Positions 1 through 64,000 of a stretch of 64,000 nucleotides of DNA are shown piece by piece. Both the position numbers and the translations under genes were made by a program. The stretch is from an uncultured Paracoccaceae bacterium (GTDB lineage: Bacteria; Pseudomonadota; Alphaproteobacteria; Rhodobacterales; Rhodobacteraceae): positions 2,294,001 to 2,358,000 of the forward strand of contig CANLNT010000001.1 in the NCBI GenBank assembly GCA_947492825.1, read 5' to 3'. Under the pieces are notes generated by a model that saw nothing but the letters and a program-made list of their open reading frames with translations, made no database searches and was not told the DNA's origin. Position 1 is the first letter of the stretch. Each line of letters starts with the position of its first letter.

Positions 1-1092
1 TTCGAGACCGGCGAGGGCTTTGACTGGGCCACCGGCGAGGCTTTGGCCTTTGGTTCGCTTGCCGTCGAAGGCTACCCGGTGCGCCTGTCGGGTCAGGATT
101 GTACGCGCGGCACCTTTAGCCACCGCCACTCTGCCCTGATCAATCAGGACACCGAAGAACGGTACTACCCGCTTAACAACATCCGCGAGGGCCAGGCGCA
201 GTACGAAGTCATCGACTCGATGTTGTCGGAATACGCTGTGCTGGGCTTTGAATACGGCTATTCGTTGGCCGAACCCAATGCGCTGGTGATGTGGGAGGCG
301 CAGTTTGGCGATTTTGCCAATGGTGCGCAGATCATGTTCGACCAGTTCATCAGCTCTGGCGAAAGCAAATGGTTGCGGATGTCGGGCCTCGTCTGCCTGC
401 TGCCGCATGGCTACGAAGGTCAAGGGCCTGAACATTCCAGCGCGCGCCTAGAACGGTTCCTGACGATGTGCGGTGGTGACAACTGGATCGTCGCAAATTG
501 CACCACGCCTGCGAATTATTTCCACATCCTGCGCCGTCAGGTGCATCGCGACTTCCGCAAGCCGCTGATCCTGATGACGCCAAAGTCGCTGTTGCGCCAC
601 AAGATGGCCGTCAGCCGGGCCGAGGAATTCCAGACTGGCAGCTCGTTCCACCGGGTGCTGTGGGATGATGCCCAGCAGGGCAATTCTGACCTGACGCTCA
701 AGCCCGACGACAAGATCAAGCGCGTCGTGATGTGTTCCGGCAAGGTCTACTTTGACCTGTTGGAAAAGCGCGATGAGATGGGGCTGGATGACACCTATAT
801 CATGCGGTTCGAGCAGTTCTATCCCTTCCCCGCGCAATCGGCGGTGAACGAATTGCAGCGTTTCAAGAATGCCGAAATGGTCTGGTGCCAGGAAGAGCCC
901 AAGAACCAGGGCGCGTGGTCGTTCATGGAACCCAATATCGAATGGGTCCTGACCCGGATCAAAGCCAAACATTCACGGCCTGCCTATGCCGGTCGCGCCG
1001 CCGCTGCCAGCCCCGCCACGGGGCTTGCCAGCCAGCACAAAGCCCAACAAGCAGCACTCGTCGCAGACGCGCTGAATATCAAAGGAAACTAA
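1..1092 (+). CDS. sucA: 2-oxoglutarate dehydrogenase E1 component (C-terminal part, 5' end outside window)
   Basis: This is the thiamine-dependent E1 subunit that decarboxylates 2-oxoglutarate and passes the succinyl group to the E2 lipoyl domain in the cytoplasmic OGDH complex. The reading frame is open from base 1, so the gene begins upstream and only about 363 C-terminal residues are visible. They include the transketolase-like pyrimidine-binding region (ALAFGSLAVEGYPVRLSGQD, SRGTFSHRH-like segment, MWEAQFGDFANGAQIMFDQF) and the C-terminal domain with the E1-typical EEPKNQGAWSFMEP motif. The stop lies 3 bases before the sucB start, so translation is probably coupled. Identity is secure from the motifs and from the sucB partner. 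Confidence 0.96.
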   Translation, partial: FETGEGFDWATGEALAFGSLAVEGYPVRLSGQDCTRGTFSHRHSALINQDTEERYYPLNNIREGQAQYEVIDSMLSEYAVLGFEYGYSLAEPNALVMWEAQFGDFANGAQIMFDQFISSGESKWLRMSGLVCLLPHGYEGQGPEHSSARLERFLTMCGGDNWIVANCTTPANYFHILRRQVHRDFRKPLILMTPKSLLRHKMAVSRAEEFQTGSSFHRVLWDDAQQGNSDLTLKPDDKIKRVVMCSGKVYFDLLEKRDEMGLDDTYIMRFEQFYPFPAQSAVNELQRFKNAEMVWCQEEPKNQGAWSFMEPNIEWVLTRIKAKHSRPAYAGRAAAASPATGLASQHKAQQAALVADALNIKGN

Positions 1093-1095
1093 GTC

Positions 1096-2286
1096 ATGAG
1101 CACCGAAGTCCGCGTCCCCACCCTTGGCGAAAGCGTCACCGAAGCCACCGTCGCAACATGGTTCAAACAGCCCGGCGATGCCGTGGCGGTTGATGAAATG
1201 CTCTGCGAGCTGGAAACCGACAAGGTCACGGTCGAGGTACCAAGCCCCGTCGCTGGCACCCTGTCTGAAATTGTCGCCGCCGAAGGCGACACCGTTGGCG
1301 TTGATGCGCTGTTGGCCCAGATCGCCGAGGGCGACGCGGCCCCGGCACCCGCCGCCAAACCCGATGAGGGCGCGACAGCAACCGAAGAGGCCCCTGCCCC
1401 GGCTGCCGGAAAGGACGTCGAAGACGCGCCATCTGCGAAAAAGCTGATGGCCGAAAACAACCTGACGGATGTGCAGGGCACCGGCAAAGATGGTCGCGTG
1501 ATGAAAGAGGATGTGCTGAACGCCCTTGCAACCCCGGCCCCGGCACCCGCCGCAGCGCCCCGCGCACCCGTGGCCGCCGATCAGGCCGCGCGCGAAGAAC
1601 GGGTCAAGATGACCCGCCTGCGCCAGACCATCGCCAAGCGCCTGAAGGACAGCCAGAACACCGCCGCGATGCTGACCACCTATAACGAGGTCGACATGAC
1701 CGAGGTCATGGCATTGCGCAATGAATACAAGGACTTGTTCCTGAAGAAACACGGCGTGAAACTGGGCTTCATGTCCTTCTTTACCAAGGCCTGCGTACAC
1801 GCCCTGCGCGAAGTGCCAGAGGTCAACGCCGAAATCGACGGCACCGACATCGTCTACAAGTCTTACGTCAACATGGGGATCGCGGCTGGCACGCCCACCG
1901 GCCTTGTGGTGCCGGTCATCAACGATGCCGACCAGATGTCATTCGCCGCCATCGAAAAGGCGATTGCCGAAAAAGGTGCGAAGGCGCGTGACGGCAAGCT
2001 GTCGATGGCTGAAATGCAGGGCGGCACCTTCACCATCTCCAACGGTGGTGTCTACGGCTCGCTGATGTCGTCGCCCATCCTGAACCCGCCACAGTCGGGC
2101 ATCCTTGGCATGCACAAAATTCAGGACCGTCCCATGGCGATCAACGGGCAGGTGGTGATCCGCCCGATGATGTATCTGGCGCTGTCCTACGACCACCGGA
2201 TCGTCGACGGCAAAGGCGCTGTGACGTTCCTTGTGCGGGTGAAAGAAGCGCTTGAGGATCCACGGCGGTTGTTGATGGATCTGTGA
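1096..2286 (+). CDS. sucB: Dihydrolipoyllysine-residue succinyltransferase, E2 of 2-oxoglutarate dehydrogenase
   Basis: E2 core of the OGDH complex; it transfers succinyl from lipoamide to CoA. The 396 residues are the usual length. The N-terminal lipoyl domain carries the lipoylated lysine K43 in ETDKVTV. An Ala/Pro-rich linker follows, then a peripheral subunit-binding domain around residues 109-145 ([23 protein letters not shown]). The catalytic acetyltransferase domain ends with the active-site HRIVDG (H367, D371). Start ATG 1096 follows an AAGGAAAC-like ribosome site at the end of sucA. The next genes are read in the same direction but after a 94-base gap. Confidence 0.97.
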
Positions 2287-2380
2287 CACCGACAATGGTC
2301 ATTGATAGGTGCACACGCCTTGGGGGGAAGCAAAGCGCCCTCCAAGAGGAAGGTCAGCCCATGTCTGGATGTGTGAAGCG

Positions 2381-2866
2381 ATGACCATCTTTCCCGAAGT
2401 AACTCGACGGCAGATGCGAATTGCGCGGGTGCGGTGCATTTTGCTGTTTCTGCTGTTCACCTTCTCCCTGATATACAGCGTGTTTGTATTGATCCCGACC
2501 CGAACCGACCTTTGGATTCATGGTCTGGCTGCGTTCACTTTCAACAGCTTCGTGGTTTGCATTTCGATCTTTACCTATCAAATTGAAACCAGCGTTTCGC
2601 GCTTCAAGTCTGAAAGAGTCAGAAAGCTCTCACCTGAGACGATGTTGCCGCTTCTGCTTTTCGTTCCGCTCTTTTCGGTCGCGACAAGCACACTGCAGCA
2701 GGTAGCGCGCTACGAGTCAGTGCCACTCATGTACGCCTCCGCTCTTGCAAATATTCCGTTTATGGCGTTCATGATCCACGGATGCTGGCACGGAATACGT
2801 GATCCCTACATGCCGGCCGCCTTCAAGATCAGGCTCCGCAACGGCGCGGAAAGTCAGCGCTCATGA
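2381..2866 (+). CDS. Hypothetical multi-pass membrane protein
   Basis: About 161 residues that I do not recognise. After a basic N-terminus (RRQMRIARVR) there are four hydrophobic segments: ILLFLLFTFSLIYSVFVLI, WIHGLAAFTFNSFVVCISIF, LPLLLFVPLFSVA, and LANIPFMAFMIHG. An inner-membrane protein is therefore likely. An in-frame ATG at 2309 would add 24 residues with no membrane character and no better ribosome site, so I prefer ATG 2381. The stop overlaps the start of the MAPEG gene by ATGA, which implies translational coupling. It lies between sucB and lpdA, but nothing in its sequence ties it to the dehydrogenase complex. Confidence 0.6.
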   Translation: MTIFPEVTRRQMRIARVRCILLFLLFTFSLIYSVFVLIPTRTDLWIHGLAAFTFNSFVVCISIFTYQIETSVSRFKSERVRKLSPETMLPLLLFVPLFSVATSTLQQVARYESVPLMYASALANIPFMAFMIHGCWHGIRDPYMPAAFKIRLRNGAESQRS

Positions 2867-3276
2867 CCCCCGAACTCACCGTCCTCACCTTCGCCATCCT
2901 GCTGCAAGCGCTCCAGTTCTGCTGGCTCTCTGTTGCGGCCAACCTTGAGCTTGGGCCGGGCAAGACGGCCTCGCCGCGTGATCCCGAACGGCTTGGCGGG
3001 AAGCGGCTGGAAGAGCTGGCGAGCGCCAAAACCGGTCGCCTGTTTCGCGCGATGAACAACCACTTCGAGGCGCTGATCCTTTTCACCGCCACCGTCGCCG
3101 TGATCAGCCTTGCCGACAAGAACACCGGCTTTTCCGCGATCTGCGCCTGGACCTATCTTGGCGCGCGCATCCTTTACGTCCCCGCCTACTATTTCGGCCT
3201 CGTCCCCTGGCGGTCGCTGATCTGGTTTGTCGGGTTTACCGCCACGATGCTGATGTTACTGTCAGTATTCATCTGA
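2863..3276 (+). CDS. MAPEG family membrane protein
   Basis: 137 residues with four hydrophobic helices. A cytoplasmic loop contains GRLFRAMNNHFEALILFTA, matching the R-A-x-x-N-x-x-E signature of the MAPEG family (membrane-associated proteins in eicosanoid and glutathione metabolism). Bacterial members sit in the inner membrane and mostly have no assigned substrate. The ATG overlaps the TGA of the previous membrane-protein gene by four bases. The gene lies within the sucAB...lpdA block, an arrangement I associate with Roseobacter relatives; no functional link to OGDH can be read from the sequence. Confidence 0.82.
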   Translation: MTPELTVLTFAILLQALQFCWLSVAANLELGPGKTASPRDPERLGGKRLEELASAKTGRLFRAMNNHFEALILFTATVAVISLADKNTGFSAICAWTYLGARILYVPAYYFGLVPWRSLIWFVGFTATMLMLLSVFI

Positions 3277-3381
3277 TCGCGCGTGCACCGCACGGTTCAC
3301 GCGTCATAAGACCCCAGGCAGCACGGAATGTTGCCGCGATGTGCACGGGTTGTGCATCGTCAAAATGCCAAGGAGAGGCCC

Positions 3382-4770
3382 ATGGCCAACTACGACGTCA
3401 TCATCATCGGTTCCGGCCCCGGCGGCTATGTCTCGGCCATTCGCTGCGCCCAACTGGGCCTGAAGGTCGCTTGTGTCGAAGGGCGCGAAACGCTTGGCGG
3501 GACCTGCCTGAACGTCGGCTGCATCCCCTCCAAGGCGCTGCTGCATGCCACCGAAATGCTGCACGAAGCGCAGCACAATTTCGCGGAAATGGGCCTGAAG
3601 GGCAAAGCGCAATCCGTCGACTGGAAACAGATGCTGGCCTATAAGGACAAGACCATCAGCCAGAACACCGGCGGCATCGAATTTCTCTTCAAAAAGAACA
3701 AGATCGACTGGCTCAAAGGCTGGGGATCAATTCCCGAGGCGGGCAAGGTCAAGGTCGGGGAAGAGGTGCACGACGCCAAGCATATCGTGATCGCAACCGG
3801 ATCTGAGTCATCCTCTCTGCCCGGCGTTGAGGTTGACGAAAAGACGGTCGTGACGTCGACCGGCGCACTGGAACTGCCAAAAGTGCCCAAAAGCCTTGTG
3901 GTCATCGGCGCGGGCGTGATTGGGCTGGAACTCGGCTCTGTTTATGCGCGGCTTGGGTCAGAGGTGACCGTGGTGGAATTCATGGATGCGATCACCCCCG
4001 GTCAGGACGGCGAGGTTGCCAAGGTCTTCCAGAGAATGTTGAAAAAACAGGGTCTTAACTTTGTCATGGGGGCCGCCGTACAAGGTGTCACCGTCAAGTC
4101 GAACAAGGCCACCGTGACCTACAAACTGCGCAAGGACGACAGCGAGGCGACCCTGACCGCGGACACCGTGCTGGTCGCCACAGGCCGCAAACCTTACACC
4201 GACGGGCTGGGCCTTGACGCGCTGGGGGTCGAGATGTCGGACCGCGGCCAGATCAAGACGGACGCCAATTATGCCACCAATACCAAGGGCATCTATGCCA
4301 TCGGTGACGCCATCGCGGGCCCGATGCTCGCCCATAAGGCCGAGGACGAGGGCATGGCCGTCGCCGAAGGCATTGCAGGTCAAAAGCCACATGTGAACTA
4401 CGGCGTGATCCCCGGTGTGATCTACACCCACCCCGAAGTAGCAAGTGTGGGCGAGACCGAAGAAACCCTGAAAGAACAGGGCCGTGCCTATAAGGTCGGC
4501 AAATTTTCCTTTATGGGCAATGCCCGCGCAAAGGCTAATTTTGCCGGCGATGGCTTTGTCAAAATCCTTGCCGACAAGGCCACCGACCGCATTCTTGGTG
4601 CCCATATCATTGGCCCCATGGCAGGTGACCTGATCCACGAGGTTTGCGTCGCAATGGAATTTGGCGCCGCGGCAGAAGACCTCGCCCGCACCTGCCATGC
4701 GCATCCGACCTATTCAGAAGCCGTGCGCGAGGCGGCACTGGCCTGTGGCGACGGCCCGATCCATATGTAG
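3382..4770 (+). CDS. lpdA: Dihydrolipoyl dehydrogenase (E3)
   Basis: FAD- and NAD-dependent E3 that reoxidises dihydrolipoamide for OGDH and potentially for other lipoyl complexes such as glycine cleavage. The 462 residues fit the family. Visible motifs are the FAD-binding [11 protein letters not shown] near the N-terminus, the redox disulfide [13 protein letters not shown] (C42/C47), the NAD-binding [11 protein letters not shown], the second FAD motif [22 protein letters not shown], and the C-terminal HAHPTYSE catalytic pair (H441/E446). I chose ATG 3382 because AGGAGAGG lies just upstream; an earlier in-frame ATG at 3328 would add a non-homologous 18-residue leader. Confidence 0.97.
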
Positions 4771-4796
4771 GTCTTTCTTTTGAATGAAAATTTGCC

Positions 4797-4834
4797 GGGG
4801 GGAGGCGCGCAAGCGCCCGGGAGGCTAGCCCCCC
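4797..4834. terminator. GC-rich palindromic hairpin between convergent lpdA and gntR
   Basis: Outer arms of six G (4797-4802) and six C (4829-4834) enclose an inner GGCGC-GCAA-GCGCC hairpin (4804-4817). It lies where two convergent genes end and could terminate both, although no long T tract follows. Its architecture (CCGGGGGGAG, inner hairpin, then a C-run) resembles the element at 62440-62480, so it may instead belong to a family of repetitive extragenic palindromes. Confidence 0.4.
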
Positions 4835-5481
4835 TACCCCTTGAGCAACCGCAGGCCCTTGGTCGCATCGGTGCGCACGGCCAGCCGCAAACCCGGCTCG
4901 TCGCCCGCACGCAGGGCCGAGATGATCAGCCGGTGGGTCACTGGCGGCTCTGCCCGGTTCAACCGCCCATAAAGCGCCCGCATGGTGGGCCCCAGTTGCA
5001 GCCAGACGGTTTCGGTCATCGCCAGCATCGCCGGGGCCTGCGCGCGCAGGTAAAGCGTGCGGTGAAACTCCAAATTCATCCGGATATAGCCTGTCGCATC
5101 ATGCCGCGCGATCATCTGGCTGACGCCGTTGTTGATCGCCTCCAGCCGCTCGATCAGGGCAAAGTGGGCGCGCGGCAAGGCGCGGCTGGCCAGTTCCGGT
5201 TCCAGCAAGGCGCGCAGCGTTGCCAGCTCTTCGATGCGTTCATTCGTCAGCTCTGGGGTCGAGACACGGCCAGAAGACGACAAGAACAGCGCGCCTTCTG
5301 CTGCCAGCCGGCGGATCGCCTCGCGCGCGGGCGTCATCGAGACCCGGTATTCCTTGCCGATCCCGCGCAAGGTCAGCGCCTGACCGGGCGCAATCTCGCC
5401 ATGCATGATCCGCGTGCGCAGGGCGCGGTAGACGCGGTCGTGGACGACACCGGCGGTGTCAGGTGTGCGAGGTTGGATCAT
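4834..5481 (-). CDS. GntR family transcriptional regulator (FCD type)
   Basis: 215 residues. The N-terminus is a GntR winged helix-turn-helix (VHDRVYRALRTRIMHGEIAPGQALTLRGIGKEYRVSMTPAREAIRRLAAEGAL). It is followed by an all-helical FCD-type effector domain (ELATLRALLEPELASRAL, HRTLYLRAQAPAMLAMTETVWLQLGP) with the metal-binding His expected of FadR-C-like domains. A perfect palindrome, TTTGTGATCACAAA, lies 5 bases upstream of its start codon, so autorepression is likely. The metallopeptidase gene upstream is co-directional (42-base gap). The effector is unknown; FCD regulators often sense organic acids. Confidence 0.9.
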   Translation of the reverse strand: MIQPRTPDTAGVVHDRVYRALRTRIMHGEIAPGQALTLRGIGKEYRVSMTPAREAIRRLAAEGALFLSSSGRVSTPELTNERIEELATLRALLEPELASRALPRAHFALIERLEAINNGVSQMIARHDATGYIRMNLEFHRTLYLRAQAPAMLAMTETVWLQLGPTMRALYGRLNRAEPPVTHRLIISALRAGDEPGLRLAVRTDATKGLRLLKG

Positions 5482-5486
5482 GTCGC

Positions 5487-5500
5487 TTTGTGATCACAAA
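5487..5500. promoter_or_regulatory. Palindromic operator upstream of gntR
   Basis: The 14-bp perfect palindrome TTTGTGATCACAAA sits immediately upstream of the GntR start codon (5479-5481), overlapping the translation initiation region. Its size and symmetry match operators of FCD-type GntR dimers, so an autoregulatory site is the simplest reading. Confidence 0.6.
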
Positions 5501-5523
5501 TCAAAATTCGGTCAAGGGCAGGC

Positions 5524-6213
5524 TCAATCGAACTGCACCCGGTGCAAATCCGTCCCATGTGCCCGCAACCAACCGCGGTGCGCGGCATAGTCCGGCATCA
5601 GCCCGGCCACCACAGTCCAGAAGGCGGCAGAGTGGTTCATTTCGACCAGATGCGCGACTTCGTGCGCCGCGACATAGTCCAGCACCGCAGGTGGTGCCAT
5701 GATCAGCCGCCAAGAATACATCAACACGCCCTTGGACGAACATGACCCCCAGCGTGACCGCGTATCCCGCAGGCTTAGCTTTTCATAGCGCCGTCCCACC
5801 AGTGCTGCATAGTGATCCGACCGGTCCGCCAGCACATCCCGCGCGTGATGCTTCAGCACCGCCTGCACCTTGGGGCCAATGGCGCGTGTGGTTTGTGGCA
5901 GGATCAGGCTGTCGTCCGTCAGATGCGGGCGCTTGACCGCGCCCAGACGAATGGTCAGCGGGGCACCGCGAAACGGGATGCTGGCCCCTTCGACCACGGG
6001 CTGCGGCCCTGCCACCTGTGACAGGTGTTTGCGCAGCCAATCCTCGCGCGAAGACAGAAACGCCAGCGCCTCGCGGTCAGAGGCGCGCGGCGGCAGCGTC
6101 AGGCTGACCTTACCGTCCAATCGCGACACGCGCAGCGACATTTGCCGCGCCTGTGCGGATTGCCGGATTGCAACTGCAATCGGGGGGTTGCCAAGGGTCA
6201 GTTCCCGGCCCAT
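5524..6213 (-). CDS. YgjP/SprT-like zinc metallopeptidase (DUF45, M48-related)
   Basis: 229 residues of the cytoplasmic YgjP-type metallopeptidase family. The zinc site is visible as H184-E185-VAH188 (HEVAH) with a likely third ligand at H194 in EMNHSAAFW. It is preceded by the family motif RSRWGSCSSKG. The N-terminal part is beta-rich (LSLRVS...GKVSLTLPP), as in homologues. The protein substrate is unknown. The gene is divergent from the FYDLN-acid gene (112-base intergenic) and upstream of gntR on the same strand. Confidence 0.9.
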   Translation of the reverse strand: MGRELTLGNPPIAVAIRQSAQARQMSLRVSRLDGKVSLTLPPRASDREALAFLSSREDWLRKHLSQVAGPQPVVEGASIPFRGAPLTIRLGAVKRPHLTDDSLILPQTTRAIGPKVQAVLKHHARDVLADRSDHYAALVGRRYEKLSLRDTRSRWGSCSSKGVLMYSWRLIMAPPAVLDYVAAHEVAHLVEMNHSAAFWTVVAGLMPDYAAHRGWLRAHGTDLHRVQFD

Positions 6214-6325
6214 ATCCGTCCTTTACGCCGCTTGTCTGCCAAAGACTTTGACACCGTCATTGGGTTATGGCAGTTGGCCCGGATAGCCCGCAAGGGCCGC
6301 TCAGAATTTTTGAAGGGGAAATCCC

Positions 6326-6658
6326 ATGCCGAACGAAGAATGGGGCACAAAACGCCTTTGCCCGACGACTGGCAAACGCTTTTATGACCTTGGCAAAGAC
6401 CCGATCGTCAGCCCTTACACAGGCGAGGTTGTGGCGGTCGATACCTCCAAGACCCGCACGATGCAGGCCGACGCCGAAGACGCGCAGACCAAGAAGCTGA
6501 AAGAGACATCGGAAGAAGAGGATCTGATCCTCGACGATGATGACGATTCTGATGAAGACGTCGATCTTGGCGATGATGTGCTGGATGATGACGACGACGA
6601 CGATGATACCGTCAGTCTGGACGAACTGGCCGACGTTGCCAGCGATGACGACAGCTAA
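6326..6658 (+). CDS. TIGR02300 / FYDLN-acid family protein
   Basis: 110 residues. A compact N-terminal domain carries WGTKRLCPTTGKRFYDLGKDPIVSPYTGEVV, which contains the family's namesake FYDLN-like motif. The long, extremely acidic Asp/Glu tail has runs of D in DDDDSDEDVDLGDDVLDDDDDDDD. The family is widespread in alphaproteobacteria and has no settled function. The low-complexity acidic tail suggests an interaction with a basic partner or cations (inference). The ATG follows TTGAAGGGGAAATCCC, a good ribosome site. tRNA-Ala lies downstream on the same strand. Confidence 0.93.
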   Translation: MPNEEWGTKRLCPTTGKRFYDLGKDPIVSPYTGEVVAVDTSKTRTMQADAEDAQTKKLKETSEEEDLILDDDDDSDEDVDLGDDVLDDDDDDDDTVSLDELADVASDDDS

Positions 6659-6727
6659 TTGTCAAACGGGGCGTGATTTTTGGACTTGATCCCGCCCCGT
6701 CAGCCGCATAAGTAGCGGCCACGGTCA

Positions 6728-6803
<76 letters not shown>

Positions 6804-7005
6804 AATTCCCCTTTTTGACATGATCGCTTTTGTCCTGCGTTGGTTGGCATTGCCTGCAGCGTGCGAGGTGGTGCGCGGCAAGATCGAAAAGCGCCCGATA
6901 TGGATGGCGCATCTAGTTTTTGCACACCGGTTTTATCCTATACATCCCTGCCAAACTTTGTTGAAACATCAGTGGCTTTGATGATCCCGGACCGGAACCG
7001 CTGAC

Positions 7006-8499
7006 GTGACGAATACTTTATACAACGCACTTTTTGCCCCGCATGCGCAGAACGACGCGCTGTTTCTGGAATTGGATGACGGTGCCAGCTGGACCTATGC
7101 GCAATTTGTGGCACGGGCGGCCCAGATGGCGCATGTGCTGGCGGATGTGGGTGTGACCCCCGGCGACCGCGTTGTTGTGCAGGCCCCGAAAAGCGCCGAC
7201 GCGCTGGCCCTTTATGCCGGCGCTGTGCAGGCGGGCGCGGTCTATCTGCCTTTGAACACCGCCTATACCCAAAGCGAAGTTGGCTATTTCGTCGGGGATG
7301 CCGACCCGGCCCTGATCGTCTGCGACCCGGCGAGCCTGCCGCAGATGACTGCGCTGACCGGGACCAGCGGCATCCCGGTGCTGACGCTTGCTGCGGACCA
7401 GACTGGCACGCTGAGCCGAGCAGCGGACACATTTGCAACCACGTTCGAAACCGCCGCACGCAGCGCAGATGATCTGGCGGCCTTACTTTATACCTCGGGC
7501 ACGACGGGGCGGTCCAAAGGCGCGATGATGAGCCATCGCAATTTGCTGTCGAATGCCCGGACGCTGACCGATCTTTGGCAGATCACGGCACGCGACAGGT
7601 TGATCCACGCGCTGCCGATCTTTCACACCCACGGGCTTTTTGTGGCGATGAATACCAGCTTTCTGGCGGGGGCGTCGGTGCGCCTGATGGCGGGGTTTGA
7701 TCTGGACGATATTCTGGATGCCCTGCCGCGCGGCACGCTGTTGATGGGGGTGCCCACGTTCTACACCCGGCTGCTTGCGGATCTACGGCTGACCCCGGAT
7801 CTGGCAGAAAACATGCGGCTTTTCATCTCGGGCTCTGCCCCGCTGTTGGCTGAGACGCACAGTGACTTTGTCGCGCGTACAGGCCACCGCATTCTGGAAC
7901 GCTACGGCATGACAGAGACGAATATGATCACCTCTAACCCCTACGAGGGGCCCCGCGTTGCTGGCACGGTGGGCTATCCTTTGCCGGGGGTTGAGGTGCG
8001 GCTGATGGCGGACGGCGCGCCTGTCGCGCATGGTGAGATCGGCATGATCGAAGTGCGCGGCGACAACGTGTTCCAAGGGTATTGGAAGATGCCCGACAAG
8101 ACCGCCGAAGAGATGACAGAGGACGGTTTTTTCATCACCGGCGATCTGGGGGTTGCCACATCCGACGGGCGGATCAGCATCGTTGGGCGGCAAAAAGACC
8201 TGATCATCTCGGGCGGTTTCAACATCTATCCCAAAGAGGTTGAGGATGTGATCAACGCCGTGGATGGCGTGCTGGAAAGTGCTGTGATCGGCGTGCCGGA
8301 CGCGGATTTTGGCGAAATCGTTGTGGCCGTTGTTGTGCTTGTCGATAGCGCGCTGACGCCGAGCGACCTGGCCGCCGCAGTGGCCCCGCATCTGGCCCGT
8401 TTCAAGCATCCGCGCCGGTTTGAGGTCGTGCAGGCGCTGCCACGCAATACGATGGGCAAGGTGCAAAAGAACGCGCTGCGCGACCGCTTTGGCGGCTGA
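7006..8499 (+). CDS. matB: Malonyl-CoA synthetase
   Basis: 497-residue member of the acyl-adenylate-forming (ANL) superfamily; predicted to ligate malonate to CoA with ATP in the cytoplasm. Motifs are the P-loop-like LLYTSGTTGRSKGAMMSHRNL, the ERYGMTETNM A5 motif typical of MatB, the hinge region GRQKDLIISGGFNIYPKEVE, and the C-terminal catalytic lysine in RNTMGKVQKN. Length and the MatB-type ETNMITSNPYEG region favour malonate over acetate or fatty acids. The start appears to be GTG 7006 with a weak ribosome site. No malonyl-CoA decarboxylase gene is adjacent, so the source of malonate cannot be inferred here. Confidence 0.9.
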   Translation: MTNTLYNALFAPHAQNDALFLELDDGASWTYAQFVARAAQMAHVLADVGVTPGDRVVVQAPKSADALALYAGAVQAGAVYLPLNTAYTQSEVGYFVGDADPALIVCDPASLPQMTALTGTSGIPVLTLAADQTGTLSRAADTFATTFETAARSADDLAALLYTSGTTGRSKGAMMSHRNLLSNARTLTDLWQITARDRLIHALPIFHTHGLFVAMNTSFLAGASVRLMAGFDLDDILDALPRGTLLMGVPTFYTRLLADLRLTPDLAENMRLFISGSAPLLAETHSDFVARTGHRILERYGMTETNMITSNPYEGPRVAGTVGYPLPGVEVRLMADGAPVAHGEIGMIEVRGDNVFQGYWKMPDKTAEEMTEDGFFITGDLGVATSDGRISIVGRQKDLIISGGFNIYPKEVEDVINAVDGVLESAVIGVPDADFGEIVVAVVVLVDSALTPSDLAAAVAPHLARFKHPRRFEVVQALPRNTMGKVQKNALRDRFGG

Positions 8500-8965
8500 C
8501 CTAGACGTCCCAGTCCATCACCACTTTGTACGCGGCGATTTGTTTGGGAATATCGCCCGGGATCGCGATGGCGTTGGCTTGGGGTAGGCACGGGGTCGTT
8601 GGTTAAGCTGCCCGGTCTGTGGGCGACGACACCCAGCATGTTGCGGCAAAGTGGGGCCCGTCCGGCGCGGTCTGGACAACGAGGTCGCGTTGCAGGAAAG
8701 CGGCGCGGTACCATCGACTGTCACAGTCAAATGTGCGGGCCGTTTCATGACACCCCGATCGGGCATTCGCCGCTTGAAATCGTGGCGCGGCGCGGCGATT
8801 ATCTGACTTGTGTTGTTTCGCGGACCTTGGTGTGCAGCCAAAGACACCTATCGTCCGTCACGGCATCACAAAACATGATGTTGGAGCTGCTGGGTAGATC
8901 TGGATAAGGGATTTGACGGGACACCGGGCCGGAAATGACCACGACACCCAACAATCGGAGGCACA
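8500..8965. other. Gene-poor stretch, possible gene remnant
   Basis: No convincing intact gene lies between matB and the miniprotein. On the minus strand, bases about 8503-8590 encode an open tail ending IPKQIAAYKVVMDWDV-stop. It reads like a genuine C-terminus but has no upstream coding continuity in the same frame. Open frames on both strands here have poor composition and no ribosome site. I consider it decayed coding DNA, family unknown. Confidence 0.3.
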
Positions 8966-9082
8966 ATGCCTGACTATCTACTTGATCTGCTGTCCTGGGT
9001 TGTGGCCTTCATCGTGCTTGGCGTCGTCTGGCGCTGGCTGCAAACCCGGCAGTCCCGTCGCAAAGATGACGACGACGCATGA
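8966..9082 (+). CDS. 38-residue single-pass membrane miniprotein
   Basis: ATG 8966 is preceded by CGGAGGCACA, a strong ribosome site at good spacing. The frame runs 38 codons to TGA 9080-9082. The product begins MPDYLLDLLSWVVAFIVLGV, a single hydrophobic helix, and ends in a basic-then-acidic tail (WRWLQTRQSRRKDDDDA). This implies a small inner-membrane protein with the C-terminus in the cytoplasm by the positive-inside rule. No homologue is recognised. The main alternative is a chance open frame, but a good ribosome site, a clean helix and charged flanks together make a real gene plausible. Confidence 0.5.
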   Translation: MPDYLLDLLSWVVAFIVLGVVWRWLQTRQSRRKDDDDA

Positions 9083-9146
9083 CGTTGCATGGTGCCGACC
9101 ACGGTGACGGCGATCAGATCAGCCCCGCCCTGCGGTTCCGGCAAAC

Positions 9147-9788
9147 CTAGCTTGCGTCTTGAAACCGGGCATCTTGCGCGATCAGCAAGCCAAGTAATCG
9201 ACTGCGCAATCGCAGCGAAAACAGAAATGCATCGCCCCCCAGATCGTGGTGCCCGATTACCAACGCGCCCGGCCCCAGCCAGCGCGGCAGCCGCAATCGT
9301 CTTTGACCCCACTGGACAAAGTAGTGATCGCTTTTGAAATAGAGCGCGTCATCGCTCGCCTCGATTTTCAGGGCCATGCCAATGCCATAGCCGATGTATT
9401 CTTCCAGCCCTGTTGGCCCTGCGAACCGTTTGGAGCTGTGCACAACCTGCGGAAACCCACGGCCACGCCCGTATTGCCGAACCCAGAACTGCCCGTCGCT
9501 GGCGTGATCCTCTGTCACCACGACAACCGCAGGCTGCCCCACGGCAGCGGCATCAAACGGCAAAGGCGCACCGACCAGACGCAAGGCCTGCGCCAAAAGT
9601 CGCCCCGCCCAATTCATCTGCATGTCGATGACCTGCCCCTGATAGGCGACGCTGTTGCCGCCTGACAAACGCTTGCCAAAGCGGCGGCGGATGGCCTGCG
9701 GCAGTCGCGCCCATTGTGCGGCCCCCAGCAGGTTGCGGAACCGGTGGTCGCGGGCCGCATTGGCGCGGATCGGCTGATACATCTCCAT
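9147..9788 (-). CDS. DUF4166 domain-containing protein
   Basis: 213 residues, matching the DUF4166 family by its overall pattern: FRNLLGAAQWARLPQAIRRRFG near the N-terminus, GRLLAQALRLVGAPLPF, a central FWVRQYGRGRGFPQVVHSSKRF strand region, EEYIGYGIGMALKIEASDDALYFKSDHYF, and a C-terminal FLFSLRLRSRLLGLLIAQDARF. The function is unknown; elsewhere the domain is also found fused to saccharopine-dehydrogenase-like enzymes. I chose ATG 9788 because GGAGGACAACAAA directly precedes it; the longer frame from 9824 adds 12 residues upstream of that site. It lies 65 bases downstream of the GbsR-like regulator and carries the same operator. Confidence 0.82.
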   Translation of the reverse strand: MEMYQPIRANAARDHRFRNLLGAAQWARLPQAIRRRFGKRLSGGNSVAYQGQVIDMQMNWAGRLLAQALRLVGAPLPFDAAAVGQPAVVVVTEDHASDGQFWVRQYGRGRGFPQVVHSSKRFAGPTGLEEYIGYGIGMALKIEASDDALYFKSDHYFVQWGQRRLRLPRWLGPGALVIGHHDLGGDAFLFSLRLRSRLLGLLIAQDARFQDAS

Positions 9789-9814
9789 TTTGTTGTCCTC
9801 CAATCGTGTCACAA

Positions 9815-9834
9815 ATTTCTGCACAGACAGAAAT
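9815..9834. promoter_or_regulatory. Operator copy 2 (upstream of DUF4166 gene)
   Basis: ATTTCTG-N6-CAGAAAT, the same half-sites and spacing as the palindrome at 10404-10423. It lies 27 bases upstream of the DUF4166 start, between a TTGACG -35-like hexamer (minus strand) and the ribosome site, where a bound repressor would block transcription. Confidence 0.65.
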
Positions 9835-9853
9835 AAATCGTCAAAAATGGGGG

Positions 9854-10414
9854 CTATTCCTTTGCCCTACCCGTCAGGTTCATCAGGGCAAACACCTTGT
9901 CACCCATTTTCATCATCATGTTCAGTTTCGACTTTGGCACGCCCAACATCTGGCCGTACCACTTGTCTGCGGTTTGCAAGAGGTCCTGCAAATCCTGCAT
10001 CCGTTTCAGGGCCTCGGGGCTGACGTCCTTTTCCTGTTCGGCCTGTGCGAGGCAGGACGCAATTGCGGTCATTGCGGGATCAATCTCGCGCTCTTTGCGG
10101 CCCTGCGCGATGCGCATCGCCATTTCCCAAACGTCGGCTTCAGCCTCAAAATGCTCGCGCCTGTCACCGGCGATGGGCACGCGGCGGATCAGCTTCCAGC
10201 CCACCAGCTCTTTGAGAGAGTTCGACACGTTGGACCGTGCAATCCCCAGTGCGTCAGAGATTTGTTCGGCATTCAGGGGCTTGGCGCTAAGGAACAGCAG
10301 CGCATGGATCTGCGCCACCGACCGGTTCACGCCCCACTGGCTGCCCATGTCACCCCAATAGAGGATGAATTGTCGCTGCGCCGAGGATTCGCTTATGTCA
10401 CTAATTTCTGTCAT
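9854..10414 (-). CDS. GbsR/MarR family transcriptional regulator
   Basis: About 186 residues. The N-terminal winged helix-turn-helix is of the GbsR class: FILYWGDMGSQWGVNRSVAQIHALLFLS, then LNAEQISDALGIARSNVSNSLKELVGWKLIRRV and the wing GDRREHFEAE. The C-terminal half is helical (dimerisation). I favour ATG 10414 because homologues of this class start close to the QRQFILYWGD segment, and because the promoter at 10421-10449 would start transcription at about this ATG. A longer frame begins at 10465. The start codon lies in the middle of a 20-bp palindrome, so autoregulation is likely. The downstream DUF4166 gene is the probable target. Confidence 0.85.
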   Translation of the reverse strand: MTEISDISESSAQRQFILYWGDMGSQWGVNRSVAQIHALLFLSAKPLNAEQISDALGIARSNVSNSLKELVGWKLIRRVPIAGDRREHFEAEADVWEMAMRIAQGRKEREIDPAMTAIASCLAQAEQEKDVSPEALKRMQDLQDLLQTADKWYGQMLGVPKSKLNMMMKMGDKVFALMNLTGRAKE

Positions 10415-10423
10415 GACAGAAAT
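10404..10423. promoter_or_regulatory. Operator copy 1, perfect 20-bp palindrome
   Basis: ATTTCTGTCATGACAGAAAT is perfectly self-complementary. It spans the -10 edge and the start codon of the GbsR/MarR gene, and is repeated with the same half-sites at 9815-9834. This strongly suggests the binding site of that regulator. Confidence 0.75.
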
Positions 10424-10449
10424 ATCTGACAAAACCGGATCAGAGTCAA
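10421..10449 (-). promoter_or_regulatory. Promoter of the GbsR/MarR gene
   Basis: On the minus strand, TTGACT (10444-10449), a 17-base spacer and GATATT (10421-10426) form a good sigma-70-type promoter. Transcription would begin about 7 bases on, essentially at ATG 10414, implying a leaderless or near-leaderless message and a start site inside the operator. Confidence 0.55.
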
Positions 10450-10483
10450 GCGTAACCGCAGGCATTGCCCAAGCGCGTACCCC

Positions 10484-10515
10484 AAAAAAACGGGGCGGCC
10501 CTTCGGACCGCCCCG
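10484..10515 (-). terminator. Intrinsic terminator of the mannosidase operon
   Basis: On the minus strand, CGGGGCGG pairs with CCGCCCCG around a TCCGAAGGG top, immediately followed by seven T (A run 10484-10490 on the plus strand). It sits 7 bases past the stop of the last Gfo/Idh gene and separates the operon from the GbsR-like gene. Confidence 0.88.
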
Positions 10516-10521
10516 CTGATG

Positions 10522-11646
10522 TCAGCTAAGTGTGACCCAGCCTGCGTTGCCCTGACTTGACCGCACGCAGGCATCCACGAACCGCATCCCGTCAAGACCG
10601 GCATCAATGCCGGGCAGTAGCGTGTCGCTGGTCTTTTTCTCGCCCCGCACAACGGCGGCGGCTTCGGTGTAAAGCGTGGCGAAGGCTTCCAGATATCCCT
10701 CTGGGTGGCCACCGGGGATGCGCGAGACGGCAGCCGCGGCGTCATTGGCGCCTGCCCCGCCGCGTGTCAGCGTTTGCACCGGGTCACCATGCCGGGTGAA
10801 GCGCAGGTAGTTCGGGTTTTCCTGCCCCCACTCCAGCCCGCCCTTGTCGCCAAAGATGCGGAGCCGCAGGCCGTTTTCATTGCCCACAGACACTTGACTG
10901 GCCCAGAGCATCCCCTTGGCCCCATCCGCATAGCGCAACATGATGTGTGCGTTGTCATCAAGCCTGCGACCGGGGACAAAACTGGACAGATCAGCAGCCA
11001 GATGTGACGGGGTCTGCCCGGTTACAAATTGCGCCAGATTATAGGCATGGGTGCCAATGTCGCCGATCGCCCCGCCCGCGCCAGACTGCGCAGGGTCGGT
11101 GCGCCATGCGGCTTGTTTCTGGCCAGTTTCTTCAACAGCCTCGGTCAGCCAATCCTGCACGTATTCGGCCTGAACAACCCGGATCTTGCCCAGATCACCC
11201 GCAGCAATCATCGCGCGGGCCTGCCGGATCATCGGATAACCGGTGTAGTTGTGCGTCAGGATAAAAGGTGCCTTGGCCGATTTGACCACGGCCGCCAATT
11301 CCTCTGCCTCGTCCAGACTGGCGGTTAGCGGTTTGTCGCAGATGACTGCGATCCCGGCGTCCAGAAACGCCTTGGTCACGGGCGCGTGCAGGTGGTTCGG
11401 GGTCACGATGCTGACCGCATCAATACCGTCTGCGCGCGCGGCCTCTGCTGTCGCCATTTCAGCATAGCTGCCATAGCTGCGATCAGCTGCCACGCCCAGT
11501 TCTTCGGCAGATGCGTGGGCGCGTGCAGGGTCGGACGAGAACGCCCCGGCCACGATCTGCCAATGCCCGTCCAAACGCGCGGCGATACGGTGCACGGCCC
11601 CGATAAAGGCCCCTTGTCCGCCGCCGACCATTCCAAGTTTCAACAT
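10522..11646 (-). CDS. Gfo/Idh/MocA family sugar oxidoreductase (copy 1)
   Basis: 374 residues. The N-terminal Rossmann fold carries KLGMVGGGQGAFIGAVHR for NAD(P), and the family EKP-like motif appears as VICDKPLTASLDEAEEL. The C-terminal alpha/beta substrate domain has the catalytic-type GAIGDIGTHAYNLAQF (Asp/His). Such enzymes oxidise a sugar hydroxyl, often at C3, or reduce the ketone. It is the last gene of the minus-strand operon, 3 bases beyond an isomerase-fold gene, and is followed by the terminator. The substrate is unknown; the context suggests a mannoside- or xyloside-derived sugar. Confidence 0.88.
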   Translation of the reverse strand: MLKLGMVGGGQGAFIGAVHRIAARLDGHWQIVAGAFSSDPARAHASAEELGVAADRSYGSYAEMATAEAARADGIDAVSIVTPNHLHAPVTKAFLDAGIAVICDKPLTASLDEAEELAAVVKSAKAPFILTHNYTGYPMIRQARAMIAAGDLGKIRVVQAEYVQDWLTEAVEETGQKQAAWRTDPAQSGAGGAIGDIGTHAYNLAQFVTGQTPSHLAADLSSFVPGRRLDDNAHIMLRYADGAKGMLWASQVSVGNENGLRLRIFGDKGGLEWGQENPNYLRFTRHGDPVQTLTRGGAGANDAAAAVSRIPGGHPEGYLEAFATLYTEAAAVVRGEKKTSDTLLPGIDAGLDGMRFVDACVRSSQGNAGWVTLS

Positions 11647-11648
11647 GG

Positions 11649-12704
11649 CTATATCCCCAGCAATCGCTTGTTCTTTGCCGTATCCGGCTTTGCCCCTGCA
11701 AAATCATCAAACGCCTTGTCGGTCAATTCAATGATGTGATCTGCGATAAAGGGCGCGCCTTCTGCGGCACCTTGCTGCGGTGATTTCAGGCAGCATTCCC
11801 ATTCAAGAACCGCCCAACTGTCATAGCCGTACTGTGCAAGACGCGAGAAAATGCCTTTGAAATCAACTTGCCCGTCGCCAAGGCTTCGGAACCGCGCGGC
11901 GCGGTCCGTCCAGCCTGCGTAACCAGAATAGACACCCTGCGAGGCGGTTGGGTTGAATTCTGCATCCTTAACGTGAAACGCTTTGATCCGGTCGTGATAC
12001 AGGTCAATGAAGCCAAGGTAATCCATCTGCTGCAACAGGAAATGGCTGGGGTCATAGTTGATCGTGGCCCGCGCGTGTCCGTCAAGCGCATCGACGAAAC
12101 GTTCAAAAGTGGCACCGTCAAACACATCCTCACCGGGGTGAATTTCATAGGCCAGATCAACCCCGTGATCTTCGTAGGTGTCCAAAATCGGCTTCCAGCG
12201 GCGGGCCAGTTCGGCAAAGGCATCCTCGATCAGGCCCTGCGGGCGCTGCGGCCAAGGGTAGAGGTAGGGAAACGCCAGCGAGCCGGTGAACCCGACAGAG
12301 ACATCCAGCCCCAGATTGCGCGAGGCTTTGGCCGCTTTCATCACTTCGCCCACGGCCCATTCCTGCCGGGCCGCTGGGTTGCCATGCACCGCCTCGGGGG
12401 CAAAGGCGTCAAACGCCTCGTCATAGGCTGGATGCACCGCGACCAACTGGCCCTGAAGGTGGGTCGAAAGCTCTGTGATCTCGACACCGGCATCGGCGCA
12501 GATGCCCTTGACCTCATCGCAGTAGGCTTCGCTTTCGGCGGCCTTGGTCAGGTCAAACAGGCTGGGGATGAACGTGGGTATCTGCACGCCCTTATAGCCC
12601 AGCCCGGCGGCCCATTTTGTGATGTTCTCCAAAGAGTCGAAGGGCGCGTCATCGCCTGCAAACTGGGCCAGAAAGATGCCCGGACCTTTCATGCTTTTTC
12701 CCAT
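11649..12704 (-). CDS. Sugar phosphate isomerase/epimerase-fold (AP2Ec TIM barrel) protein, long form
   Basis: 351 residues of the xylose-isomerase-like TIM-barrel superfamily. Likely metal ligands lie in AYEIHPGEDVF (Glu, His), INYDPSHFLLQQM (Asp, His), FHVKDAEFNP (His, Asp) and the terminal VLEWEC (Glu). The family includes isomerases, epimerases and beta-eliminating 3-keto-glycoside lyases. The ATG at 12704 is served by GAGGAG, which overlaps the last codons of the upstream GH43 gene, so the two are coupled. It pairs with the downstream Gfo/Idh copy 1, mirroring the second pair further upstream in the operon. Confidence 0.85.
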   Translation of the reverse strand: MGKSMKGPGIFLAQFAGDDAPFDSLENITKWAAGLGYKGVQIPTFIPSLFDLTKAAESEAYCDEVKGICADAGVEITELSTHLQGQLVAVHPAYDEAFDAFAPEAVHGNPAARQEWAVGEVMKAAKASRNLGLDVSVGFTGSLAFPYLYPWPQRPQGLIEDAFAELARRWKPILDTYEDHGVDLAYEIHPGEDVFDGATFERFVDALDGHARATINYDPSHFLLQQMDYLGFIDLYHDRIKAFHVKDAEFNPTASQGVYSGYAGWTDRAARFRSLGDGQVDFKGIFSRLAQYGYDSWAVLEWECCLKSPQQGAAEGAPFIADHIIELTDKAFDDFAGAKPDTAKNKRLLGI

Positions 12705-12707
12705 GAT

Positions 12708-14318
12708 CTAGCTCCTCTCGTAGGGTTGCGGGTGATAGGCAAACCGGCTGAACGTCGCCTCTTTGCCTTGCCCGGTGATGTCAAATGCGACCATACCGAC
12801 AAAGGCCCCGGTAAAGGACGCATGTTCGCCCCGCCCGCCTTCGTCGCTGATCAGATAGGCGGGCAGCGCCGGACCCAGCGGCTGTTCCTTGCCACCGTCC
12901 TGTGACCAGAAAAACTGTTGCAGCGGCCCGGTCACTTGCACGGATATCTGCACAGGACCGTCGCCCACCGGTTGCGGTGCGTCCAGCGAGAATGTCAGCG
13001 CCCCATCGGGGAAATCCCCCATGCAGGACATCAGGGTCAGCACGCGGCCCATACCCGGTTCATCAGTCACAAGGGCTGCGTGGAATTTGTAACGGTTGTA
13101 ATAGGTGACGAGGCCCGCGGCCTGCTGATAGGTCGTCGGGTCAAAGGCCACGGTGGTCGCGGCCTTATAGGCCAGATGCTCTTGCCGGCGGGCGACGAGC
13201 GCCTGTTCGAACCAGCTGCCAAGGCTCTCGCGGCCGGTCAGGACCAGCGCGCCATCCTGAATGCGGAAAATCCGGTCATGGTCGGGCGTGCGCAGCCATT
13301 GGAATTCATCCGGCAGCGCCGCGAATGTCTCATGCACAACCGGGCCTGTGTCCACTGCCTCGGTGGTCATCGCCACGGTCGGCGGCGGCAGTAAGCCGCC
13401 GTCTTCCAGGTAAAGCCAATCGTCGCGCCAGACGCAGCGGGCAATCCCCGTCTCGCGCCCGCAGGGGCAATAGCGCCCCTGGCCGTTTTCATCCCCGATC
13501 GGGCGACCCATCAGATAGGTATGCCAGGCGGTGCCATCTTCGGCTTCGACAAATTGCCCGTGCCCGGTGCGTTGCACCGGATGATCCGGCGCGCCCATCG
13601 TGCTGATCACATAGCTGTCTGGGTGATCCTCATAGGGCCCCCAGATGTCGCGCGACCGGGCCAGCGTGACCGCGTGGTCATAACCGGTGCCGCCCTCTGC
13701 CGTGGTCAAATAAAACCAGCCGTTGCGCTTGAAGATATGTGGCGCCTCGGTCAGGCCACGCGGTGTGCCGGAATAGATGCTGCGCACCGGGCCGGTCAGA
13801 CCGCCGTCTTCGGACCATTCCTGCAACAGAATACCGTCAAAGCTGTCGTGCACCGGGTTCCCGCCCGTGCCAGAGCCGCGATGGTTCCATTGCACGTTCA
13901 TGAAGTACTTGCGCCCGTCATCGTCGTGATAAAGCGAGGGATCAAAACCACTGGAATTGACATAGATCGGATCGGACCAATCTCCGTCAATCGTCTCGCA
14001 GGTGACGATGTAATTGGGCGCATCCTTGAACGCGCCATCCAGCCGTTTGACATCCGTATAGACCAGCCAGAACCGCCCGTCTGCGTGGCTGAGGCAGGGT
14101 GCCCAGATGCCGCAGCTGTCGGGATTGCCGCGCATGTCCAGTTGTGCGGCCCGATTCAGCGGACGGCTGACCAGCGTCCAGTTCACAAGGTCGGTCGAAT
14201 GGTGGATCTGGACACCGGGATACCACTCGAACGTAGAGGTAGCGATGTAGTAGTCCGATCCGACCCGGCAGAACGACGGGTCAGGATTGAAGCCGGGCAG
14301 GATCGGATTTTTGATCAT
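12708..14318 (-). CDS. Glycoside hydrolase family 43 beta-xylosidase / arabinofuranosidase-type enzyme
   Basis: 536 residues with the two-domain GH43 (XynB-like) layout. The five-bladed propeller has catalytic base D13 in NPILPGFNPDPSF, the pKa-modulating D126 in GFDPSLYHDDDG and the acid E191 in GLTEAPHIFK. A C-terminal beta-sandwich follows (FQWLRTPDHDRIF..., YYNRYKFHAAL). No signal peptide is visible, so it acts on imported oligosaccharides in the cytoplasm, with beta-xylosides the likeliest substrate. The stop overlaps the isomerase ribosome site, and the start overlaps the Gfo/Idh copy 2 stop by ATGA. Confidence 0.9.
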   Translation of the reverse strand: MIKNPILPGFNPDPSFCRVGSDYYIATSTFEWYPGVQIHHSTDLVNWTLVSRPLNRAAQLDMRGNPDSCGIWAPCLSHADGRFWLVYTDVKRLDGAFKDAPNYIVTCETIDGDWSDPIYVNSSGFDPSLYHDDDGRKYFMNVQWNHRGSGTGGNPVHDSFDGILLQEWSEDGGLTGPVRSIYSGTPRGLTEAPHIFKRNGWFYLTTAEGGTGYDHAVTLARSRDIWGPYEDHPDSYVISTMGAPDHPVQRTGHGQFVEAEDGTAWHTYLMGRPIGDENGQGRYCPCGRETGIARCVWRDDWLYLEDGGLLPPPTVAMTTEAVDTGPVVHETFAALPDEFQWLRTPDHDRIFRIQDGALVLTGRESLGSWFEQALVARRQEHLAYKAATTVAFDPTTYQQAAGLVTYYNRYKFHAALVTDEPGMGRVLTLMSCMGDFPDGALTFSLDAPQPVGDGPVQISVQVTGPLQQFFWSQDGGKEQPLGPALPAYLISDEGGRGEHASFTGAFVGMVAFDITGQGKEATFSRFAYHPQPYERS

Positions 14319-15424
14319 TTCAGCAGTGCCTGTGCTTCTGCGATGCCCAGCGGCGCGGGTTTTTCGCAGGTTGTTGTCATCGCCTCGAACTGGCCGGTTT
14401 CGCCTGATTTCAGGATCGAAGTCATCACGTCCGTGGCATGAACCGCCAATGAAACGTCGCAGCGATGCGGGCGACCCTCGGCGATGGCAGCGACCATATC
14501 CGCCAGCCCCGCGCAGCGATAGTTCGCCCGGCCATCATCGTTGTTCACGCCAAACGGGTGATCCCAGGCGGGCACCGGCTGCATGTCTTTGTTGTCGTCG
14601 GACTGATGCAGATCACCGCCAAAGAAGTTGGGATCAGGCACATAAAGCGTGCCGTCCGCGCCGTAGATTTCCATGTTCTGGTGATCGTGAGCGGTCACAT
14701 CCCAGCTTGCCGACAGGGTGAACGTGGCCCCCTGTTCAAACTCGATCAGGGCATGGATGTTGGTGGGTGTTTTGACCGGAACAGTCTCGCCAAGGCGCGG
14801 CCCGTTGCCGATGGTGCGCACATCGCGCGCAGAGCTGGACAATGCGGCCACGCGTTTGACCGGCCCCAGAAGCTGGATCAGGTTGGTCACGTAGTAAGGG
14901 CCGATATCCAGCACCGGGCCAGCGCCCGGCAAAAAGAAAAAGTCAGGGTTGGGATGCCAGTGTTCCATCCCCTTGGACATCACATGCGCGGTGCCTGCCA
15001 CGACCTTGCCGATCCCACCTGCGTCAATGATTTGCCGTGCCTGCTGATGCGCGCCGCCCAAGAACGTATCGGGGGCGGACCCCACGCGCAGTCCGGTTTC
15101 GTCGCACAGCTTTTGCATCGCCTTGGCCTGATCCAGTGTCAGCACCAGCGGCTTTTCGGAATAAGCATGTTTACCCGCGCGCAAGATATTGCAGGTCACG
15201 TCAAAATGCGCATCCGGGATGGTGAGGTTGATGATCACCTCAATATCGTCGCTGGCCAACAGCGCCTCAACGCTGCGCGCCTCGACCCCAAATTCCTTGG
15301 CACGGGCCTGCGCGTTGTCCATGTTCAGGTCCGCGACAGCAATGATGTCGACACCCTTGAACATAGGGCCAAGCCGCAGGTAAGCGGCAGAGATATTGCC
15401 ACAGCCGATAATACCAATGTTCAT
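14315..15424 (-). CDS. Gfo/Idh/MocA family sugar oxidoreductase (copy 2)
   Basis: 369 residues. It has a Rossmann motif (IGIIGCGNISAAYLRLGPMF), an EKPLVLTLDQAKAM motif with the conserved lysine, and the catalytic-type segment GPVLDIGPYYVTNLIQLLGP, where tyrosine replaces the more usual histidine near the conserved Asp. It is clearly not a recent duplicate of copy 1: only the fold motifs are shared. The gene lies directly downstream of the short isomerase-fold gene (12-base gap) and overlaps GH43 by four bases, so it belongs to the same transcript. Confidence 0.88.
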   Translation of the reverse strand: MNIGIIGCGNISAAYLRLGPMFKGVDIIAVADLNMDNAQARAKEFGVEARSVEALLASDDIEVIINLTIPDAHFDVTCNILRAGKHAYSEKPLVLTLDQAKAMQKLCDETGLRVGSAPDTFLGGAHQQARQIIDAGGIGKVVAGTAHVMSKGMEHWHPNPDFFFLPGAGPVLDIGPYYVTNLIQLLGPVKRVAALSSSARDVRTIGNGPRLGETVPVKTPTNIHALIEFEQGATFTLSASWDVTAHDHQNMEIYGADGTLYVPDPNFFGGDLHQSDDNKDMQPVPAWDHPFGVNNDDGRANYRCAGLADMVAAIAEGRPHRCDVSLAVHATDVMTSILKSGETGQFEAMTTTCEKPAPLGIAEAQALLK

Positions 15425-15436
15425 TTTCTCTATCCT

Positions 15437-16189
15437 TTACAGTGTCTTGGCATGCGCGAGCGAAGCGCGGGCAAAGCGGGCATCATCTGATGGGTTGTCG
15501 TGTTCCATCACGAAATGCGTGGTCCCGGCAGAGCGTAAGGCGGTCATGATCGTGGCCCAGTCAATGGTACCCTTGCCCAAATCGGCCCAGCCGTCCTCTG
15601 CGTCGTTGGTGCCGGCGGCGGCGCGGTCCTTGACGTGGGCAGCGGTGATCCGGGACCCATATTTGGCAATGGTGTCCAGCGGATTGGACCCTGCGACCAC
15701 GGCCCAGGCCACGTCAAATTCGAACGCCAGATCAGTGCCATCAAGGATCGCGTCAATGGGCAGGGTGCCGTCGGCAAGCGGGGTGAATTCAAAGGCATGA
15801 TTGTGCCAGCCAAAGGTCAGACCCGCGTCGCGGAAAGGTGCGCCGATGGTTTGCAATTGCTGGCCGAAGTCAGCCCAGCCTGCCGCATCTGCGGGGCGTT
15901 CATCTTCGGGCAGGAAGGGGCAGTAGATGCCAGAGATGTCCAGCGCCTTGGCAATCGCGATCACGCCTTCGGGGTCGGCGGACAGCTGCGGCAGCCCAAA
16001 GTGGCCCGATGGCATCTTTAGCCCTGTTTCATCCAAGGCCGCCTTGGTCGCAGCGACGGCTGCGGGGTCGGCATAAAGCGCGCCATAGCCTTCCACCCCG
16101 GTATAGCCAAGGTCGGCCACCATCTTGAGCGTTTGGTCCATCGGGCCAAAGTTGCGCGAGCAATAAAGCTGGTAGGAAAATCCAGTCAT
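15437..16189 (-). CDS. Sugar phosphate isomerase/epimerase-fold (AP2Ec TIM barrel) protein, short form
   Basis: 250 residues, the compact form of the xylose-isomerase-like TIM barrel. Candidate metal-binding segments are TFGWHNHAFEF (Trp-His-Asn-His), LAFEFDVAWAVVAG (Glu, Asp), ITAAHVKDRAA (His, Asp) and the terminal HFVMEHDNP (Glu). IolE- and 3-keto-sugar-isomerase-like proteins share this pattern. It lies 9 bases downstream of the beta-mannosidase gene and 12 bases upstream of Gfo/Idh copy 2. Its exact reaction cannot be read from sequence; the partner oxidoreductase suggests a keto-sugar substrate. Confidence 0.85.
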   Translation of the reverse strand: MTGFSYQLYCSRNFGPMDQTLKMVADLGYTGVEGYGALYADPAAVAATKAALDETGLKMPSGHFGLPQLSADPEGVIAIAKALDISGIYCPFLPEDERPADAAGWADFGQQLQTIGAPFRDAGLTFGWHNHAFEFTPLADGTLPIDAILDGTDLAFEFDVAWAVVAGSNPLDTIAKYGSRITAAHVKDRAAAGTNDAEDGWADLGKGTIDWATIMTALRSAGTTHFVMEHDNPSDDARFARASLAHAKTL

Positions 16190-16198
16190 GTCATGTCC

Positions 16199-18568
16199 TT
16201 AGTAAGTAGCGCTGTGCAGGTCGCGCAGCGTGAAAGTGGGTGTCTGGGTGGGGTCAGCCGGTGTAAACACCAGCTGCGCGGTGTGGCCGGGGCCGATATG
16301 GACCCCGTTGGTGTCAAAGCGCCCGGGCGTATCCGCCTCGGCGTTGACAAAGAGTGCGAGCGCCTTGGCCGTGACGCTCAGGGTATAGGTGTCGCCGGAC
16401 TGTTGAACGCTCTGGGTCAGACCGGCAGGAAGCAGATCATAGTGCTTGTAGGGCCGCGGAGCAAAGATATCGCCGCCCTTGGCCCCGTTCGACGCTGTCC
16501 AGCCAAAGGTCAGCATCTCTTGCGGGCCAACGGTCAGCCCAGTCAGCACGGTGGCCGCCTCTGCCCCCACTGCCGCCTTGCTGCTTGCCAGCTCGCGGGC
16601 CTGACCTGCCATGTCGGTGGCATAGGCAGTCACAGAGATGTCGACCACATCAGCGGTGTCATTCACCGCGCGCAGCGTGATGCTTTCACCATCGGGAACC
16701 GCGACCACGGTGACAGGCGCGTTGAAATTGGCCGAGATGTGGTGCAGCAACTTCCAGCCGCCGCCATAGTCAAGCGAGGCCCAGCTGGCCACCGGCCATG
16801 TGTCGTTCAGTTGCCAGACCAGCGTGCCCATGCAATGCGGCTTGAGCGACCGCCACTGGGTCACAGCGGTCTTGATTGCCAGCGCCTGCTGCACCTGACT
16901 GATATAGACAAAATTCTCAAAGCTGTTGGGAAAGCGGAAATAACGGAACATCGTCTCTGCGATGCGCGCGTTGCCGCCGGGGTTCTTCTGATGGCTCTCC
17001 ATCACCGGGGCAGCAATGTTGAAATCGGCTGGCTCCGCAAAGCTGCGGATCTGGTCCATTGACGGATAGCTTTGGAACCCGAATTCCGAACAGAACCGGG
17101 GTGCCACATCGCGGTAGTGGTCAAAGTCGCGACCCTCGTGCCAGACCGACCAAAAGTGCATGTCGCCCGCGCTGTCATCGTGCCAGGCATCACCAAAGGA
17201 CAACGGGCCGGGGCTGGGTGAGGATGGCCACCAATTCGCATCCGGCACTATGTCGATCAGCGTCTCTTCGATTGTGCGGTTCAGGCGGTCGTAGTTCACC
17301 AAATAACGGTCGCGGTCGGCTTTGGAAGCCTCGTACCAGGTCAGCGCGCCGACCAGTTCATTGTCGCCGCACCACAGGGCCAGACAGGCGTGGTGGTGCA
17401 TCCGGGCGACGTTATCGCGCACCTCTGCCTGCACCTCTGCCAGATAGGCCCGGTCAGAGGGGTAAAGGTTGCAGGCGAACATGAAGTCCTGCCAGACCAG
17501 CAGGCCCAGTTCATCGCAGGCATCATAGAACGAGGTCGGTTCGTATCGGCCGCCGCCCCAGACGCGGACCATGTTCATATGGGCATCTGCGGTCGATTGC
17601 AGCAGATCACGGGTCCTGGCGTCTGTGATCCGACCGGGCAGCGCATCGGCAGGTATCCAGTTGGCCCCTTTGCAGAACACGTCGCGCCCGTTCACGCGGA
17701 TCTTGAACCCAAGGCCGGCATCATCCTTTTCGGTCACCAGCTCCATCTGGCGCAGACCGATACGGCGCGCAGCCGTGGCACCGCCAGCCTGCACATGCAG
17801 ATCATAAAGCGGCTGATCGCCCTGCCCTGCGGGCCACCACAAATCGGGGTTTGCAACGGTAAAGGTCACTTCCGCCTGCCCGTCGATCACAAAGGTCGTC
17901 AACTCTTGCCCGGCAAAGGCAAAGACCGCCTCTTTCGGGGCATTGGCGATCTGGGCTGTGACAGTCACGTCCACACCCGCGCCGCTGTGATCCTGTGCCA
18001 CCATGACCCGGTCGATCCGGGGTGCCTGCGACGCCTCGATCCGCAGTGCGCCGTAGATGCCAAAGGGGGCCAGCGCAATATTCCAATCCCAGCCAAAATC
18101 GCAGGCCGGTTTGCGCAGGAAATTGCCGTAAGGGATCGGGCAGTTCGACGACCACGGGATGTCAAAGGGATGCGCGTCGTACTTGGCCTTGCCCGCGGCA
18201 ACTGGCGCATGAAAGGTGACGCTGATCGCGTTGCTACCGACCCGCGCGGCATCGCCAAGCGGCACGCGATACTGGCGGAACGCGTTTTCTGCCGTCAACA
18301 CGATCTTGCCGTTCACCACCACGGTGACAACGGTGTCCACTTCGGACAGCACCAAATCGACGTCCGTTTCCGTCAACTCGAACGTCCGGGTGGCAACCCA
18401 ATCGCGTTCACAAATCCAGCGCAGATCATATTCGTTCTGCCCCACATAGGGGTCAGGGATCAGCCCGGCCTGATGCAGGGCGGTGATCCCATCGCCGGGA
18501 AGCGACAGGTCACAGCCATGCATGCCACTTGCATCCGCAAGCGACCAAAGACCGGACAAATCAAGCAT
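16199..18568 (-). CDS. Glycoside hydrolase family 2 beta-mannosidase
   Basis: 789 residues. It has an N-terminal sugar-binding jelly roll (DLSLPGDGITALHQAGLIPDPYVGQNEYDLRWICERDW is the beta-mannosidase signature), immunoglobulin-like domains, and a TIM barrel with acid/base E404 in WCGDNE and nucleophile E495 in RFCSEFGFQS. The QLNDTWPVASWASLDY segment is also typical of GH2 mannosidases. No signal peptide is present, so it is an intracellular exo-enzyme releasing mannose from imported beta-mannosides. The start overlaps the ATPase stop as TAATG, placing it in the same operon. Confidence 0.93.
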   Translation of the reverse strand: MLDLSGLWSLADASGMHGCDLSLPGDGITALHQAGLIPDPYVGQNEYDLRWICERDWVATRTFELTETDVDLVLSEVDTVVTVVVNGKIVLTAENAFRQYRVPLGDAARVGSNAISVTFHAPVAAGKAKYDAHPFDIPWSSNCPIPYGNFLRKPACDFGWDWNIALAPFGIYGALRIEASQAPRIDRVMVAQDHSGAGVDVTVTAQIANAPKEAVFAFAGQELTTFVIDGQAEVTFTVANPDLWWPAGQGDQPLYDLHVQAGGATAARRIGLRQMELVTEKDDAGLGFKIRVNGRDVFCKGANWIPADALPGRITDARTRDLLQSTADAHMNMVRVWGGGRYEPTSFYDACDELGLLVWQDFMFACNLYPSDRAYLAEVQAEVRDNVARMHHHACLALWCGDNELVGALTWYEASKADRDRYLVNYDRLNRTIEETLIDIVPDANWWPSSPSPGPLSFGDAWHDDSAGDMHFWSVWHEGRDFDHYRDVAPRFCSEFGFQSYPSMDQIRSFAEPADFNIAAPVMESHQKNPGGNARIAETMFRYFRFPNSFENFVYISQVQQALAIKTAVTQWRSLKPHCMGTLVWQLNDTWPVASWASLDYGGGWKLLHHISANFNAPVTVVAVPDGESITLRAVNDTADVVDISVTAYATDMAGQARELASSKAAVGAEAATVLTGLTVGPQEMLTFGWTASNGAKGGDIFAPRPYKHYDLLPAGLTQSVQQSGDTYTLSVTAKALALFVNAEADTPGRFDTNGVHIGPGHTAQLVFTPADPTQTPTFTLRDLHSATY

Positions 18569-19647
18569 TAGAGCCTCAGTTCAGACTTCTTGTCAAAGAG
18601 CGAGGCGCGCGACGGGTCGATCCCGATCTCGAGCGTCTCACCCACGGCAACGCGGGCCTGCCCGTCCATGCGGATGCGGAAGGTATGCGCGCCCAATTTG
18701 GCATAGACCAGCGTGTCAGACCCCATCGGTTCCACCAGATCAACGGTTACCTGAAACCGCAGCGGCGCACCTGCGACCAGCTCTCCGGTGATGACATGTT
18801 CGGGCCGGATACCAATCACGGCTGGGCGGTCGGCGGTTTGCGGATCAACCCATTCATAGCCGGTCATCGGCATCACCATATCGTCCACCTTGAAGGTGCC
18901 GCCGGTCAGGTCGCCGTCGAGGAAGTTCATCGAGGGCGAGCCAATAAAATCAGCCACATAGATGTTCTGCGGGCGGTTGTAGATTTCATCCGGGCTGCCC
19001 AGCTGCATGATCAACCCGCCCTTCATGATCGCAATCCGGTCGGCCAGCGTCATCGCCTCGACCTGATCATGGGTCACATAGATCATGGTGTTTTCAAGCT
19101 GCTGGTGCAGCCGCTTGAGTTCCACCCGCAAGTCCGCGCGCAGCTTGGCATCAAGGTTCGACAGGGGTTCGTCAAACAGGAAAACATCCACATCCCGCAC
19201 CAACGCACGGCCAATGGCAACACGCTGCCGCTGACCACCAGACAAGGCACCGGGCTTGCGATCCAATAGCGGCTGGATTTGCAGGATTTCAGCGGCGCGC
19301 GCCACGCGTTCCTCAATCTCGGCCTTGGGGACCTTGGCGTTCTTGAGGCCAAAGCTCAGGTTCCCTTTCACCGTCATTTGCGGGTAAAGCGCATAGCTTT
19401 GGAACACCATGCCGATGCCGCGTTCGCTGGGCTCTGCCCATGTGACGTTCTTGCCCTTGATGTGAATCTGGCCGTCAGAGACCTCCAGCAGCCCCGCAAT
19501 ACAGTTCAGCAAGGTGGATTTGCCGCAGCCCGAAGACCCCAGTAGCACCAGAAACTCGCCTTCGTGGATATCAAGGTTGAGGTTCTTGAGCACTTTGACA
19601 GCGCCGAAAGCCAGATCGAGATTTTTGATTTCAACTGAGTGGGTCAT
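18568..19647 (-). CDS. ABC transporter ATP-binding protein, UgpC/MsmK type
   Basis: 359 residues. It carries Walker A GSSGCGKST (K43), signature [16 protein letters not shown], Walker [13 protein letters not shown] and H-loop THDQVEA. The C-terminal OB-like regulatory domain (VIGIRPEHVITGELVAG) is typical of CUT1 carbohydrate importers. It energises the two permeases encoded just upstream and lies on the inner face of the membrane. The gap from the MalG-type gene is only 3 bases. Confidence 0.95.
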   Translation of the reverse strand: MTHSVEIKNLDLAFGAVKVLKNLNLDIHEGEFLVLLGSSGCGKSTLLNCIAGLLEVSDGQIHIKGKNVTWAEPSERGIGMVFQSYALYPQMTVKGNLSFGLKNAKVPKAEIEERVARAAEILQIQPLLDRKPGALSGGQRQRVAIGRALVRDVDVFLFDEPLSNLDAKLRADLRVELKRLHQQLENTMIYVTHDQVEAMTLADRIAIMKGGLIMQLGSPDEIYNRPQNIYVADFIGSPSMNFLDGDLTGGTFKVDDMVMPMTGYEWVDPQTADRPAVIGIRPEHVITGELVAGAPLRFQVTVDLVEPMGSDTLVYAKLGAHTFRIRMDGQARVAVGETLEIGIDPSRASLFDKKSELRL

Positions 19648-19650
19648 GGT

Positions 19651-20610
19651 TCAACCTTTGACTGCGCCGGCTGCAATGCCACGCACGAAGAGCTTGCCGG
19701 AGGCAAAATAGATGATGAGTGGGACAAGGCCGGTCAGAAGGGTTGCCGCCATGTTGACGTTGTATTCCTTCACCCCTTGCACCGAGTTCACGATGTTATT
19801 GAGCTGTACGGTCATCGGGTAGGTTTCCGGTTTGGTGTAGATCACCCCAAACAGGAAATCATTCCAGATGCCCGTCACCTGCAGGATCATTGCAACCACG
19901 AAGATCGGCAGTGACATTGGCAGCATGATCCGGAAATAGATGCCCCAGAAGCCGGCACCATCGACCCGGGCGGCTTTGAACAGTTCCTCTGGCACAGAGG
20001 TAAAGTAGTTCCGGAAAAGCAGCGTCAGGATCGGCATCCCAAAGATCGTATGAACAATCACCAGCCCTGACAAAGACCCCATCAAACGAATAGCGGAGGC
20101 GTCTTCGTTGAACATCCGCAGGAACGTCGTCAATCCTTCGCCGCTTTCGCGCAGCAGGATCACGATAGGATAGATCATCACCTGATAGGGAATGAAGGCG
20201 CCAAAGATCAGGATGGTAAAGAAGACCTCGGACCCCTTGAAGCGCCACATCGACAGCGCGTAGCCGTTCACCGACGCAATCGCGATCGAGATGATGACCG
20301 ACGGGATCAAGATCCAGACCGAGTTGCTGAAACCGCGCGACAGACCTTCGCAATTCACGCCGGTGCAGGCTTCTGACCATGCTTTGATCCAGGGTTCAAA
20401 TGTCACCTCGACCGGAGGGGCAAAAATATTGCCAAGGCGGATTTCAGGCATGCCCTTGAGCGATGTCACGATCATCACATAGAGCGGCAGAAGGTAGTAC
20501 ATGCAGACCACGAACAAGGTGCCGTAGATGACGATGTTGGTGGGCGTAAAGGCGCGCTTGGGCCGGGGACCGCGAGGATCGGAGGCAGCGTTCGTGGTCA
20601 CATCAGCCAT
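19651..20610 (-). CDS. Carbohydrate ABC transporter permease, MalG type
   Basis: 319 residues with a cytoplasmic N-terminus and six membrane spans. The EAA loop for the ATPase is visible as EELFKAARVDGAGFWGIYFRIMLPMSLP. The C-terminus KLFVRGIAAGAVKG is the standard ending of MalG-like CUT1 permeases. The periplasmic loop after the first span contains a Cys pair (EACTGVNCEGL), probably a disulfide. The start overlaps the MalF-type gene by 8 bases. Confidence 0.94.
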   Translation of the reverse strand: MADVTTNAASDPRGPRPKRAFTPTNIVIYGTLFVVCMYYLLPLYVMIVTSLKGMPEIRLGNIFAPPVEVTFEPWIKAWSEACTGVNCEGLSRGFSNSVWILIPSVIISIAIASVNGYALSMWRFKGSEVFFTILIFGAFIPYQVMIYPIVILLRESGEGLTTFLRMFNEDASAIRLMGSLSGLVIVHTIFGMPILTLLFRNYFTSVPEELFKAARVDGAGFWGIYFRIMLPMSLPIFVVAMILQVTGIWNDFLFGVIYTKPETYPMTVQLNNIVNSVQGVKEYNVNMAATLLTGLVPLIIYFASGKLFVRGIAAGAVKG

Positions 20611-21520
20611 TTTTCTTTCCTCCGAATTCGAGATAGGCCCAAGGGATCAGCACGACCAGAACACTGAGCAGCATCATGGTGGACGCCGCAAAACCAAGAC
20701 CAAGGTTCTGCGCCAGGAACATCTTTTCGATCACGTATTTGGCGGGGACTTCGGACGAAATGCCCGGCCCGCCGCTGGTTTGGGCGACCACAAGGTCATA
20801 GACCTTGATGATGCCCGCCGCGATAATCACAAGCGCGGTCACGAACACGGGCCGCATCATCGGGATGACGATAAAGAGATAGGTTTTCCACGTCGGAATG
20901 CCTTCGACCCGGCTGGCTTTCCAGATGTCTTCGTCAATGCCGCGCATGCCAGCAAGCAACAGCACCATCACAAAGCCGGAGCCTTGCCAGATACCGGCGA
21001 TGAGAATGCCGTAGATCACGATCTCGGCGTTGTTGAGCGGGTCAAAGGCGAAAGAGGTCCAGCCCCATTCGCGCACAACGTTCTGCAAGCCAAGCGATGG
21101 ATTGAGAATCCACTGCCACACCAACCCGGTAACAACGAACGACAGCGCGAAGGGGTACAGGATGATCGTTCGGATTGTGTTTTCGAACCGGATCTTGCGA
21201 TCAAGCAGGGCCGCAAGGATAAACCCGATAACAAGCGACAGGATCAGCGAACAGGCGCCGTAAATGGCCAGGTTCTCGATCGAAATCAGCCAGCGGTTTT
21301 CGCCCCAGAGCCTTTCGTAGTTATCGAGCCCCACCCATTTGTCGGGCGCAGGCAGCAGCCGCGACCGGGTGAAGGAGTGGTAGATCGTCCAGACCGTGCA
21401 GCCGATAAAGATCACCAGCGCGGTGAAGACCATCGGAAGCGACGCAATCTTGGCCGACATGTTTCGGAAGAGACTTGACGGGCGTCTTGCCCCCGGCCCG
21501 TCTGTGTCAGTCACCGCCAT
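20603..21520 (-). CDS. Carbohydrate ABC transporter permease, MalF type
   Basis: 305 residues with six predicted spans (MVFTALVIFIGCTVWTIYHSF first). The EAA loop reads EDIWKASRVEGIPTWKTYLFIVIPMMRP. The tail ends in LIPWAYLEFGGKKNG. It forms the transmembrane channel with the MalG-type protein. A 143-base gap separates it from the upstream binding-protein gene and contains a strong stem-loop, which probably lowers expression of the permeases relative to the binding protein. Confidence 0.94.
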   Translation of the reverse strand: MAVTDTDGPGARRPSSLFRNMSAKIASLPMVFTALVIFIGCTVWTIYHSFTRSRLLPAPDKWVGLDNYERLWGENRWLISIENLAIYGACSLILSLVIGFILAALLDRKIRFENTIRTIILYPFALSFVVTGLVWQWILNPSLGLQNVVREWGWTSFAFDPLNNAEIVIYGILIAGIWQGSGFVMVLLLAGMRGIDEDIWKASRVEGIPTWKTYLFIVIPMMRPVFVTALVIIAAGIIKVYDLVVAQTSGGPGISSEVPAKYVIEKMFLAQNLGLGFAASTMMLLSVLVVLIPWAYLEFGGKKNG

Positions 21521-21617
21521 GATGTCCCCCCCGTGGCTGTGGATTTTCTAGAGGCTATGCCAAAACACCCCGGTAAGGCGAGGTCTTTGGGAATAGCGAT
21601 TGGGTGCTTGGGTCAGA

Positions 21618-21652
21618 TGTCGGGTCCAGAGCGACGCGCCCCGGACCCGACA
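21618..21652 (-). promoter_or_regulatory. Intercistronic stem-loop after the binding-protein gene
   Basis: A 10-bp perfect inverted repeat, TGTCGGGTCC (21618-21627) and GGACCCGACA (21643-21652), lies 11 bases past the binding-protein stop. There is no T tract, so it is more likely an mRNA-stabilising or attenuating structure than a full terminator. Confidence 0.6.
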
Positions 21653-21663
21653 GGAGGATAACC

Positions 21664-22896
21664 TTAGTCGGCGTCCGCGATGATGTCCGCATAGCGCTGC
21701 TGTGCGTCCGCGGCCGTGATCGACGGATCATTCCAGAATTCGACCATCAGGTCAGACAACTGGGTCTGCGTATCCGCTGACAAGGTTTGGTTGCCATCGG
21801 GCAGGATGTTGCCAGATGCGAGGATTTCCAAACCCTTCTTCATGCAGTCGTTTGCCGCTGCCAGGTCCACATCGCCACGGATCGGCAACGAGCCTTTAGC
21901 GAGGTTGAAGCTCACCTGCACTTCGGGGCTCAGCAAAAGGGCTGCAAGCTCTTTTTGGGCCGCAGTGATCTCTGCATCGTCATTGACAGGGAAGTAGAAC
22001 GCATCACCACCGGTCGAGATCACTTCGTTCACGCCCAGACCGGGCAGACAGGTGTAATCTTCGCCAGCGACCTGACCGGCCACCTGGAATTCGCCTTGCG
22101 CCCAGTCACCCATGATTTGCCCACCGGCCTGACCGGTGATCACAAGGTTGGTCGCCTGGTTCCAGTCCTGCACGTTGGAATTTGCAGCGAATGCACGCGC
22201 ATCAGCGGCAGCCTGGAAAACCTTGGTGTATTCCGGGCCCATGACGGCATCTGCGTTCTTTTCGACGGTAACCTGTGTCCATGCGTCAACGCCAGCAATG
22301 GCAACGGCCATCACGCCGAATGCGCCGGAAGACTGCCAAGGCTGCTGACCCATCGCGAGGGGGATTTTGCCAGCCGCTTCAAGCGCGGGGGCGGAGGCCA
22401 CGAATTCGTCCCAGTTGCTTGGAACATCAACGCCAGCATCGGCATAGGCCTGATGGCTGAGCCAAATCCACTGCCAAGAGTGGATGTTGACGGGTGCGCA
22501 ATAGATGCGACCATCCACGGTGCAGCTATCCAAAAGCGACGTGGGGTTCACGATGTCTTTCCAGCCTTCGGCTTCGGCAACATCGGTGAGATCAAGCAGC
22601 AGGCCTGCTTCGATCAGTTCTTCGGCCTGACGGCCATGGTTAAACTGGAATGCACCCATCGGGTCACCACCGGTGATCCGGCTGATCATCACGGGACGTG
22701 CAGTGCTACCACCGCCTGCAATCGCGCCATCAATCCATGTGTGATCGGTCTTTTCGTTGAACGCTTTGGCGAATTCGCCGACAGCAGCGGCTTCGCCACC
22801 GGATGTCCACCAATGCATGACCTCCAGCTCGACGGCTCCGACGCTTCCGGCTGCACAGATTGCTGTTGCGGACAGTAGTTTTGTTGTGAGTTTCAC
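21664..22896 (-). CDS. Sugar ABC transporter substrate-binding protein
   Basis: 410 residues. A Sec signal peptide (KLTTKLLSATAICAAGSVGA, cut before VELEV) sends it to the periplasm. The mature protein starts ELEVMHWWTSGGEAAAVGEFAKAFN, typical of CUT1 family 1 binding proteins of the glucose/mannose group. SC...YC and DC-type cysteines (LLDSCTVDGRIYCAPVN) probably form a disulfide. The start is GTG 22896 behind GGGAGG. It is the first gene of the operon, with its own promoter and a LacI-type operator just upstream. Confidence 0.94.
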   Translation of the reverse strand: MKLTTKLLSATAICAAGSVGAVELEVMHWWTSGGEAAAVGEFAKAFNEKTDHTWIDGAIAGGGSTARPVMISRITGGDPMGAFQFNHGRQAEELIEAGLLLDLTDVAEAEGWKDIVNPTSLLDSCTVDGRIYCAPVNIHSWQWIWLSHQAYADAGVDVPSNWDEFVASAPALEAAGKIPLAMGQQPWQSSGAFGVMAVAIAGVDAWTQVTVEKNADAVMGPEYTKVFQAAADARAFAANSNVQDWNQATNLVITGQAGGQIMGDWAQGEFQVAGQVAGEDYTCLPGLGVNEVISTGGDAFYFPVNDDAEITAAQKELAALLLSPEVQVSFNLAKGSLPIRGDVDLAAANDCMKKGLEILASGNILPDGNQTLSADTQTQLSDLMVEFWNDPSITAADAQQRYADIIADAD

Positions 22897-22932
22897 GATT
22901 TCAACCTCCCTGACTAAATCGTTGTAGAAAAG

Positions 22933-22960
22933 TCTATAACGTTTTAGAGTTATCTGACAA
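22933..22960 (-). promoter_or_regulatory. Promoter of the mannoside/xyloside operon
   Basis: Minus strand TTGTCA (22955-22960), a 16-base spacer and TATAGA (22933-22938). It lies 37-64 bases upstream of the GTG start of the binding-protein gene and next to the LacI-type operator. Confidence 0.55.
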
Positions 22961-22969
22961 CGAAAATAA

Positions 22970-22979
22970 TTAGCGCTAA
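22970..22979. promoter_or_regulatory. LacI-type operator in the divergent promoter region
   Basis: TTAGCGCTAA is perfectly palindromic with the central CG step typical of LacI/GalR operators. It lies between the divergent binding-protein and lacI genes, upstream of the -35 hexamer, and is the likely site of the adjacent LacI protein. Confidence 0.65.
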
Positions 22980-23043
22980 CAAAACACGCGACAGGCGCTT
23001 GAAAATATGACGGAACCAGCGCCGCTGGGGGGACGACGCAAGC

Positions 23044-24108
23044 ATGTCAAAGAATGATGAAACCATAAAAACTCGCCCCGGTGATTCGGCCTCAGCACGC
23101 GGCGCACGCAAGCAACCGACGCTGAAAACGATCGCTGCTTTGACCGGTCTTGCGGTGCCAACTGTCAGCCGTGCGCTAGGGGGCGCATCTGACATCAGTG
23201 CGACCACCCGCGCCCGAGTCCGCGCTGTCGCGGATGAAATCGGCTATGTCCCCAACCGGGCCGGTGTGCGCCTGCGCACCGGACGCACAAACGTTATCGC
23301 ACTGGTGCTGTCGACCGAACACGAGGTGATGAACCACACCGCCAAACTGATTTCTTCTGTGGCAGCAGGCCTGCGCGAGACGCCGTTTCATCTGAACATC
23401 ACGCCCTATTTCGGGGACGAAGACCCGATGAAACCGATCCGTTATATTGTCGAGACACGATCAGCGGATGCGGTCATCTTCAACCAAACGCGCGATGAAG
23501 ACCCGCGTGTGGCCTATCTACGCAGCGTCAAGTTTCCCTTTGCCACCCATGGGCGCACCAAATGGTCCGATGAACACGCCTATTACGATTACGACAATGC
23601 AGCCTTTGGCGCCTTGGGCGTGCAAGAGCTGGCCAAACGTGGCCGCAAGAACATCCTGTTGGTCGCCCCGCCCACCGACCAGCGCTATGGGAAGGACATG
23701 GTCGATGGGTCCCGGACCGCCGGACGGGAACATGGTGTCAAAGTTGATATCTTGTCCGGGGCGAGCAGCGACAATGCCATGCAGCAAACCGAAGCAGCCA
23801 TTGATGCGCATATTGCCTCTGGCGCGCCAGTAGACGGGCTGATCTGCGGCTCAAACAGTGCCAGCATTGCAGCCATGTCCGCGGTCGAGCGGGCAGGCAT
23901 GGTGCTGGGCGACAGCGTTGATCTTTTCAGTAAAGAAGCGATCCCGATCCTCAAGCGGATCCGACCATCTATCCTGACGGTCCATGAAGACGTGGCTGAA
24001 ACCGGGCGTTTCCTGGCAAAGGCGGCCATGTCGGCGGTTCTGTCCCCCAATGAACCGGCCTTGCAGTTTCTGGAAGTTCCCTCGCACAGCTCTTTGACGG
24101 ACTACTGA
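23044..24108 (+). CDS. LacI family transcriptional regulator of the mannoside/xyloside operon
   Basis: 354 residues. The N-terminal helix-turn-helix and hinge read TLKTIAALTGLAVPTVSRALGGASDISATTRARVRAVADEIGYVPNRAGVRLRTGRTN. A periplasmic-binding-protein-like sensor domain follows. A roughly 20-residue polar N-terminal extension precedes the DNA-binding domain. It is divergent from the ABC/glycosidase operon, with the operator at 22970-22979 between them. It is probably a repressor released by a transported sugar or an intracellular product; the inducer cannot be read from the sequence. Confidence 0.92.
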   Translation: MSKNDETIKTRPGDSASARGARKQPTLKTIAALTGLAVPTVSRALGGASDISATTRARVRAVADEIGYVPNRAGVRLRTGRTNVIALVLSTEHEVMNHTAKLISSVAAGLRETPFHLNITPYFGDEDPMKPIRYIVETRSADAVIFNQTRDEDPRVAYLRSVKFPFATHGRTKWSDEHAYYDYDNAAFGALGVQELAKRGRKNILLVAPPTDQRYGKDMVDGSRTAGREHGVKVDILSGASSDNAMQQTEAAIDAHIASGAPVDGLICGSNSASIAAMSAVERAGMVLGDSVDLFSKEAIPILKRIRPSILTVHEDVAETGRFLAKAAMSAVLSPNEPALQFLEVPSHSSLTDY

Positions 24109-24177
24109 TCGGCTTGCGGCATACCGCGGTGCACAACCCACTTGCCTGCGCGCAAATCCCCGGCTAACGTCCGCCCA

Positions 24178-24323
24178 GCAACGGGAGAACCGGTTTATCC
24201 GGTGCCGAAGGCGCAACCGCCCCGGAAACGCTCAGGCCAAAGGACCGTTGCAACGACAAGACTCTGGAGAGTGGCCCTGACAGGCCCGCCGAAGGGATAA
24301 CGATCTCAGGCCAAAGGACAGAG
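24178..24323 (+). promoter_or_regulatory. Tandem glycine riboswitch upstream of gcvTHP
   Basis: There are two adjacent glycine aptamers. Aptamer 1 is closed by GCAACGG/CCGTTGC (24178-24184 and 24245-24251) and contains GGAGAACC, GCCGAAGGCGCAACCGCC and CTCAGGCCAAAGGACC. Aptamer 2 is closed by CTCTG/CAGAG (24262-24266 and 24319-24323) and contains GGAGAGTGG, GCCGAAGGGATAA and CTCAGGCCAAAGGACAG. These are the consensus signatures of the class. Downstream, a GGCGCGC/GCGCGCC hairpin (24334-24352) precedes gcvT. ATCCC at 24369-24373 could pair with GGGAT at 24403-24407 over the start codon. Confidence 0.95.
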
Positions 24324-24405
24324 GGGGCATCACGGCGCGCAATCAGCGCGCCCATGTGGTGCCCGGTGATCCCAACAGATCAGCGTGGCCCGAAAGGGGA
24401 ACGGG

Positions 24406-25518
24406 ATGAGTGATCTGAAACGCACGCCGCTGTTTGATCTGCATGTGGGCCTTGGGGCCAAGATGGTGCCCTTTGCGGGCTATGAGATGCCCGTGCAGTA
24501 TGGGCTTGGCGTGATGAAGGAACATCTGCACTGCCGCGCAAAGGCTGGGCTGTTTGATGTCAGCCACATGGGGCAGGTCAAACTGGTCGGCGCGGATGCC
24601 GCCGCAGCCTTTGAAACGCTGGTGCCGGTTGACGTGGTGGGCCTTGCCGAAGGGCGGCAGCGCTACGGCTTCTTCACCAATCAGGCGGGCGGGATCATGG
24701 ATGATCTGATGCTCGCCAATCGCGGGGATCATATCTTTGTGGTCGTCAACGCCGCCTGCAAAGACGCGGACATCGCGCATGTGCGGGCACATCTGAAGGG
24801 CGTCGAGGTCATCGAAGTGACTGACCGCGCGCTTTTGGCATTGCAGGGCCCTGCAGCAGAGGCGGTGCTATCCAGCCTGAACCCTGCCGTGGCCGACATG
24901 GCCTTTATGGATGTGGCAACCGTTGATCTGAACGGTGCCGCATGCTGGATCTCACGCTCTGGCTATACCGGTGAGGACGGCTATGAAATTTCGGTGCCGG
25001 CAGCGCAGGCAGCGGCGCTGGCGAAAGAGCTTCTGGCACATGATGATGTTGAAGCAATTGGGTTAGGCGCGCGCGACAGTCTGCGGCTAGAAGGCGGCTT
25101 ATGCCTTTATGGACACGACATTGATGACCAGACATCCCCGGTGGAGGCGGCCCTGACCTGGGCGATCCAAAAGGTGCGCCGCACAGGTGGCGACCGCGCG
25201 GGCGGTTTTCCAGGTGCCGATGTCATTCTGGCCCAGATCGCGGATGGTACCACACGCAAACGGGTCGGCCTGCGCCCCGAAGGCCGGGCGCCGATGCGCG
25301 AAGGTGTGCTTTTGTTTGATGAGGCGGACGCCGTCACCCCCATCGGCAAAATCACGTCCGGCGGTTTTGGCCCGACGGTCGAGGGACCCGTCGCGATGGG
25401 CTATGTCAGCACGGGCCATGCCGCCCAAGGCACGGTTGTCTATGGAGAGTTGCGCGGCAAACGCCTGCCGCTCACCGTCACCGCCCTGCCCTTCACCCCC
25501 GCAAATTTCAAACGTTAA
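24406..25518 (+). CDS. gcvT: Aminomethyltransferase, T protein of the glycine cleavage system
   Basis: 370 residues. It transfers the aminomethyl carbon from H protein to tetrahydrofolate, releasing ammonia. Recognisable motifs are KRTPLFDLHVGLGAKMVPFAGYEMPVQY, the AGLFDVSHMGQVKL loop with the catalytic Asp region, SRSGYTGEDGYEISVP and RDSLRLEGGLCLYGHDID. I chose ATG 24406 behind GGGGAACGG; an earlier start at 24385 would add 7 residues within the leader. It is first in the gcvT-gcvH-gcvP operon under a glycine riboswitch. Confidence 0.97.
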   Translation: MSDLKRTPLFDLHVGLGAKMVPFAGYEMPVQYGLGVMKEHLHCRAKAGLFDVSHMGQVKLVGADAAAAFETLVPVDVVGLAEGRQRYGFFTNQAGGIMDDLMLANRGDHIFVVVNAACKDADIAHVRAHLKGVEVIEVTDRALLALQGPAAEAVLSSLNPAVADMAFMDVATVDLNGAACWISRSGYTGEDGYEISVPAAQAAALAKELLAHDDVEAIGLGARDSLRLEGGLCLYGHDIDDQTSPVEAALTWAIQKVRRTGGDRAGGFPGADVILAQIADGTTRKRVGLRPEGRAPMREGVLLFDEADAVTPIGKITSGGFGPTVEGPVAMGYVSTGHAAQGTVVYGELRGKRLPLTVTALPFTPANFKR

Positions 25519-25536
25519 GACCAAGAGGGAACCATC

Positions 25537-25896
25537 ATGAAATTCACCGAAGAACACGAATGGCTGCGCGTCGAAGATGACGTTGTGGTCGTGGGCATCA
25601 CCGAACATGCCGCCACGCAACTGGGCGACATCGTCTTTGTCGAACTGCCAGAGGTCGGGACCGAAGTCGTCGTCGATGACGAAGCGGTGGTGATTGAAAG
25701 TGTGAAAGCCGCGTCCGACATCCTTGCCCCGCTAGATGGCGAAATTGTCGAAGTAAACGAGGCACTTGCCGACAATCCCGCACTGGTGAACGAGGACCCG
25801 CTGGGCGACGGCTGGTTCTTTAAGATCAAGTCGGGCGATCTGTCCAAGATGGACGAATACTTGGATGAAGCTGCCTACAAAGCGCTGGTGGAGTAA
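25537..25896 (+). CDS. gcvH: Glycine cleavage system H protein
   Basis: 119 residues, the normal size for this lipoyl carrier that shuttles the aminomethyl group between P, T and L proteins. The lipoylated lysine is K57 in [10 protein letters not shown]. The [14 protein letters not shown] start and the [13 protein letters not shown]-terminal segment are diagnostic. It lies 18 bases after gcvT and 5 before gcvP. The L protein (dihydrolipoyl dehydrogenase) could be supplied by lpdA elsewhere in the window. Confidence 0.98.
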
Positions 25897-25901
25897 CGCA
25901 C

Positions 25902-28742
25902 ATGACCTTCAAGCCGACAGATTATCTGCCCTATGATTTTGCCAACCGCCGCCATATTGGCCCCTCGCCCGCTGAAATGGCCGAGATGCTGCAGGTCGTC
26001 GGCGCGGATGATCTGGCGGCCTTGATTGACGACACCCTGCCCCCCGGCATCCGCCAGAAAGACCCGCTGGATTTCGGCAAGCCCAAGTCCGAACGCGAGC
26101 TGTTGCACCACATGCGGGTGACGGCGTCCAAGAACAAGGTGCTGACCAGCCTGATCGGCCAAGGCTATCACGGCACGATCACACCCCCCGCGATCCAGCG
26201 CAACATCCTTGAAAACCCCGCATGGTATACCGCCTATACCCCTTACCAGCCCGAGATTTCGCAGGGCCGACTTGAGGCACTGTTGAACTTTCAGACAATG
26301 GTCAGTGACCTGACCGGGCTTGAGATTGCCAATGCCTCGCTGCTGGATGAGGCAACGGCCTGCGCCGAAGCGATGACCATGGCGCAGCGGGTGGCCAAGT
26401 CCAAAGCCAATGCGTTCTTTGTTGATGAAAACTGCCATCCCCAGAACATCGCAGTGATCCAGACCCGTGCCGCCCCCTTGGGGATCGAGGTGATCGTCGG
26501 CAGCCCCGATGACATGGACGCATCGTCGGTTTTTGGCGCGATCTTCCAATACCCCGGCACTTATGGGCACTTGCGCGATTTCACCGACCAAATCGCAGCC
26601 CTGCATGATGCCAAGGCGATCGGCATTATCTCTGCCGATCCGCTGTCACTGACCCTGCTGAAAGAACCGGGTGCGATGGGGGCTGACATCGCCGTGGGCA
26701 CCACCCAGCGTTTTGGTGTGCCGGTGGGCTATGGCGGCCCACATGCCGCCTATATGGCGACCAAACAGCAATACGCACGCAACATGCCGGGCCGGATCGT
26801 GGGTGTCAGTGTCGACAGCCACGGCAACCGCGCCTACCGGTTGTCGCTGCAAACGCGCGAGCAGCACATTCGCCGCGAAAAGGCGACATCGAACGTTTGC
26901 ACGGCCCAAGCCCTGCTGGCTGTGATGGCCGGGTTTTATGCAGTGTTCCACGGGCCAGAGGGCCTTAAGGCCATTGCCCAGCGCATCCACCGCAAAACCG
27001 TCCGGCTGGCGCGCGGGCTGGAAGAGGCCGGGTTCAAGGTTGAGCCTGACGCCTTCTTTGACACTATCACCGTCGACGTGGGCCTGTTGCAGCGCGGCGT
27101 GATGCAGGCGGCGGTGAACGAGGGCGTGAACCTGCGCCGCGTGGGCAAGACCAAGGTTGGGATCACGCTCGATGAATATTGCCGCCCCGCCACGATCAAA
27201 AAAGTCTGGCGCGCCTTTGGCATTACGGAACGCGACACAGACCTGACCGCGGAATACCGGATGCCCGATGCGCTGGTGCGGCAGTCGGCCTATTTGACTC
27301 ACCCGGTCTTTCACATGAACCGGGCCGAGACCGAGATGATGCGCTATATGCGCCGCCTTGCAGATCGTGATCTGGCGCTGGATCGTGCAATGATCCCGCT
27401 TGGATCCTGCACGATGAAGCTCAATTCAGCGGCAGAGATGATGCCGGTCAGCTGGCGCGACTTTTCGCTGCTGCATCCCTATTGCCCGAAAGATCAGGCA
27501 GCGGGCTATCAAGAGATGATCGACGATCTGTCGGCCAAGCTGTGTGACATCACCGGCTATGCGGCGATTTCCATGCAGCCCAATTCCGGCGCTCAGGGCG
27601 AATACGCAGGCCTGCTGACGATTGCGGCCTACCACCGCGCCAACGGTCAGGGCCACCGCAACGTCTGCCTGATCCCTATGTCTGCGCATGGCACCAACCC
27701 GGCCAGCGCACAGATGGTCGGCTGGAAAGTCGTGGCGGTCAAATCGGCCACGAACGGCGATATTGATCTGGACGATTTCCGCGCCAAGGCGGAACAGCAC
27801 GCCGACAGCCTAGCAGGCTGCATGATTACCTATCCCAGCACTCACGGCGTGTTTGAGGAAACCGTGACCGAGGTTTGTCAAATCACCCATGACCACGGCG
27901 GGCAGGTCTATATCGACGGGGCCAACATGAACGCGATGGTGGGCCTGTCGCGCCCCGGTGATCTGGGCGGCGACGTCAGCCACCTGAACCTGCACAAGAC
28001 GTTTTGCATCCCGCATGGCGGTGGTGGCCCCGGCATGGGGCCGATTGGGGTCAAGGACCACCTTGTCCCGCATCTGCCGGGCGATCCCAACGGTGGTGAG
28101 GGCGCGGTCTCTGCCGCCGCCTTCGGATCGCCCTCGCTTTTGCCAATCTCCTGGGCCTATTGCCTGATGATGGGCGGCGAAGGTCTGACCCAAGCGACGC
28201 GCGTGGCGATCCTGAACGCCAATTACATCGCAGCGCGGCTCGCAGGGGCTTATGACGTACTTTACAAGGGGCCAACGGGCCGGGTGGCGCATGAATGTAT
28301 CATCGACACGCGCCCCTTTGCCGAACACGGGGTCACGGTGGATGACATCGCCAAACGGCTGATCGACTGCGGCTTTCACGCGCCCACGATGTCATGGCCC
28401 GTCGCTGGTACGCTGATGATCGAACCCACGGAATCCGAAACCAAGGCAGAGCTTGACCGTTTCTGCGATGCGATGCTGGCGATCCGGGCAGAGATTGACG
28501 CGGTGGCGAGCGGCTCTGTCGACTATGCGGCCAGCCCGCTGCACAACGCGCCACACACGATGGAAGACCTCGTGCGCGACTGGGACCGGCCCTATAGCCG
28601 CGAACAGGGCTGTTTCCCGCCGGGTGCGTTCCGCGTGGACAAATACTGGCCGCCGGTCAACCGGGTCGACAACGTGTTTGGCGATCGCAATCTGGTCTGC
28701 ATCTGCCCCCCGATGGAGGATTACGCAGAGGCCGCTGAGTAG
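25902..28742 (+). CDS. gcvP: Glycine dehydrogenase (decarboxylating), P protein
   Basis: 946 residues, the fused single-chain form of the PLP enzyme that decarboxylates glycine onto the H protein. The N-terminal half begins [19 protein letters not shown]. The C-terminal half has the PLP-lysine segment [23 protein letters not shown] and the family marker [16 protein letters not shown]. The gene ends the riboswitch-controlled operon and is followed at once by two tandem stem-loops. Confidence 0.98.
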
Positions 28743-28744
28743 GC

Positions 28745-28790
28745 GCCGGACTTTTTGAAAAAGTCCGGCCAAAATCTTTGAAGATTTTGG
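28745..28790. terminator. Two tandem perfect stem-loops after gcvP
   Basis: Hairpin 1 (28745-28769) has 12-bp arms, GCCGGACTTTTT and AAAAAGTCCGGC. Hairpin 2 (28769-28790) has arms CCAAAATCTT and AAGATTTTGG. They begin 3 bases past the gcvP stop. The embedded T5 run and position suggest transcript termination or 3'-end protection. Confidence 0.6.
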
Positions 28791-28827
28791 TGCCCCGCGA
28801 TAAAGGTCGGTCAAAACGGGAAATGCC

Positions 28828-29277
28828 ATGACACAGAGCACTACAATCGTCCTGTCCAGCGACCACGGCGCGGTGGATTTGCGGCAGGCCATCGCCGCAC
28901 ATCTGACCGCACAGGGCCACACCGTCCGCGACATTGGCCCGGTCACAACCGAAAGCACCGACTACCCCGCGCATGGGCAGGCGGCTGCGGACATCGTCGC
29001 GGCAGGAGAGGCTGATCTAGGCATCATCCTGTGTGGCACCGGTCAGGGCATCATGATGGCTGCCAACAAGGTGCCGGGCATTCGCTGCGGCGTCTGCATG
29101 GATACCTTCTCGGCCAAGATGATCCGCGCCCACAACGATGCCAATATGCTGGCCTTGGGCGCGCGGGTCATCGGCGAAAGCCTCGCGGTCGAGATCGTGG
29201 ATGCCTTCATGTCCACCCCGTTTGAGGGCGGACGTCATGCCAAGCGCGTGGATATGATCAAGGCGCTGGAATCCTAG
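28828..29277 (+). CDS. rpiB: Ribose-5-phosphate isomerase B
   Basis: 149 residues of the RpiB/LacAB family; interconverts ribulose 5-phosphate and ribose 5-phosphate. Active-site features are D12/H13 in SSDHGAVDLRQ, the catalytic C69 in GIILCGTGQGIMMAANK, and HNDANMLALGARVIG. A role in allose or related sugar-phosphate isomerisation is possible in this family. The start at 28828 follows a weak AACGGGAAATGCC ribosome site. It converges on the aldehyde dehydrogenase gene, with 22 bases between stops. Confidence 0.95.
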   Translation: MTQSTTIVLSSDHGAVDLRQAIAAHLTAQGHTVRDIGPVTTESTDYPAHGQAAADIVAAGEADLGIILCGTGQGIMMAANKVPGIRCGVCMDTFSAKMIRAHNDANMLALGARVIGESLAVEIVDAFMSTPFEGGRHAKRVDMIKALES

Positions 29278-29294
29278 CGCCCTGATCTTTTTTT
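29262..29294 (+). terminator. Probable intrinsic terminator of rpiB
   Basis: GGCGCT (29262-29267) pairs with AGCGCC (29276-29281) across the rpiB stop codon. Seven T follow at 29288-29294. The stem is short and the T tract is offset by six bases, so the call is moderate. Confidence 0.45.
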
Positions 29295-29299
29295 GACAT

Positions 29300-30751
29300 T
29301 CAGCAGGGATTTCCTGCCGAAATGTATGCGGTTTTGACTGTGGTATAGAACTCCGCCGCCGCCTTCCCCTGCTCGCGCGGCCCGTAAGAGCTGTCACCGC
29401 GGCCGCCGAACGGCACATGGTAATCCGTGCCAGCGGTGGGCAGGTTCACCGTCACAACACCGGTGCGGGCGTTGCGCCGGAAATGTGTGGCGCGTGCCAG
29501 TGACGTGGTGACAATGCCAGATGTCAGGCCAAAGTTGGTGTCATTGACCACGCCCAGCGCTTCGTCATAGCTGTCAACCTTGATCACGGCGGCCAGTGGC
29601 GCGAACATCTCTTCGCGGTTGATCCGCATCGCATTGGTGGTGCCCAAGAACACGCCGGGGGTCATGTAGTAGCCTTCTGTCGGCATCTCGACCCGTGTCC
29701 CACCGCAGACCAGTTCGGCCCCCTCGGATTTACCCAGATCGACGTAGCCCAGATTGCCCTGCAACTGATCCTCGGACACCACCGGTCCGATTTGTGTGCC
29801 CGCTTCCAATGCATGCCCGACCTTGAGCGCCTTTGTCGCGGCGATCAGTTTCTCGACAAAGGCGTCATGCACCGCGGCGTGGACGATCAACCGCGAGGAT
29901 GCCGTGCATTTCTGCCCCGACCCGCCAAAGGCCCCGCCTGCGGCCAGTGCAGCGGCCAGATCCAGATCGGCATCGTCCATCACCGCCAAGGCGTTCTTGG
30001 ACCCCATTTCCATCTGCACCTTGGTCAGGTTCTGAATGGCCGCCGTGGCGATCCTCTTGCCCACTGGCACCGACCCGGTAAAGGAAATTGCGTTGACCTT
30101 GGGGCTTTCGACCAGCCGCTGACCCACGTCGCGGCCCGCACCCATCACCAGATTGAAAAGACCCGGCGGAATGTCCTGTTTGGCGATGATTTCGGTCAGG
30201 GCCACGGCAGAGGCGGGCGTGACGTTCGCAGGCTTCCAGATCACCGCATTGCCGTAGCAAAGTGCCGGCGCGATCTTCCATGATGCGGTCGCCGTTGGAA
30301 AATTCCACGGGCTGATGATTGCGACCACGCCTACCGGTTCGCGCCGCACGTCCACCTCGATCCCGTCACGCACGCTATCTGCGTTTTCACCGATCTGGCG
30401 AAGTGTTTCGGCAGCGTAATATGTGAAAAACTGCCCGGCGCGATAAACCTCGCCCTTGCCCTCGGCCAGCGGCTTGCCCTCTTCGCGGCTCAGCAAGGTG
30501 CCCAACTCTTCGGCGCGGGCCATCATTTCGGACCCAATGGACATCAGCACGTTGTACTTGCGCTCAATCCCATAGGCCGCCCATGCGGCCTGTGCTGCCC
30601 GCGCTGCATCCAGCGCCTGTTCCAATTGGTCTGCACTGGCCTGCGCATAATGGCCGATCACATCCGACAGGTCAGACGGATTGCGGTTTTCCACCTCTGA
30701 CGTACCCGATACCCAGTCACCGCCGATATAGTTTTGATAGCTTTTGGTCAT
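29300..30751 (-). CDS. Aldehyde dehydrogenase family protein (ketoglutarate-semialdehyde-dehydrogenase-like)
   Basis: 483 residues of the NAD(P)-dependent ALDH superfamily. Catalytic C282 lies in GGSGQKCTASSR and the general base E248 in MEMGSKN; the oxyanion Asn is in ISPWNFPTA, and K173 lies in IWKPANVTPAS. Among family members the sequence most resembles 2,5-dioxovalerate (alpha-ketoglutaric semialdehyde) dehydrogenases, which finish oxidative pentose or uronate breakdown; this is a judgement from motif context. I chose ATG 30751 behind AGGGGAAC rather than the ATG at 30772. It follows the barrel gene on the same strand after an 84-base gap. Confidence 0.85.
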   Translation of the reverse strand: MTKSYQNYIGGDWVSGTSEVENRNPSDLSDVIGHYAQASADQLEQALDAARAAQAAWAAYGIERKYNVLMSIGSEMMARAEELGTLLSREEGKPLAEGKGEVYRAGQFFTYYAAETLRQIGENADSVRDGIEVDVRREPVGVVAIISPWNFPTATASWKIAPALCYGNAVIWKPANVTPASAVALTEIIAKQDIPPGLFNLVMGAGRDVGQRLVESPKVNAISFTGSVPVGKRIATAAIQNLTKVQMEMGSKNALAVMDDADLDLAAALAAGGAFGGSGQKCTASSRLIVHAAVHDAFVEKLIAATKALKVGHALEAGTQIGPVVSEDQLQGNLGYVDLGKSEGAELVCGGTRVEMPTEGYYMTPGVFLGTTNAMRINREEMFAPLAAVIKVDSYDEALGVVNDTNFGLTSGIVTTSLARATHFRRNARTGVVTVNLPTAGTDYHVPFGGRGDSSYGPREQGKAAAEFYTTVKTAYISAGNPC

Positions 30752-30835
30752 GAATGTTCCCCTTTGGCGCAAATTGCACCATCAGGGTCGCCGCCGTCCA
30801 ACCCAATTGCCCCTTTCGGCGCGCAAAGGCGACAT

Positions 30836-33800
30836 TCAGAACTGCGCTATGATGTTCAGGAACGCGCCTTGATCATCCCTTGTCAGGTCCGTCAGATCAT
30901 CCGAGAAGCTGCCAAAATTATAGCCCACCCCAACCTTGAGGTTTGCGTTCAGCGATTTGTAAACCGCACCCAGCGCGCTTGTCTCTGACGTGCCCGCATC
31001 CACAAGGTTCAACTGCCGCACCTCAATCAGCGCGTCCCAATCCTTGACCACATGCCAGCGGGCAGAGGCCGCGGCGAGCCAGGCATCATTGGCCGCATCC
31101 AGATTGCCATCCGCATCCAGCGTCTGGCTGCTGCGATAGCCGACCTTGCCACCCAGCGTCCATTGCGGGTTCAGGTCATAGGTCGCGTCTAGGCTGACCA
31201 CATGGCTACGCTGGCGGATGCCGCTGTCGTCGCTGGCATCCCGCAGCCCGTAGAGATCATAAAGATACCGATAGCGCGCCAGCACATTCAGCTTGTCATC
31301 CTGCGTCGGGCGGAAGGCATAGCCCAGCACCACATCGGCATAATTGCCGTCCACGAGCGTGCTTTGATCGGTCTGGGATCGGGCCAGATCGGCGGAAAAG
31401 ACCAACCGGCGCTCTTCGTCAATCTTGTAGGCCGCATTGGCCGATACCAGCAGGGTATCGGCGTTCACTTGCAAACCGTTCTGCAACCCGTCCTCGACCC
31501 GGTATTCCACCCGGCCAGAGGCGGACAGTTGGTCATCTTCATAGACCACGCCAAGGGTCAGCGCCTGCCGCTCAAAGTCATAAAGATCGCCATCATCCAC
31601 GCGTCCGAATTCCAGCGCTGTGGTGATCGACAGCGCGTCATTGGGTGCGTAGGTCAACCCATAGGCGCTGGTCAGCGATCGGTGCCGCCCAAACAGGTCA
31701 TAGGTATTTTCGCCGAACATATCGACGGTGCTGCTGACGCTTTGTGTGCCACCGGCCACAAACCGGCCCCGGTCGCGGCCATTCAGCACCAGACCATTCA
31801 GATCGCGGCCCGGTTCCAACTCGTAGCCCAAATACCGCGTGTTCCCGTTGCCATCATCGCGGCTGGCGGTGATGCGGCCACCGACACCCAGATCGCCGTC
31901 AGATACCTCGCCCGCGACGGCCCAGCCGTTGGCAAAGGCATAGGTCCCGCCCACGCCAAATCGGTTGTTCTCTGGCAGACCGACCACATCCACGGTCGCC
32001 TGCCCAAAGACGTAGACCGATGCGTCATCGCTGGGGCGGTAGGTCACTTTGGCGGCCACGTCCGTGCGGCTGCCGGGATTGGTGCCACCGGTGTTGTCCT
32101 GCACTTCCACGCCGACGGCATATTCCCATTGGTCAGAGGCTTCATAGGCCAGCTGCCAGGTGCCATCGACGGTGCGCACTCCGGCCTCATTTTCGTAGTG
32201 ATCAAAGCCCACCAACAGCGTCAGCCGGTCCAACAGCTTCACATCCGCCGACAGACCATAGAGCGTTTCATCGCTGGTCACGCTCAGATCAAGCGAAGAG
32301 AACCCGGCGGTGCGTTCTTCGTAATAGGCGTTGACCACGCCCTCGCCGCCCAGTCCCAATTCCGCCAGATCCGCCTGCGCTTCGACCTTGATCGCCTGTC
32401 CTGCATCGCCTGTGGCGGCGATGTCATCCACGATCAATCCGCCATCGGCAGAGAATGTACTGTCGAACCCGGTGCCTTCGGATTCGGCATATTCAATTTT
32501 GACAAAACTATTGTCCGACAGCGCCAAAAGCAGGTCGGCGCCAACCACCCGGTGATCCGTCACACCGGTTTCATCCAGCATTCCGCTAACCCCGAACCGC
32601 AGATTGTCGGTCACCCAGCCCTCGGCCCGGCCACCATAGGCAAAGCCGTCAACATCGCCTGCCGTGGGCGTGTGTTCATAGGCCGCGACCAACACCACAT
32701 CGGCGTCGCGCGCCGACCCGATGGAAAACAACCCGTCAGATGCCGAGGCCTCAATCGGGCGGGTCAGGGTCACGATGCCCTGAATGTAGTTGATTGCGTA
32801 ATCCTCGCCCGCGATCAGGGTTTGCGTGTCGATCACACGGCCGGTATCGGGGTCGCGCAACTGGATCGACAATGTCTCGGACGCCTGGGCAATATCCTGT
32901 TTTTCAAGGAAAAAGACCGTGCCACCTGTACCAAGGAAGACATCGCGCTGCGGCAGCATGTCGGGCTGGGCGGCATAAAGTGTCAGCGCCGCGCGCGCCT
33001 CGCCCGCTGGGGTCACGCTGGACGTCGCCAGCCCCGCCGACAGCCCGTAGAGCGACCGGTCGTTCTGCACAAAGCGGTTGTCACCAAGGTCGCTGTCAAA
33101 GTCGCCCCATTGCAGATAGTTCGCCTCGCGCTCGATCCGCAGGAACAGCTTGCCGGACGTGGGGGTGCGGTCTTCGATTGTGCTGTCATCGCCATAAGTG
33201 GGGTAGAGGTCTGCGGGGTCCACGCGCAACAGCAGCTGCCGGGGGTCACGTTCATCCAACCGGCGAAAGATCTGGTCCAGATCGCCTTCGCCTGTGTCCA
33301 GCGACCCGGTGATCCGGGTGCCGCCTGCGGTCTTGCCGTCAAAGAACCCCGCGACACGCCCTGTCTGATAGGTCTCGCGCCCGGTGGTGCTGTCGCCCTC
33401 GCGGATGCCAAAGGTCAGATCAGCGGTGGCGACATAGAACCATTCTGCGTTGGGGATGGTGATGTCGCGCGTCAGGTCCACGCGCTGGCCTGCACCATTC
33501 ACGCTGACATCCACGCCATAGTCGCCGGGTGGCAGAATGCGCTGGATCACAAAGCCACCGCTGCCGTCTGTCGGCACCACCTCGCCCAGCGCGACAACCC
33601 GCGCGCCGGGAGCTACATCGGTGCCGGATACGGTGACCGCCCCGCCGCTGACCGGGATGCCCCTGCGGCGCGCGCTGTCACTGCCGTCTTCGACGCCCTC
33701 GGCCAGACCGCGCGGGTCCGCGCGCATCACGGACAAGGGTGCGGTTTCGTCAAACCGGCCCTGCGCATCATAGACCCGGTGCACCACCACCAGATCATCG

Positions 33801-34213
33801 CCTTCTGGCAGGGTCAGGGCGACTTGCCCATTGGGATCAACCGGCACCGTGGCGACCGTGCGCGCGCCACCAAGGGCCGCGCGGTCAATCACGCGGATTT
33901 CGCCGCGCTGCACGAAGGCCGGATAGTTCAGCGCCGATTGCAGAGTGATTTGGTCGCCTGCGCGTCCCGGATCACCGACCAGTTCCACGTCCAGCCGCGG
34001 GTCGGCACCCAGCCCGTCAAAGACCACCTGCACATCAGCATTTGCCAACGCCACATCGGTGCGCCGCACGGTATCGACCACCACCGGATCACCGATGATC
34101 GCATCACCGTTCAGCGAGATGGCAAAGCCGTCTTGCGCCGCGGCAGGGAAAGCTGTGGCAAGGGCCAATGCACTGGTTAGCAGGGCTGTGTTTCGCATGT
34201 TCATCATCCGCAT
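30836..34213 (-). CDS. Large usher/translocon-like outer-membrane beta-barrel protein
   Basis: 1125 residues. A Sec signal peptide (cut near AFPAAAQ/DG) is followed by a beta-rich periplasmic region, a carboxypeptidase-regulatory-like beta-sandwich at about 185-250 (GARVVALGEVVPTDGSGGFVIQ), and a segment with YPTYGDDS (337-344) and EDYAINYIQGIVTLTRP (470-486). The latter motifs recall large outer-membrane ushers and SprA-like translocons. The rest, to the terminal phenylalanine (LNIIAQF), is alternating hydrophobic beta strands, i.e. a barrel with about 20 or more strands. There is no TonB box or plug. The start follows the giant DUF11 gene stop by one base (several close ATG codons, so the exact start is uncertain), implying a joint function: I infer export or anchoring of the giant protein. 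Confidence 0.78.
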   Translation of the reverse strand: MRMMNMRNTALLTSALALATAFPAAAQDGFAISLNGDAIIGDPVVVDTVRRTDVALANADVQVVFDGLGADPRLDVELVGDPGRAGDQITLQSALNYPAFVQRGEIRVIDRAALGGARTVATVPVDPNGQVALTLPEGDDLVVVHRVYDAQGRFDETAPLSVMRADPRGLAEGVEDGSDSARRRGIPVSGGAVTVSGTDVAPGARVVALGEVVPTDGSGGFVIQRILPPGDYGVDVSVNGAGQRVDLTRDITIPNAEWFYVATADLTFGIREGDSTTGRETYQTGRVAGFFDGKTAGGTRITGSLDTGEGDLDQIFRRLDERDPRQLLLRVDPADLYPTYGDDSTIEDRTPTSGKLFLRIEREANYLQWGDFDSDLGDNRFVQNDRSLYGLSAGLATSSVTPAGEARAALTLYAAQPDMLPQRDVFLGTGGTVFFLEKQDIAQASETLSIQLRDPDTGRVIDTQTLIAGEDYAINYIQGIVTLTRPIEASASDGLFSIGSARDADVVLVAAYEHTPTAGDVDGFAYGGRAEGWVTDNLRFGVSGMLDETGVTDHRVVGADLLLALSDNSFVKIEYAESEGTGFDSTFSADGGLIVDDIAATGDAGQAIKVEAQADLAELGLGGEGVVNAYYEERTAGFSSLDLSVTSDETLYGLSADVKLLDRLTLLVGFDHYENEAGVRTVDGTWQLAYEASDQWEYAVGVEVQDNTGGTNPGSRTDVAAKVTYRPSDDASVYVFGQATVDVVGLPENNRFGVGGTYAFANGWAVAGEVSDGDLGVGGRITASRDDGNGNTRYLGYELEPGRDLNGLVLNGRDRGRFVAGGTQSVSSTVDMFGENTYDLFGRHRSLTSAYGLTYAPNDALSITTALEFGRVDDGDLYDFERQALTLGVVYEDDQLSASGRVEYRVEDGLQNGLQVNADTLLVSANAAYKIDEERRLVFSADLARSQTDQSTLVDGNYADVVLGYAFRPTQDDKLNVLARYRYLYDLYGLRDASDDSGIRQRSHVVSLDATYDLNPQWTLGGKVGYRSSQTLDADGNLDAANDAWLAAASARWHVVKDWDALIEVRQLNLVDAGTSETSALGAVYKSLNANLKVGVGYNFGSFSDDLTDLTRDDQGAFLNIIAQF

Positions 34214-34214
34214 C

Positions 34215-37200
34215 CTATTGCACCGCCCGAATGGCCCGTACGATCCGCAAGCCTGCGCCGCGCCAGCGATCGCGGATCAAGGCCTCTGCCGCGTCCAGTC
34301 GCGCGCGCGCCAGTTCACGACCTTCGCCGTTCACATAGTAGTTCAGGTTCAGCACCACCGGGCTGTCGCCCACCTGCTGCGCCAAGTTGTCAATCCCCGA
34401 TGCCAGCGCGGCAGAGGGGGCCGCCCCGCTGCCAAAGGCCGCCGCCATCAGGTCAATGTCGACCACATTGCCCAGTGCTGCGCCAAAGTTCAGCTTGGCC
34501 ACTGTGCCCGGTGTCACCCGGATCGTGCGCGGGTTTTCGGTGGTGACGGCGTAGCCCGTGGGCAAGGTCCGCTCATCCAGTTTCAACGTGAAATTGGACC
34601 CAATCGACGCAGGCAGTTCCGCACATGGCACACTAAAGCGGCCATAGGCATCTGTGGTGATCAACGTGCCGTTCACCGTTGACAGGCGCACATTCGGCAA
34701 GCCCGGTTCTGCACCCGGTGTCAGCACCTCGGGTGCCAGCTTGCCGCCGCCTTTTCCGCCGTAGTAGGTCTGATCGGTGATCTGTGAGCGGTCAGGTTCA
34801 ATCACACCATCCTGATAACCGTTGAAGTTCTCATCATCGAACACCTTGCCGATGATGTCGGCGCATTCGAATACCGGCTCTGGCGGGCGGGTCAGGGTGG
34901 CGGTGGCGATGTTGGACACCACCTCGCCATCCGGGCCCAGCATATAGGCGCGGTTCACCATCTCGACCGCATCCCCCACCAAGCGCGCGTCAAAGGTCAC
35001 GCTGCTGGTGCCCAAAGGTGCCAGCGTCAGCGGAGACCAACGCAGCTGATTTCCAACCGTTTCGGGATCATCAATCGCTACGCCATCAAAGGCCGATGTG
35101 CCGGGCGTGTAGATCACACCGGCAGGCATGATATCGACCGCAGTCAGCTGCGCCTCTTCCTGTGCAAGGCGGTTCTGGAAGGTCAGCGTATAGGTTACCG
35201 TGCCACCGCGCAGCACCGTTTCCGGGGCCACCGATTTGGTGGCAAAGATGTCGGGGGCTGCGACCCTTGGTATCTCGACCGATGCGGTCACCGCCTCGGA
35301 AATGGTCGAGGACACCACCGAAACGACATTGGCCTGTCCGGGGAAGCCCTGGCTGGTGTCATAGTCCACATCAAACTGCAACGTGCCTGTGGCACCGGGT
35401 ACGAGTGAGACACCGCTGGTCAGCAGGTTGATGTCATTGCGACCGTCAAAGCCGGGGTTCGGCCCGCCTGTTCCGATCCAGCCGCTGGCTGTCGGCGTGG
35501 TGGTGCCGATCAGCTCTGCCGGGGTGGTGAACGCCACCAGATCATCGGTTACCTGCACCTCTGTCTGGGTAATGTTGCCGGTGTTGGTCACCGTCACATC
35601 AAAGGTCACGCGATAAAGGTTTGCGCCAATCAGCTCCGGTGTTGTGGCCTCTTTCGTGGCCTCGATGCTGGCAATCTGGTTGATCGCGATGACCGTCGGG
35701 TCATCGGTGGTATTGCCGTCATCATCAATCCCGTTGTCAGAGGTATCGGTGACCGGATCGCCACTTGGGTCCGTCGTTTCGGCCAAAGCGGTGTTCTCGA
35801 CCCCGCCGCTGTCGATGTCGGCCTGCGTCAGCGTATACAGCACGGTGAACGTGTTGATCGCACCGGGGATCAGCGAGGTTTCGTCAGTGCCACTGTCAAA
35901 GGTTATACTGTCCGGGGTCAGCGCATCGCCGTCCAAATTGGTCAGCGTATCGGTGATCACCAGATTGGTCAGCGTGACCGTGCCTGTGTTTTCGGCCGTA
36001 ATTGTGAATTCCACAACGTCACCGGCCACGACGGCCGCATCGAGGTCCGCAAATGGCACCGCAAGCTTGGTCACTTCAAGCGCGGGTGCAGGCGTGATGC
36101 TCAGCACCGTTGGGTCGTCAGAGGTGTTGCCATCGGTGTTGTCGCCATCGTCCGAGACATCGTCGACCGGGTCGCCATTGGGCGCAGTGGCCGTCACCGT
36201 TGCGGTGTTCGAAATGCCGCCTGCGTCCACGTCATCCTGTGTCAGCGTATAACGCAACTCGAACGTTAGCACCTGTCCCGGCGCGATCGACCCCGGCAAG
36301 CTGGCTGGGTTGACGATGGTCGGAGCCGCCGTCGACAGCACCGTGCCATTTGCGTCCGTCAGCGTGTCAGCGACATCAATACCAAAGAGTGTCGTGTTGC
36401 CCTGATTGGTTGCCACCAGCGCAAAGACCACCTCATCACCTGCCACAGCACCTGTGGTGGTGATCGTCTTCACCAGGCTCAGTGCGGGTCCGGGGACAAT
36501 TGCAAACTCGGTCGGGTCATCGTCGGTGTTGCCGTCGGTGTCATCGCCATCGTCAGAGGTGTCATTAACCGGTGTGCCAAAGGGATCAGTGGCTGCAACC
36601 AGCACGGTGTTATCAAACCCGCCTGCATCAATATCGGCCTGCGTGATCCGCTTGGTCCCGGTATAGGTCCAGACCTCGGTCACATCGAGCCGCCCGTCGC
36701 CATCAGTGTCACCGGACAGACTGCCAAATGGCGTGGTCAGCGTGGTCGGCGTGGCAGCAAAATTGCGGCGTGTCATCGTGTCGGTGATGCTGTCGATGTC
36801 CAGCGTCACATCGCCTGTGTTGACCAGTTGAAGGGTATAGGTGACGTCTGTCCCAAGGAAGGTGTTGGGCGCCGACGATGTCTTTGTCACCTCAAGCCCC
36901 GGCATCGCAGGCACTGCCGGTGTGGTGATCGTGTCGTCGCGATCCACCGGTGTGCCGCTGGGGTCCATCGCCGTGGCCGTGGCGGTGTTCTGGATCTCGC
37001 CTGCGTCCTTGTCGTCTTGGGTGACAGTGTAAGACAGCGTGCAGGTCGCATCGGTGGCGCCCACATCAAGTCGCGCGATGTCGCAGGTATAGGCGGGACT
37101 GACAATATCATCGGTGATGGTCAGATCAGTCAGCGTCACGTTGCCGGTGTTTTCCACCGTGAAGGTATAGGTGACACCGGTGCCAACCGCGCCAAAGGGG

Positions 37201-40200
37201 TCCGGCGTGGCGGATTTGGTCAACGTGTAATCAGGCGCAGCCGTCGGGCCACCCACCGTCAAAGAGGTGTCATCGCGCACCGGGTCACCCTGCGGATCAA
37301 TACCGGTGACAAAGGCATCGTTGGGGATGTTGCCGTTGTCGATATCGTCCTGCGTGACCGCATAGGTGCCGGTACAGCTGGCATCCACATCGCCGGGCAA
37401 CAAATCACCCAAGGTGCAATCCAGCGGCAACAGATCATCGCGCGCGCGCACGCCACTGATCGTCTGGTTGCCGTCATTGGTCACCGTCAGCGTATAGGTG
37501 ATCATCTGGCCCACGGTGCTGAAATCGGTCAGATCAGCGGTCTTGGCGATGCTCAGCGATGGGTCGATATCGGCATCTGTCGTCTCGACGCTGGGCGGAG
37601 AGATCACCGGCGTGCCGGGCAGCGGCCCGAAAGAGGTTTCCGCCGTGGCGCTGTTGGTGACACTGCCACTGTCCAGATCGTCCTGATCTATCAGCAGTTG
37701 CCCTTCGCAGGTGGCCGTCTCGGCCGGATCAACCGCATTGGCGGGGGTAAAATCGGGGTCGCCGCCGCCGGGGTTTGGTACCCAGCAGGTGACCGGCGCG
37801 GTCAACAGGGGATCGTTGATCACAATGTCACGTGTAAAGGCCGCATCACCGGTGTTGGTCACTTCAAATTCATAGACCAGCACATCGTTGACCTCGTCAA
37901 ACTCCAGCCCCGGCTGGACAGAGGTGTCCGGGTTCTCGATCCGCACCAGCGTTTTGGTCACGGTCAGGCCGGGAGCTGCCCCGGTGGGCACGGTGACGGA
38001 ATCGGGGGGCGAAGTGGTGCCATCCACTGTCGCCGTTGCCGTGTTGGTGGCAGAACCAACATCAACATCCGGCTGCACCACGGTGTAACTCGCGGTACAT
38101 GTCAGCTCATCCCCCGGTGCCATGCCGGGGTTGGGGTTGGCCGGGCAGCTTGTGCCGCCGGGGATCAGGTTGTCGTTCACGACCAACGGCCCGGTCAGGT
38201 TGACGTTGCCGGTGTTGCGCACGGTGTATTCAAAAGAGATCACAGCGCCCGACACAAAGTTCGCCGGGTTATCAACATCGTTGTCGCCGGTTGAGATCGA
38301 CACAGCCGTTTTGTCTACGGTCAGAGCGGGGGCTTGCTGTGCGGGGACGCTTTCGGTCGCGACGGGGCTGGTCGTGGTGCCATCACTTGCCGTGGCGGTG
38401 TTATCGACCTGCCCCGCGTTCAGATCATCCTGATCCACGGTGTAAGACCCGGTACAGGTCAGCGATGCATCGGGTGCCAAGGGAACGGCGCCACAAGTGA
38501 TGGTCCCACCGGCATTGGTGATCAGCGGGTCAGTGATGCTGATCGGATCGGTGATCGTGACATTGCCGTCATTGGTGACGGAGAATGTATATGTCAGCGT
38601 ATCACCCACGGCGTCAAACGTCGGACCACCCGCAGTGAGTTCCTTGACCAGCGACAGGGCCGGTGCCGCCGGGATCGTCAGCACGGTGCGGTCGCTGTTG
38701 TCACCGGGCGTGCCCGCATCAGTCAGGTCATCAACATCCGTGCCGTTGGGATCGGTCCCAGCCACACGCGCGCGGTTGTCGATGCCACCTGCGTCAATGT
38801 CATCCTGCGTCAACTGATAGGTCGCGCGATAGGTCGCGGTTTCACCCGGGATCAGCGTCCCTTCACCTGAACCCGCATCCGCTGCAAAGAACGTCGGGTT
38901 CGTGGTCAGTGTCAGCGGCGTGCCATCGGCGCGGCGCAGGGTGTCCTGCGGAACGCCGACGCCGGTCAGCGTGACATTGCCGGTGTTGGTCGCCGTAATC
39001 TCGAACCGGACGATCCCGTTCAGCGTGGTCGGCCCCGCCGTGATCACCTTTTCGCCTTCAATGTCGGGCATCGGCGCAATTGGCAGCGTGGTCGGGGTGG
39101 ACCCACCGCCGGGCGTCGGGTGGGATACATCATCAACTGGCGTGCCAAACGGGTCTTCGGCGCTGGCAGTAGCGGTGTTCGACAGACCGCCCGCATCAAT
39201 ATCGTCCTGCGTCAGCACATGGGTCAGTTGATAGGTCCAGACCTCGGTCAAACCCAGAAGGCCATCACCGCCGGTATCCCCGCCTGTAAACGAAGGCACG
39301 GAAGGTGTGATCGGTGTGCCGTCCGCACGGCTGAGCGTGTCAGACAGGCTCACATTATCCAGCGTCACATTGCCGGTGTTGCTGACAGAGATGTCAAAGA
39401 CCACCGTCTGCCCTGCGACCAACGTGGCCGGTGGCGTGACGGTCTTGACCGTCTCCAGCGACGGATCGGGGTCTTCAAGGTCGACCGTTTCGGTTGCCGT
39501 TTCGGTTGGTGGTGGTGTCACACCCGCCGGTGGGGTCGCATCAGCGCTGACGATATTGGTCAGGTCATTGCCCGCATCTATATCGGCCTGTGTGACCACA
39601 TAGGTCGCGGTCAGTTGCGCGGTGTCAGTCGGGTCAAGCGATGCAATCACCCCACCCGATGAAATCGTCAGGTTCGCGGTGCCACTGGCAGAGGTATGCG
39701 CATCCGTCAGTGTGATCGCGGTCAGCGTCACATTGCCCGTATTCGCGACGGTGTAGGTATAGGTGATCGTGTCGCCCTCTGCGACATTTGTGGTGTCAGA
39801 GGCCACCTTGGAGATTGTGAAATCAGGGTTGCGGCTGCCGCTTACCGTGACCGTCGCGTCGTCATCAATCGTGCCGCCATTGACCGGGTCGGCCACCTCT
39901 GCGGTGGCGATGTTGGTCACTTCGCCCGCGTTCACATCGTCTTGGTCCACGGTATAGGTGCCGGTGCAGACAAAGAAACTGTCGGGCAACAAGACCGGGT
40001 CAAAATCTGGCGCAGGCCCGGTGTCTGGCAGTGAATTGCCGCAAGACAGGCTGGGGATCAGATCGTCCGTCACAGTTGTGGCGGCGGTCAGCGTCACGTT
40101 GCCGGTGTTGGCGATGACATAGCGGTAATCCAGCGTGTCACCGTCATTGGCGAAAGTGGTGTCCAGCGCCTCTTTGGTGATGGTGATCGCCGGTTCGCGG

Positions 40201-43200
40201 TCGGGGCCGCTGCCGGTGATGTCGTCGCTGTCATCAACCGGGCCGTAGTTGTCGGTGGTGGATGTGGCCGTCGCCTCGTTGTCCAGCGTACCGCGGTCGA
40301 TATCGTCCTGCGTGACCGTATAGGTAAACACGCATGATGTATCCTGTTGCCCCGGTGCCAGGGGCCCGATGTCGCATTGCTCACCGGGGAACAGAATGTC
40401 GGTGACTGTCGTGCTGGTCAGCGTGATGTTGCCGCTGTTGGTTACGGTGATCTGATATGGCACCTGCTGACCAACCGCTGAGAAGGCGGTCATCGGCTCG
40501 CCCTGTGCCAGCTCTTTGAGGATCGTGACCTCCGGATTGGGGGCCACCAGCGGATGCATGTTGTCATCCATGCCGGTCACCGCCACGCCCTGCGGCGTGT
40601 TGCCTGCCACATCTGCGATATTGTCAAGCGTGGTGCCCGCATCCAGATCAGCCTGCTGCACGGTATAGCTGCCGGTACAGACCGCTTGCTGACCGGGTTG
40701 CAAGGTCGTGGGACTGGCCGCACCATTATAAAGACAGCTGAGGCCCGGGATCAGCGGATCGCTGATCGCCAGACCAGAGATTGTCTGGTTGCCGTCATTG
40801 TCCACTGTGATCTGATAGGTCAGCATATCGCCCACGGCGGCCGGGTTATTGCCCGCTGTCACGGATTTATCGACTGTCAGCAGGTTGTCCGCCACGCCTT
40901 CGACGGTGACTTGCACGGGGGGTGACGAAATCTCGGCGCTGCCAGAGGGGATGGTGGTGACGATGCCTGCAGCATTGTTGGTGACAAAGCCGGTCGTCAG
41001 ACCCGCCTGCACACGGTCCAGATCATCCTGATCAATGATATAGGTCACAGTTTCGGTACAGGTGAATGTCTCGCCGGGGTCCAGATCGTCTGACGGGCCA
41101 GCCGGGGCCACGTCCACCGCCGGGTCAAAACAAGCGATGTCCATGCCGGGGAAATTGTCGTCGCGGATCACGATCTCACGGGCAATCGACGGGGCCAGCG
41201 CGCCGCCGGGGCTCGTGTTGGTCACGTCAAAGGTATAGGTGATCGTGTCACCGATCTCGTCAAATGAAGTGACATCCGGGGTCTTGGTGATGGTGATGGT
41301 CGGCGGCTCACCCTCTGGCACTGTTTCGGAGGTTGGCGGGCTGTCCACTGTGGGGCTGGATGCAAAGGCAGTGTTGGTCACGCTGCCAAAGGCCACGTCA
41401 TCACTGCTGATCGGATAGGTCGCGGTACAGCTGACCGGCGCATCGGTCGGATCAAGATCGCCTGCGAAACAGGTAAAGGTGCCGATCAGGTTATCGGTAA
41501 TCTCAATCGGGCCAACAATTGTCTGATTGCCCGTGTTGGTGATCTGATAGGTGTATTCAAGCGTCGAGGACGTGTTGAAGCCACCGTTGCCCAGAATATT
41601 TGTCAGTTCTTTTTCAACTTCCATCGCGGGCGTCTGCACCGCGTTCACAGTGACCGAGGCAGGCGTGGGCGTGGTCACAGGCGCACCGCCAAAGGTGGTC
41701 GCTGCGGTGGCCGAGTTTGTAAAGCTGCCTGCGTCGATGTCCGACTGCTGGGCCGTCCAGATCGCAGTACAGGTCACTGCGCCGCCGGGGGCCACGGCAC
41801 CGCTGCCGCAGGACAGGGCCGGGTCAATGTCAGGGTCGTTGACCGTAAATGGCGCAGTCAGGGTCACGTTGCCGGTGTTGCGCACTGTGAATGTATAGCT
41901 GACCGTGTCACCCACCGCCGCATAGGTCGATGGCGTGCCGGGGGTCACCACCTTGTCGATTTCGATGCTCGCGCCCTGCGTGGCGTTGACCGTCACCGTG
42001 TCCGTGGGGGATGCCACATCGGCAGACCCGTCGGGGTGGGTGGCGGATGGCACCACCGGCTGGGTCACCTCTGCAAAGGCCACATTGGTCACATCGCCCG
42101 TATCCAGATCATCCTGCGTGACCGTATAGCTGGCGGTGCAATTCAGGCTGTCGCCGGGGGCAAGACCTGCACCAATTGGATCACAAACCACCGGCGTGCG
42201 GTCATCATCCACCGTGATCGGTTCTGTGATGGTGATCGCACCGGGATTGCCTGCAGCCACATTGGTGACCACGTAATTGTAGGTGATCGTATCACCCACC
42301 GCGCTGAAACCACCGGTGGGCGAGGATTTGACGATGCTTAGCTCTGGGGTCTGGTCGGGGCCGGGAATGGTATTTTCGTCGCTCGCATCGACCGGCGTGC
42401 CTTCCGTCGTGACACCGGTCACATTGACCGTGTTCACCACCGCGCCAAAGTCCACCTCGTCCTGGGTGATCGTCAGATCGGCACTCAGCGCGGGCGCACC
42501 ACCGGCACAGGTTGTCGCGGTCGCACCGGGGGCCAGATCATCCAGCGCACAGTTCAGCGTGATGCGCGGATCAGGATCGTCAATCGTCAGGCCGGTCAGT
42601 GTGACATTGCCGGTGTTGGTGACTGAAAAGTTGTAGGTCAGCGTATCACCCAGCGCAAAGGCGCTTGGGTTGCCTGCGATGGTCTTTGAAACGCTGACGC
42701 CGGGCATCTCTGCGGGGCCAGGTACAATCACGGTGGCGCTGTCAGTCTCTGCCGGGCCACTTGGCGGGTTGCCGGTCACATCACCGGTGTTCGAAAATTC
42801 GCCCGCGTCCACATCGCTTTGCTGCACGGTATAGGTGCCGGTACAGGCATAGCTGGCGCCGGGCGCCAAATCCTGCGGCGCACAGGCCGGGGCAAAGGTG
42901 ACATCCGCATCGGTGATCGTCACACCGGTCAGCGTCACATTGCCGGTGTTGCGCGCGGTCAGGGTAAAGGTGACCACATCGTTTTCCAGCGTAAAGCCGC
43001 CATCAGCCACCTTTGTGACGTCAACCGAAGGATTAGCCGCAGGACCGGTCACAGTATTCATGTCGTTTTCGTTCAGCCCGTTCGCGGCAGATGCCGCAAA
43101 GGCTGTGTTCACATAAGATCCCGCATCAATATCGTCCTGCGTGATCGTATAACTGCCCACGCAGCTGCTGTCGGTGTCGCCGGGTGCAATGGCAGGCAAG

Positions 43201-46200
43201 TTACAGCTGAGCCCCAGTTGTGCATCGGTCACCACCACATCGGTCAGGGTGATCTTGCCGTCGTTCAGGACGTCAATCACGTAATCAATCCGGTCACCCA
43301 CGGCTGCAAACGTGGTGGCAGAGGCGCGCTTGTCCACGTCCATACTGGGCAGCACGGTTCCATCGGCATTGACCGTTTCGCCATCGGTGTCGGTCAGTGG
43401 TGCACCGCCGGGGGTGCGGCCCAGCGCGGTGGCCGTATTGGTCACAAACCCCCGGTCCAGATCAGCCTGTATGATCGTATAGCTATAGGTGCCTGCGCAG
43501 CTTTCGGTGCCAAAGGGCGCAATTGGCCCCACTGAACACACCGCCCCGCCCAACAGCGGGTCGCTGATGTCCACAGTTGAAATGGTCTGGGCAGAGGTGT
43601 TGGTCACGCTGAAGGTGTAGTCAATCGTATCGCCCAGATCGCCGAAATCCGCCGTGGCCGTGGCCTTGTCCAGCGTCAGGCCGGGGGTCACGGCAGAGGG
43701 CACGGTTTCAGTGACTGCAGGGCTGGTCACATCGGTGCCCGACACGCTGAGCGTGGCGGTCGCCATGTTCACGACCTCTGCGGCATCAATGTCGGGCTGG
43801 GTGACGTCATAGGTGCCAGTACAGGTCAGGCTATTGCCGACGGTCAGGGCGGCAGGCAGCGGGTTGGGATCGGAACAATCAACCCCGCCTGCCGGAATCT
43901 TGTCGTCGCTTACAATTGTGGTGGGGTCCACGCCGGTCAGGTCGATATCCAGCGTGCCGTCATTGGTGACCGTATAGGTATAGGTGATCGTCTCACCCAG
44001 CGTGGAAAAGCTCGCCAGATCAGCCGTCTTCGCAATGTCCAGCGACGGCGTGCCGGTGGGCGACAGGCTGACGCTGTCGGCGTTCGATACCACCGGGTCG
44101 CCGCCAAACGTTGTCTCTGCCGTGGCGGTGTTGTTCACGAAACCCGCCGTCACATCCGCCGTGGTGATGGTGTAGGTCGCGGTGCAGGTCACATCGTCGC
44201 CCGGGGCCAGCGCACCTGCAGGGCAGGAAATCACCGTCGGGCTGAACTTGTTGTCGTCCACAGTGAACGGCCCGGGCAATTCAACGTTGCCGGTGTTGGT
44301 GACCAGATAGCTGTAGCTGATCGTCTCGTTGGTCAGGAACGACCCGTCAAAGCTGCCGGATTTTGCCATGCTCAGCGCGGGCATCTGATCGGCATCCACG
44401 GTCAGGTCGTCCGTGACCGGGGTGATCGCTGTGCCGTCCGGCGTTTCAGCCTCTGCCGTGGCGGTGTTCGTCACTTCTCCCGCGTCCAGATCATCTTGTG
44501 TGATCGTGTAGGGGTCGGACGTACAGGTGATGTTGCCCCCTGCCGGGATGGTGGCCGCAGGGCAGGTTAAGGTGATTTTGTCATCGGACAAATCCACCGC
44601 ATCCAACCGCACATTGCCGGTGTTGGTCAGCAGATAGCTGTAAACCAGTTGATCTGTCGTCGCGGTAAAGGGATCAGGGCCGCTGGCCAGCGACTTTTCA
44701 ACCGTCAACGCGGGCAGAAAGACGGCCGGGATTGTGGCGTCGTCATCGTCCATCGCGGTCGCACCGCTCACAGTGATCGTCGCACTTGCGGTGTTCAGCA
44801 CCTCGCCTGCGTCAATGTCAGACTGCATGACTGTATAACTGGCCGAACACGTGACCGTGTTGCCCGGTGCTACCGCGCCTGCGGGGCAAGACACGCTTGG
44901 ATCAAGCGTATCAGTCACCGTGGGCGGACCCGGCCATGTCACATTGCCGGTGTTGCGAATGGCGATGTCGTAATTCAACACATCACCCACCGCATCGTAG
45001 TTCGCCGTGCCTGCGGTCTTGGTCAGTTCCATCGCGGGTGCTGATGCGGGACCCGTGACCGTCGCTGAACCGGTATCGCTCAGGGACTGATTGTTGGGAT
45101 CGCGCGCACGCGCCGTTGCGGTGTTGACCAGCGATGTCCCGGCGGCAGCGTTGTCCACATCTGTCTGCGTCACAACATAGGTGCCGGTACAGGTGATCGT
45201 GTTGTCGGTGTTGTCAGCCGACAATGGTACAACTTCGGTGGCATCACAGGTCAGCGCCGGGATCAGCGGGTCGGTGACCTGCACATTGCTCAGCGTCGCA
45301 TTGCCGGTGTTGGATACGGTAACAGTATAGGAGATCACCTGCCCTGCGGTGGTGAAGCTGGTTGGCGACGCGACCTTGTCCACGTCCATCGCGGGCGCAA
45401 GTGCGGGACCATTCAGGATTACCTCAGCCTCGAGCTGACCCAATTGCCCGAATTCGGGCATGCCGTTGGCGACGGCGATATTGGTCAACGTCCCGTTGTC
45501 GATGTCCTCTTGCGTGACCGTGTAGGTCGCTGAACACAGTGCTGTCGCGGGTGCTGGCTGGCCACTTTCGGTGCGGGGCAGGAAGGTAGGCGTACAGGTA
45601 ACACTGCCGATCTTATCATCATCAACAGTGATGTTCGAGATATTGACCGACCCGATGTTGGCGACCTCATAGTCATAGGTGATGACCTGCCCGACCGTCA
45701 GATAAGTCGTATCACCGCCGCGCCGAACCTTGGTCAGCTCGTACCCCGGTGCAATGGTGCGGATGTCATTGTTGGGCAGGTTCTCACCACGCCGGAAATC
45801 CCAATAGTTGTCGTTGGGTGTACGGTCGCGCACCTGTGTGGTGGTCTGGCCGGTCGCCAGAATGTTGGCCAAAAGCGCCGGATTATTGGAACTGAACCAG
45901 CCCGTGTTGGTGGTGTTATTGCCAAACCCGTCCTGAAAGCCAAAACTTTGCGTGCCATTGGTATTGGTGATCTCGGTCGTCAGCCCCGACCAGTTGCCAA
46001 CATCAAAGCCGTTCATCACCAGTTCAATATTGTTGCGGTCAAAGCCGCCGACCTGGGTATCACCGTCATAGGCCGTAAAGCGCACGTCGATCTGCGCAAT
46101 CGATCCGCCAAAATAATCCGTACAGCTGCGAAACCCGCAATCCAGCCCAATCGGGTCGTTGATCGTAAAGGGGTTACCCCGGAATTGGCTGGGAGTGCCG

Positions 46201-46451
46201 TTGTTCTGGAATCCACGGAACGCGCCCGCTGGGTTCGAAAATTGGTAATAGATGTTGCCGTTGGACCCGGTCAGCACGATCGCGACGCCGCCGGCTTCGG
46301 GGTATTCGGGCGGCAGCGCCACACCGCTTCCTGGCACGGTGCTGGTGAATGGTGTCGCTGTGGCAGGGGTGGCGTTGGCAATAAGCCCCAGAGCCACTGC
46401 AGCGGTCATGCCCCAAAGACCTTTTCCTGCCCTGCGCAACACATTCGCCAT
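34215..46451 (-). CDS. Giant secreted DUF11-repeat protein (4078 residues)
   Basis: The signal peptide ends near residue 33 (LGLIANATPATATPF). A unique N-terminal beta domain (about 34-235, rich in Asn/Gly) follows. About 30 DUF11/TIGR01451-type repeats of roughly 120 residues come next (about 236-3855), each with an NTGN(V/I)TLT strand and a TQDDIDAG motif. An SdrD-B-like domain follows (about 3860-3995, GKVFDDENFNGYQDGVIEP...LPNVRLSTVNG). The tail, about 4010-4078, resembles a cut-down OmpA-like peptidoglycan-binding region (ELARARLDAAEALIRDRW). The protein is very acidic and Thr-rich. It is translated just ahead of the barrel gene. A surface adhesin or stalk-like structure is the best inference; no ligand is known. 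Confidence 0.88.
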   Translation of the reverse strand: MANVLRRAGKGLWGMTAAVALGLIANATPATATPFTSTVPGSGVALPPEYPEAGGVAIVLTGSNGNIYYQFSNPAGAFRGFQNNGTPSQFRGNPFTINDPIGLDCGFRSCTDYFGGSIAQIDVRFTAYDGDTQVGGFDRNNIELVMNGFDVGNWSGLTTEITNTNGTQSFGFQDGFGNNTTNTGWFSSNNPALLANILATGQTTTQVRDRTPNDNYWDFRRGENLPNNDIRTIAPGYELTKVRRGGDTTYLTVGQVITYDYEVANIGSVNISNITVDDDKIGSVTCTPTFLPRTESGQPAPATALCSATYTVTQEDIDNGTLTNIAVANGMPEFGQLGQLEAEVILNGPALAPAMDVDKVASPTSFTTAGQVISYTVTVSNTGNATLSNVQVTDPLIPALTCDATEVVPLSADNTDNTITCTGTYVVTQTDVDNAAAGTSLVNTATARARDPNNQSLSDTGSATVTGPASAPAMELTKTAGTANYDAVGDVLNYDIAIRNTGNVTWPGPPTVTDTLDPSVSCPAGAVAPGNTVTCSASYTVMQSDIDAGEVLNTASATITVSGATAMDDDDATIPAVFLPALTVEKSLASGPDPFTATTDQLVYSYLLTNTGNVRLDAVDLSDDKITLTCPAATIPAGGNITCTSDPYTITQDDLDAGEVTNTATAEAETPDGTAITPVTDDLTVDADQMPALSMAKSGSFDGSFLTNETISYSYLVTNTGNVELPGPFTVDDNKFSPTVISCPAGALAPGDDVTCTATYTITTADVTAGFVNNTATAETTFGGDPVVSNADSVSLSPTGTPSLDIAKTADLASFSTLGETITYTYTVTNDGTLDIDLTGVDPTTIVSDDKIPAGGVDCSDPNPLPAALTVGNSLTCTGTYDVTQPDIDAAEVVNMATATLSVSGTDVTSPAVTETVPSAVTPGLTLDKATATADFGDLGDTIDYTFSVTNTSAQTISTVDISDPLLGGAVCSVGPIAPFGTESCAGTYSYTIIQADLDRGFVTNTATALGRTPGGAPLTDTDGETVNADGTVLPSMDVDKRASATTFAAVGDRIDYVIDVLNDGKITLTDVVVTDAQLGLSCNLPAIAPGDTDSSCVGSYTITQDDIDAGSYVNTAFAASAANGLNENDMNTVTGPAANPSVDVTKVADGGFTLENDVVTFTLTARNTGNVTLTGVTITDADVTFAPACAPQDLAPGASYACTGTYTVQQSDVDAGEFSNTGDVTGNPPSGPAETDSATVIVPGPAEMPGVSVSKTIAGNPSAFALGDTLTYNFSVTNTGNVTLTGLTIDDPDPRITLNCALDDLAPGATATTCAGGAPALSADLTITQDEVDFGAVVNTVNVTGVTTEGTPVDASDENTIPGPDQTPELSIVKSSPTGGFSAVGDTITYNYVVTNVAAGNPGAITITEPITVDDDRTPVVCDPIGAGLAPGDSLNCTASYTVTQDDLDTGDVTNVAFAEVTQPVVPSATHPDGSADVASPTDTVTVNATQGASIEIDKVVTPGTPSTYAAVGDTVSYTFTVRNTGNVTLTAPFTVNDPDIDPALSCGSGAVAPGGAVTCTAIWTAQQSDIDAGSFTNSATAATTFGGAPVTTPTPASVTVNAVQTPAMEVEKELTNILGNGGFNTSSTLEYTYQITNTGNQTIVGPIEITDNLIGTFTCFAGDLDPTDAPVSCTATYPISSDDVAFGSVTNTAFASSPTVDSPPTSETVPEGEPPTITITKTPDVTSFDEIGDTITYTFDVTNTSPGGALAPSIAREIVIRDDNFPGMDIACFDPAVDVAPAGPSDDLDPGETFTCTETVTYIIDQDDLDRVQAGLTTGFVTNNAAGIVTTIPSGSAEISSPPVQVTVEGVADNLLTVDKSVTAGNNPAAVGDMLTYQITVDNDGNQTISGLAISDPLIPGLSCLYNGAASPTTLQPGQQAVCTGSYTVQQADLDAGTTLDNIADVAGNTPQGVAVTGMDDNMHPLVAPNPEVTILKELAQGEPMTAFSAVGQQVPYQITVTNSGNITLTSTTVTDILFPGEQCDIGPLAPGQQDTSCVFTYTVTQDDIDRGTLDNEATATSTTDNYGPVDDSDDITGSGPDREPAITITKEALDTTFANDGDTLDYRYVIANTGNVTLTAATTVTDDLIPSLSCGNSLPDTGPAPDFDPVLLPDSFFVCTGTYTVDQDDVNAGEVTNIATAEVADPVNGGTIDDDATVTVSGSRNPDFTISKVASDTTNVAEGDTITYTYTVANTGNVTLTAITLTDAHTSASGTANLTISSGGVIASLDPTDTAQLTATYVVTQADIDAGNDLTNIVSADATPPAGVTPPPTETATETVDLEDPDPSLETVKTVTPPATLVAGQTVVFDISVSNTGNVTLDNVSLSDTLSRADGTPITPSVPSFTGGDTGGDGLLGLTEVWTYQLTHVLTQDDIDAGGLSNTATASAEDPFGTPVDDVSHPTPGGGSTPTTLPIAPMPDIEGEKVITAGPTTLNGIVRFEITATNTGNVTLTGVGVPQDTLRRADGTPLTLTTNPTFFAADAGSGEGTLIPGETATYRATYQLTQDDIDAGGIDNRARVAGTDPNGTDVDDLTDAGTPGDNSDRTVLTIPAAPALSLVKELTAGGPTFDAVGDTLTYTFSVTNDGNVTITDPISITDPLITNAGGTITCGAVPLAPDASLTCTGSYTVDQDDLNAGQVDNTATASDGTTTSPVATESVPAQQAPALTVDKTAVSISTGDNDVDNPANFVSGAVISFEYTVRNTGNVNLTGPLVVNDNLIPGGTSCPANPNPGMAPGDELTCTASYTVVQPDVDVGSATNTATATVDGTTSPPDSVTVPTGAAPGLTVTKTLVRIENPDTSVQPGLEFDEVNDVLVYEFEVTNTGDAAFTRDIVINDPLLTAPVTCWVPNPGGGDPDFTPANAVDPAETATCEGQLLIDQDDLDSGSVTNSATAETSFGPLPGTPVISPPSVETTDADIDPSLSIAKTADLTDFSTVGQMITYTLTVTNDGNQTISGVRARDDLLPLDCTLGDLLPGDVDASCTGTYAVTQDDIDNGNIPNDAFVTGIDPQGDPVRDDTSLTVGGPTAAPDYTLTKSATPDPFGAVGTGVTYTFTVENTGNVTLTDLTITDDIVSPAYTCDIARLDVGATDATCTLSYTVTQDDKDAGEIQNTATATAMDPSGTPVDRDDTITTPAVPAMPGLEVTKTSSAPNTFLGTDVTYTLQLVNTGDVTLDIDSITDTMTRRNFAATPTTLTTPFGSLSGDTDGDGRLDVTEVWTYTGTKRITQADIDAGGFDNTVLVAATDPFGTPVNDTSDDGDDTDGNTDDDPTEFAIVPGPALSLVKTITTTGAVAGDEVVFALVATNQGNTTLFGIDVADTLTDANGTVLSTAAPTIVNPASLPGSIAPGQVLTFELRYTLTQDDVDAGGISNTATVTATAPNGDPVDDVSDDGDNTDGNTSDDPTVLSITPAPALEVTKLAVPFADLDAAVVAGDVVEFTITAENTGTVTLTNLVITDTLTNLDGDALTPDSITFDSGTDETSLIPGAINTFTVLYTLTQADIDSGGVENTALAETTDPSGDPVTDTSDNGIDDDGNTTDDPTVIAINQIASIEATKEATTPELIGANLYRVTFDVTVTNTGNITQTEVQVTDDLVAFTTPAELIGTTTPTASGWIGTGGPNPGFDGRNDINLLTSGVSLVPGATGTLQFDVDYDTSQGFPGQANVVSVVSSTISEAVTASVEIPRVAAPDIFATKSVAPETVLRGGTVTYTLTFQNRLAQEEAQLTAVDIMPAGVIYTPGTSAFDGVAIDDPETVGNQLRWSPLTLAPLGTSSVTFDARLVGDAVEMVNRAYMLGPDGEVVSNIATATLTRPPEPVFECADIIGKVFDDENFNGYQDGVIEPDRSQITDQTYYGGKGGGKLAPEVLTPGAEPGLPNVRLSTVNGTLITTDAYGRFSVPCAELPASIGSNFTLKLDERTLPTGYAVTTENPRTIRVTPGTVAKLNFGAALGNVVDIDLMAAAFGSGAAPSAALASGIDNLAQQVGDSPVVLNLNYYVNGEGRELARARLDAAEALIRDRWRGAGLRIVRAIRAVQ
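34887..45746 (-). repeat. About 30 tandem DUF11-type coding repeats
   Basis: In-frame tandem repeats with period close to 360 bases encode one DUF11 domain each. They are diverged at DNA level but share the coding for NTGNVTLT and TQDDIDAG, so AACACCGGCAACGT-like words recur. Most repeats have a Cys pair in the second half (pattern C...APG...C). Repeats 18-20 and 26-30 lack it and instead carry Asp-rich DDGDDTDGNTDDDPT-like linkers. Confidence 0.88.
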
Positions 46452-46474
46452 GCGGTCACCTGCCTGTTGTCGAC

Positions 46475-46586
46475 GCGCCGTTTGCGGCGCCTGTGATTAA
46501 TAAATTGTTAACGCTTTCATCTGACAGGAAAACCATTTTCCGCGCCAGATGAAACGGGGAAAAGCACGGGTTTACGCTGCTTTTCC
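46475..46586 (-). promoter_or_regulatory. Stem-loop-rich leader of the giant gene
   Basis: There are three inverted repeats between the Hint gene and the giant gene. The first is GGAAAAGCA/TGCTTTTCC (46558-46566, 46578-46586). The second is TTTCATCTG/CAGATGAAA (46515-46523, 46546-46554), enclosing GGAAAA/TTTTCC (46527-46532, 46536-46541). The third is GCGCCG-TTTG-CGGCGC (46475-46490), which lies just ahead of the ribosome site. An AT-rich TTATTAAT-type -10 candidate lies at about 46495-46510. The first could terminate the Hint transcript, but no T tract follows. Confidence 0.5.
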
Positions 46587-46644
46587 GCCGATCGGACAGG
46601 TCGGACTGTGACCTTGCTGCATCGCGCTTGCGATGGATTAGTGA

Positions 46645-47730
46645 TCAGACCGGTCGATGGAAGCGTCGGGTGCCTGCATCATGGGCCAGAATGGCCGCCT
46701 CGCTTGGGGTCAGCACGCGGCGCGCATAGGCCCCGTAGGACGCCGCATCGCGGGCAAGATCGGGCAGACGGTCAAACATGCGGTCCTGCGTATCGGGCTG
46801 CATGGTGGCAAGTGCTGCACTTGCGGGATGAAAGCTTTCTGTCGCCACGCCGTTGGCAAAAACGATCTCGTGCTGCGGCAACATGATGTGGATGTAATCC
46901 ACCTGCCGAATGGCCCGGTCGCGAATGACAGAGGTGTCATTGATCAGATCACGGGCCGCGACCAAAACCTCATCCGCGCGGAACAGCGCCTGTGCCCGCG
47001 CGCCGCGCAGCACCACTCGGTGATCGGGCGATACCAGCAGGCCCGCGTCAGGCACATCTTCGTCCAGCGCGCCGCGCCGTAGCCGAATGGGGGCCAGCTC
47101 TGGCATCACCATCAGCCGCGCGCCTGTCACCCGTCGCAGCCCGATCCACAGGATCTCGGCCGCGCCATTGTCCTGCGTCTGCACGAAATCACCCTCAACC
47201 AGACTGGCCACATCGCGCGGGCCAAACGGAGTTTGGATCATGGTGCCAGGTGTGAAACAGACCACGCCGCCGGAATCGGCATGGGCCTGATCGCGCACCC
47301 TTGCGCTGACGCTTTGACGCACCACCCAGAGCTCTGCCCCGCGCGGCGGGATGATCCCGTGAAACAACAAAAGCGGCTTGCGCCCAGCCCCGGTGGGGAT
47401 CAGCGAGATATCCCACGACCTTCGGCCATCGGTGACCACAAAACCGTTGTCAAAAAGCGGATCGTTCAGGATCAGCGGATCGTCCTGCTGTGTCACCCGG
47501 TCCTGCGCCATCAACCGCCGCACGGTCAGGGCCGCGCGCTTGCGCATGTCTGCCATCCCCTCGGCCTCGCCTAGGGGCAAAATGCCCCGTGGGCCATCCA
47601 CGCGCACCGCCTCCCCGGTCCAGGACCAGACAGCGCCCGCGCGCAAATCTGCGACAGGCGCGGCGTGGTTGCCGTCCAGCTCTGTCTGCGACCATGAAAT
47701 AACAAACGTGCCTTTGAAGCCCGTTTTCAT
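46645..47730 (-). CDS. Hint (hedgehog/intein-type) domain-containing protein
   Basis: About 361 residues of the Roseobacter-type Hint family. The Hint fold is visible as VCFTPGTMIQTPFGPRDVASLVEGDFVQTQDNG (nucleophile Cys at its start), then ILWIGLRRVTGARL, PIRLRRGAL, LLVSPDHRVVLRG and YIHIMLPQHEIVFANGVATESFHP. A roughly 150-residue N-terminal domain with no recognised family precedes it, and no signal peptide is seen. No terminal Asn or splice-acceptor residue is present, so self-splicing is doubtful; function is unknown. I prefer ATG 47730 (MKTGFKGTFVISWSQTELDG is the usual start). It lies upstream of the giant DUF11 gene on the same strand. Confidence 0.87.
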   Translation of the reverse strand: MKTGFKGTFVISWSQTELDGNHAAPVADLRAGAVWSWTGEAVRVDGPRGILPLGEAEGMADMRKRAALTVRRLMAQDRVTQQDDPLILNDPLFDNGFVVTDGRRSWDISLIPTGAGRKPLLLFHGIIPPRGAELWVVRQSVSARVRDQAHADSGGVVCFTPGTMIQTPFGPRDVASLVEGDFVQTQDNGAAEILWIGLRRVTGARLMVMPELAPIRLRRGALDEDVPDAGLLVSPDHRVVLRGARAQALFRADEVLVAARDLINDTSVIRDRAIRQVDYIHIMLPQHEIVFANGVATESFHPASAALATMQPDTQDRMFDRLPDLARDAASYGAYARRVLTPSEAAILAHDAGTRRFHRPV

Positions 47731-47838
47731 ACCTGTAACTCTGCCTATCTCGCGCCGCGTCATTGGGTGCGCGGCGATCTGAGAGCAACGTTACTCCACC
47801 GCGGAATCGCGGATCAAGTGCCTGTCACGCATTAAGTT

Positions 47839-48735
47839 TCAAAAGTTGAAGCCAAGCCGCAGTGACCCCAGCACCTGCCCGCCGTCTTGTCCGTCAAATT
47901 CCTCGGACAAATAGGTCGCCCCGTAAAACACGGTGAAGTTCGGCGCAGGTTGCCACAGTACACCCAACCGCGCGCGCTGACGCTGATCAAGTGCTGTCAC
48001 ACCACGGGACGCAGGCAGATAGGCGCTGTCGCCAATCGCCGCAATATCAGCCCCCGCCAGCACCGCCCAACCGGTTTGCCCAGCATCTGTGCCGCGATAG
48101 GGCTGGCCGGTCACATCATCGCGTAGCCAAAGATCGTCCTGGCCGACGTTGCCAATCAGCACATCCGCGCCAATGCGCGCGATCTGCTCTGTCCCGCTGC
48201 GCAGCTCTGCAAAGGGCCGTAAGCTGACGGTCTCGGACACACGATAGGTATAAGTGGCAGAGGCGCGCGCGCCAAAAATCGTCTCGTTCGGCAGCTGGTT
48301 CGCCGTCAAGGGCGCGCGCAAATCAAAGGCATCGTGGAACTTTTCCTGAAACACCGACAACCCGGTTTGCGGCCCGATGAATGCCACATCCGCCCCCAGC
48401 GCATAATGCCAGGGCCCGTCGCCAAAATGCGTTTGCGCACTCAGCGTGATCGCACCCACGTAAGGCCGATCCACGCCGCCCGCACCCGGCGAGATGATCT
48501 CGGTCATGGCGCGGTATTCGATGATGTTGCCAAAGGCGCGGTTGGCTGGGTCATACGGCCCGTTCGCGCGCAAATGGCTATAAACATACGACCCGCTGCG
48601 CCAACGATCCCGCCCATCGCCAAAGTAATCATTGGTGAACAGCCGACCGGTGCCAATCGTTTCGCGCGGTTCGGCCTGTGCAGGCTGAAGGGTCATCAAG
48701 ATTGCAGCAGCGGCAGCAGCAAGTCGGCGCATCAT
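47839..48735 (-). CDS. LpxR-type lipid A 3'-O-deacylase family outer-membrane protein
   Basis: 298 residues with a signal peptide (RRLAAAAAAILMTLQPAQA). The mature protein starts with GRLFTNDYFGDGRDRWRSGSYVYSHL, matching the Asn-Asp...Ser region of LpxR, and continues to FIGPQTGLSVFQEKFHDAF, where the conserved His lies. Alternating strands to a C-terminal LRLGFNF indicate a 12-strand-type barrel. LpxR removes the 3'-acyloxyacyl group of lipid A at the cell surface, with calcium. The gene is divergent from glgB. Activity is inferred from the family only. Confidence 0.82.
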   Translation of the reverse strand: MMRRLAAAAAAILMTLQPAQAEPRETIGTGRLFTNDYFGDGRDRWRSGSYVYSHLRANGPYDPANRAFGNIIEYRAMTEIISPGAGGVDRPYVGAITLSAQTHFGDGPWHYALGADVAFIGPQTGLSVFQEKFHDAFDLRAPLTANQLPNETIFGARASATYTYRVSETVSLRPFAELRSGTEQIARIGADVLIGNVGQDDLWLRDDVTGQPYRGTDAGQTGWAVLAGADIAAIGDSAYLPASRGVTALDQRQRARLGVLWQPAPNFTVFYGATYLSEEFDGQDGGQVLGSLRLGFNF

Positions 48736-48938
48736 CAGTCCTTTGTCAAAATCTGGAACAGACCTATGTCACTTCTCAGATGTGTTCCACAGATGTTGCG
48801 CCAAGCAGGCCATTTTGTGACCCCGCCAAGACCTTTGCCGGGCGTCGCCAAACAGCCAAATTTGATGCAAATCCTTGGATTACTTGCAAATAGCGCCGAT
48901 CCCGTGTCCACTTGGACGGTGCAACCGCCGGAGAAGCT

Positions 48939-51161
48939 ATGCCTAAGACCCGCCAACCCGCCGTGCCAGATGCTGCAGCGTTGATCGACCACAACGCCGC
49001 GCGTGACATCCTTGCAGGGCGCTGCGGTGATCCTTTTGGGCAACTCGGCCTGCAACAGCGCGACGGGCATTGGCTGCTGACCGCCTTTGTGCCCGGGGCC
49101 GCCCAGGTGTCTGCCCTGATTGGTGCAAAGACGGTCAAACCGCTTGACCCGCTGCCCGACTATCCGGGTCTTTTTGTGCAGGTGTTTGCCAAGCCGCCAA
49201 AGTACCGATTGCAGGCCGAAAGCGACGGTCACAGCTGGACCTTTGACGACCCTTACAGCTTTGGGCCCGTCCTGGGTCAGGACGATCTTTATTATCTGGG
49301 CGAAGGCAGTCATCAACGCCTGTGGACTGCCCTTGGTGCGCATGTGCTGCAACACGAAGGCACTGCTGGCACACATTTTGCCGTCTGGGCGCCGAATGCG
49401 CAGCGCGTTTCGGTTGTTGGCAACTTCAACATCTGGGATGGCCGCCGCCACCCGATGCGCCGCGCCAGCGACAGTGGCATCTGGGAAATCTTCCTGCCCG
49501 GCATCGCTGCCGGAGAGGCTTACAAATATGAAATCGTCGGCCCCGATGGGGCCACCCTGCCCCTGCGCGCCGATCCCGTGGGCTTTGGTGCCGAACATCC
49601 TCCCCGCACGGCCTCTGTCGTGCGTGACATCTCGGGTGCCACATGGTCTGACAAAAGCTGGATGAAGACCCGCGCCAAGGCGCAGAACATCGACGCCCCG
49701 ATCAGCGTGTACGAGGTCAACCTTAACAGTTGGAAACGCGCCGAGGGCAACCGCCCGCTGTCCTACACCGAACTTGCCACTGATCTGGTCGAGTACGTCG
49801 CGTGGATGGGTTTCACGCATATTGAGCTGATGCCGATCTCTGAATATCCCTTTGACGGGTCGTGGGGTTATCAGCCGGTGGGCATGTATGCCCCCACCAT
49901 CCGGCACGGCACACCCGATGAATTCCGCGCATTTGTGGATGCCGCACATGCCAAGGGCATTGGCGTCTTGCTGGATTGGGTGCCGGGGCACTTCCCCACC
50001 GATGCCCACGGGCTGGGGCAATTTGACGGCACGCATCTTTATGAACACGCCGACCCCAAGGAAGGGTTCCATCAGGACTGGAACACCCTGATCCCCAACT
50101 TTGGACGGCACGAGGTGGCGAACTACTACACCTCTAACGCCTTGTATTGGCTGGATGAATACCACCTCGATGGGCTGCGCGTGGATGCCGTGGCGTCGAT
50201 GCTTTACCGCGACTATTCCCGCAATGACGGGGAATGGATTCCCAACAAGGACGGCGGGCGCGAGAATTACGAGGCGATCGCGCTGCTGCAGAACATGAAC
50301 ACCCTGACCTATGGGCAATGCGATGGCATCATGACCGTGGCCGAGGAATCCACCGCCTTTCCCGGCGTCAGCCGCCCCGTCGACCACGGGGGTCTGGGGT
50401 TCGGGTTCAAATGGAATATGGGCTGGATGAACGACAGCCTGCATTTCATGCAATTGGACCCGGTGCACCGCAAGCACCACCACCATGAAATGACGTTCAG
50501 CCTGCATTACGCATTCTCTGAAAACTACATCCTGCCCATTAGCCATGACGAGGTGGTGCACGGCAAAGGATCAATGCTCAACAAGATGCCCGGCAGCCAA
50601 TGGGAACGATTTGCGAACCTGCGCGCTTACTATGGTTTCATGTGGACCCATCCGGGCAAAAAGCTGCTCTTTATGGGTCAGGAATTCGCGCAGGCCGCGG
50701 AATGGAACCACAACCAAAGCCTCGATTGGCACGAATGTGACCACGGCCCCCACAAGGGGATGCAGATGTGGGTGCGTGATCTGAACCGCGCCTACCGCGA
50801 CCTACCCGCGCTGCACGTGAACGACACGCGACCCAGCGGTTTTCAATGGCTCGAAGCGAACGATGCCGCCAATTCGGTCTTTGCATTCCTGCGCGTCGGC
50901 AACCCTGGCGATGCACCCGTGGTCGTGGTGATGAACCTCACACCGGTTGAGCGCACCGACTACCGCGTCGGCCTGCCGGCTGCGGGTGACTGGACCGAAG
51001 TTTTGAATTCAGACGCCGAAAGCTATGGCGGCGGTGGGCGCGGTAATCTGGGAGGAGTGACCGCACAAGACACACCGTGGATGGGGCAAGACCACTCTGC
51101 CACGCTGACGCTGCCACCACTTTCGACGCTAATACTGACGCAAAAGACCAAGGGAGGATGA
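48939..51161 (+). CDS. glgB: 1,4-alpha-glucan branching enzyme
   Basis: 740 residues, GH13. It makes alpha-1,6 branches in glycogen. It has an N-terminal carbohydrate-binding CBM48 region ([25 protein letters not shown]). The barrel has the nucleophile region [18 protein letters not shown], the acid in [15 protein letters not shown], and [13 protein letters not shown] with the transition-state Asp. I chose ATG 48939 with GGAGAAG upstream; an upstream TTG at 48912 lacks a ribosome site. It is first in the glgB-glgC-glgA-glgX-pgm operon. Confidence 0.97.
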
Positions 51162-51163
51162 CG

Positions 51164-52435
51164 ATGAAGCCGACACCAAATCAACGCCTGTCAAACAGGG
51201 CCATGGCCTTTGTGCTTGCCGGGGGTCGTGGGAGCCGCCTGAAAGAGCTGACAGATACCCGCGCCAAACCTGCCGTCTACTTTGGCGGCAAGACCCGGAT
51301 CGTCGACTTTGCCCTGTCCAACGCGCTGAATTCTGGCATCCGCAAGATGGCGATTGCCACGCAGTACAAGGCCCATTCGCTGATCCGCCACTGCCAGCGC
51401 GGCTGGGGCTTTCTACGCGCGGAACGCAACGAATACCTTGATATCCTGCCCGCTTCGCAGCGCATATCAGAGGAAAAATGGTATCTCGGCACCGCTGATG
51501 CCGTGGCCCAGAACATTGACATTATCGACAGCTATGACGTTGATTTCATTGTCGTCCTTGCGGGCGATCACATCTACAAGATGGACTATGAAATCATGTT
51601 GCAGCAGCACCTTGATAGCGGTGCGGATGTGACCATCGGCTGCTTGACCGTCCCCCGGATGGAAGCGACGGCCTTTGGCGTCATGCACTGCGACACCAAG
51701 GACCGGATCACCGCCTTTCTTGAAAAACCCGCTGATCCGCCCTGCATCCCCGGTGACGCCGATCATGCGCTTGCCTCGATGGGCATTTATGTCTTCCGCT
51801 GGGAATTCCTGCGCGAATTACTGCTGGCGGACATGGCCGACAAAAAGTCCAGCCATGACTTTGGCAACGACATCATTCCGCACATCGTCAAGAACGGCAA
51901 AGCCATGGCACACCGGTTCGAGGATAGCTGTGTCACCAGCGGGTTGGAAACTGAACCCTATTGGCGCGATGTGGGCACGATTGATGCCTTCTGGCGGGCC
52001 AACATCGACCTGACCAGCTTTACCCCGCCGCTTGATCTGTATGACACAAGCTGGCCGATCTGGACCTATGCCGAAAGCGTGCCACCGGCCAAATTCATCC
52101 ACAACGAAGAGGGGCGGCGCGGTAATGCAGTCTCCTCGATGGTGTCCGGCAACTGCATCATCTCAGGCTCTGAAATCAAGGAATCGCTGCTGTTCACGGG
52201 GGTTCGCACGCATTCGTTCAGCTCGCTTGATCGCGTGGTGGCCCTGCCCCATGTGGAGGTGAACCGCAAAGCCCAGCTTAAGGATGTGGTGCTGGATCGC
52301 GGCGTTGTGGTGCCCGAGGGCCTTGTCGTTGGCGAAGACCCCGAAGAAGACGCCAAGTGGTTCCGCCGCACCGACAGTGGCGTGGTGCTGATCACCGCAC
52401 CGATGCTGGCGCGCCGCGCGGCAGAGCTTGGCTGA
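51164..52435 (+). CDS. glgC: Glucose-1-phosphate adenylyltransferase
   Basis: 423 residues. It makes ADP-glucose, the committed step of glycogen synthesis, and is usually allosterically controlled. Motifs are the nucleotide loop [57 protein letters not shown] and [10 protein letters not shown] left-handed beta-helix C-terminal domain follows ([58 protein letters not shown]). Start ATG 51164 lies 6 bases from GGGAGG; an ATG at 51158 overlapping the glgB stop is too close to that site. Coupled to glgB. Confidence 0.96.
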
Positions 52436-52436
52436 C

Positions 52437-53863
52437 ATGGGCGGTCGGGTTCTGTCGGTCGCCTCAGAGGTGGTGCCGTTTATCAAGACCGGCGGGTTGG
52501 CGGACGTGGCAGGCGCCCTGCCCGCCGCCTTGGCCGATCACGGCTGGGACATGCGCACGCTGATGCCCGGCTATCGCGGGCTGGTCAAAAAAACCAAGGC
52601 CAGACATGTGCTGTGGTCGAGCGATGACCTGTTCGGCGGTCCGGCGACAGTTAAAACCGGGGCGCTGGATGGGCAGTCTGTGATGTTGCTGGACGCGCCG
52701 CATCTGTTTGACCGCGCAGGCGGCCCTTACGGCGACCCCGACGACTTTAAGGACAATGCCCTGCGCTTTGCCGCGCTGTCCTGGGCAGCCGCCCAGATCG
52801 CGCAGCACGGGCTGACCGATGGCTGGACGCCCGATGTGCTACACGCGCACGACTGGCAAGCAGGCTTTGCCCCCGCCTATCTGCGCTTTGCGGGGTCATC
52901 GGTGAAGACCGTCATGACCGTTCACAACATCGCGTTTCAAGGCAATGCATCCGCCGCGATGCTGGGGCAATTGATGTTGCCATTTGATCAATTCAACACG
53001 GAATGCCTGGAATACTGGGGGCATTTGTCCTCACTCAAGGCCGGGCTGGTCACCGCGGACGCCATCACCACCGTCAGCCCCACTTACGCGGCAGAGTTGA
53101 TGCGCCCGGAATTCGGCATGGGGCTGGATGGGGTCATCGCCAACCGGGCGGCTGATCTGCACGGCATCCTGAACGGTGTTGATGACACCGTCTGGAACCC
53201 GCAAACCGACCCAGAAGCGAAACCATATTCCGCCAAGTCGCTGACCGGCAAATCCGCCAATCGCAAGGCACTGATGGCCGAATTTGGCCTCAAGGGGATC
53301 AAGGGGCCTCTGGCCATCATCGTCAGCCGCCTGACCGAACAAAAAGGTATCGACCTGCTGGCGGGCACGATCCCCGCCTTTATCGCAGGTGGTGGCGGGC
53401 TAGCGGTGCTCGGCTCCGGCGCTGCCTATCTGGAAGAACAGCTCAAGGATTTGGCCAAGGCGCATCCGGGCAAGGTTGGCCTGCGCATTGGCTATGATGA
53501 AGCGCTGAGCCACCGGATGTTTGCAGGCGGCGATGCGGTGCTGGTGCCCAGCCGCTTTGAACCCTGCGGGCTGACACAGTTGTACGGGCTGCGCTATGGC
53601 ACAATCCCGGTGGTCGCGGCCACCGGCGGGCTGGCAGACACGGTGATTGATGCCAATCCGATGGCCGTCGCGGACAAGGTTGCCACCGGCATTCAGTTCC
53701 ACCCCGTCGACCAGATCGCGTTCGCCCATGCGCTGCAGCGCCTGCTGGCGCTTCATGCCGAAAAGTCACTCTGGCGTGTCATGCAGAAACGCGGGATGAC
53801 GCAGGCGCTCGGCTGGGCTACATCCTCGGGCAAATACGCGAAACTGTATGAAAGCCTGATTGC

Positions 53864-53867
<4 letters not shown>
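52437..53867 (+). CDS. glgA: Glycogen synthase (ADP-glucose dependent)
   Basis: 476 residues, glycosyltransferase family 5. The ADP-glucose-binding KTGGLADVAGALPAAL lies at the N-terminus. DVLHAHDWQAGFAPAYL and TVHNIAFQGNASAAMLGQL follow. The C-terminal Rossmann domain carries PSRFEPCGLTQLYGLRYGTIPVVAATGGLADTV. It elongates alpha-1,4-glucan chains. ATG 52437 is one base after the glgC stop; a TTG at 52428 is a weaker alternative. The stop overlaps the glgX start (GTGA). Confidence 0.97.
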
Positions 53868-58632
<4,765 letters not shown>

Positions 58633-58738
58633 GCGCTCCCCCTCACAGGCTGCTGATAACACACCCCGTGTCCCCGCAATAGCCGCGGATGCAATGATGA
58701 AAATGGGGCTTGCGAAACGTCGCTTTCAAACGCAGTAT

Positions 58739-58750
58739 GCAAGCGCTTTC
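58739..58750. promoter_or_regulatory. LacI-type operator between aglK and the LacI gene
   Basis: GCAAGCGCTTTC contains the perfect 8-bp palindrome AAGCGCTT (58741-58748) with the central CG of LacI-family operators. It lies about 107 bases upstream of the LacI start. The remainder of 58633-58881 holds a partly symmetric GAAACG...CGCTTTC segment but no gene. Confidence 0.45.
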
Positions 58751-58881
58751 TACGGCGGACACTTTTGTGAATCACCGTGATCGTCAGTGCTGCGATTTTC
58801 GCCGCTGACATGTGTGCGTAGGCGGGGATCAGGTTTTGGGAGGAGCCCCCCGTCTGCGGACCACACCCTAGAGTCAGGACC

Positions 58882-59934
58882 CTAGGACAGCACAGCCGAC
58901 CCATCCGCGCCGAAAAAGTGCAGATCATCCGCCGACAACTGTAGCCCAACCTGATCACCCGGTGCCAGATCGCTGTTGCCAGTCACCCGCACGGTGACCT
59001 GACCCAGATCACCGCAGGCCAGAATGACAAAGGTATCCGCGCCCAGATATTCCAGCACATCCACCGTGCCATCAATCTGACCACTGCCGAGGGCACCCAG
59101 CGTGATATGCTCGGGCCGAATGCCCAGATGCGTGGCAGGCGCGCTGCGCCCGTAAGCGCCACCGCGATGGCCTGACAGCGCATAGGCGTCACCGGATGTC
59201 TGGCAGGGCATCACATTCATGCGCGGGCTGCCGATAAACTGCGCCACGAACAGGTTTGCAGGCCGCTCGTACAGCTCGCGCGGGCTACCCACTTGCGCAA
59301 TCTTGCCCGCATCAAGCACCACAATCCGGTCCGCCAGCGTCATCGCCTCGACCTGATCGTGGGTGACATAAATCATCGTGGTCTTGAGCGACTGATGCAA
59401 CTTGGCAATCTCGTATCGCATCTCGACCCGCAAAGAGGCGTCAAGGTTCGAAAGCGGTTCGTCAAACAGGAACGCCGTTGGGTCGCGCACGATTGACCGG
59501 CCGATTGCCACGCGCTGGCGCTGCCCGCCTGAAAGGTCCTTGGGCCGCCGGTCCATATAGTCGTCCAGCTTCAGCACACGCGCGGCCGCGTTCACCTTGG
59601 CGTCAATGTCTTCCTTCGGCAGCCCCGCCGATTTCAGCGGAAAGCCCACATTGTCGCGCACCGACATATGCGGATAAAGCGCGTAAGACTGGAACACCAT
59701 CGCCAGCCCCCGCTTGCTGGGCGGCTCTGCGGTCGCATCGCGGTCGCCCACCATGATCTGCCCGCGAGAGGTTTCCTCCAGCCCCGCTATCATCCGCAAC
59801 AAGGTCGATTTTCCGCAGCCCGATGGGCCCACGAAGATGATGAACTCGCCCTCTTCCATTGCCAGATCAACACCTTTGATGACCTGCACATTGCCAAACC
59901 ATTTTTCGACGGATCGTAGCTCTATCGAAGACAT
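58882..59934 (-). CDS. aglK: Alpha-glucoside-type ABC transporter ATP-binding protein
   Basis: 350 residues. Walker A is GPSGCGKST (K42), the signature [18 protein letters not shown], Walker [13 protein letters not shown] and the H-loop THDQVEA. A regulatory C-terminal OB-type domain follows ([17 protein letters not shown]). It is the last gene of the agl operon on the minus strand and shares one base with the preceding hydrolase gene (TGATG-type overlap). It powers AglF/AglG. Confidence 0.93.
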
Positions 59935-61196
59935 CAGGCCGCCCCTTGTTGCTGGGTTGTTTCACGTTCACGCCCGGCCCAGGTCAGCCAGATCGCCGCC
60001 GTCCAAGTGAAATCGGCACCGCCACAGGGGGTCATATCCACCGGGTCGAAATATTCATAGAAACCGTGCTTGCGGATCAGCGCCGCCGTCTCGGCCCGCA
60101 GCCGTTCGGACAGATCCGCATGACCGCTTTCAGTCAGGCCAAGCGCAATCAGCGCATTGACCACCGGCCATGTCGGCCCGCGCCAATAACGGCGCGGATC
60201 GAAAATCTTGTTTTCCGGATCGGCCGAGGGGATGCCGTAATTGACCGCATCCCAGGCCCGCATCAGTTCTGCATCCAACCGCGGGTTCCCGGCACCCGCG
60301 ACATAGGCCAGAAACGCACCCGACCCCAGCACACCTGCAAAGGCATCCGTGCGCAGGTTGCGCGCGTCATAGGCACCCAGCGCATCGTTCCAGATCAGCG
60401 GCAAGGCAGAGCGAAGCTCGGTCGCCCAAGCCTCCAGCGTGCTGACATCCTCGCCCAGCGCACGGCCAATTGCGGCCAAATCCTCATGCGCGCGCAGCAG
60501 CACAAAGGTGATGCCGGGATCAGCCATCAGAAACGGCCCCTCGGCAACAATCCGGGCCTGATCCCACCCCGTCTCGCGCCCGAACTGCAGCATCGCGATA
60601 TAGCGGTCGTAGTCTTCCTTGCCGGGCCGCATCTCGGGGTCGACATGGCCTGTGTCGCGACGCGTGTAGTCGCCGACACGCGACCCATCGACACCTGCCA
60701 TGCCGATATCCCAATCGGGGCAATTGTCGCGCCCGCTTTCCCACGGATGGGTGATCGCGACCGGTCCGGTGGTGCAGCGGAAATCATGCCACCAGCGGTG
60801 CCATGCGACCAGCTTGGGGAACAGCGCCTTGATCCGCGCCGTACCCGCCGCCTCATCCGCCGCCCAGATCTGGCGCGCGATAATCGCCGCAACCGGCGGC
60901 TGGCTGATGCCCGAAGATGCGGGCGTGCGGCCCGTGCCCCAGACATCCGGTCCGGGAAAATACCCCGGATCAGACTGGTGGAAAATGATATGCGGTACCA
61001 TCCCGTCGTCCCACTGGCTTGCCATCAGCGTGTCCAGCTCGTCCCAGGCCCGGCCAATATCAAAGGTCGAAAACCCCCAGGCCGCAAAGGCGCTGTCCCA
61101 GTTCCACTGATAGGGATAAAGCCCATGGGTCGGCACGGTATAACCACCCCTGTCATTGCGTCGCAGGATTGCGCGCGCCTCGTCATCAAGGTTCAT
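59934..61196 (-). CDS. GH63 / mannosylglycerate-hydrolase-like (MGH1) glycosidase
   Basis: 420 residues forming an (alpha/alpha)6 barrel, without a signal peptide. Family marks are [32 protein letters not shown] (putative acid D157), [17 protein letters not shown] and [23 protein letters not shown] (putative base E381). Related enzymes hydrolyse mannosyl- or glucosyl-glycerate and other alpha-glucosides. It occupies the operon position where a GH13 alpha-glucosidase (aglA) is usual. Substrate is therefore an open question: a compatible-solute glycoside is possible. It overlaps aglG by four bases. Confidence 0.82.
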
Positions 61197-62407
61197 CCTT
61201 TGACACTCCCCGCCGTCAGGCCCTTGGTCATGAATTTTTCCAGCCCCAGAAACAGCGCCATAATCGGCACGGTGGCAATCACCGAGCCCGCCATCAGATG
61301 CTGGCGCGGAATTTCCGAGGAATTAAGCGACGCGATCCCCCGCGTCAGTGTGAATTTCGATGGGTCATCCAGCAGCATGAAGGCCAGCAGGAACTCGTTC
61401 CAGGCGATCATGAAAACATAAAGCGAAACAGAGGCGAGCGCCGGCAGCGACAGCGGCAAGGTGATCTTCCAGATCACCTTTAGCCGGCTTAGCCCGTCCA
61501 TCAGCCCGGCCTCTTCAATCTCGGCGGGTAACCCACGGAAATAGCCTTGCAACATATAAAGCGCCACGGGGATCGTCGTGACCGGATAGATCATGATGAT
61601 CCCACCCAGCGAATTGCGCAGGCCGGTCATGGAAAAGGCGATGTAGATCGGCAGCGCCAGCACGATCATCGGCACCATATAGATCAGCAGGATCGAGCGT
61701 GAAAACGCCGCCTGCCCCCGGAACCGCAATCGCGCCACCGCATAGGCACCGGGGATCGCAAAGGCCAGCGTGATGAAGACGGTCAGCACAGAGATCGCGA
61801 AGGAATTGAACAGATAGGTGCCGAAATTGAACTGTCGGAACAGCTCATCATAGGACCGGAACAGCCCCCAGCCCTTGCTCAGGTCGATTGAGAAATCGAG
61901 CGGGTTCTGGATCAGCTCCGCCTGGTTCTTCAGGCTGGTCATCACCATCACATAGAACGGGATCAGCACAATCGCGGTAAAGAAGATATATCCGAAACCG
62001 GTCAGGAACCGGATCACTGCTGCCTCAAACTCATGCCGGGTCAGCGCGCCGGGGGTGATGTCGGTCAGGATGACCGCCGTCGACACCGCAAAGCTGCCGG
62101 CCAGAATGACCGCCCCAATCACTTGCGCCACACCGCCAACACCCGCGCCGGTCAACATCGGACCGATCCCGAACAGCACCAGCGCCACAATCGCCGCGCC
62201 AATCAGTTCCTGCATCACCGCGCTGCGGCCCCAGGCCACGATCAGCGCGCCACCCAAGCCGCCCCACAACAACGAAAGCAGGATACCGGGGCGGAACGCA
62301 TCGCCGGTGGCAAAGGACATCGCCACACCCACGGTCGTGGACAGGACCACCATCCACAACGCCCCCAGCACAGGGCCTGTCACATAGCCAAACCTCAGAC
62401 CTTGCAT
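61193..62407 (-). CDS. aglG: Alpha-glucoside-type ABC permease with extra N-terminal membrane domain
   Basis: 404 residues, about 100 longer than a standard MalG-like permease. Residues about 1-140 add roughly four hydrophobic helices (VLGALWMVVLSTTVGVAMSF, LLSLLWGGLGGALIVAWG, IGAAIVALVLFGIGPMLTGAG, VIGAVILAGSFAVSTAVIL). The six-span core follows, with EAA loop EIEEAGLMDGLSRLKVIWKITLPLSLP and the classic ending [17 protein letters not shown] 62407 has an AAGAAGGAGG ribosome site; the frame open further upstream runs through the palindromic element and is not coding. Confidence 0.9.
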   Translation of the reverse strand: MQGLRFGYVTGPVLGALWMVVLSTTVGVAMSFATGDAFRPGILLSLLWGGLGGALIVAWGRSAVMQELIGAAIVALVLFGIGPMLTGAGVGGVAQVIGAVILAGSFAVSTAVILTDITPGALTRHEFEAAVIRFLTGFGYIFFTAIVLIPFYVMVMTSLKNQAELIQNPLDFSIDLSKGWGLFRSYDELFRQFNFGTYLFNSFAISVLTVFITLAFAIPGAYAVARLRFRGQAAFSRSILLIYMVPMIVLALPIYIAFSMTGLRNSLGGIIMIYPVTTIPVALYMLQGYFRGLPAEIEEAGLMDGLSRLKVIWKITLPLSLPALASVSLYVFMIAWNEFLLAFMLLDDPSKFTLTRGIASLNSSEIPRQHLMAGSVIATVPIMALFLGLEKFMTKGLTAGSVKG

Positions 62408-62439
62408 CGCGGGTCCTCCTTCTTCTGGCCAAAATAATC

Positions 62440-62480
62440 CCGGGGGGAGTCCGCTTGCGGACGGGGGGCAGCGCCCCCCT
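62440..62480. repeat. REP-like palindromic element between aglF and aglG
   Basis: CCGGGGGGAG is followed by a GTCCGC-TT-GCGGAC hairpin (62449-62462), then GGGGGGC-AGC-GCCCCCC (62463-62479). The layout matches the element at 4797-4834. It sits upstream of the aglG ribosome site and would form a strong intercistronic structure. Confidence 0.5.
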
Positions 62481-62522
62481 GCCCCGCTCGCCGCAGGCGC
62501 GGACGCATCTGTGATGCGCCCC

Positions 62523-63767
62523 TCATAGCCCCTCCTCCCGGCTGACGAAGCGGAAGAAGAAGACCGAAAACAGCAGCAGACAGGCAAAGATCACCACGGC
62601 CACCGCCGCACCGGCGCCGATGTTGCTAACCGCAAAGGCCTGCTCATAGACGTTCACCGTCAGCGTCCGGGTGCCCGCATTGCCCCCTGTCAGCAGAAAA
62701 ATGTCGTCAAACTTGTTGAACGTCCAAATGAAGCGCAACAGGAACAGCACGCTCAAGATACCCAACAACTGCGGCACGCTCAGATACCAGAACTGCTGGA
62801 ACGGGCTGGCCCCGTCCATGTCGGCGGCCTCATACATGTCGCTGTCAATCGACTGCATCCGCGCAAGGATGAACAGGAACGACAGCGGGAAATAGCGCCA
62901 GATTTCAAAGACTGTCACCATGATCAGCGCCAGCGGGCGCTCGCCAAAGAAATTGATCGCTTCCGTTGTTACACCCATCTGCACCAACAGCGCATTGGCA
63001 CTGCCCGAAAACGGGTCGAACAGCAGAATCCAGGCGAAGGCCACCGCGATCACCGGGGCCACGTAAGGAAACAGATAAAGCCCCCGCAGAATGCCCTGCC
63101 CTTTGAAGGATTTGTTCAGCAGCAGCGCCGCAAACAGCCCAAACAGCAGCGCGCCGATGGTGCCAAAGACGGTGTAGAACAGGGTCACACCCAACACGCC
63201 CCAGAACTCATCCCCGTCAAAGACGCGGGCAAAGTTTTCCCATGTGAAGGTGGCATTGGTCAGCACATTGGCCCCACGCCCGATGGTCACAGCGTCGCTG
63301 TCCTGCGGGCGTTCGCCACCATCCAGATAAGCTTGCTCGATCTCGACAGGGATCATCAGGGTCTCGCGCAGCCCCGGCTCCCAATCGCCCAGATCGCAGA
63401 ACAGATCGCGCCCCTCCAGCGTGCAACGCGGGTCCAGTGCGGTGACACGTAGCCCGGCGGGCAACACATCGCTGAAACTGACACCGGTGATCGGCTGGTC
63501 CTGACTGGAATTGCGCAGCCGGTAGCGGATATTGGCCTGATCGCCGACTGCCTCATCATCGCCACGGATGTCTTCGCGCAGCACCACCTCTGGCGGGCGC
63601 AGATCGGCCAGTGACACAGGCTTGACCGAGATCCAGAAAATCGCAAGCAGCGGCAGGATCACGACCAAGGCCACGGCGATCAACGTGGGCGACAGCAAGC
63701 CCCATGCCAGCCGCGCCTCGCGCCTGCCAAGTGGGCCGGTCCCTTTGGGTGGTGTCAGATCCGTCAT
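62523..63767 (-). CDS. aglF: Alpha-glucoside-type ABC permease with DUF11-like insert
   Basis: 414 residues. After the first span (LLSPTLIAVALVVILPLLAIFW) an insert of about 110 residues (55-165) precedes the remaining spans. Its core, about 78-145, reads like a DUF11 domain (NIRYRLRNSS...ITGVSFSDVLPAGLRVTALDP...CDLGDWEPGLRETLMIPVEI) with C115 and C124 placed for a disulfide. It would face the periplasm, where it could contact the binding protein. The EAA loop reads MYEAADMDGASPFQQFWYLSVPQL. I chose ATG 63767 because MTDLTPPKGTGPLGRRE is the natural start and GGCGGACATC precedes it. Confidence 0.9.
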   Translation of the reverse strand: MTDLTPPKGTGPLGRREARLAWGLLSPTLIAVALVVILPLLAIFWISVKPVSLADLRPPEVVLREDIRGDDEAVGDQANIRYRLRNSSQDQPITGVSFSDVLPAGLRVTALDPRCTLEGRDLFCDLGDWEPGLRETLMIPVEIEQAYLDGGERPQDSDAVTIGRGANVLTNATFTWENFARVFDGDEFWGVLGVTLFYTVFGTIGALLFGLFAALLLNKSFKGQGILRGLYLFPYVAPVIAVAFAWILLFDPFSGSANALLVQMGVTTEAINFFGERPLALIMVTVFEIWRYFPLSFLFILARMQSIDSDMYEAADMDGASPFQQFWYLSVPQLLGILSVLFLLRFIWTFNKFDDIFLLTGGNAGTRTLTVNVYEQAFAVSNIGAGAAVAVVIFACLLLFSVFFFRFVSREEGL

Positions 63768-63838
63768 GATGTCCGCCACATGGATTAAGATGCACCCCGC
63801 CCCGGACCCCACTGCGGGGGCCTGACTGTCGTATCATG

Positions 63839-63859
63839 GTCCCGGACAGGGTCCGGGAC
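63839..63859 (-). promoter_or_regulatory. Intercistronic stem-loop after aglE
   Basis: GTCCCGGAC-AGG-GTCCGGGAC, 9-bp perfect stem with a three-base loop, lies 13 bases past the aglE stop. It is placed like the stem-loop after the other binding-protein gene (21618-21652) and lacks a T tract, so a stabilising or attenuating role is likely. Confidence 0.6.
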
Positions 63860-63871
63860 GGGGTCTTTGAT

Positions 63872-64000
63872 TTATTGAACCGCCGCGATGGCTGCGTTCA
63901 ACTCGGCCACTGTCGCTGCTGCGTCGCGTTCACCATCGATGAACTCGCGCACCAGACGGTTGATGACCTGGCTGTTGATGATCTTCGACGCCGTGGCCAA
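63872..64000 (-). CDS. aglE: ABC substrate-binding protein, C-terminal end (5' part outside window)
   Basis: Only the last 42 codons are inside the window: the frame is open to base 64000 and ends EFIDGERDAAATVAELNAAIAAVQ-stop at 63872-63874. The helical end with NAAIAAVQ-like residues fits binding proteins of CUT1 importers, and the position upstream of aglF/aglG fits aglE. Identification rests mainly on context. Confidence 0.75.
   Translation of the reverse strand: MATASKIINSQVINRLVREFIDGERDAAATVAELNAAIAAVQ

Follow-up and report, generated by a model that had tools for sequence, protein, structure and literature searches.

A giant isopeptide-type repeat protein and its adjacent outer-membrane barrel form a conserved gene pair and a candidate export-and-display unit

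The window, a 64,000-nucleotide stretch of DNA from an uncultured Paracoccaceae bacterium, encodes on its minus strand a 4078-residue Sec-exported giant protein (34215–46451) and, after a single intervening base, a 1125-residue outer-membrane protein (30836–34213); both open reading frames were confirmed where a preceding sequence-only reading had placed them. That the two proteins are dedicated partners is nearly certain, and the partnership is real and old. The two genes are neighbours in a wide range of bacteria and in some cases form a single fused gene; the barrel therefore very probably serves this giant in particular, as its way out of the cell or as its anchor. Export of the giant through the barrel is the best inference from the sequences, and we favour, with a probability of roughly 0.55, a two-gene export-and-display unit in which the giant would enter by Sec, dock through a C-terminal module, pass its stalk through the barrel and be retained by its C-terminus. 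The window belongs to a 4.0-Mb genome of Rhodobacteraceae type, whose closest named contigs are from uncultured Rhodobacteraceae (87–88% protein identity). The features of the pair, in reading order, are:

34215–46451, minus strand: giant fibrillar-adhesin-like protein, 4078 aa (open reading frame; Pfam DUF7507 x29, DUF11 x15)
46356–46451, minus strand: giant Sec signal peptide, aa 1–32 (by eye: basic start, hydrophobic core, ATA end)
45753–46355, minus strand: giant N-terminal domain, aa 33–233, candidate adhesive tip (alignment of 17 giants' N-termini)
35484–45752, minus strand: stalk, aa 234–3656, 29 DUF7507/DUF11 repeats with Lys-Asp-Asn triads (repeat alignment)
34479–34865, minus strand: giant C-terminal SdrD_B/CnaB-like module, aa 3863–3991 (identity, PF17210 in relatives, CnaB-type fold)
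34218–34478, minus strand: last 87 aa of the giant, possibly a degenerate OmpA-like domain without GHTD (weak assignment)
34211–34217, minus strand: junction TAG-g-ATG, one base from stop to start (open reading frame sequence)
30836–34213, minus strand: outer-membrane barrel partner, 1125 aa (open reading frame; C-terminal Phe; amphipathic strand peaks)
34136–34213, minus strand: barrel signal peptide, aa 1–26 (by eye)
33458–34129, minus strand: barrel N-terminal domain, aa 29–252, presumably periplasmic (conserved block)
32489–33457, minus strand: conserved middle domain of the barrel, aa 253–575 (common to distant fused proteins)
32765–32806, minus strand: EDYAINYIQGIVTL motif, barrel aa 470–483 (invariant D, Y, G and L)
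30839–32488, minus strand: C-terminal beta-barrel part, aa 576–1125, ending in Phe (strand peaks, C-terminal Phe)

The giant's TAG stop occupies 34215–34217, a single g stands at 34214 and the barrel's ATG begins at 34213, so that the one-base spacing of the sequence-only reading holds; its description of this coupling as unusual does not. The two-gene arrangement was seen at 57 loci in alpha-, beta- and gammaproteobacteria and cyanobacteria, the barrel directly following, on the same strand, a giant with the C-terminal module. When the gap was measured from the giant's stop to the nearest possible barrel start, that start lay within 20 nt in 52 of them (−4, an overlap, in 20 and −1 in seven), which makes tight spacing typical of the family. 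The order is reversed in a single locus (L137, 539–14680), where the barrel comes first and the giant starts 45 nt downstream. Locus L129 was considered as an orphan barrel and rejected as such, its giant sitting directly downstream.

Among 296 genomes of the same family, barrel homologues were found in 38 and the C-terminal module in 31, all 31 lying within the 38 (Fisher p 1e-35); the seven barrel-positive genomes lacking the module represent contig-end truncations, fragments or a distant fused class. Of 72,556 plasmid records, 20 carry a full-length barrel and the identical 20 carry the module. A barrel profile search of genomes drawn from the phylum gave 56 of 398, a figure that includes distant proteins sharing the middle domain only, and all of these counts take in some close relatives and are thus not wholly independent. 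As a marker, DUF7507 by itself is less reliable than the module, since it is also present in 13 barrel-negative genomes. Only two modules were without a nearby barrel, a lone 247-aa module and a giant split into several frames. On the question raised earlier, whether the barrel is commonly found without a DUF11 partner, intact main-family barrels always adjoin or are fused to a giant, with contig breaks and degraded remnants as the exceptions. Carriers of the pair include Sulfitobacter guttiformis (pSG53), Sinorhizobium meliloti T073, Pelagibacterium, Phyllobacterium, Devosia, Eleftheria terrae, Croceibacterium and Vibrio campbellii and, more distantly, Kovacikia and Synechococcus NIES-970. 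No homologue was found in phages; one IMG/VR contig carries both genes and is probably bacterial.

Some loci depart from the common layout. In Paracoccus alcaliphilus (L077, 8808–11782), all that is left of the giant is its C-terminal module, in a 203-aa protein encoded just behind two IS transposase genes; module and barrel are both intact. The Synechococcus NIES-970 plasmid (L079, 9224–21637) encodes a module-bearing protein of 541 aa and a barrel-like protein with a C-terminal OmpA match, followed by a separate 2018-aa repeat protein. Three genomes, G032 (L039/L057), G134 (L044/L053) and G232 (L042/L046), each carry two complete, diverged giant-barrel pairs, which makes them useful for the question of partner specificity.

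Fusion of the normally separate proteins argues for their physical contact. In one contig (L116), a single 2079-aa frame, open at the contig start, runs from DUF7507 through DUF11, SdrD_B and the barrel N-terminal and middle domains into the barrel, and distant proteins of 1600–2400 aa likewise place DUF11 and SdrD_B ahead of this middle domain. Adjacency by itself is no proof of contact, and the two could in principle be independent surface proteins that share an operon and never touch. We consider this most improbable given the fused forms, the exact plasmid co-occurrence and the scarcity of barrel-less modules, all of which lie in degraded loci. Distances between modules also correlate with those between barrels (r 0.70–0.75), although linkage alone could yield such values.

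In the giant, a Pfam scan detects 29 DUF7507 stretches (E ~0) and 15 DUF11 stretches (E 5e-80) and no known adhesive domain; no second DUF7507 protein is present in the genome. Alignment of the 29 stalk repeats recovers the isopeptide triad with Lys in 97%, Asp in 100% and Asn in 97%, together with a Cys pair in 76%, and the giant is therefore probably a very long, covalently locked fibre. A 2025 survey of intramolecular isopeptide bonds gave DUF11 and DUF7507 the new names CLIPPER and CLIPPER_2; in it they build fibrillar-adhesin stalks with a Lys-Asp-Asn triad, and DUF11 has the widest distribution of the stalk domains that bear isopeptide bonds (PMC12617251). In its tandem triad-bearing DUF11/DUF7507 domains, the giant has the stalk of a CLIPPER/CLIPPER_2 fibrillar adhesin, and aa 33–233, to which the Pfam scan assigned no known adhesive domain, are the candidate tip.

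In the final ~215 aa of the giant, an SdrD_B/CnaB-like module is followed by an alpha/beta domain of 87 aa. The former is so assigned because PF17210 matches it in 11 of 19 relatives and because its fold weakly matches CnaB pilins. The AlphaFold2 model of the last 299 aa is confident for the alpha/beta end; Foldseek returned no match to this model with E < 0.001, and a further fold comparison listed CnaB pilin domains (Z up to 7.2) and a FimD C-terminal domain, together at Z 5–7 and under the level of a clear match. Of the SdrD-B-like and OmpA-like elements originally proposed for this end, the latter is weaker than claimed: the last 87 aa resemble an OmpA domain that lost its GHTD peptidoglycan-binding motif, but the OmpA match is marginal. 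OmpA folds are absent among the fold matches listed for the C-terminal model, which is no evidence against the OmpA-like reading.

Judged by mean pairwise identity, conservation in the system peaks at the C-terminal module (62%) and not at the N-terminal domain; the stretch before the module and the giant's end are each at 37%, and the barrel parts at 39–46%. Among relatives the giant ranges from 203 aa (truncated) to 4788 aa, against a median of 1117 for the barrel core. The N-terminal domain varies across the family in an alignment of 17 giants and was rejected as a secretion signal, being not conserved. The sequence-only reading had placed partner recognition in this domain (residues 34–235); that proposal is unsupported, because the domain varies while the SdrD_B-like module is conserved. 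Conservation instead points to the giant and the barrel meeting at the giant's C-terminus. A true OmpA domain with GHTD occurs at the giant's C-terminus in Croceibacterium and at the barrel's N-terminus in Eleftheria and in genome G413, and from these positions giant and barrel most likely join in the periplasm, where peptidoglycan can hold the junction.

In the C-terminal half of the barrel protein, 20 amphipathic strand peaks were counted against 8.8 ± 2.5 in shuffles, and Phe is the last residue in 36 of 39 barrel sequences. Outer-membrane proteins that BAM folds typically have a C-terminal Phe and amphipathic strands. The signal peptide reported earlier was recognised again at residues 1–26. 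The AlphaFold2 model, built from an alignment of five sequences, reached a pLDDT of 35. Searches of the PDB with the barrel sequence and the barrel profile gave nothing significant, and in Pfam and NCBIfam the protein has sub-threshold generic barrel matches only, which places it outside every curated family. The carboxypeptidase-regulatory-like domain first ascribed to it is weaker than claimed, as PF13620 matches two of the 39 sequences (best E 0.0022). The motif EDYAINY...GIVTL, taken at first as a sign of kinship with ushers and SprA-like translocons, is itself genuine, with D471, Y472, G479 and L483 invariant in the 39 aligned sequences, but no profile relation supports descent from either group.

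By sequence, the barrel is a member of none of the ushers, TpsB proteins, SprA, autotransporters or TonB receptors. Usher PF00577 and the POTRA and ShlB/TpsB domains matched none of the 39 barrel sequences, and neither the usher domain nor ShlB was found in the pair's own genome; autotransporter and IAT_beta barrel domains were likewise without a match in the 39 sequences. The giant has no Pfam match to a TPS domain. Taken with co-occurrence and fusion, these results uphold the proposal that the two genes encode dedicated partners of a type other than FhaB/TpsB. SprA likeness was judged with the NCBIfam profile TIGR04189, which does not match the barrel and whose best score in the genome, 12 bits against a cut-off of 200, lies elsewhere; for the PorP-like family the barrel has no NCBIfam match up to E 0.1. 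A relation of the barrel or the module to ushers was tried by profile comparison and rejected (hhalign with FimD, ElfC and HtrE, Prob 0.2).

Many public records name the barrel a TonB-dependent receptor, and it is conceivable that it imports a solute while the giant serves as a surface tether or ligand catcher. This is highly unlikely, since Plug, TonB and SusD-like domains are absent from the 39 sequences, in agreement with the earlier observation that the barrel has no TonB plug, and the annotated loci show no conserved transporter gene next to the pair. The export-and-display reading would correct this common annotation.

The nearest analogue is SprB-SprF of Flavobacterium johnsoniae, in which a giant adhesin with a type B CTD is paired with a PorP-like barrel of the T9SS; common to both systems are a giant repetitive surface protein, a conserved C-terminal module and an adjacent cognate outer-membrane barrel. 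To our knowledge, there is no T9SS in the host group of the giant-barrel pair. The gene layout is equal, SprB (669 kDa, repetitive) being encoded next to the barrel gene sprF; SprF binds the C-terminal 368 aa of SprB, whose secretion and surface localisation depend on it, and the translocon is SprA (PMC9143113). By this precedent, the giant might reach the surface by a different path across the outer membrane, such as one assisted by BAM, and the barrel might merely capture the C-terminal module and hold it at the surface, a reading also favoured by the C-terminal position of the giant's conserved part. We regard it as rather unlikely: the genome has no SprA-type translocon above the cut-off and none of the known exporter families tested, the barrel protein is far larger than a 14-strand FadL-type protein, and fusion of passenger and barrel is closer to autotransporters than to SprB-SprF. 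Moreover, SprF is a FadL-family barrel of 14 strands that works with SprA, whereas the giant's barrel has no NCBIfam PorP or SprA match; SprA itself is marked by a 36-strand barrel fold, with which the low-confidence barrel model can hardly be compared.

Other known systems share parts of the arrangement. Two-partner secretion (type Vb, FhaB/FhaC) also has two neighbouring genes, for a huge cargo and for a barrel dedicated to it; however, the barrel here is without a POTRA/ShlB match, the cargo is an Ig-like stalk and not a beta-helix, and the conserved site is C-terminal, whereas FhaB-type cargo has an N-terminal TPS domain. Fimbrial ushers are alike in the proposed export of Ig-like domains, and the CnaB-like module resembles FimD residues 672–750 (Z 5.3–5.9, 19–22% identity over 74–79 residues), where Z < 8 can reflect a common arrangement; yet neither barrel nor module is related to ushers by sequence profile. 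Fused relatives, like type Va and inverse (intimin-type) autotransporters, put an Ig-like passenger ahead of the barrel in one chain, but the passenger is mostly encoded by its own gene, the barrel protein is much larger and there is no family match. In the favoured reading, the pair would follow an autotransporter-like logic divided over two genes, and in its way of working it would be akin to two-partner secretion or SprB-SprF.

In the favoured export-and-display unit, the giant would reach the periplasm via Sec and its C-terminal SdrD_B/CnaB-like module would dock on the periplasmic side of the cognate barrel, the product of the same coupled message. The DUF7507/DUF11 stalk would then move outward through the barrel and lock, via isopeptide bonds and disulfides, into a stiff fibre with its N-terminus outward, while the module would stay behind to plug the barrel and anchor the fibre; in those relatives that have a true OmpA domain, it may link this junction to peptidoglycan. 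The genome's lack of usher and TpsB matches and of any SprA above the cut-off favours passage through the barrel and is no proof of it. Counting against export, a narrow pore would be blocked by domains with isopeptide bonds and disulfides that had already folded in the periplasm, and SprB-SprF offers a precedent for an adjacent, required barrel that may act mainly as an anchor (PMC9143113). Possibly, and we put this forward tentatively, the barrel represents an outer-membrane translocon class of its own, which spans cyanobacteria to gammaproteobacteria, both as gene pairs and as fusions, and would recognise a C-terminal CnaB-like module and export very long isopeptide-locked Ig stalks, perhaps folded, without ATP, POTRA or chaperone.

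No published description of the pair was found in our literature search, in which export and anchoring of DUF11 (CLIPPER) stalks in Proteobacteria were nowhere stated. CLIPPER adhesins such as B9T28_05395 of Acinetobacter silvestris resemble the giant in their isopeptide-bearing DUF11-type stalk and C-terminal OmpA-like anchor; the text of the CLIPPER survey contains neither 'outer membrane' nor 'secretion' and names no barrel partner or export route (PMC12617251). The giant-barrel pair is a concrete, genetically minimal candidate for the export and anchoring of such stalks, and its named, culturable hosts (Sulfitobacter, Loktanella, Sinorhizobium meliloti T073, Phyllobacterium and Devosia) make it testable by single-gene deletions.

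Elsewhere in the window, a Hint_2-domain protein (46645–47763, minus strand) lies directly upstream of the giant, and an LpxR-like outer-membrane protein of the lipid A 3'-O-deacylase family is encoded at 47839–48735 (minus strand). A 992-aa open frame antisense to the barrel gene (31202–34180, plus strand) is probably a composition shadow of the coding strand. On the plus strand, a glycine riboswitch (Rfam RF00504, 60 bits, 24172–24257) stands ahead of glycine-cleavage genes, with GcvP at 25902–28742, and a glycogen-type operon (51077–57635) encodes a nucleotidyl transferase, a starch synthase, an alpha-amylase family protein with CBM48 and a phosphoglucomutase.

Follow-up and report, generated by a model that had tools for sequence, protein, structure and literature searches.

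The window (i.e. the whole 64,000-nucleotide stretch of DNA analysed here, from a marine bacterium) encodes on its minus strand a MalF-like ABC permease, annotated as AglF, in which a domain of ~110 residues (periplasmic by topology, related by profile to DUF11 and predicted to fold as an Ig-like beta-sandwich) is inserted between the first and second membrane spans, in a loop that by alignment is equivalent to the one carrying the P2 domain of the maltose permease MalF. The known kind to which this protein belongs is the MalF-type permease with P2, and what is new is that a different domain occupies the P2 socket; a literature search (in which subscription journals were thinly covered) found no description of a permease with a DUF11 insert. 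As an explanation of the whole, we favour, at somewhat better than an even chance, a glycosylglycerate importer whose DUF11-derived Ig-like domain at the P2 site docks the binding protein.

Permease architecture and membrane topology

The permease gene and its parts are the following (residues are those of AglF):

62523..63767, minus strand: CUT1-type ABC permease 'AglF' (open reading frame and translation; 414 aa; ATG at 63767)
63630..63704, minus strand: transmembrane span 1, residues ~22-46 (hydropathy; equal to MalF span 3 in the joint alignment)
63270..63596, minus strand: DUF11-related, predicted Ig-like domain, residues ~58-166 (Pfam, hhalign, AlphaFold)
63396..63425, minus strand: invariant cysteine pair Cys115-Cys124 (C at both positions in 121/121 distinct sequences)
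62541..63149, minus strand: BPD_transp_1 core, residues 207-409 (Pfam E 5e-16)
within the BPD_transp_1 core, minus strand: EAA loop YEAADMDGAS, residues 312-321 (read from sequence)

AglF carries both marks of a CUT1/MalF-type permease, namely the BPD_transp_1 domain (E 5e-16) and an EAA-X3-G loop (EAADMDG, residues 313-319). At a hydropathy cut-off of 1.6 its span cores amount to five spans, and span 4 (~280-304), which falls under this cut-off, was placed via homology and a predicted helix (277-306). Between span 1 and span 2 (residues ~186-216) lies an acidic segment of ~130 residues, which contains the ~110 residues that AglF has in surplus; the reading frame (414 aa) and its hydropathy thus bear out the insert that the first-pass annotation had described at this place. 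A single hydrophobic span precedes the insert, the N-terminus holds four K/R and two D/E, and in a six-span layout the EAA loop comes to lie on the cytoplasmic side; on account of these N-terminal charges and of the EAA loop, topology places the insert on the periplasmic side, in keeping with the extracytoplasmic location first proposed. Among solved permeases, the top sequence match of AglF is SugA of the mycobacterial LpqY-SugABC system (7cad, 8ja7), which differs in having only ~305 aa and whose match begins at AglF residue 178, past the insert.

Conservation and spread of the insert

Following removal of one insert-free sequence and 12 duplicates, 121 distinct full-length orthologues were compared, and the insert, for which a survey of homologues had been suggested, was found in every one of them (121/121), the segment corresponding to residues 48-178 measuring 125-133 residues. 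No other part of the permease is as poorly conserved as the insert, whose core shows a mean majority-residue share of 0.61 (0.89 in spans 2-6); the residues fixed in its linkers and core include L53, R57, N86, C115, C124 and N178. The FCDLGDWEPG motif to which the first-pass annotation had drawn attention, together with a cysteine pair, was located at residues 123-132, inside the insert, and the pair itself (Cys115/Cys124, invariant in 121/121) probably forms a disulfide.

Insert-bearing orthologues were recovered from 44 of the 198 family genomes (8 others carrying only insert-free relatives), from 10 of the 385 class genomes (belonging to several families, with one additional match that is insert-free) and from 15 of the 398 phylum genomes, all 15 being Alphaproteobacteria; the three samples overlap, and other phyla were covered only via a search of plasmids. 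In that search, 1,811 of 72,556 plasmid records had some permease match (E 1e-10) and five of the 72,556 matched the insert (E 1e-3), every one of them an orthologue. Within the samples, insert-bearing orthologues are thus confined to Alphaproteobacteria, and this spread, together with the constancy of the insert across orthologues, shows that it is a stable trait of one permease clade and not peculiar to the source genome. A 1.0-Mb alphaproteobacterial genome (loci L129 / L148) shares the gene order, and its permease, although strongly diverged (44% overall identity) and without a DUF11 match, retains both cysteines.

Relationship of the insert to DUF11

DUF11 usually occurs repeated in large surface proteins. 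The first-pass annotation had held that the core of the AglF insert matches the DUF11 pattern, a claim that stands for the family and falls short for the single protein: against Pfam DUF11 (PF01345), whose curated gathering cut-off is 24.6 bits, the whole AglF of the window scores 17.5 bits (E 0.0055) and its insert alone 20.5 bits (E 6.5e-4), both below that cut-off, and for this reason we term the domain 'DUF11-related' instead of assigning it to DUF11 by the Pfam rule. When ten distant orthologues were scanned singly, seven matched DUF11 at E <= 1 and two exceeded the cut-off (L125 with 32.6 bits and L128 with 28.1 bits); at E <= 0.1, matches were present in 73 of 81 near orthologues and in 14 of 17 diverse ones. 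Furthermore, a DUF11 search of 115 class genomes recovered unaided, with 30.4 bits, a permease (in genome G306) that is the same protein as L128. An hhalign comparison of 97 inserts with 14 DUF11 domains (two of 16 stretches, which contained stops, having been left out) gave a probability of 96.5, an E-value of 8.5e-10 and a score of 58.5, and 60 column-shuffled versions of the inserts scored at most 14.6 against DUF11. By these profile comparisons, the relationship between insert and DUF11 holds at the family level, beyond chance.

The insert shares with DUF11 / B_ant_repeat (PF01345, TIGR01451) the core sequence pattern, as judged by profile, and the predicted Ig-like fold; it differs in being a single, divergent domain in a loop joining two membrane spans, whereas a giant protein of the same window contains repeats. 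This protein (34215-46451, minus strand, 4078 aa) comprises 29 DUF7507 and 26 DUF11 stretches. A special kinship between it and the insert, a tie at which the first-pass annotation had hinted, was considered and dropped: an HMM built from the 97 inserts gave a total E-value of 0.012, with no individual domain significant.

Predicted fold of the insert

In an AlphaFold2 model of AglF computed with 81 sequences, the insert is modelled with confidence, at a pLDDT of ~90 for the greater part of residues 60-165; the model is poor in the membrane region (overall mean pLDDT 60.4, pTM 0.40) and therefore does not fix the orientation of the insert. A second AlphaFold model, of the insert alone (mean pLDDT 80.1), agrees with the full-length one in its strands and their order, and the domain is thus confidently predicted to be an Ig-like beta-sandwich, in accordance with the fold initially supposed. 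Fold searches with the insert ranked highest the Ig-like beta-sandwiches of many unrelated proteins, among them 9ifr, which is the CLIPPER domain of a fibrillar adhesin from Gram-negative bacteria (Foldseek E 1.5e-4; Z 9.9 and rmsd 2.7 across 105 residues), and the cellulose-binding domain 6qfs_A (Z 10.3, rmsd 2.5, 93 residues), which we take to be a family 2 carbohydrate-binding module; other near folds were a macroglobulin receptor-binding domain, TRAP-alpha and the AP2 mu subunit. Such tied matches indicate the fold class and not the function. MalF was not among the matches listed in these searches, which weighs neither for nor against a fold shared with P2. The first-pass annotation had named a lacking DUF11 profile match, and an unstructured or cytoplasmic insert, as findings that would speak against it; at the family level the profile match is there, and the insert is predicted to be structured and periplasmic.

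Operon and probable cargo

The remaining genes scanned in the operon and its neighbourhood, downstream of AglF on the same strand, are:

61193..62407, minus strand: second permease 'AglG' (open reading frame; 404 aa from ATG at 62407; Pfam BPD_transp_1 5.1e-20)
59934..61196, minus strand: MGH1-like glycoside hydrolase, probable glucosyl/mannosylglycerate hydrolase (PF22422 E 4.6e-116)
58882..59934, minus strand: ABC ATPase of UgpC/MalK type (PF00005, TOBE_2)
57625..58662, minus strand: LacI-family regulator (PF00356, PF13377)

AglG matches the NCBIfam MalG model at 3.3e-33, below that model's cut-off. An N-terminal extension of ~110 residues with several hydrophobic stretches precedes its MalG-like core; this extension evolves faster than any other segment measured (mean distance 1.09) and remained unaligned in some distant orthologues.

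The alpha-glucoside (Agl) operon is defined by an alpha-glucosidase gene within it, and the Sinorhizobium AglEFGAK alpha-glucoside system has a binding protein and two permeases in the gene order seen here. The operon of the window shares this order and differs in its hydrolase: no alpha-glucosidase was found among the operon genes scanned, the sole hydrolase there being MGH1-like, with best PDB matches to 2z07/4wva (E 3.6e-102) and 5ohc (E 1.3e-58), presumably mannosylglycerate and glucosylglycerate hydrolases, whose activity it probably shares. The name AglF, which the first-pass annotation had adopted, is accordingly doubtful, and 'alpha-glucoside transporter' is probably a misannotation.

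The binding protein AglE lies beside the permease in 80 of the 80 near loci, and the order binding protein-AglF-AglG-MGH1-like hydrolase-ATPase is kept in 70 of them; the hydrolase was detected in 71/80, and in 7/80 the ATPase is present and a hydrolase match absent. Among the distant insert-bearing loci with surroundings (n=13), 11 have the hydrolase. The two that do not (L144 and L150) are hydrolase-less operons in which the cargo or the hydrolase may differ. In Limimaricola and Maritalea the operon has a glycerate kinase gene as its neighbour, and none was found beside it in Ruegeria, Thalassospira and Paroceanicella within the stretches inspected; the source genome carries a glycerate kinase gene away from the operon. 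The MGH1-like hydrolase in the operon and the glycerate kinase neighbours together make a glycosylglycerate (i.e. glucosylglycerate or mannosylglycerate) the likeliest cargo, and the Paroceanicella operon, which is without hydrolase and adjoined by an alpha-amylase-family gene, speaks against one uniform cargo. Glucosylglycerate is thought to be a main osmolyte in most Prochlorococcus strains, according to one report (PMC3686209). Our literature search, with its thin coverage of subscription journals, found no description of an ABC importer for glycosylglycerates that is paired with such a hydrolase.

Equivalence with the P2 loop of MalF and origin of the domain

The P2 domain of MalF comprises residues 91-271 and lies between helices 3 and 4 (PMC3150292, PMC2246101), and MalF has two extra N-terminal spans (PMC2246101). 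In a joint alignment that includes a true MalF (L184), AglF span 1 equals MalF span 3, and an NF..VF segment past the AglF insert pairs with an NF..VF segment past P2; moreover, phmmer aligns AglF 172-394 to MalF 257-495. From the equivalence of these spans it follows that insert and P2 share one loop (that between MalF spans 3 and 4), as far as alignment can place it, and the initial statement that P2 sits between later spans has to be corrected: the loop is identical, and it appeared to come later because MalF, with eight spans in total, carries two additional N-terminal ones that AglF does not have. In its permease core AglF is homologous with the MalF of the maltose importer of E. coli, which likewise holds a further periplasmic domain in the corresponding loop; P2 differs in measuring ~180 residues and in being unrelated in sequence to the insert (~110 residues). 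The different fold that the first-pass annotation had ascribed to P2 may hold, the difference shown here being one of sequence. The MalF of locus L184 (G000:C1:145958-147394), with its P2-type loop, stands in the same genome as the insert-bearing permease and offers a within-cell comparison.

Unrelated sequences and a tree of the shared core, in which insert-bearing permeases form one clade and MalF another with insert-free permeases between them (the insert-free set excluding matches of < 120 residues or > 55% identity), make two independent acquisitions the likelier reading, short of proof given the weakness of the tree's inner supports in places. That the insert would instead be a diverged P2, inherited together with that of MalF from a common P2-bearing ancestor, is improbable; the identical loop, the similar flanking sequence of AglF and MalF and the beta-rich nature of both domains agree with such a single origin, yet an hhalign comparison of insert and P2 yielded a probability of 0.9 and a score of 16.8, inside the range of shuffles (<= 18.5), with the P2 alignment holding five of 13 MalF sequences (the other eight, uncaught by the P2 motif, being left out). 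The same method, with these 5/13 MalF sequences, thus finds profile similarity to P2 absent and that to DUF11 strong, and the insert-free permeases between both clades (notwithstanding weak inner supports) also count against a shared descent. We consider it extremely improbable that the DUF11 match itself is a chance likeness of a generic beta domain: the window's AglF does score under the curated cut-off and three of 17 diverse members are without a match at E <= 0.1, but the hhalign score of 58.5 compares with at most 14.6 in 60 shuffles, and two orthologues (L125 and L128) pass the cut-off.

Proposed role of the domain

AglF is, in our reading, a permease of MalF type in a type I ABC importer, and its operon also encodes AglE, AglG, the ATPase and the MGH1-like hydrolase; at the MalF P2 site, between spans 1 and 2, it carries a periplasmic, probably disulfide-stapled and predicted Ig-like domain of DUF11 descent. 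We propose that this domain acts as P2 does in MalF, keeping AglE at the periplasmic side of the pore throughout the transport cycle. In PMC3150292, MalF P2 is described as contacting MalE during the cycle, and dedicated P2 papers are cited as references in PMC3150292, PMC3328499 and PMC8134467. By analogy, docking of AglE is the most likely role of the insert, a reading to which its position and size lead.

An association with AglE was seen in the distance correlation between insert and AglE beyond that of the membrane cores (77/89 loci; partial r 0.28 with 0/300 permutations, and 0.296 in the comparison with controls), and cytoplasmic hydrolase segments, taken as controls, gave a partial r of 0.106-0.252; with controls reaching 0.252, the co-evolution signal is not discriminating. 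The low conservation of the insert, the DUF11 score of the window's AglF under the cut-off and the operons that lack the hydrolase likewise count against the overall reading. This signal, not clearly over its controls, and the occurrence of DUF11 also in large repeat proteins (e.g. the giant protein of the window) lend some weight to the view that the domain makes no contact with AglE and stiffens the permease or touches another envelope component; we regard this as rather unlikely, for what is found here is a single short domain anchored by the pore mouth, with AglE encoded alongside in 80/80 near loci. A domain that itself binds sugar in the manner of a carbohydrate-binding module, concentrating the substrate, appears highly improbable: family 2 modules are indeed among its closest folds (6qfs_A, Z 10.3, rmsd 2.5, 93 residues), but unrelated Ig-like folds score equally, residues 58-166 of the window's AglF hold one Trp, the highly conserved residues of segment 48-178 include just two aromatics (Tyr82 and Phe174), and such a module would be needless for a small soluble cargo. 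Docking of the binding protein by the insert thus stays the reading that we prefer.

Implications

Many type I sugar importers function without an extra periplasmic domain, which makes it puzzling that MalF should need its P2. Another importer with an unrelated domain in this position is a natural second experiment, and if the insert also binds its binding protein, it is the site that matters and not the particular domain. The operon, for its part, points to a widespread alphaproteobacterial route of glycosylglycerate uptake. We tentatively suggest, at a little less than an even chance, that an importer permease captured an adhesin-type DUF11 domain at the P2 loop, so that a periplasmic arm for holding the binding protein was invented a second time, independently of P2. 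If this is true, the P2 loop would serve type I importers in general as a socket into which evolution can place docking domains.
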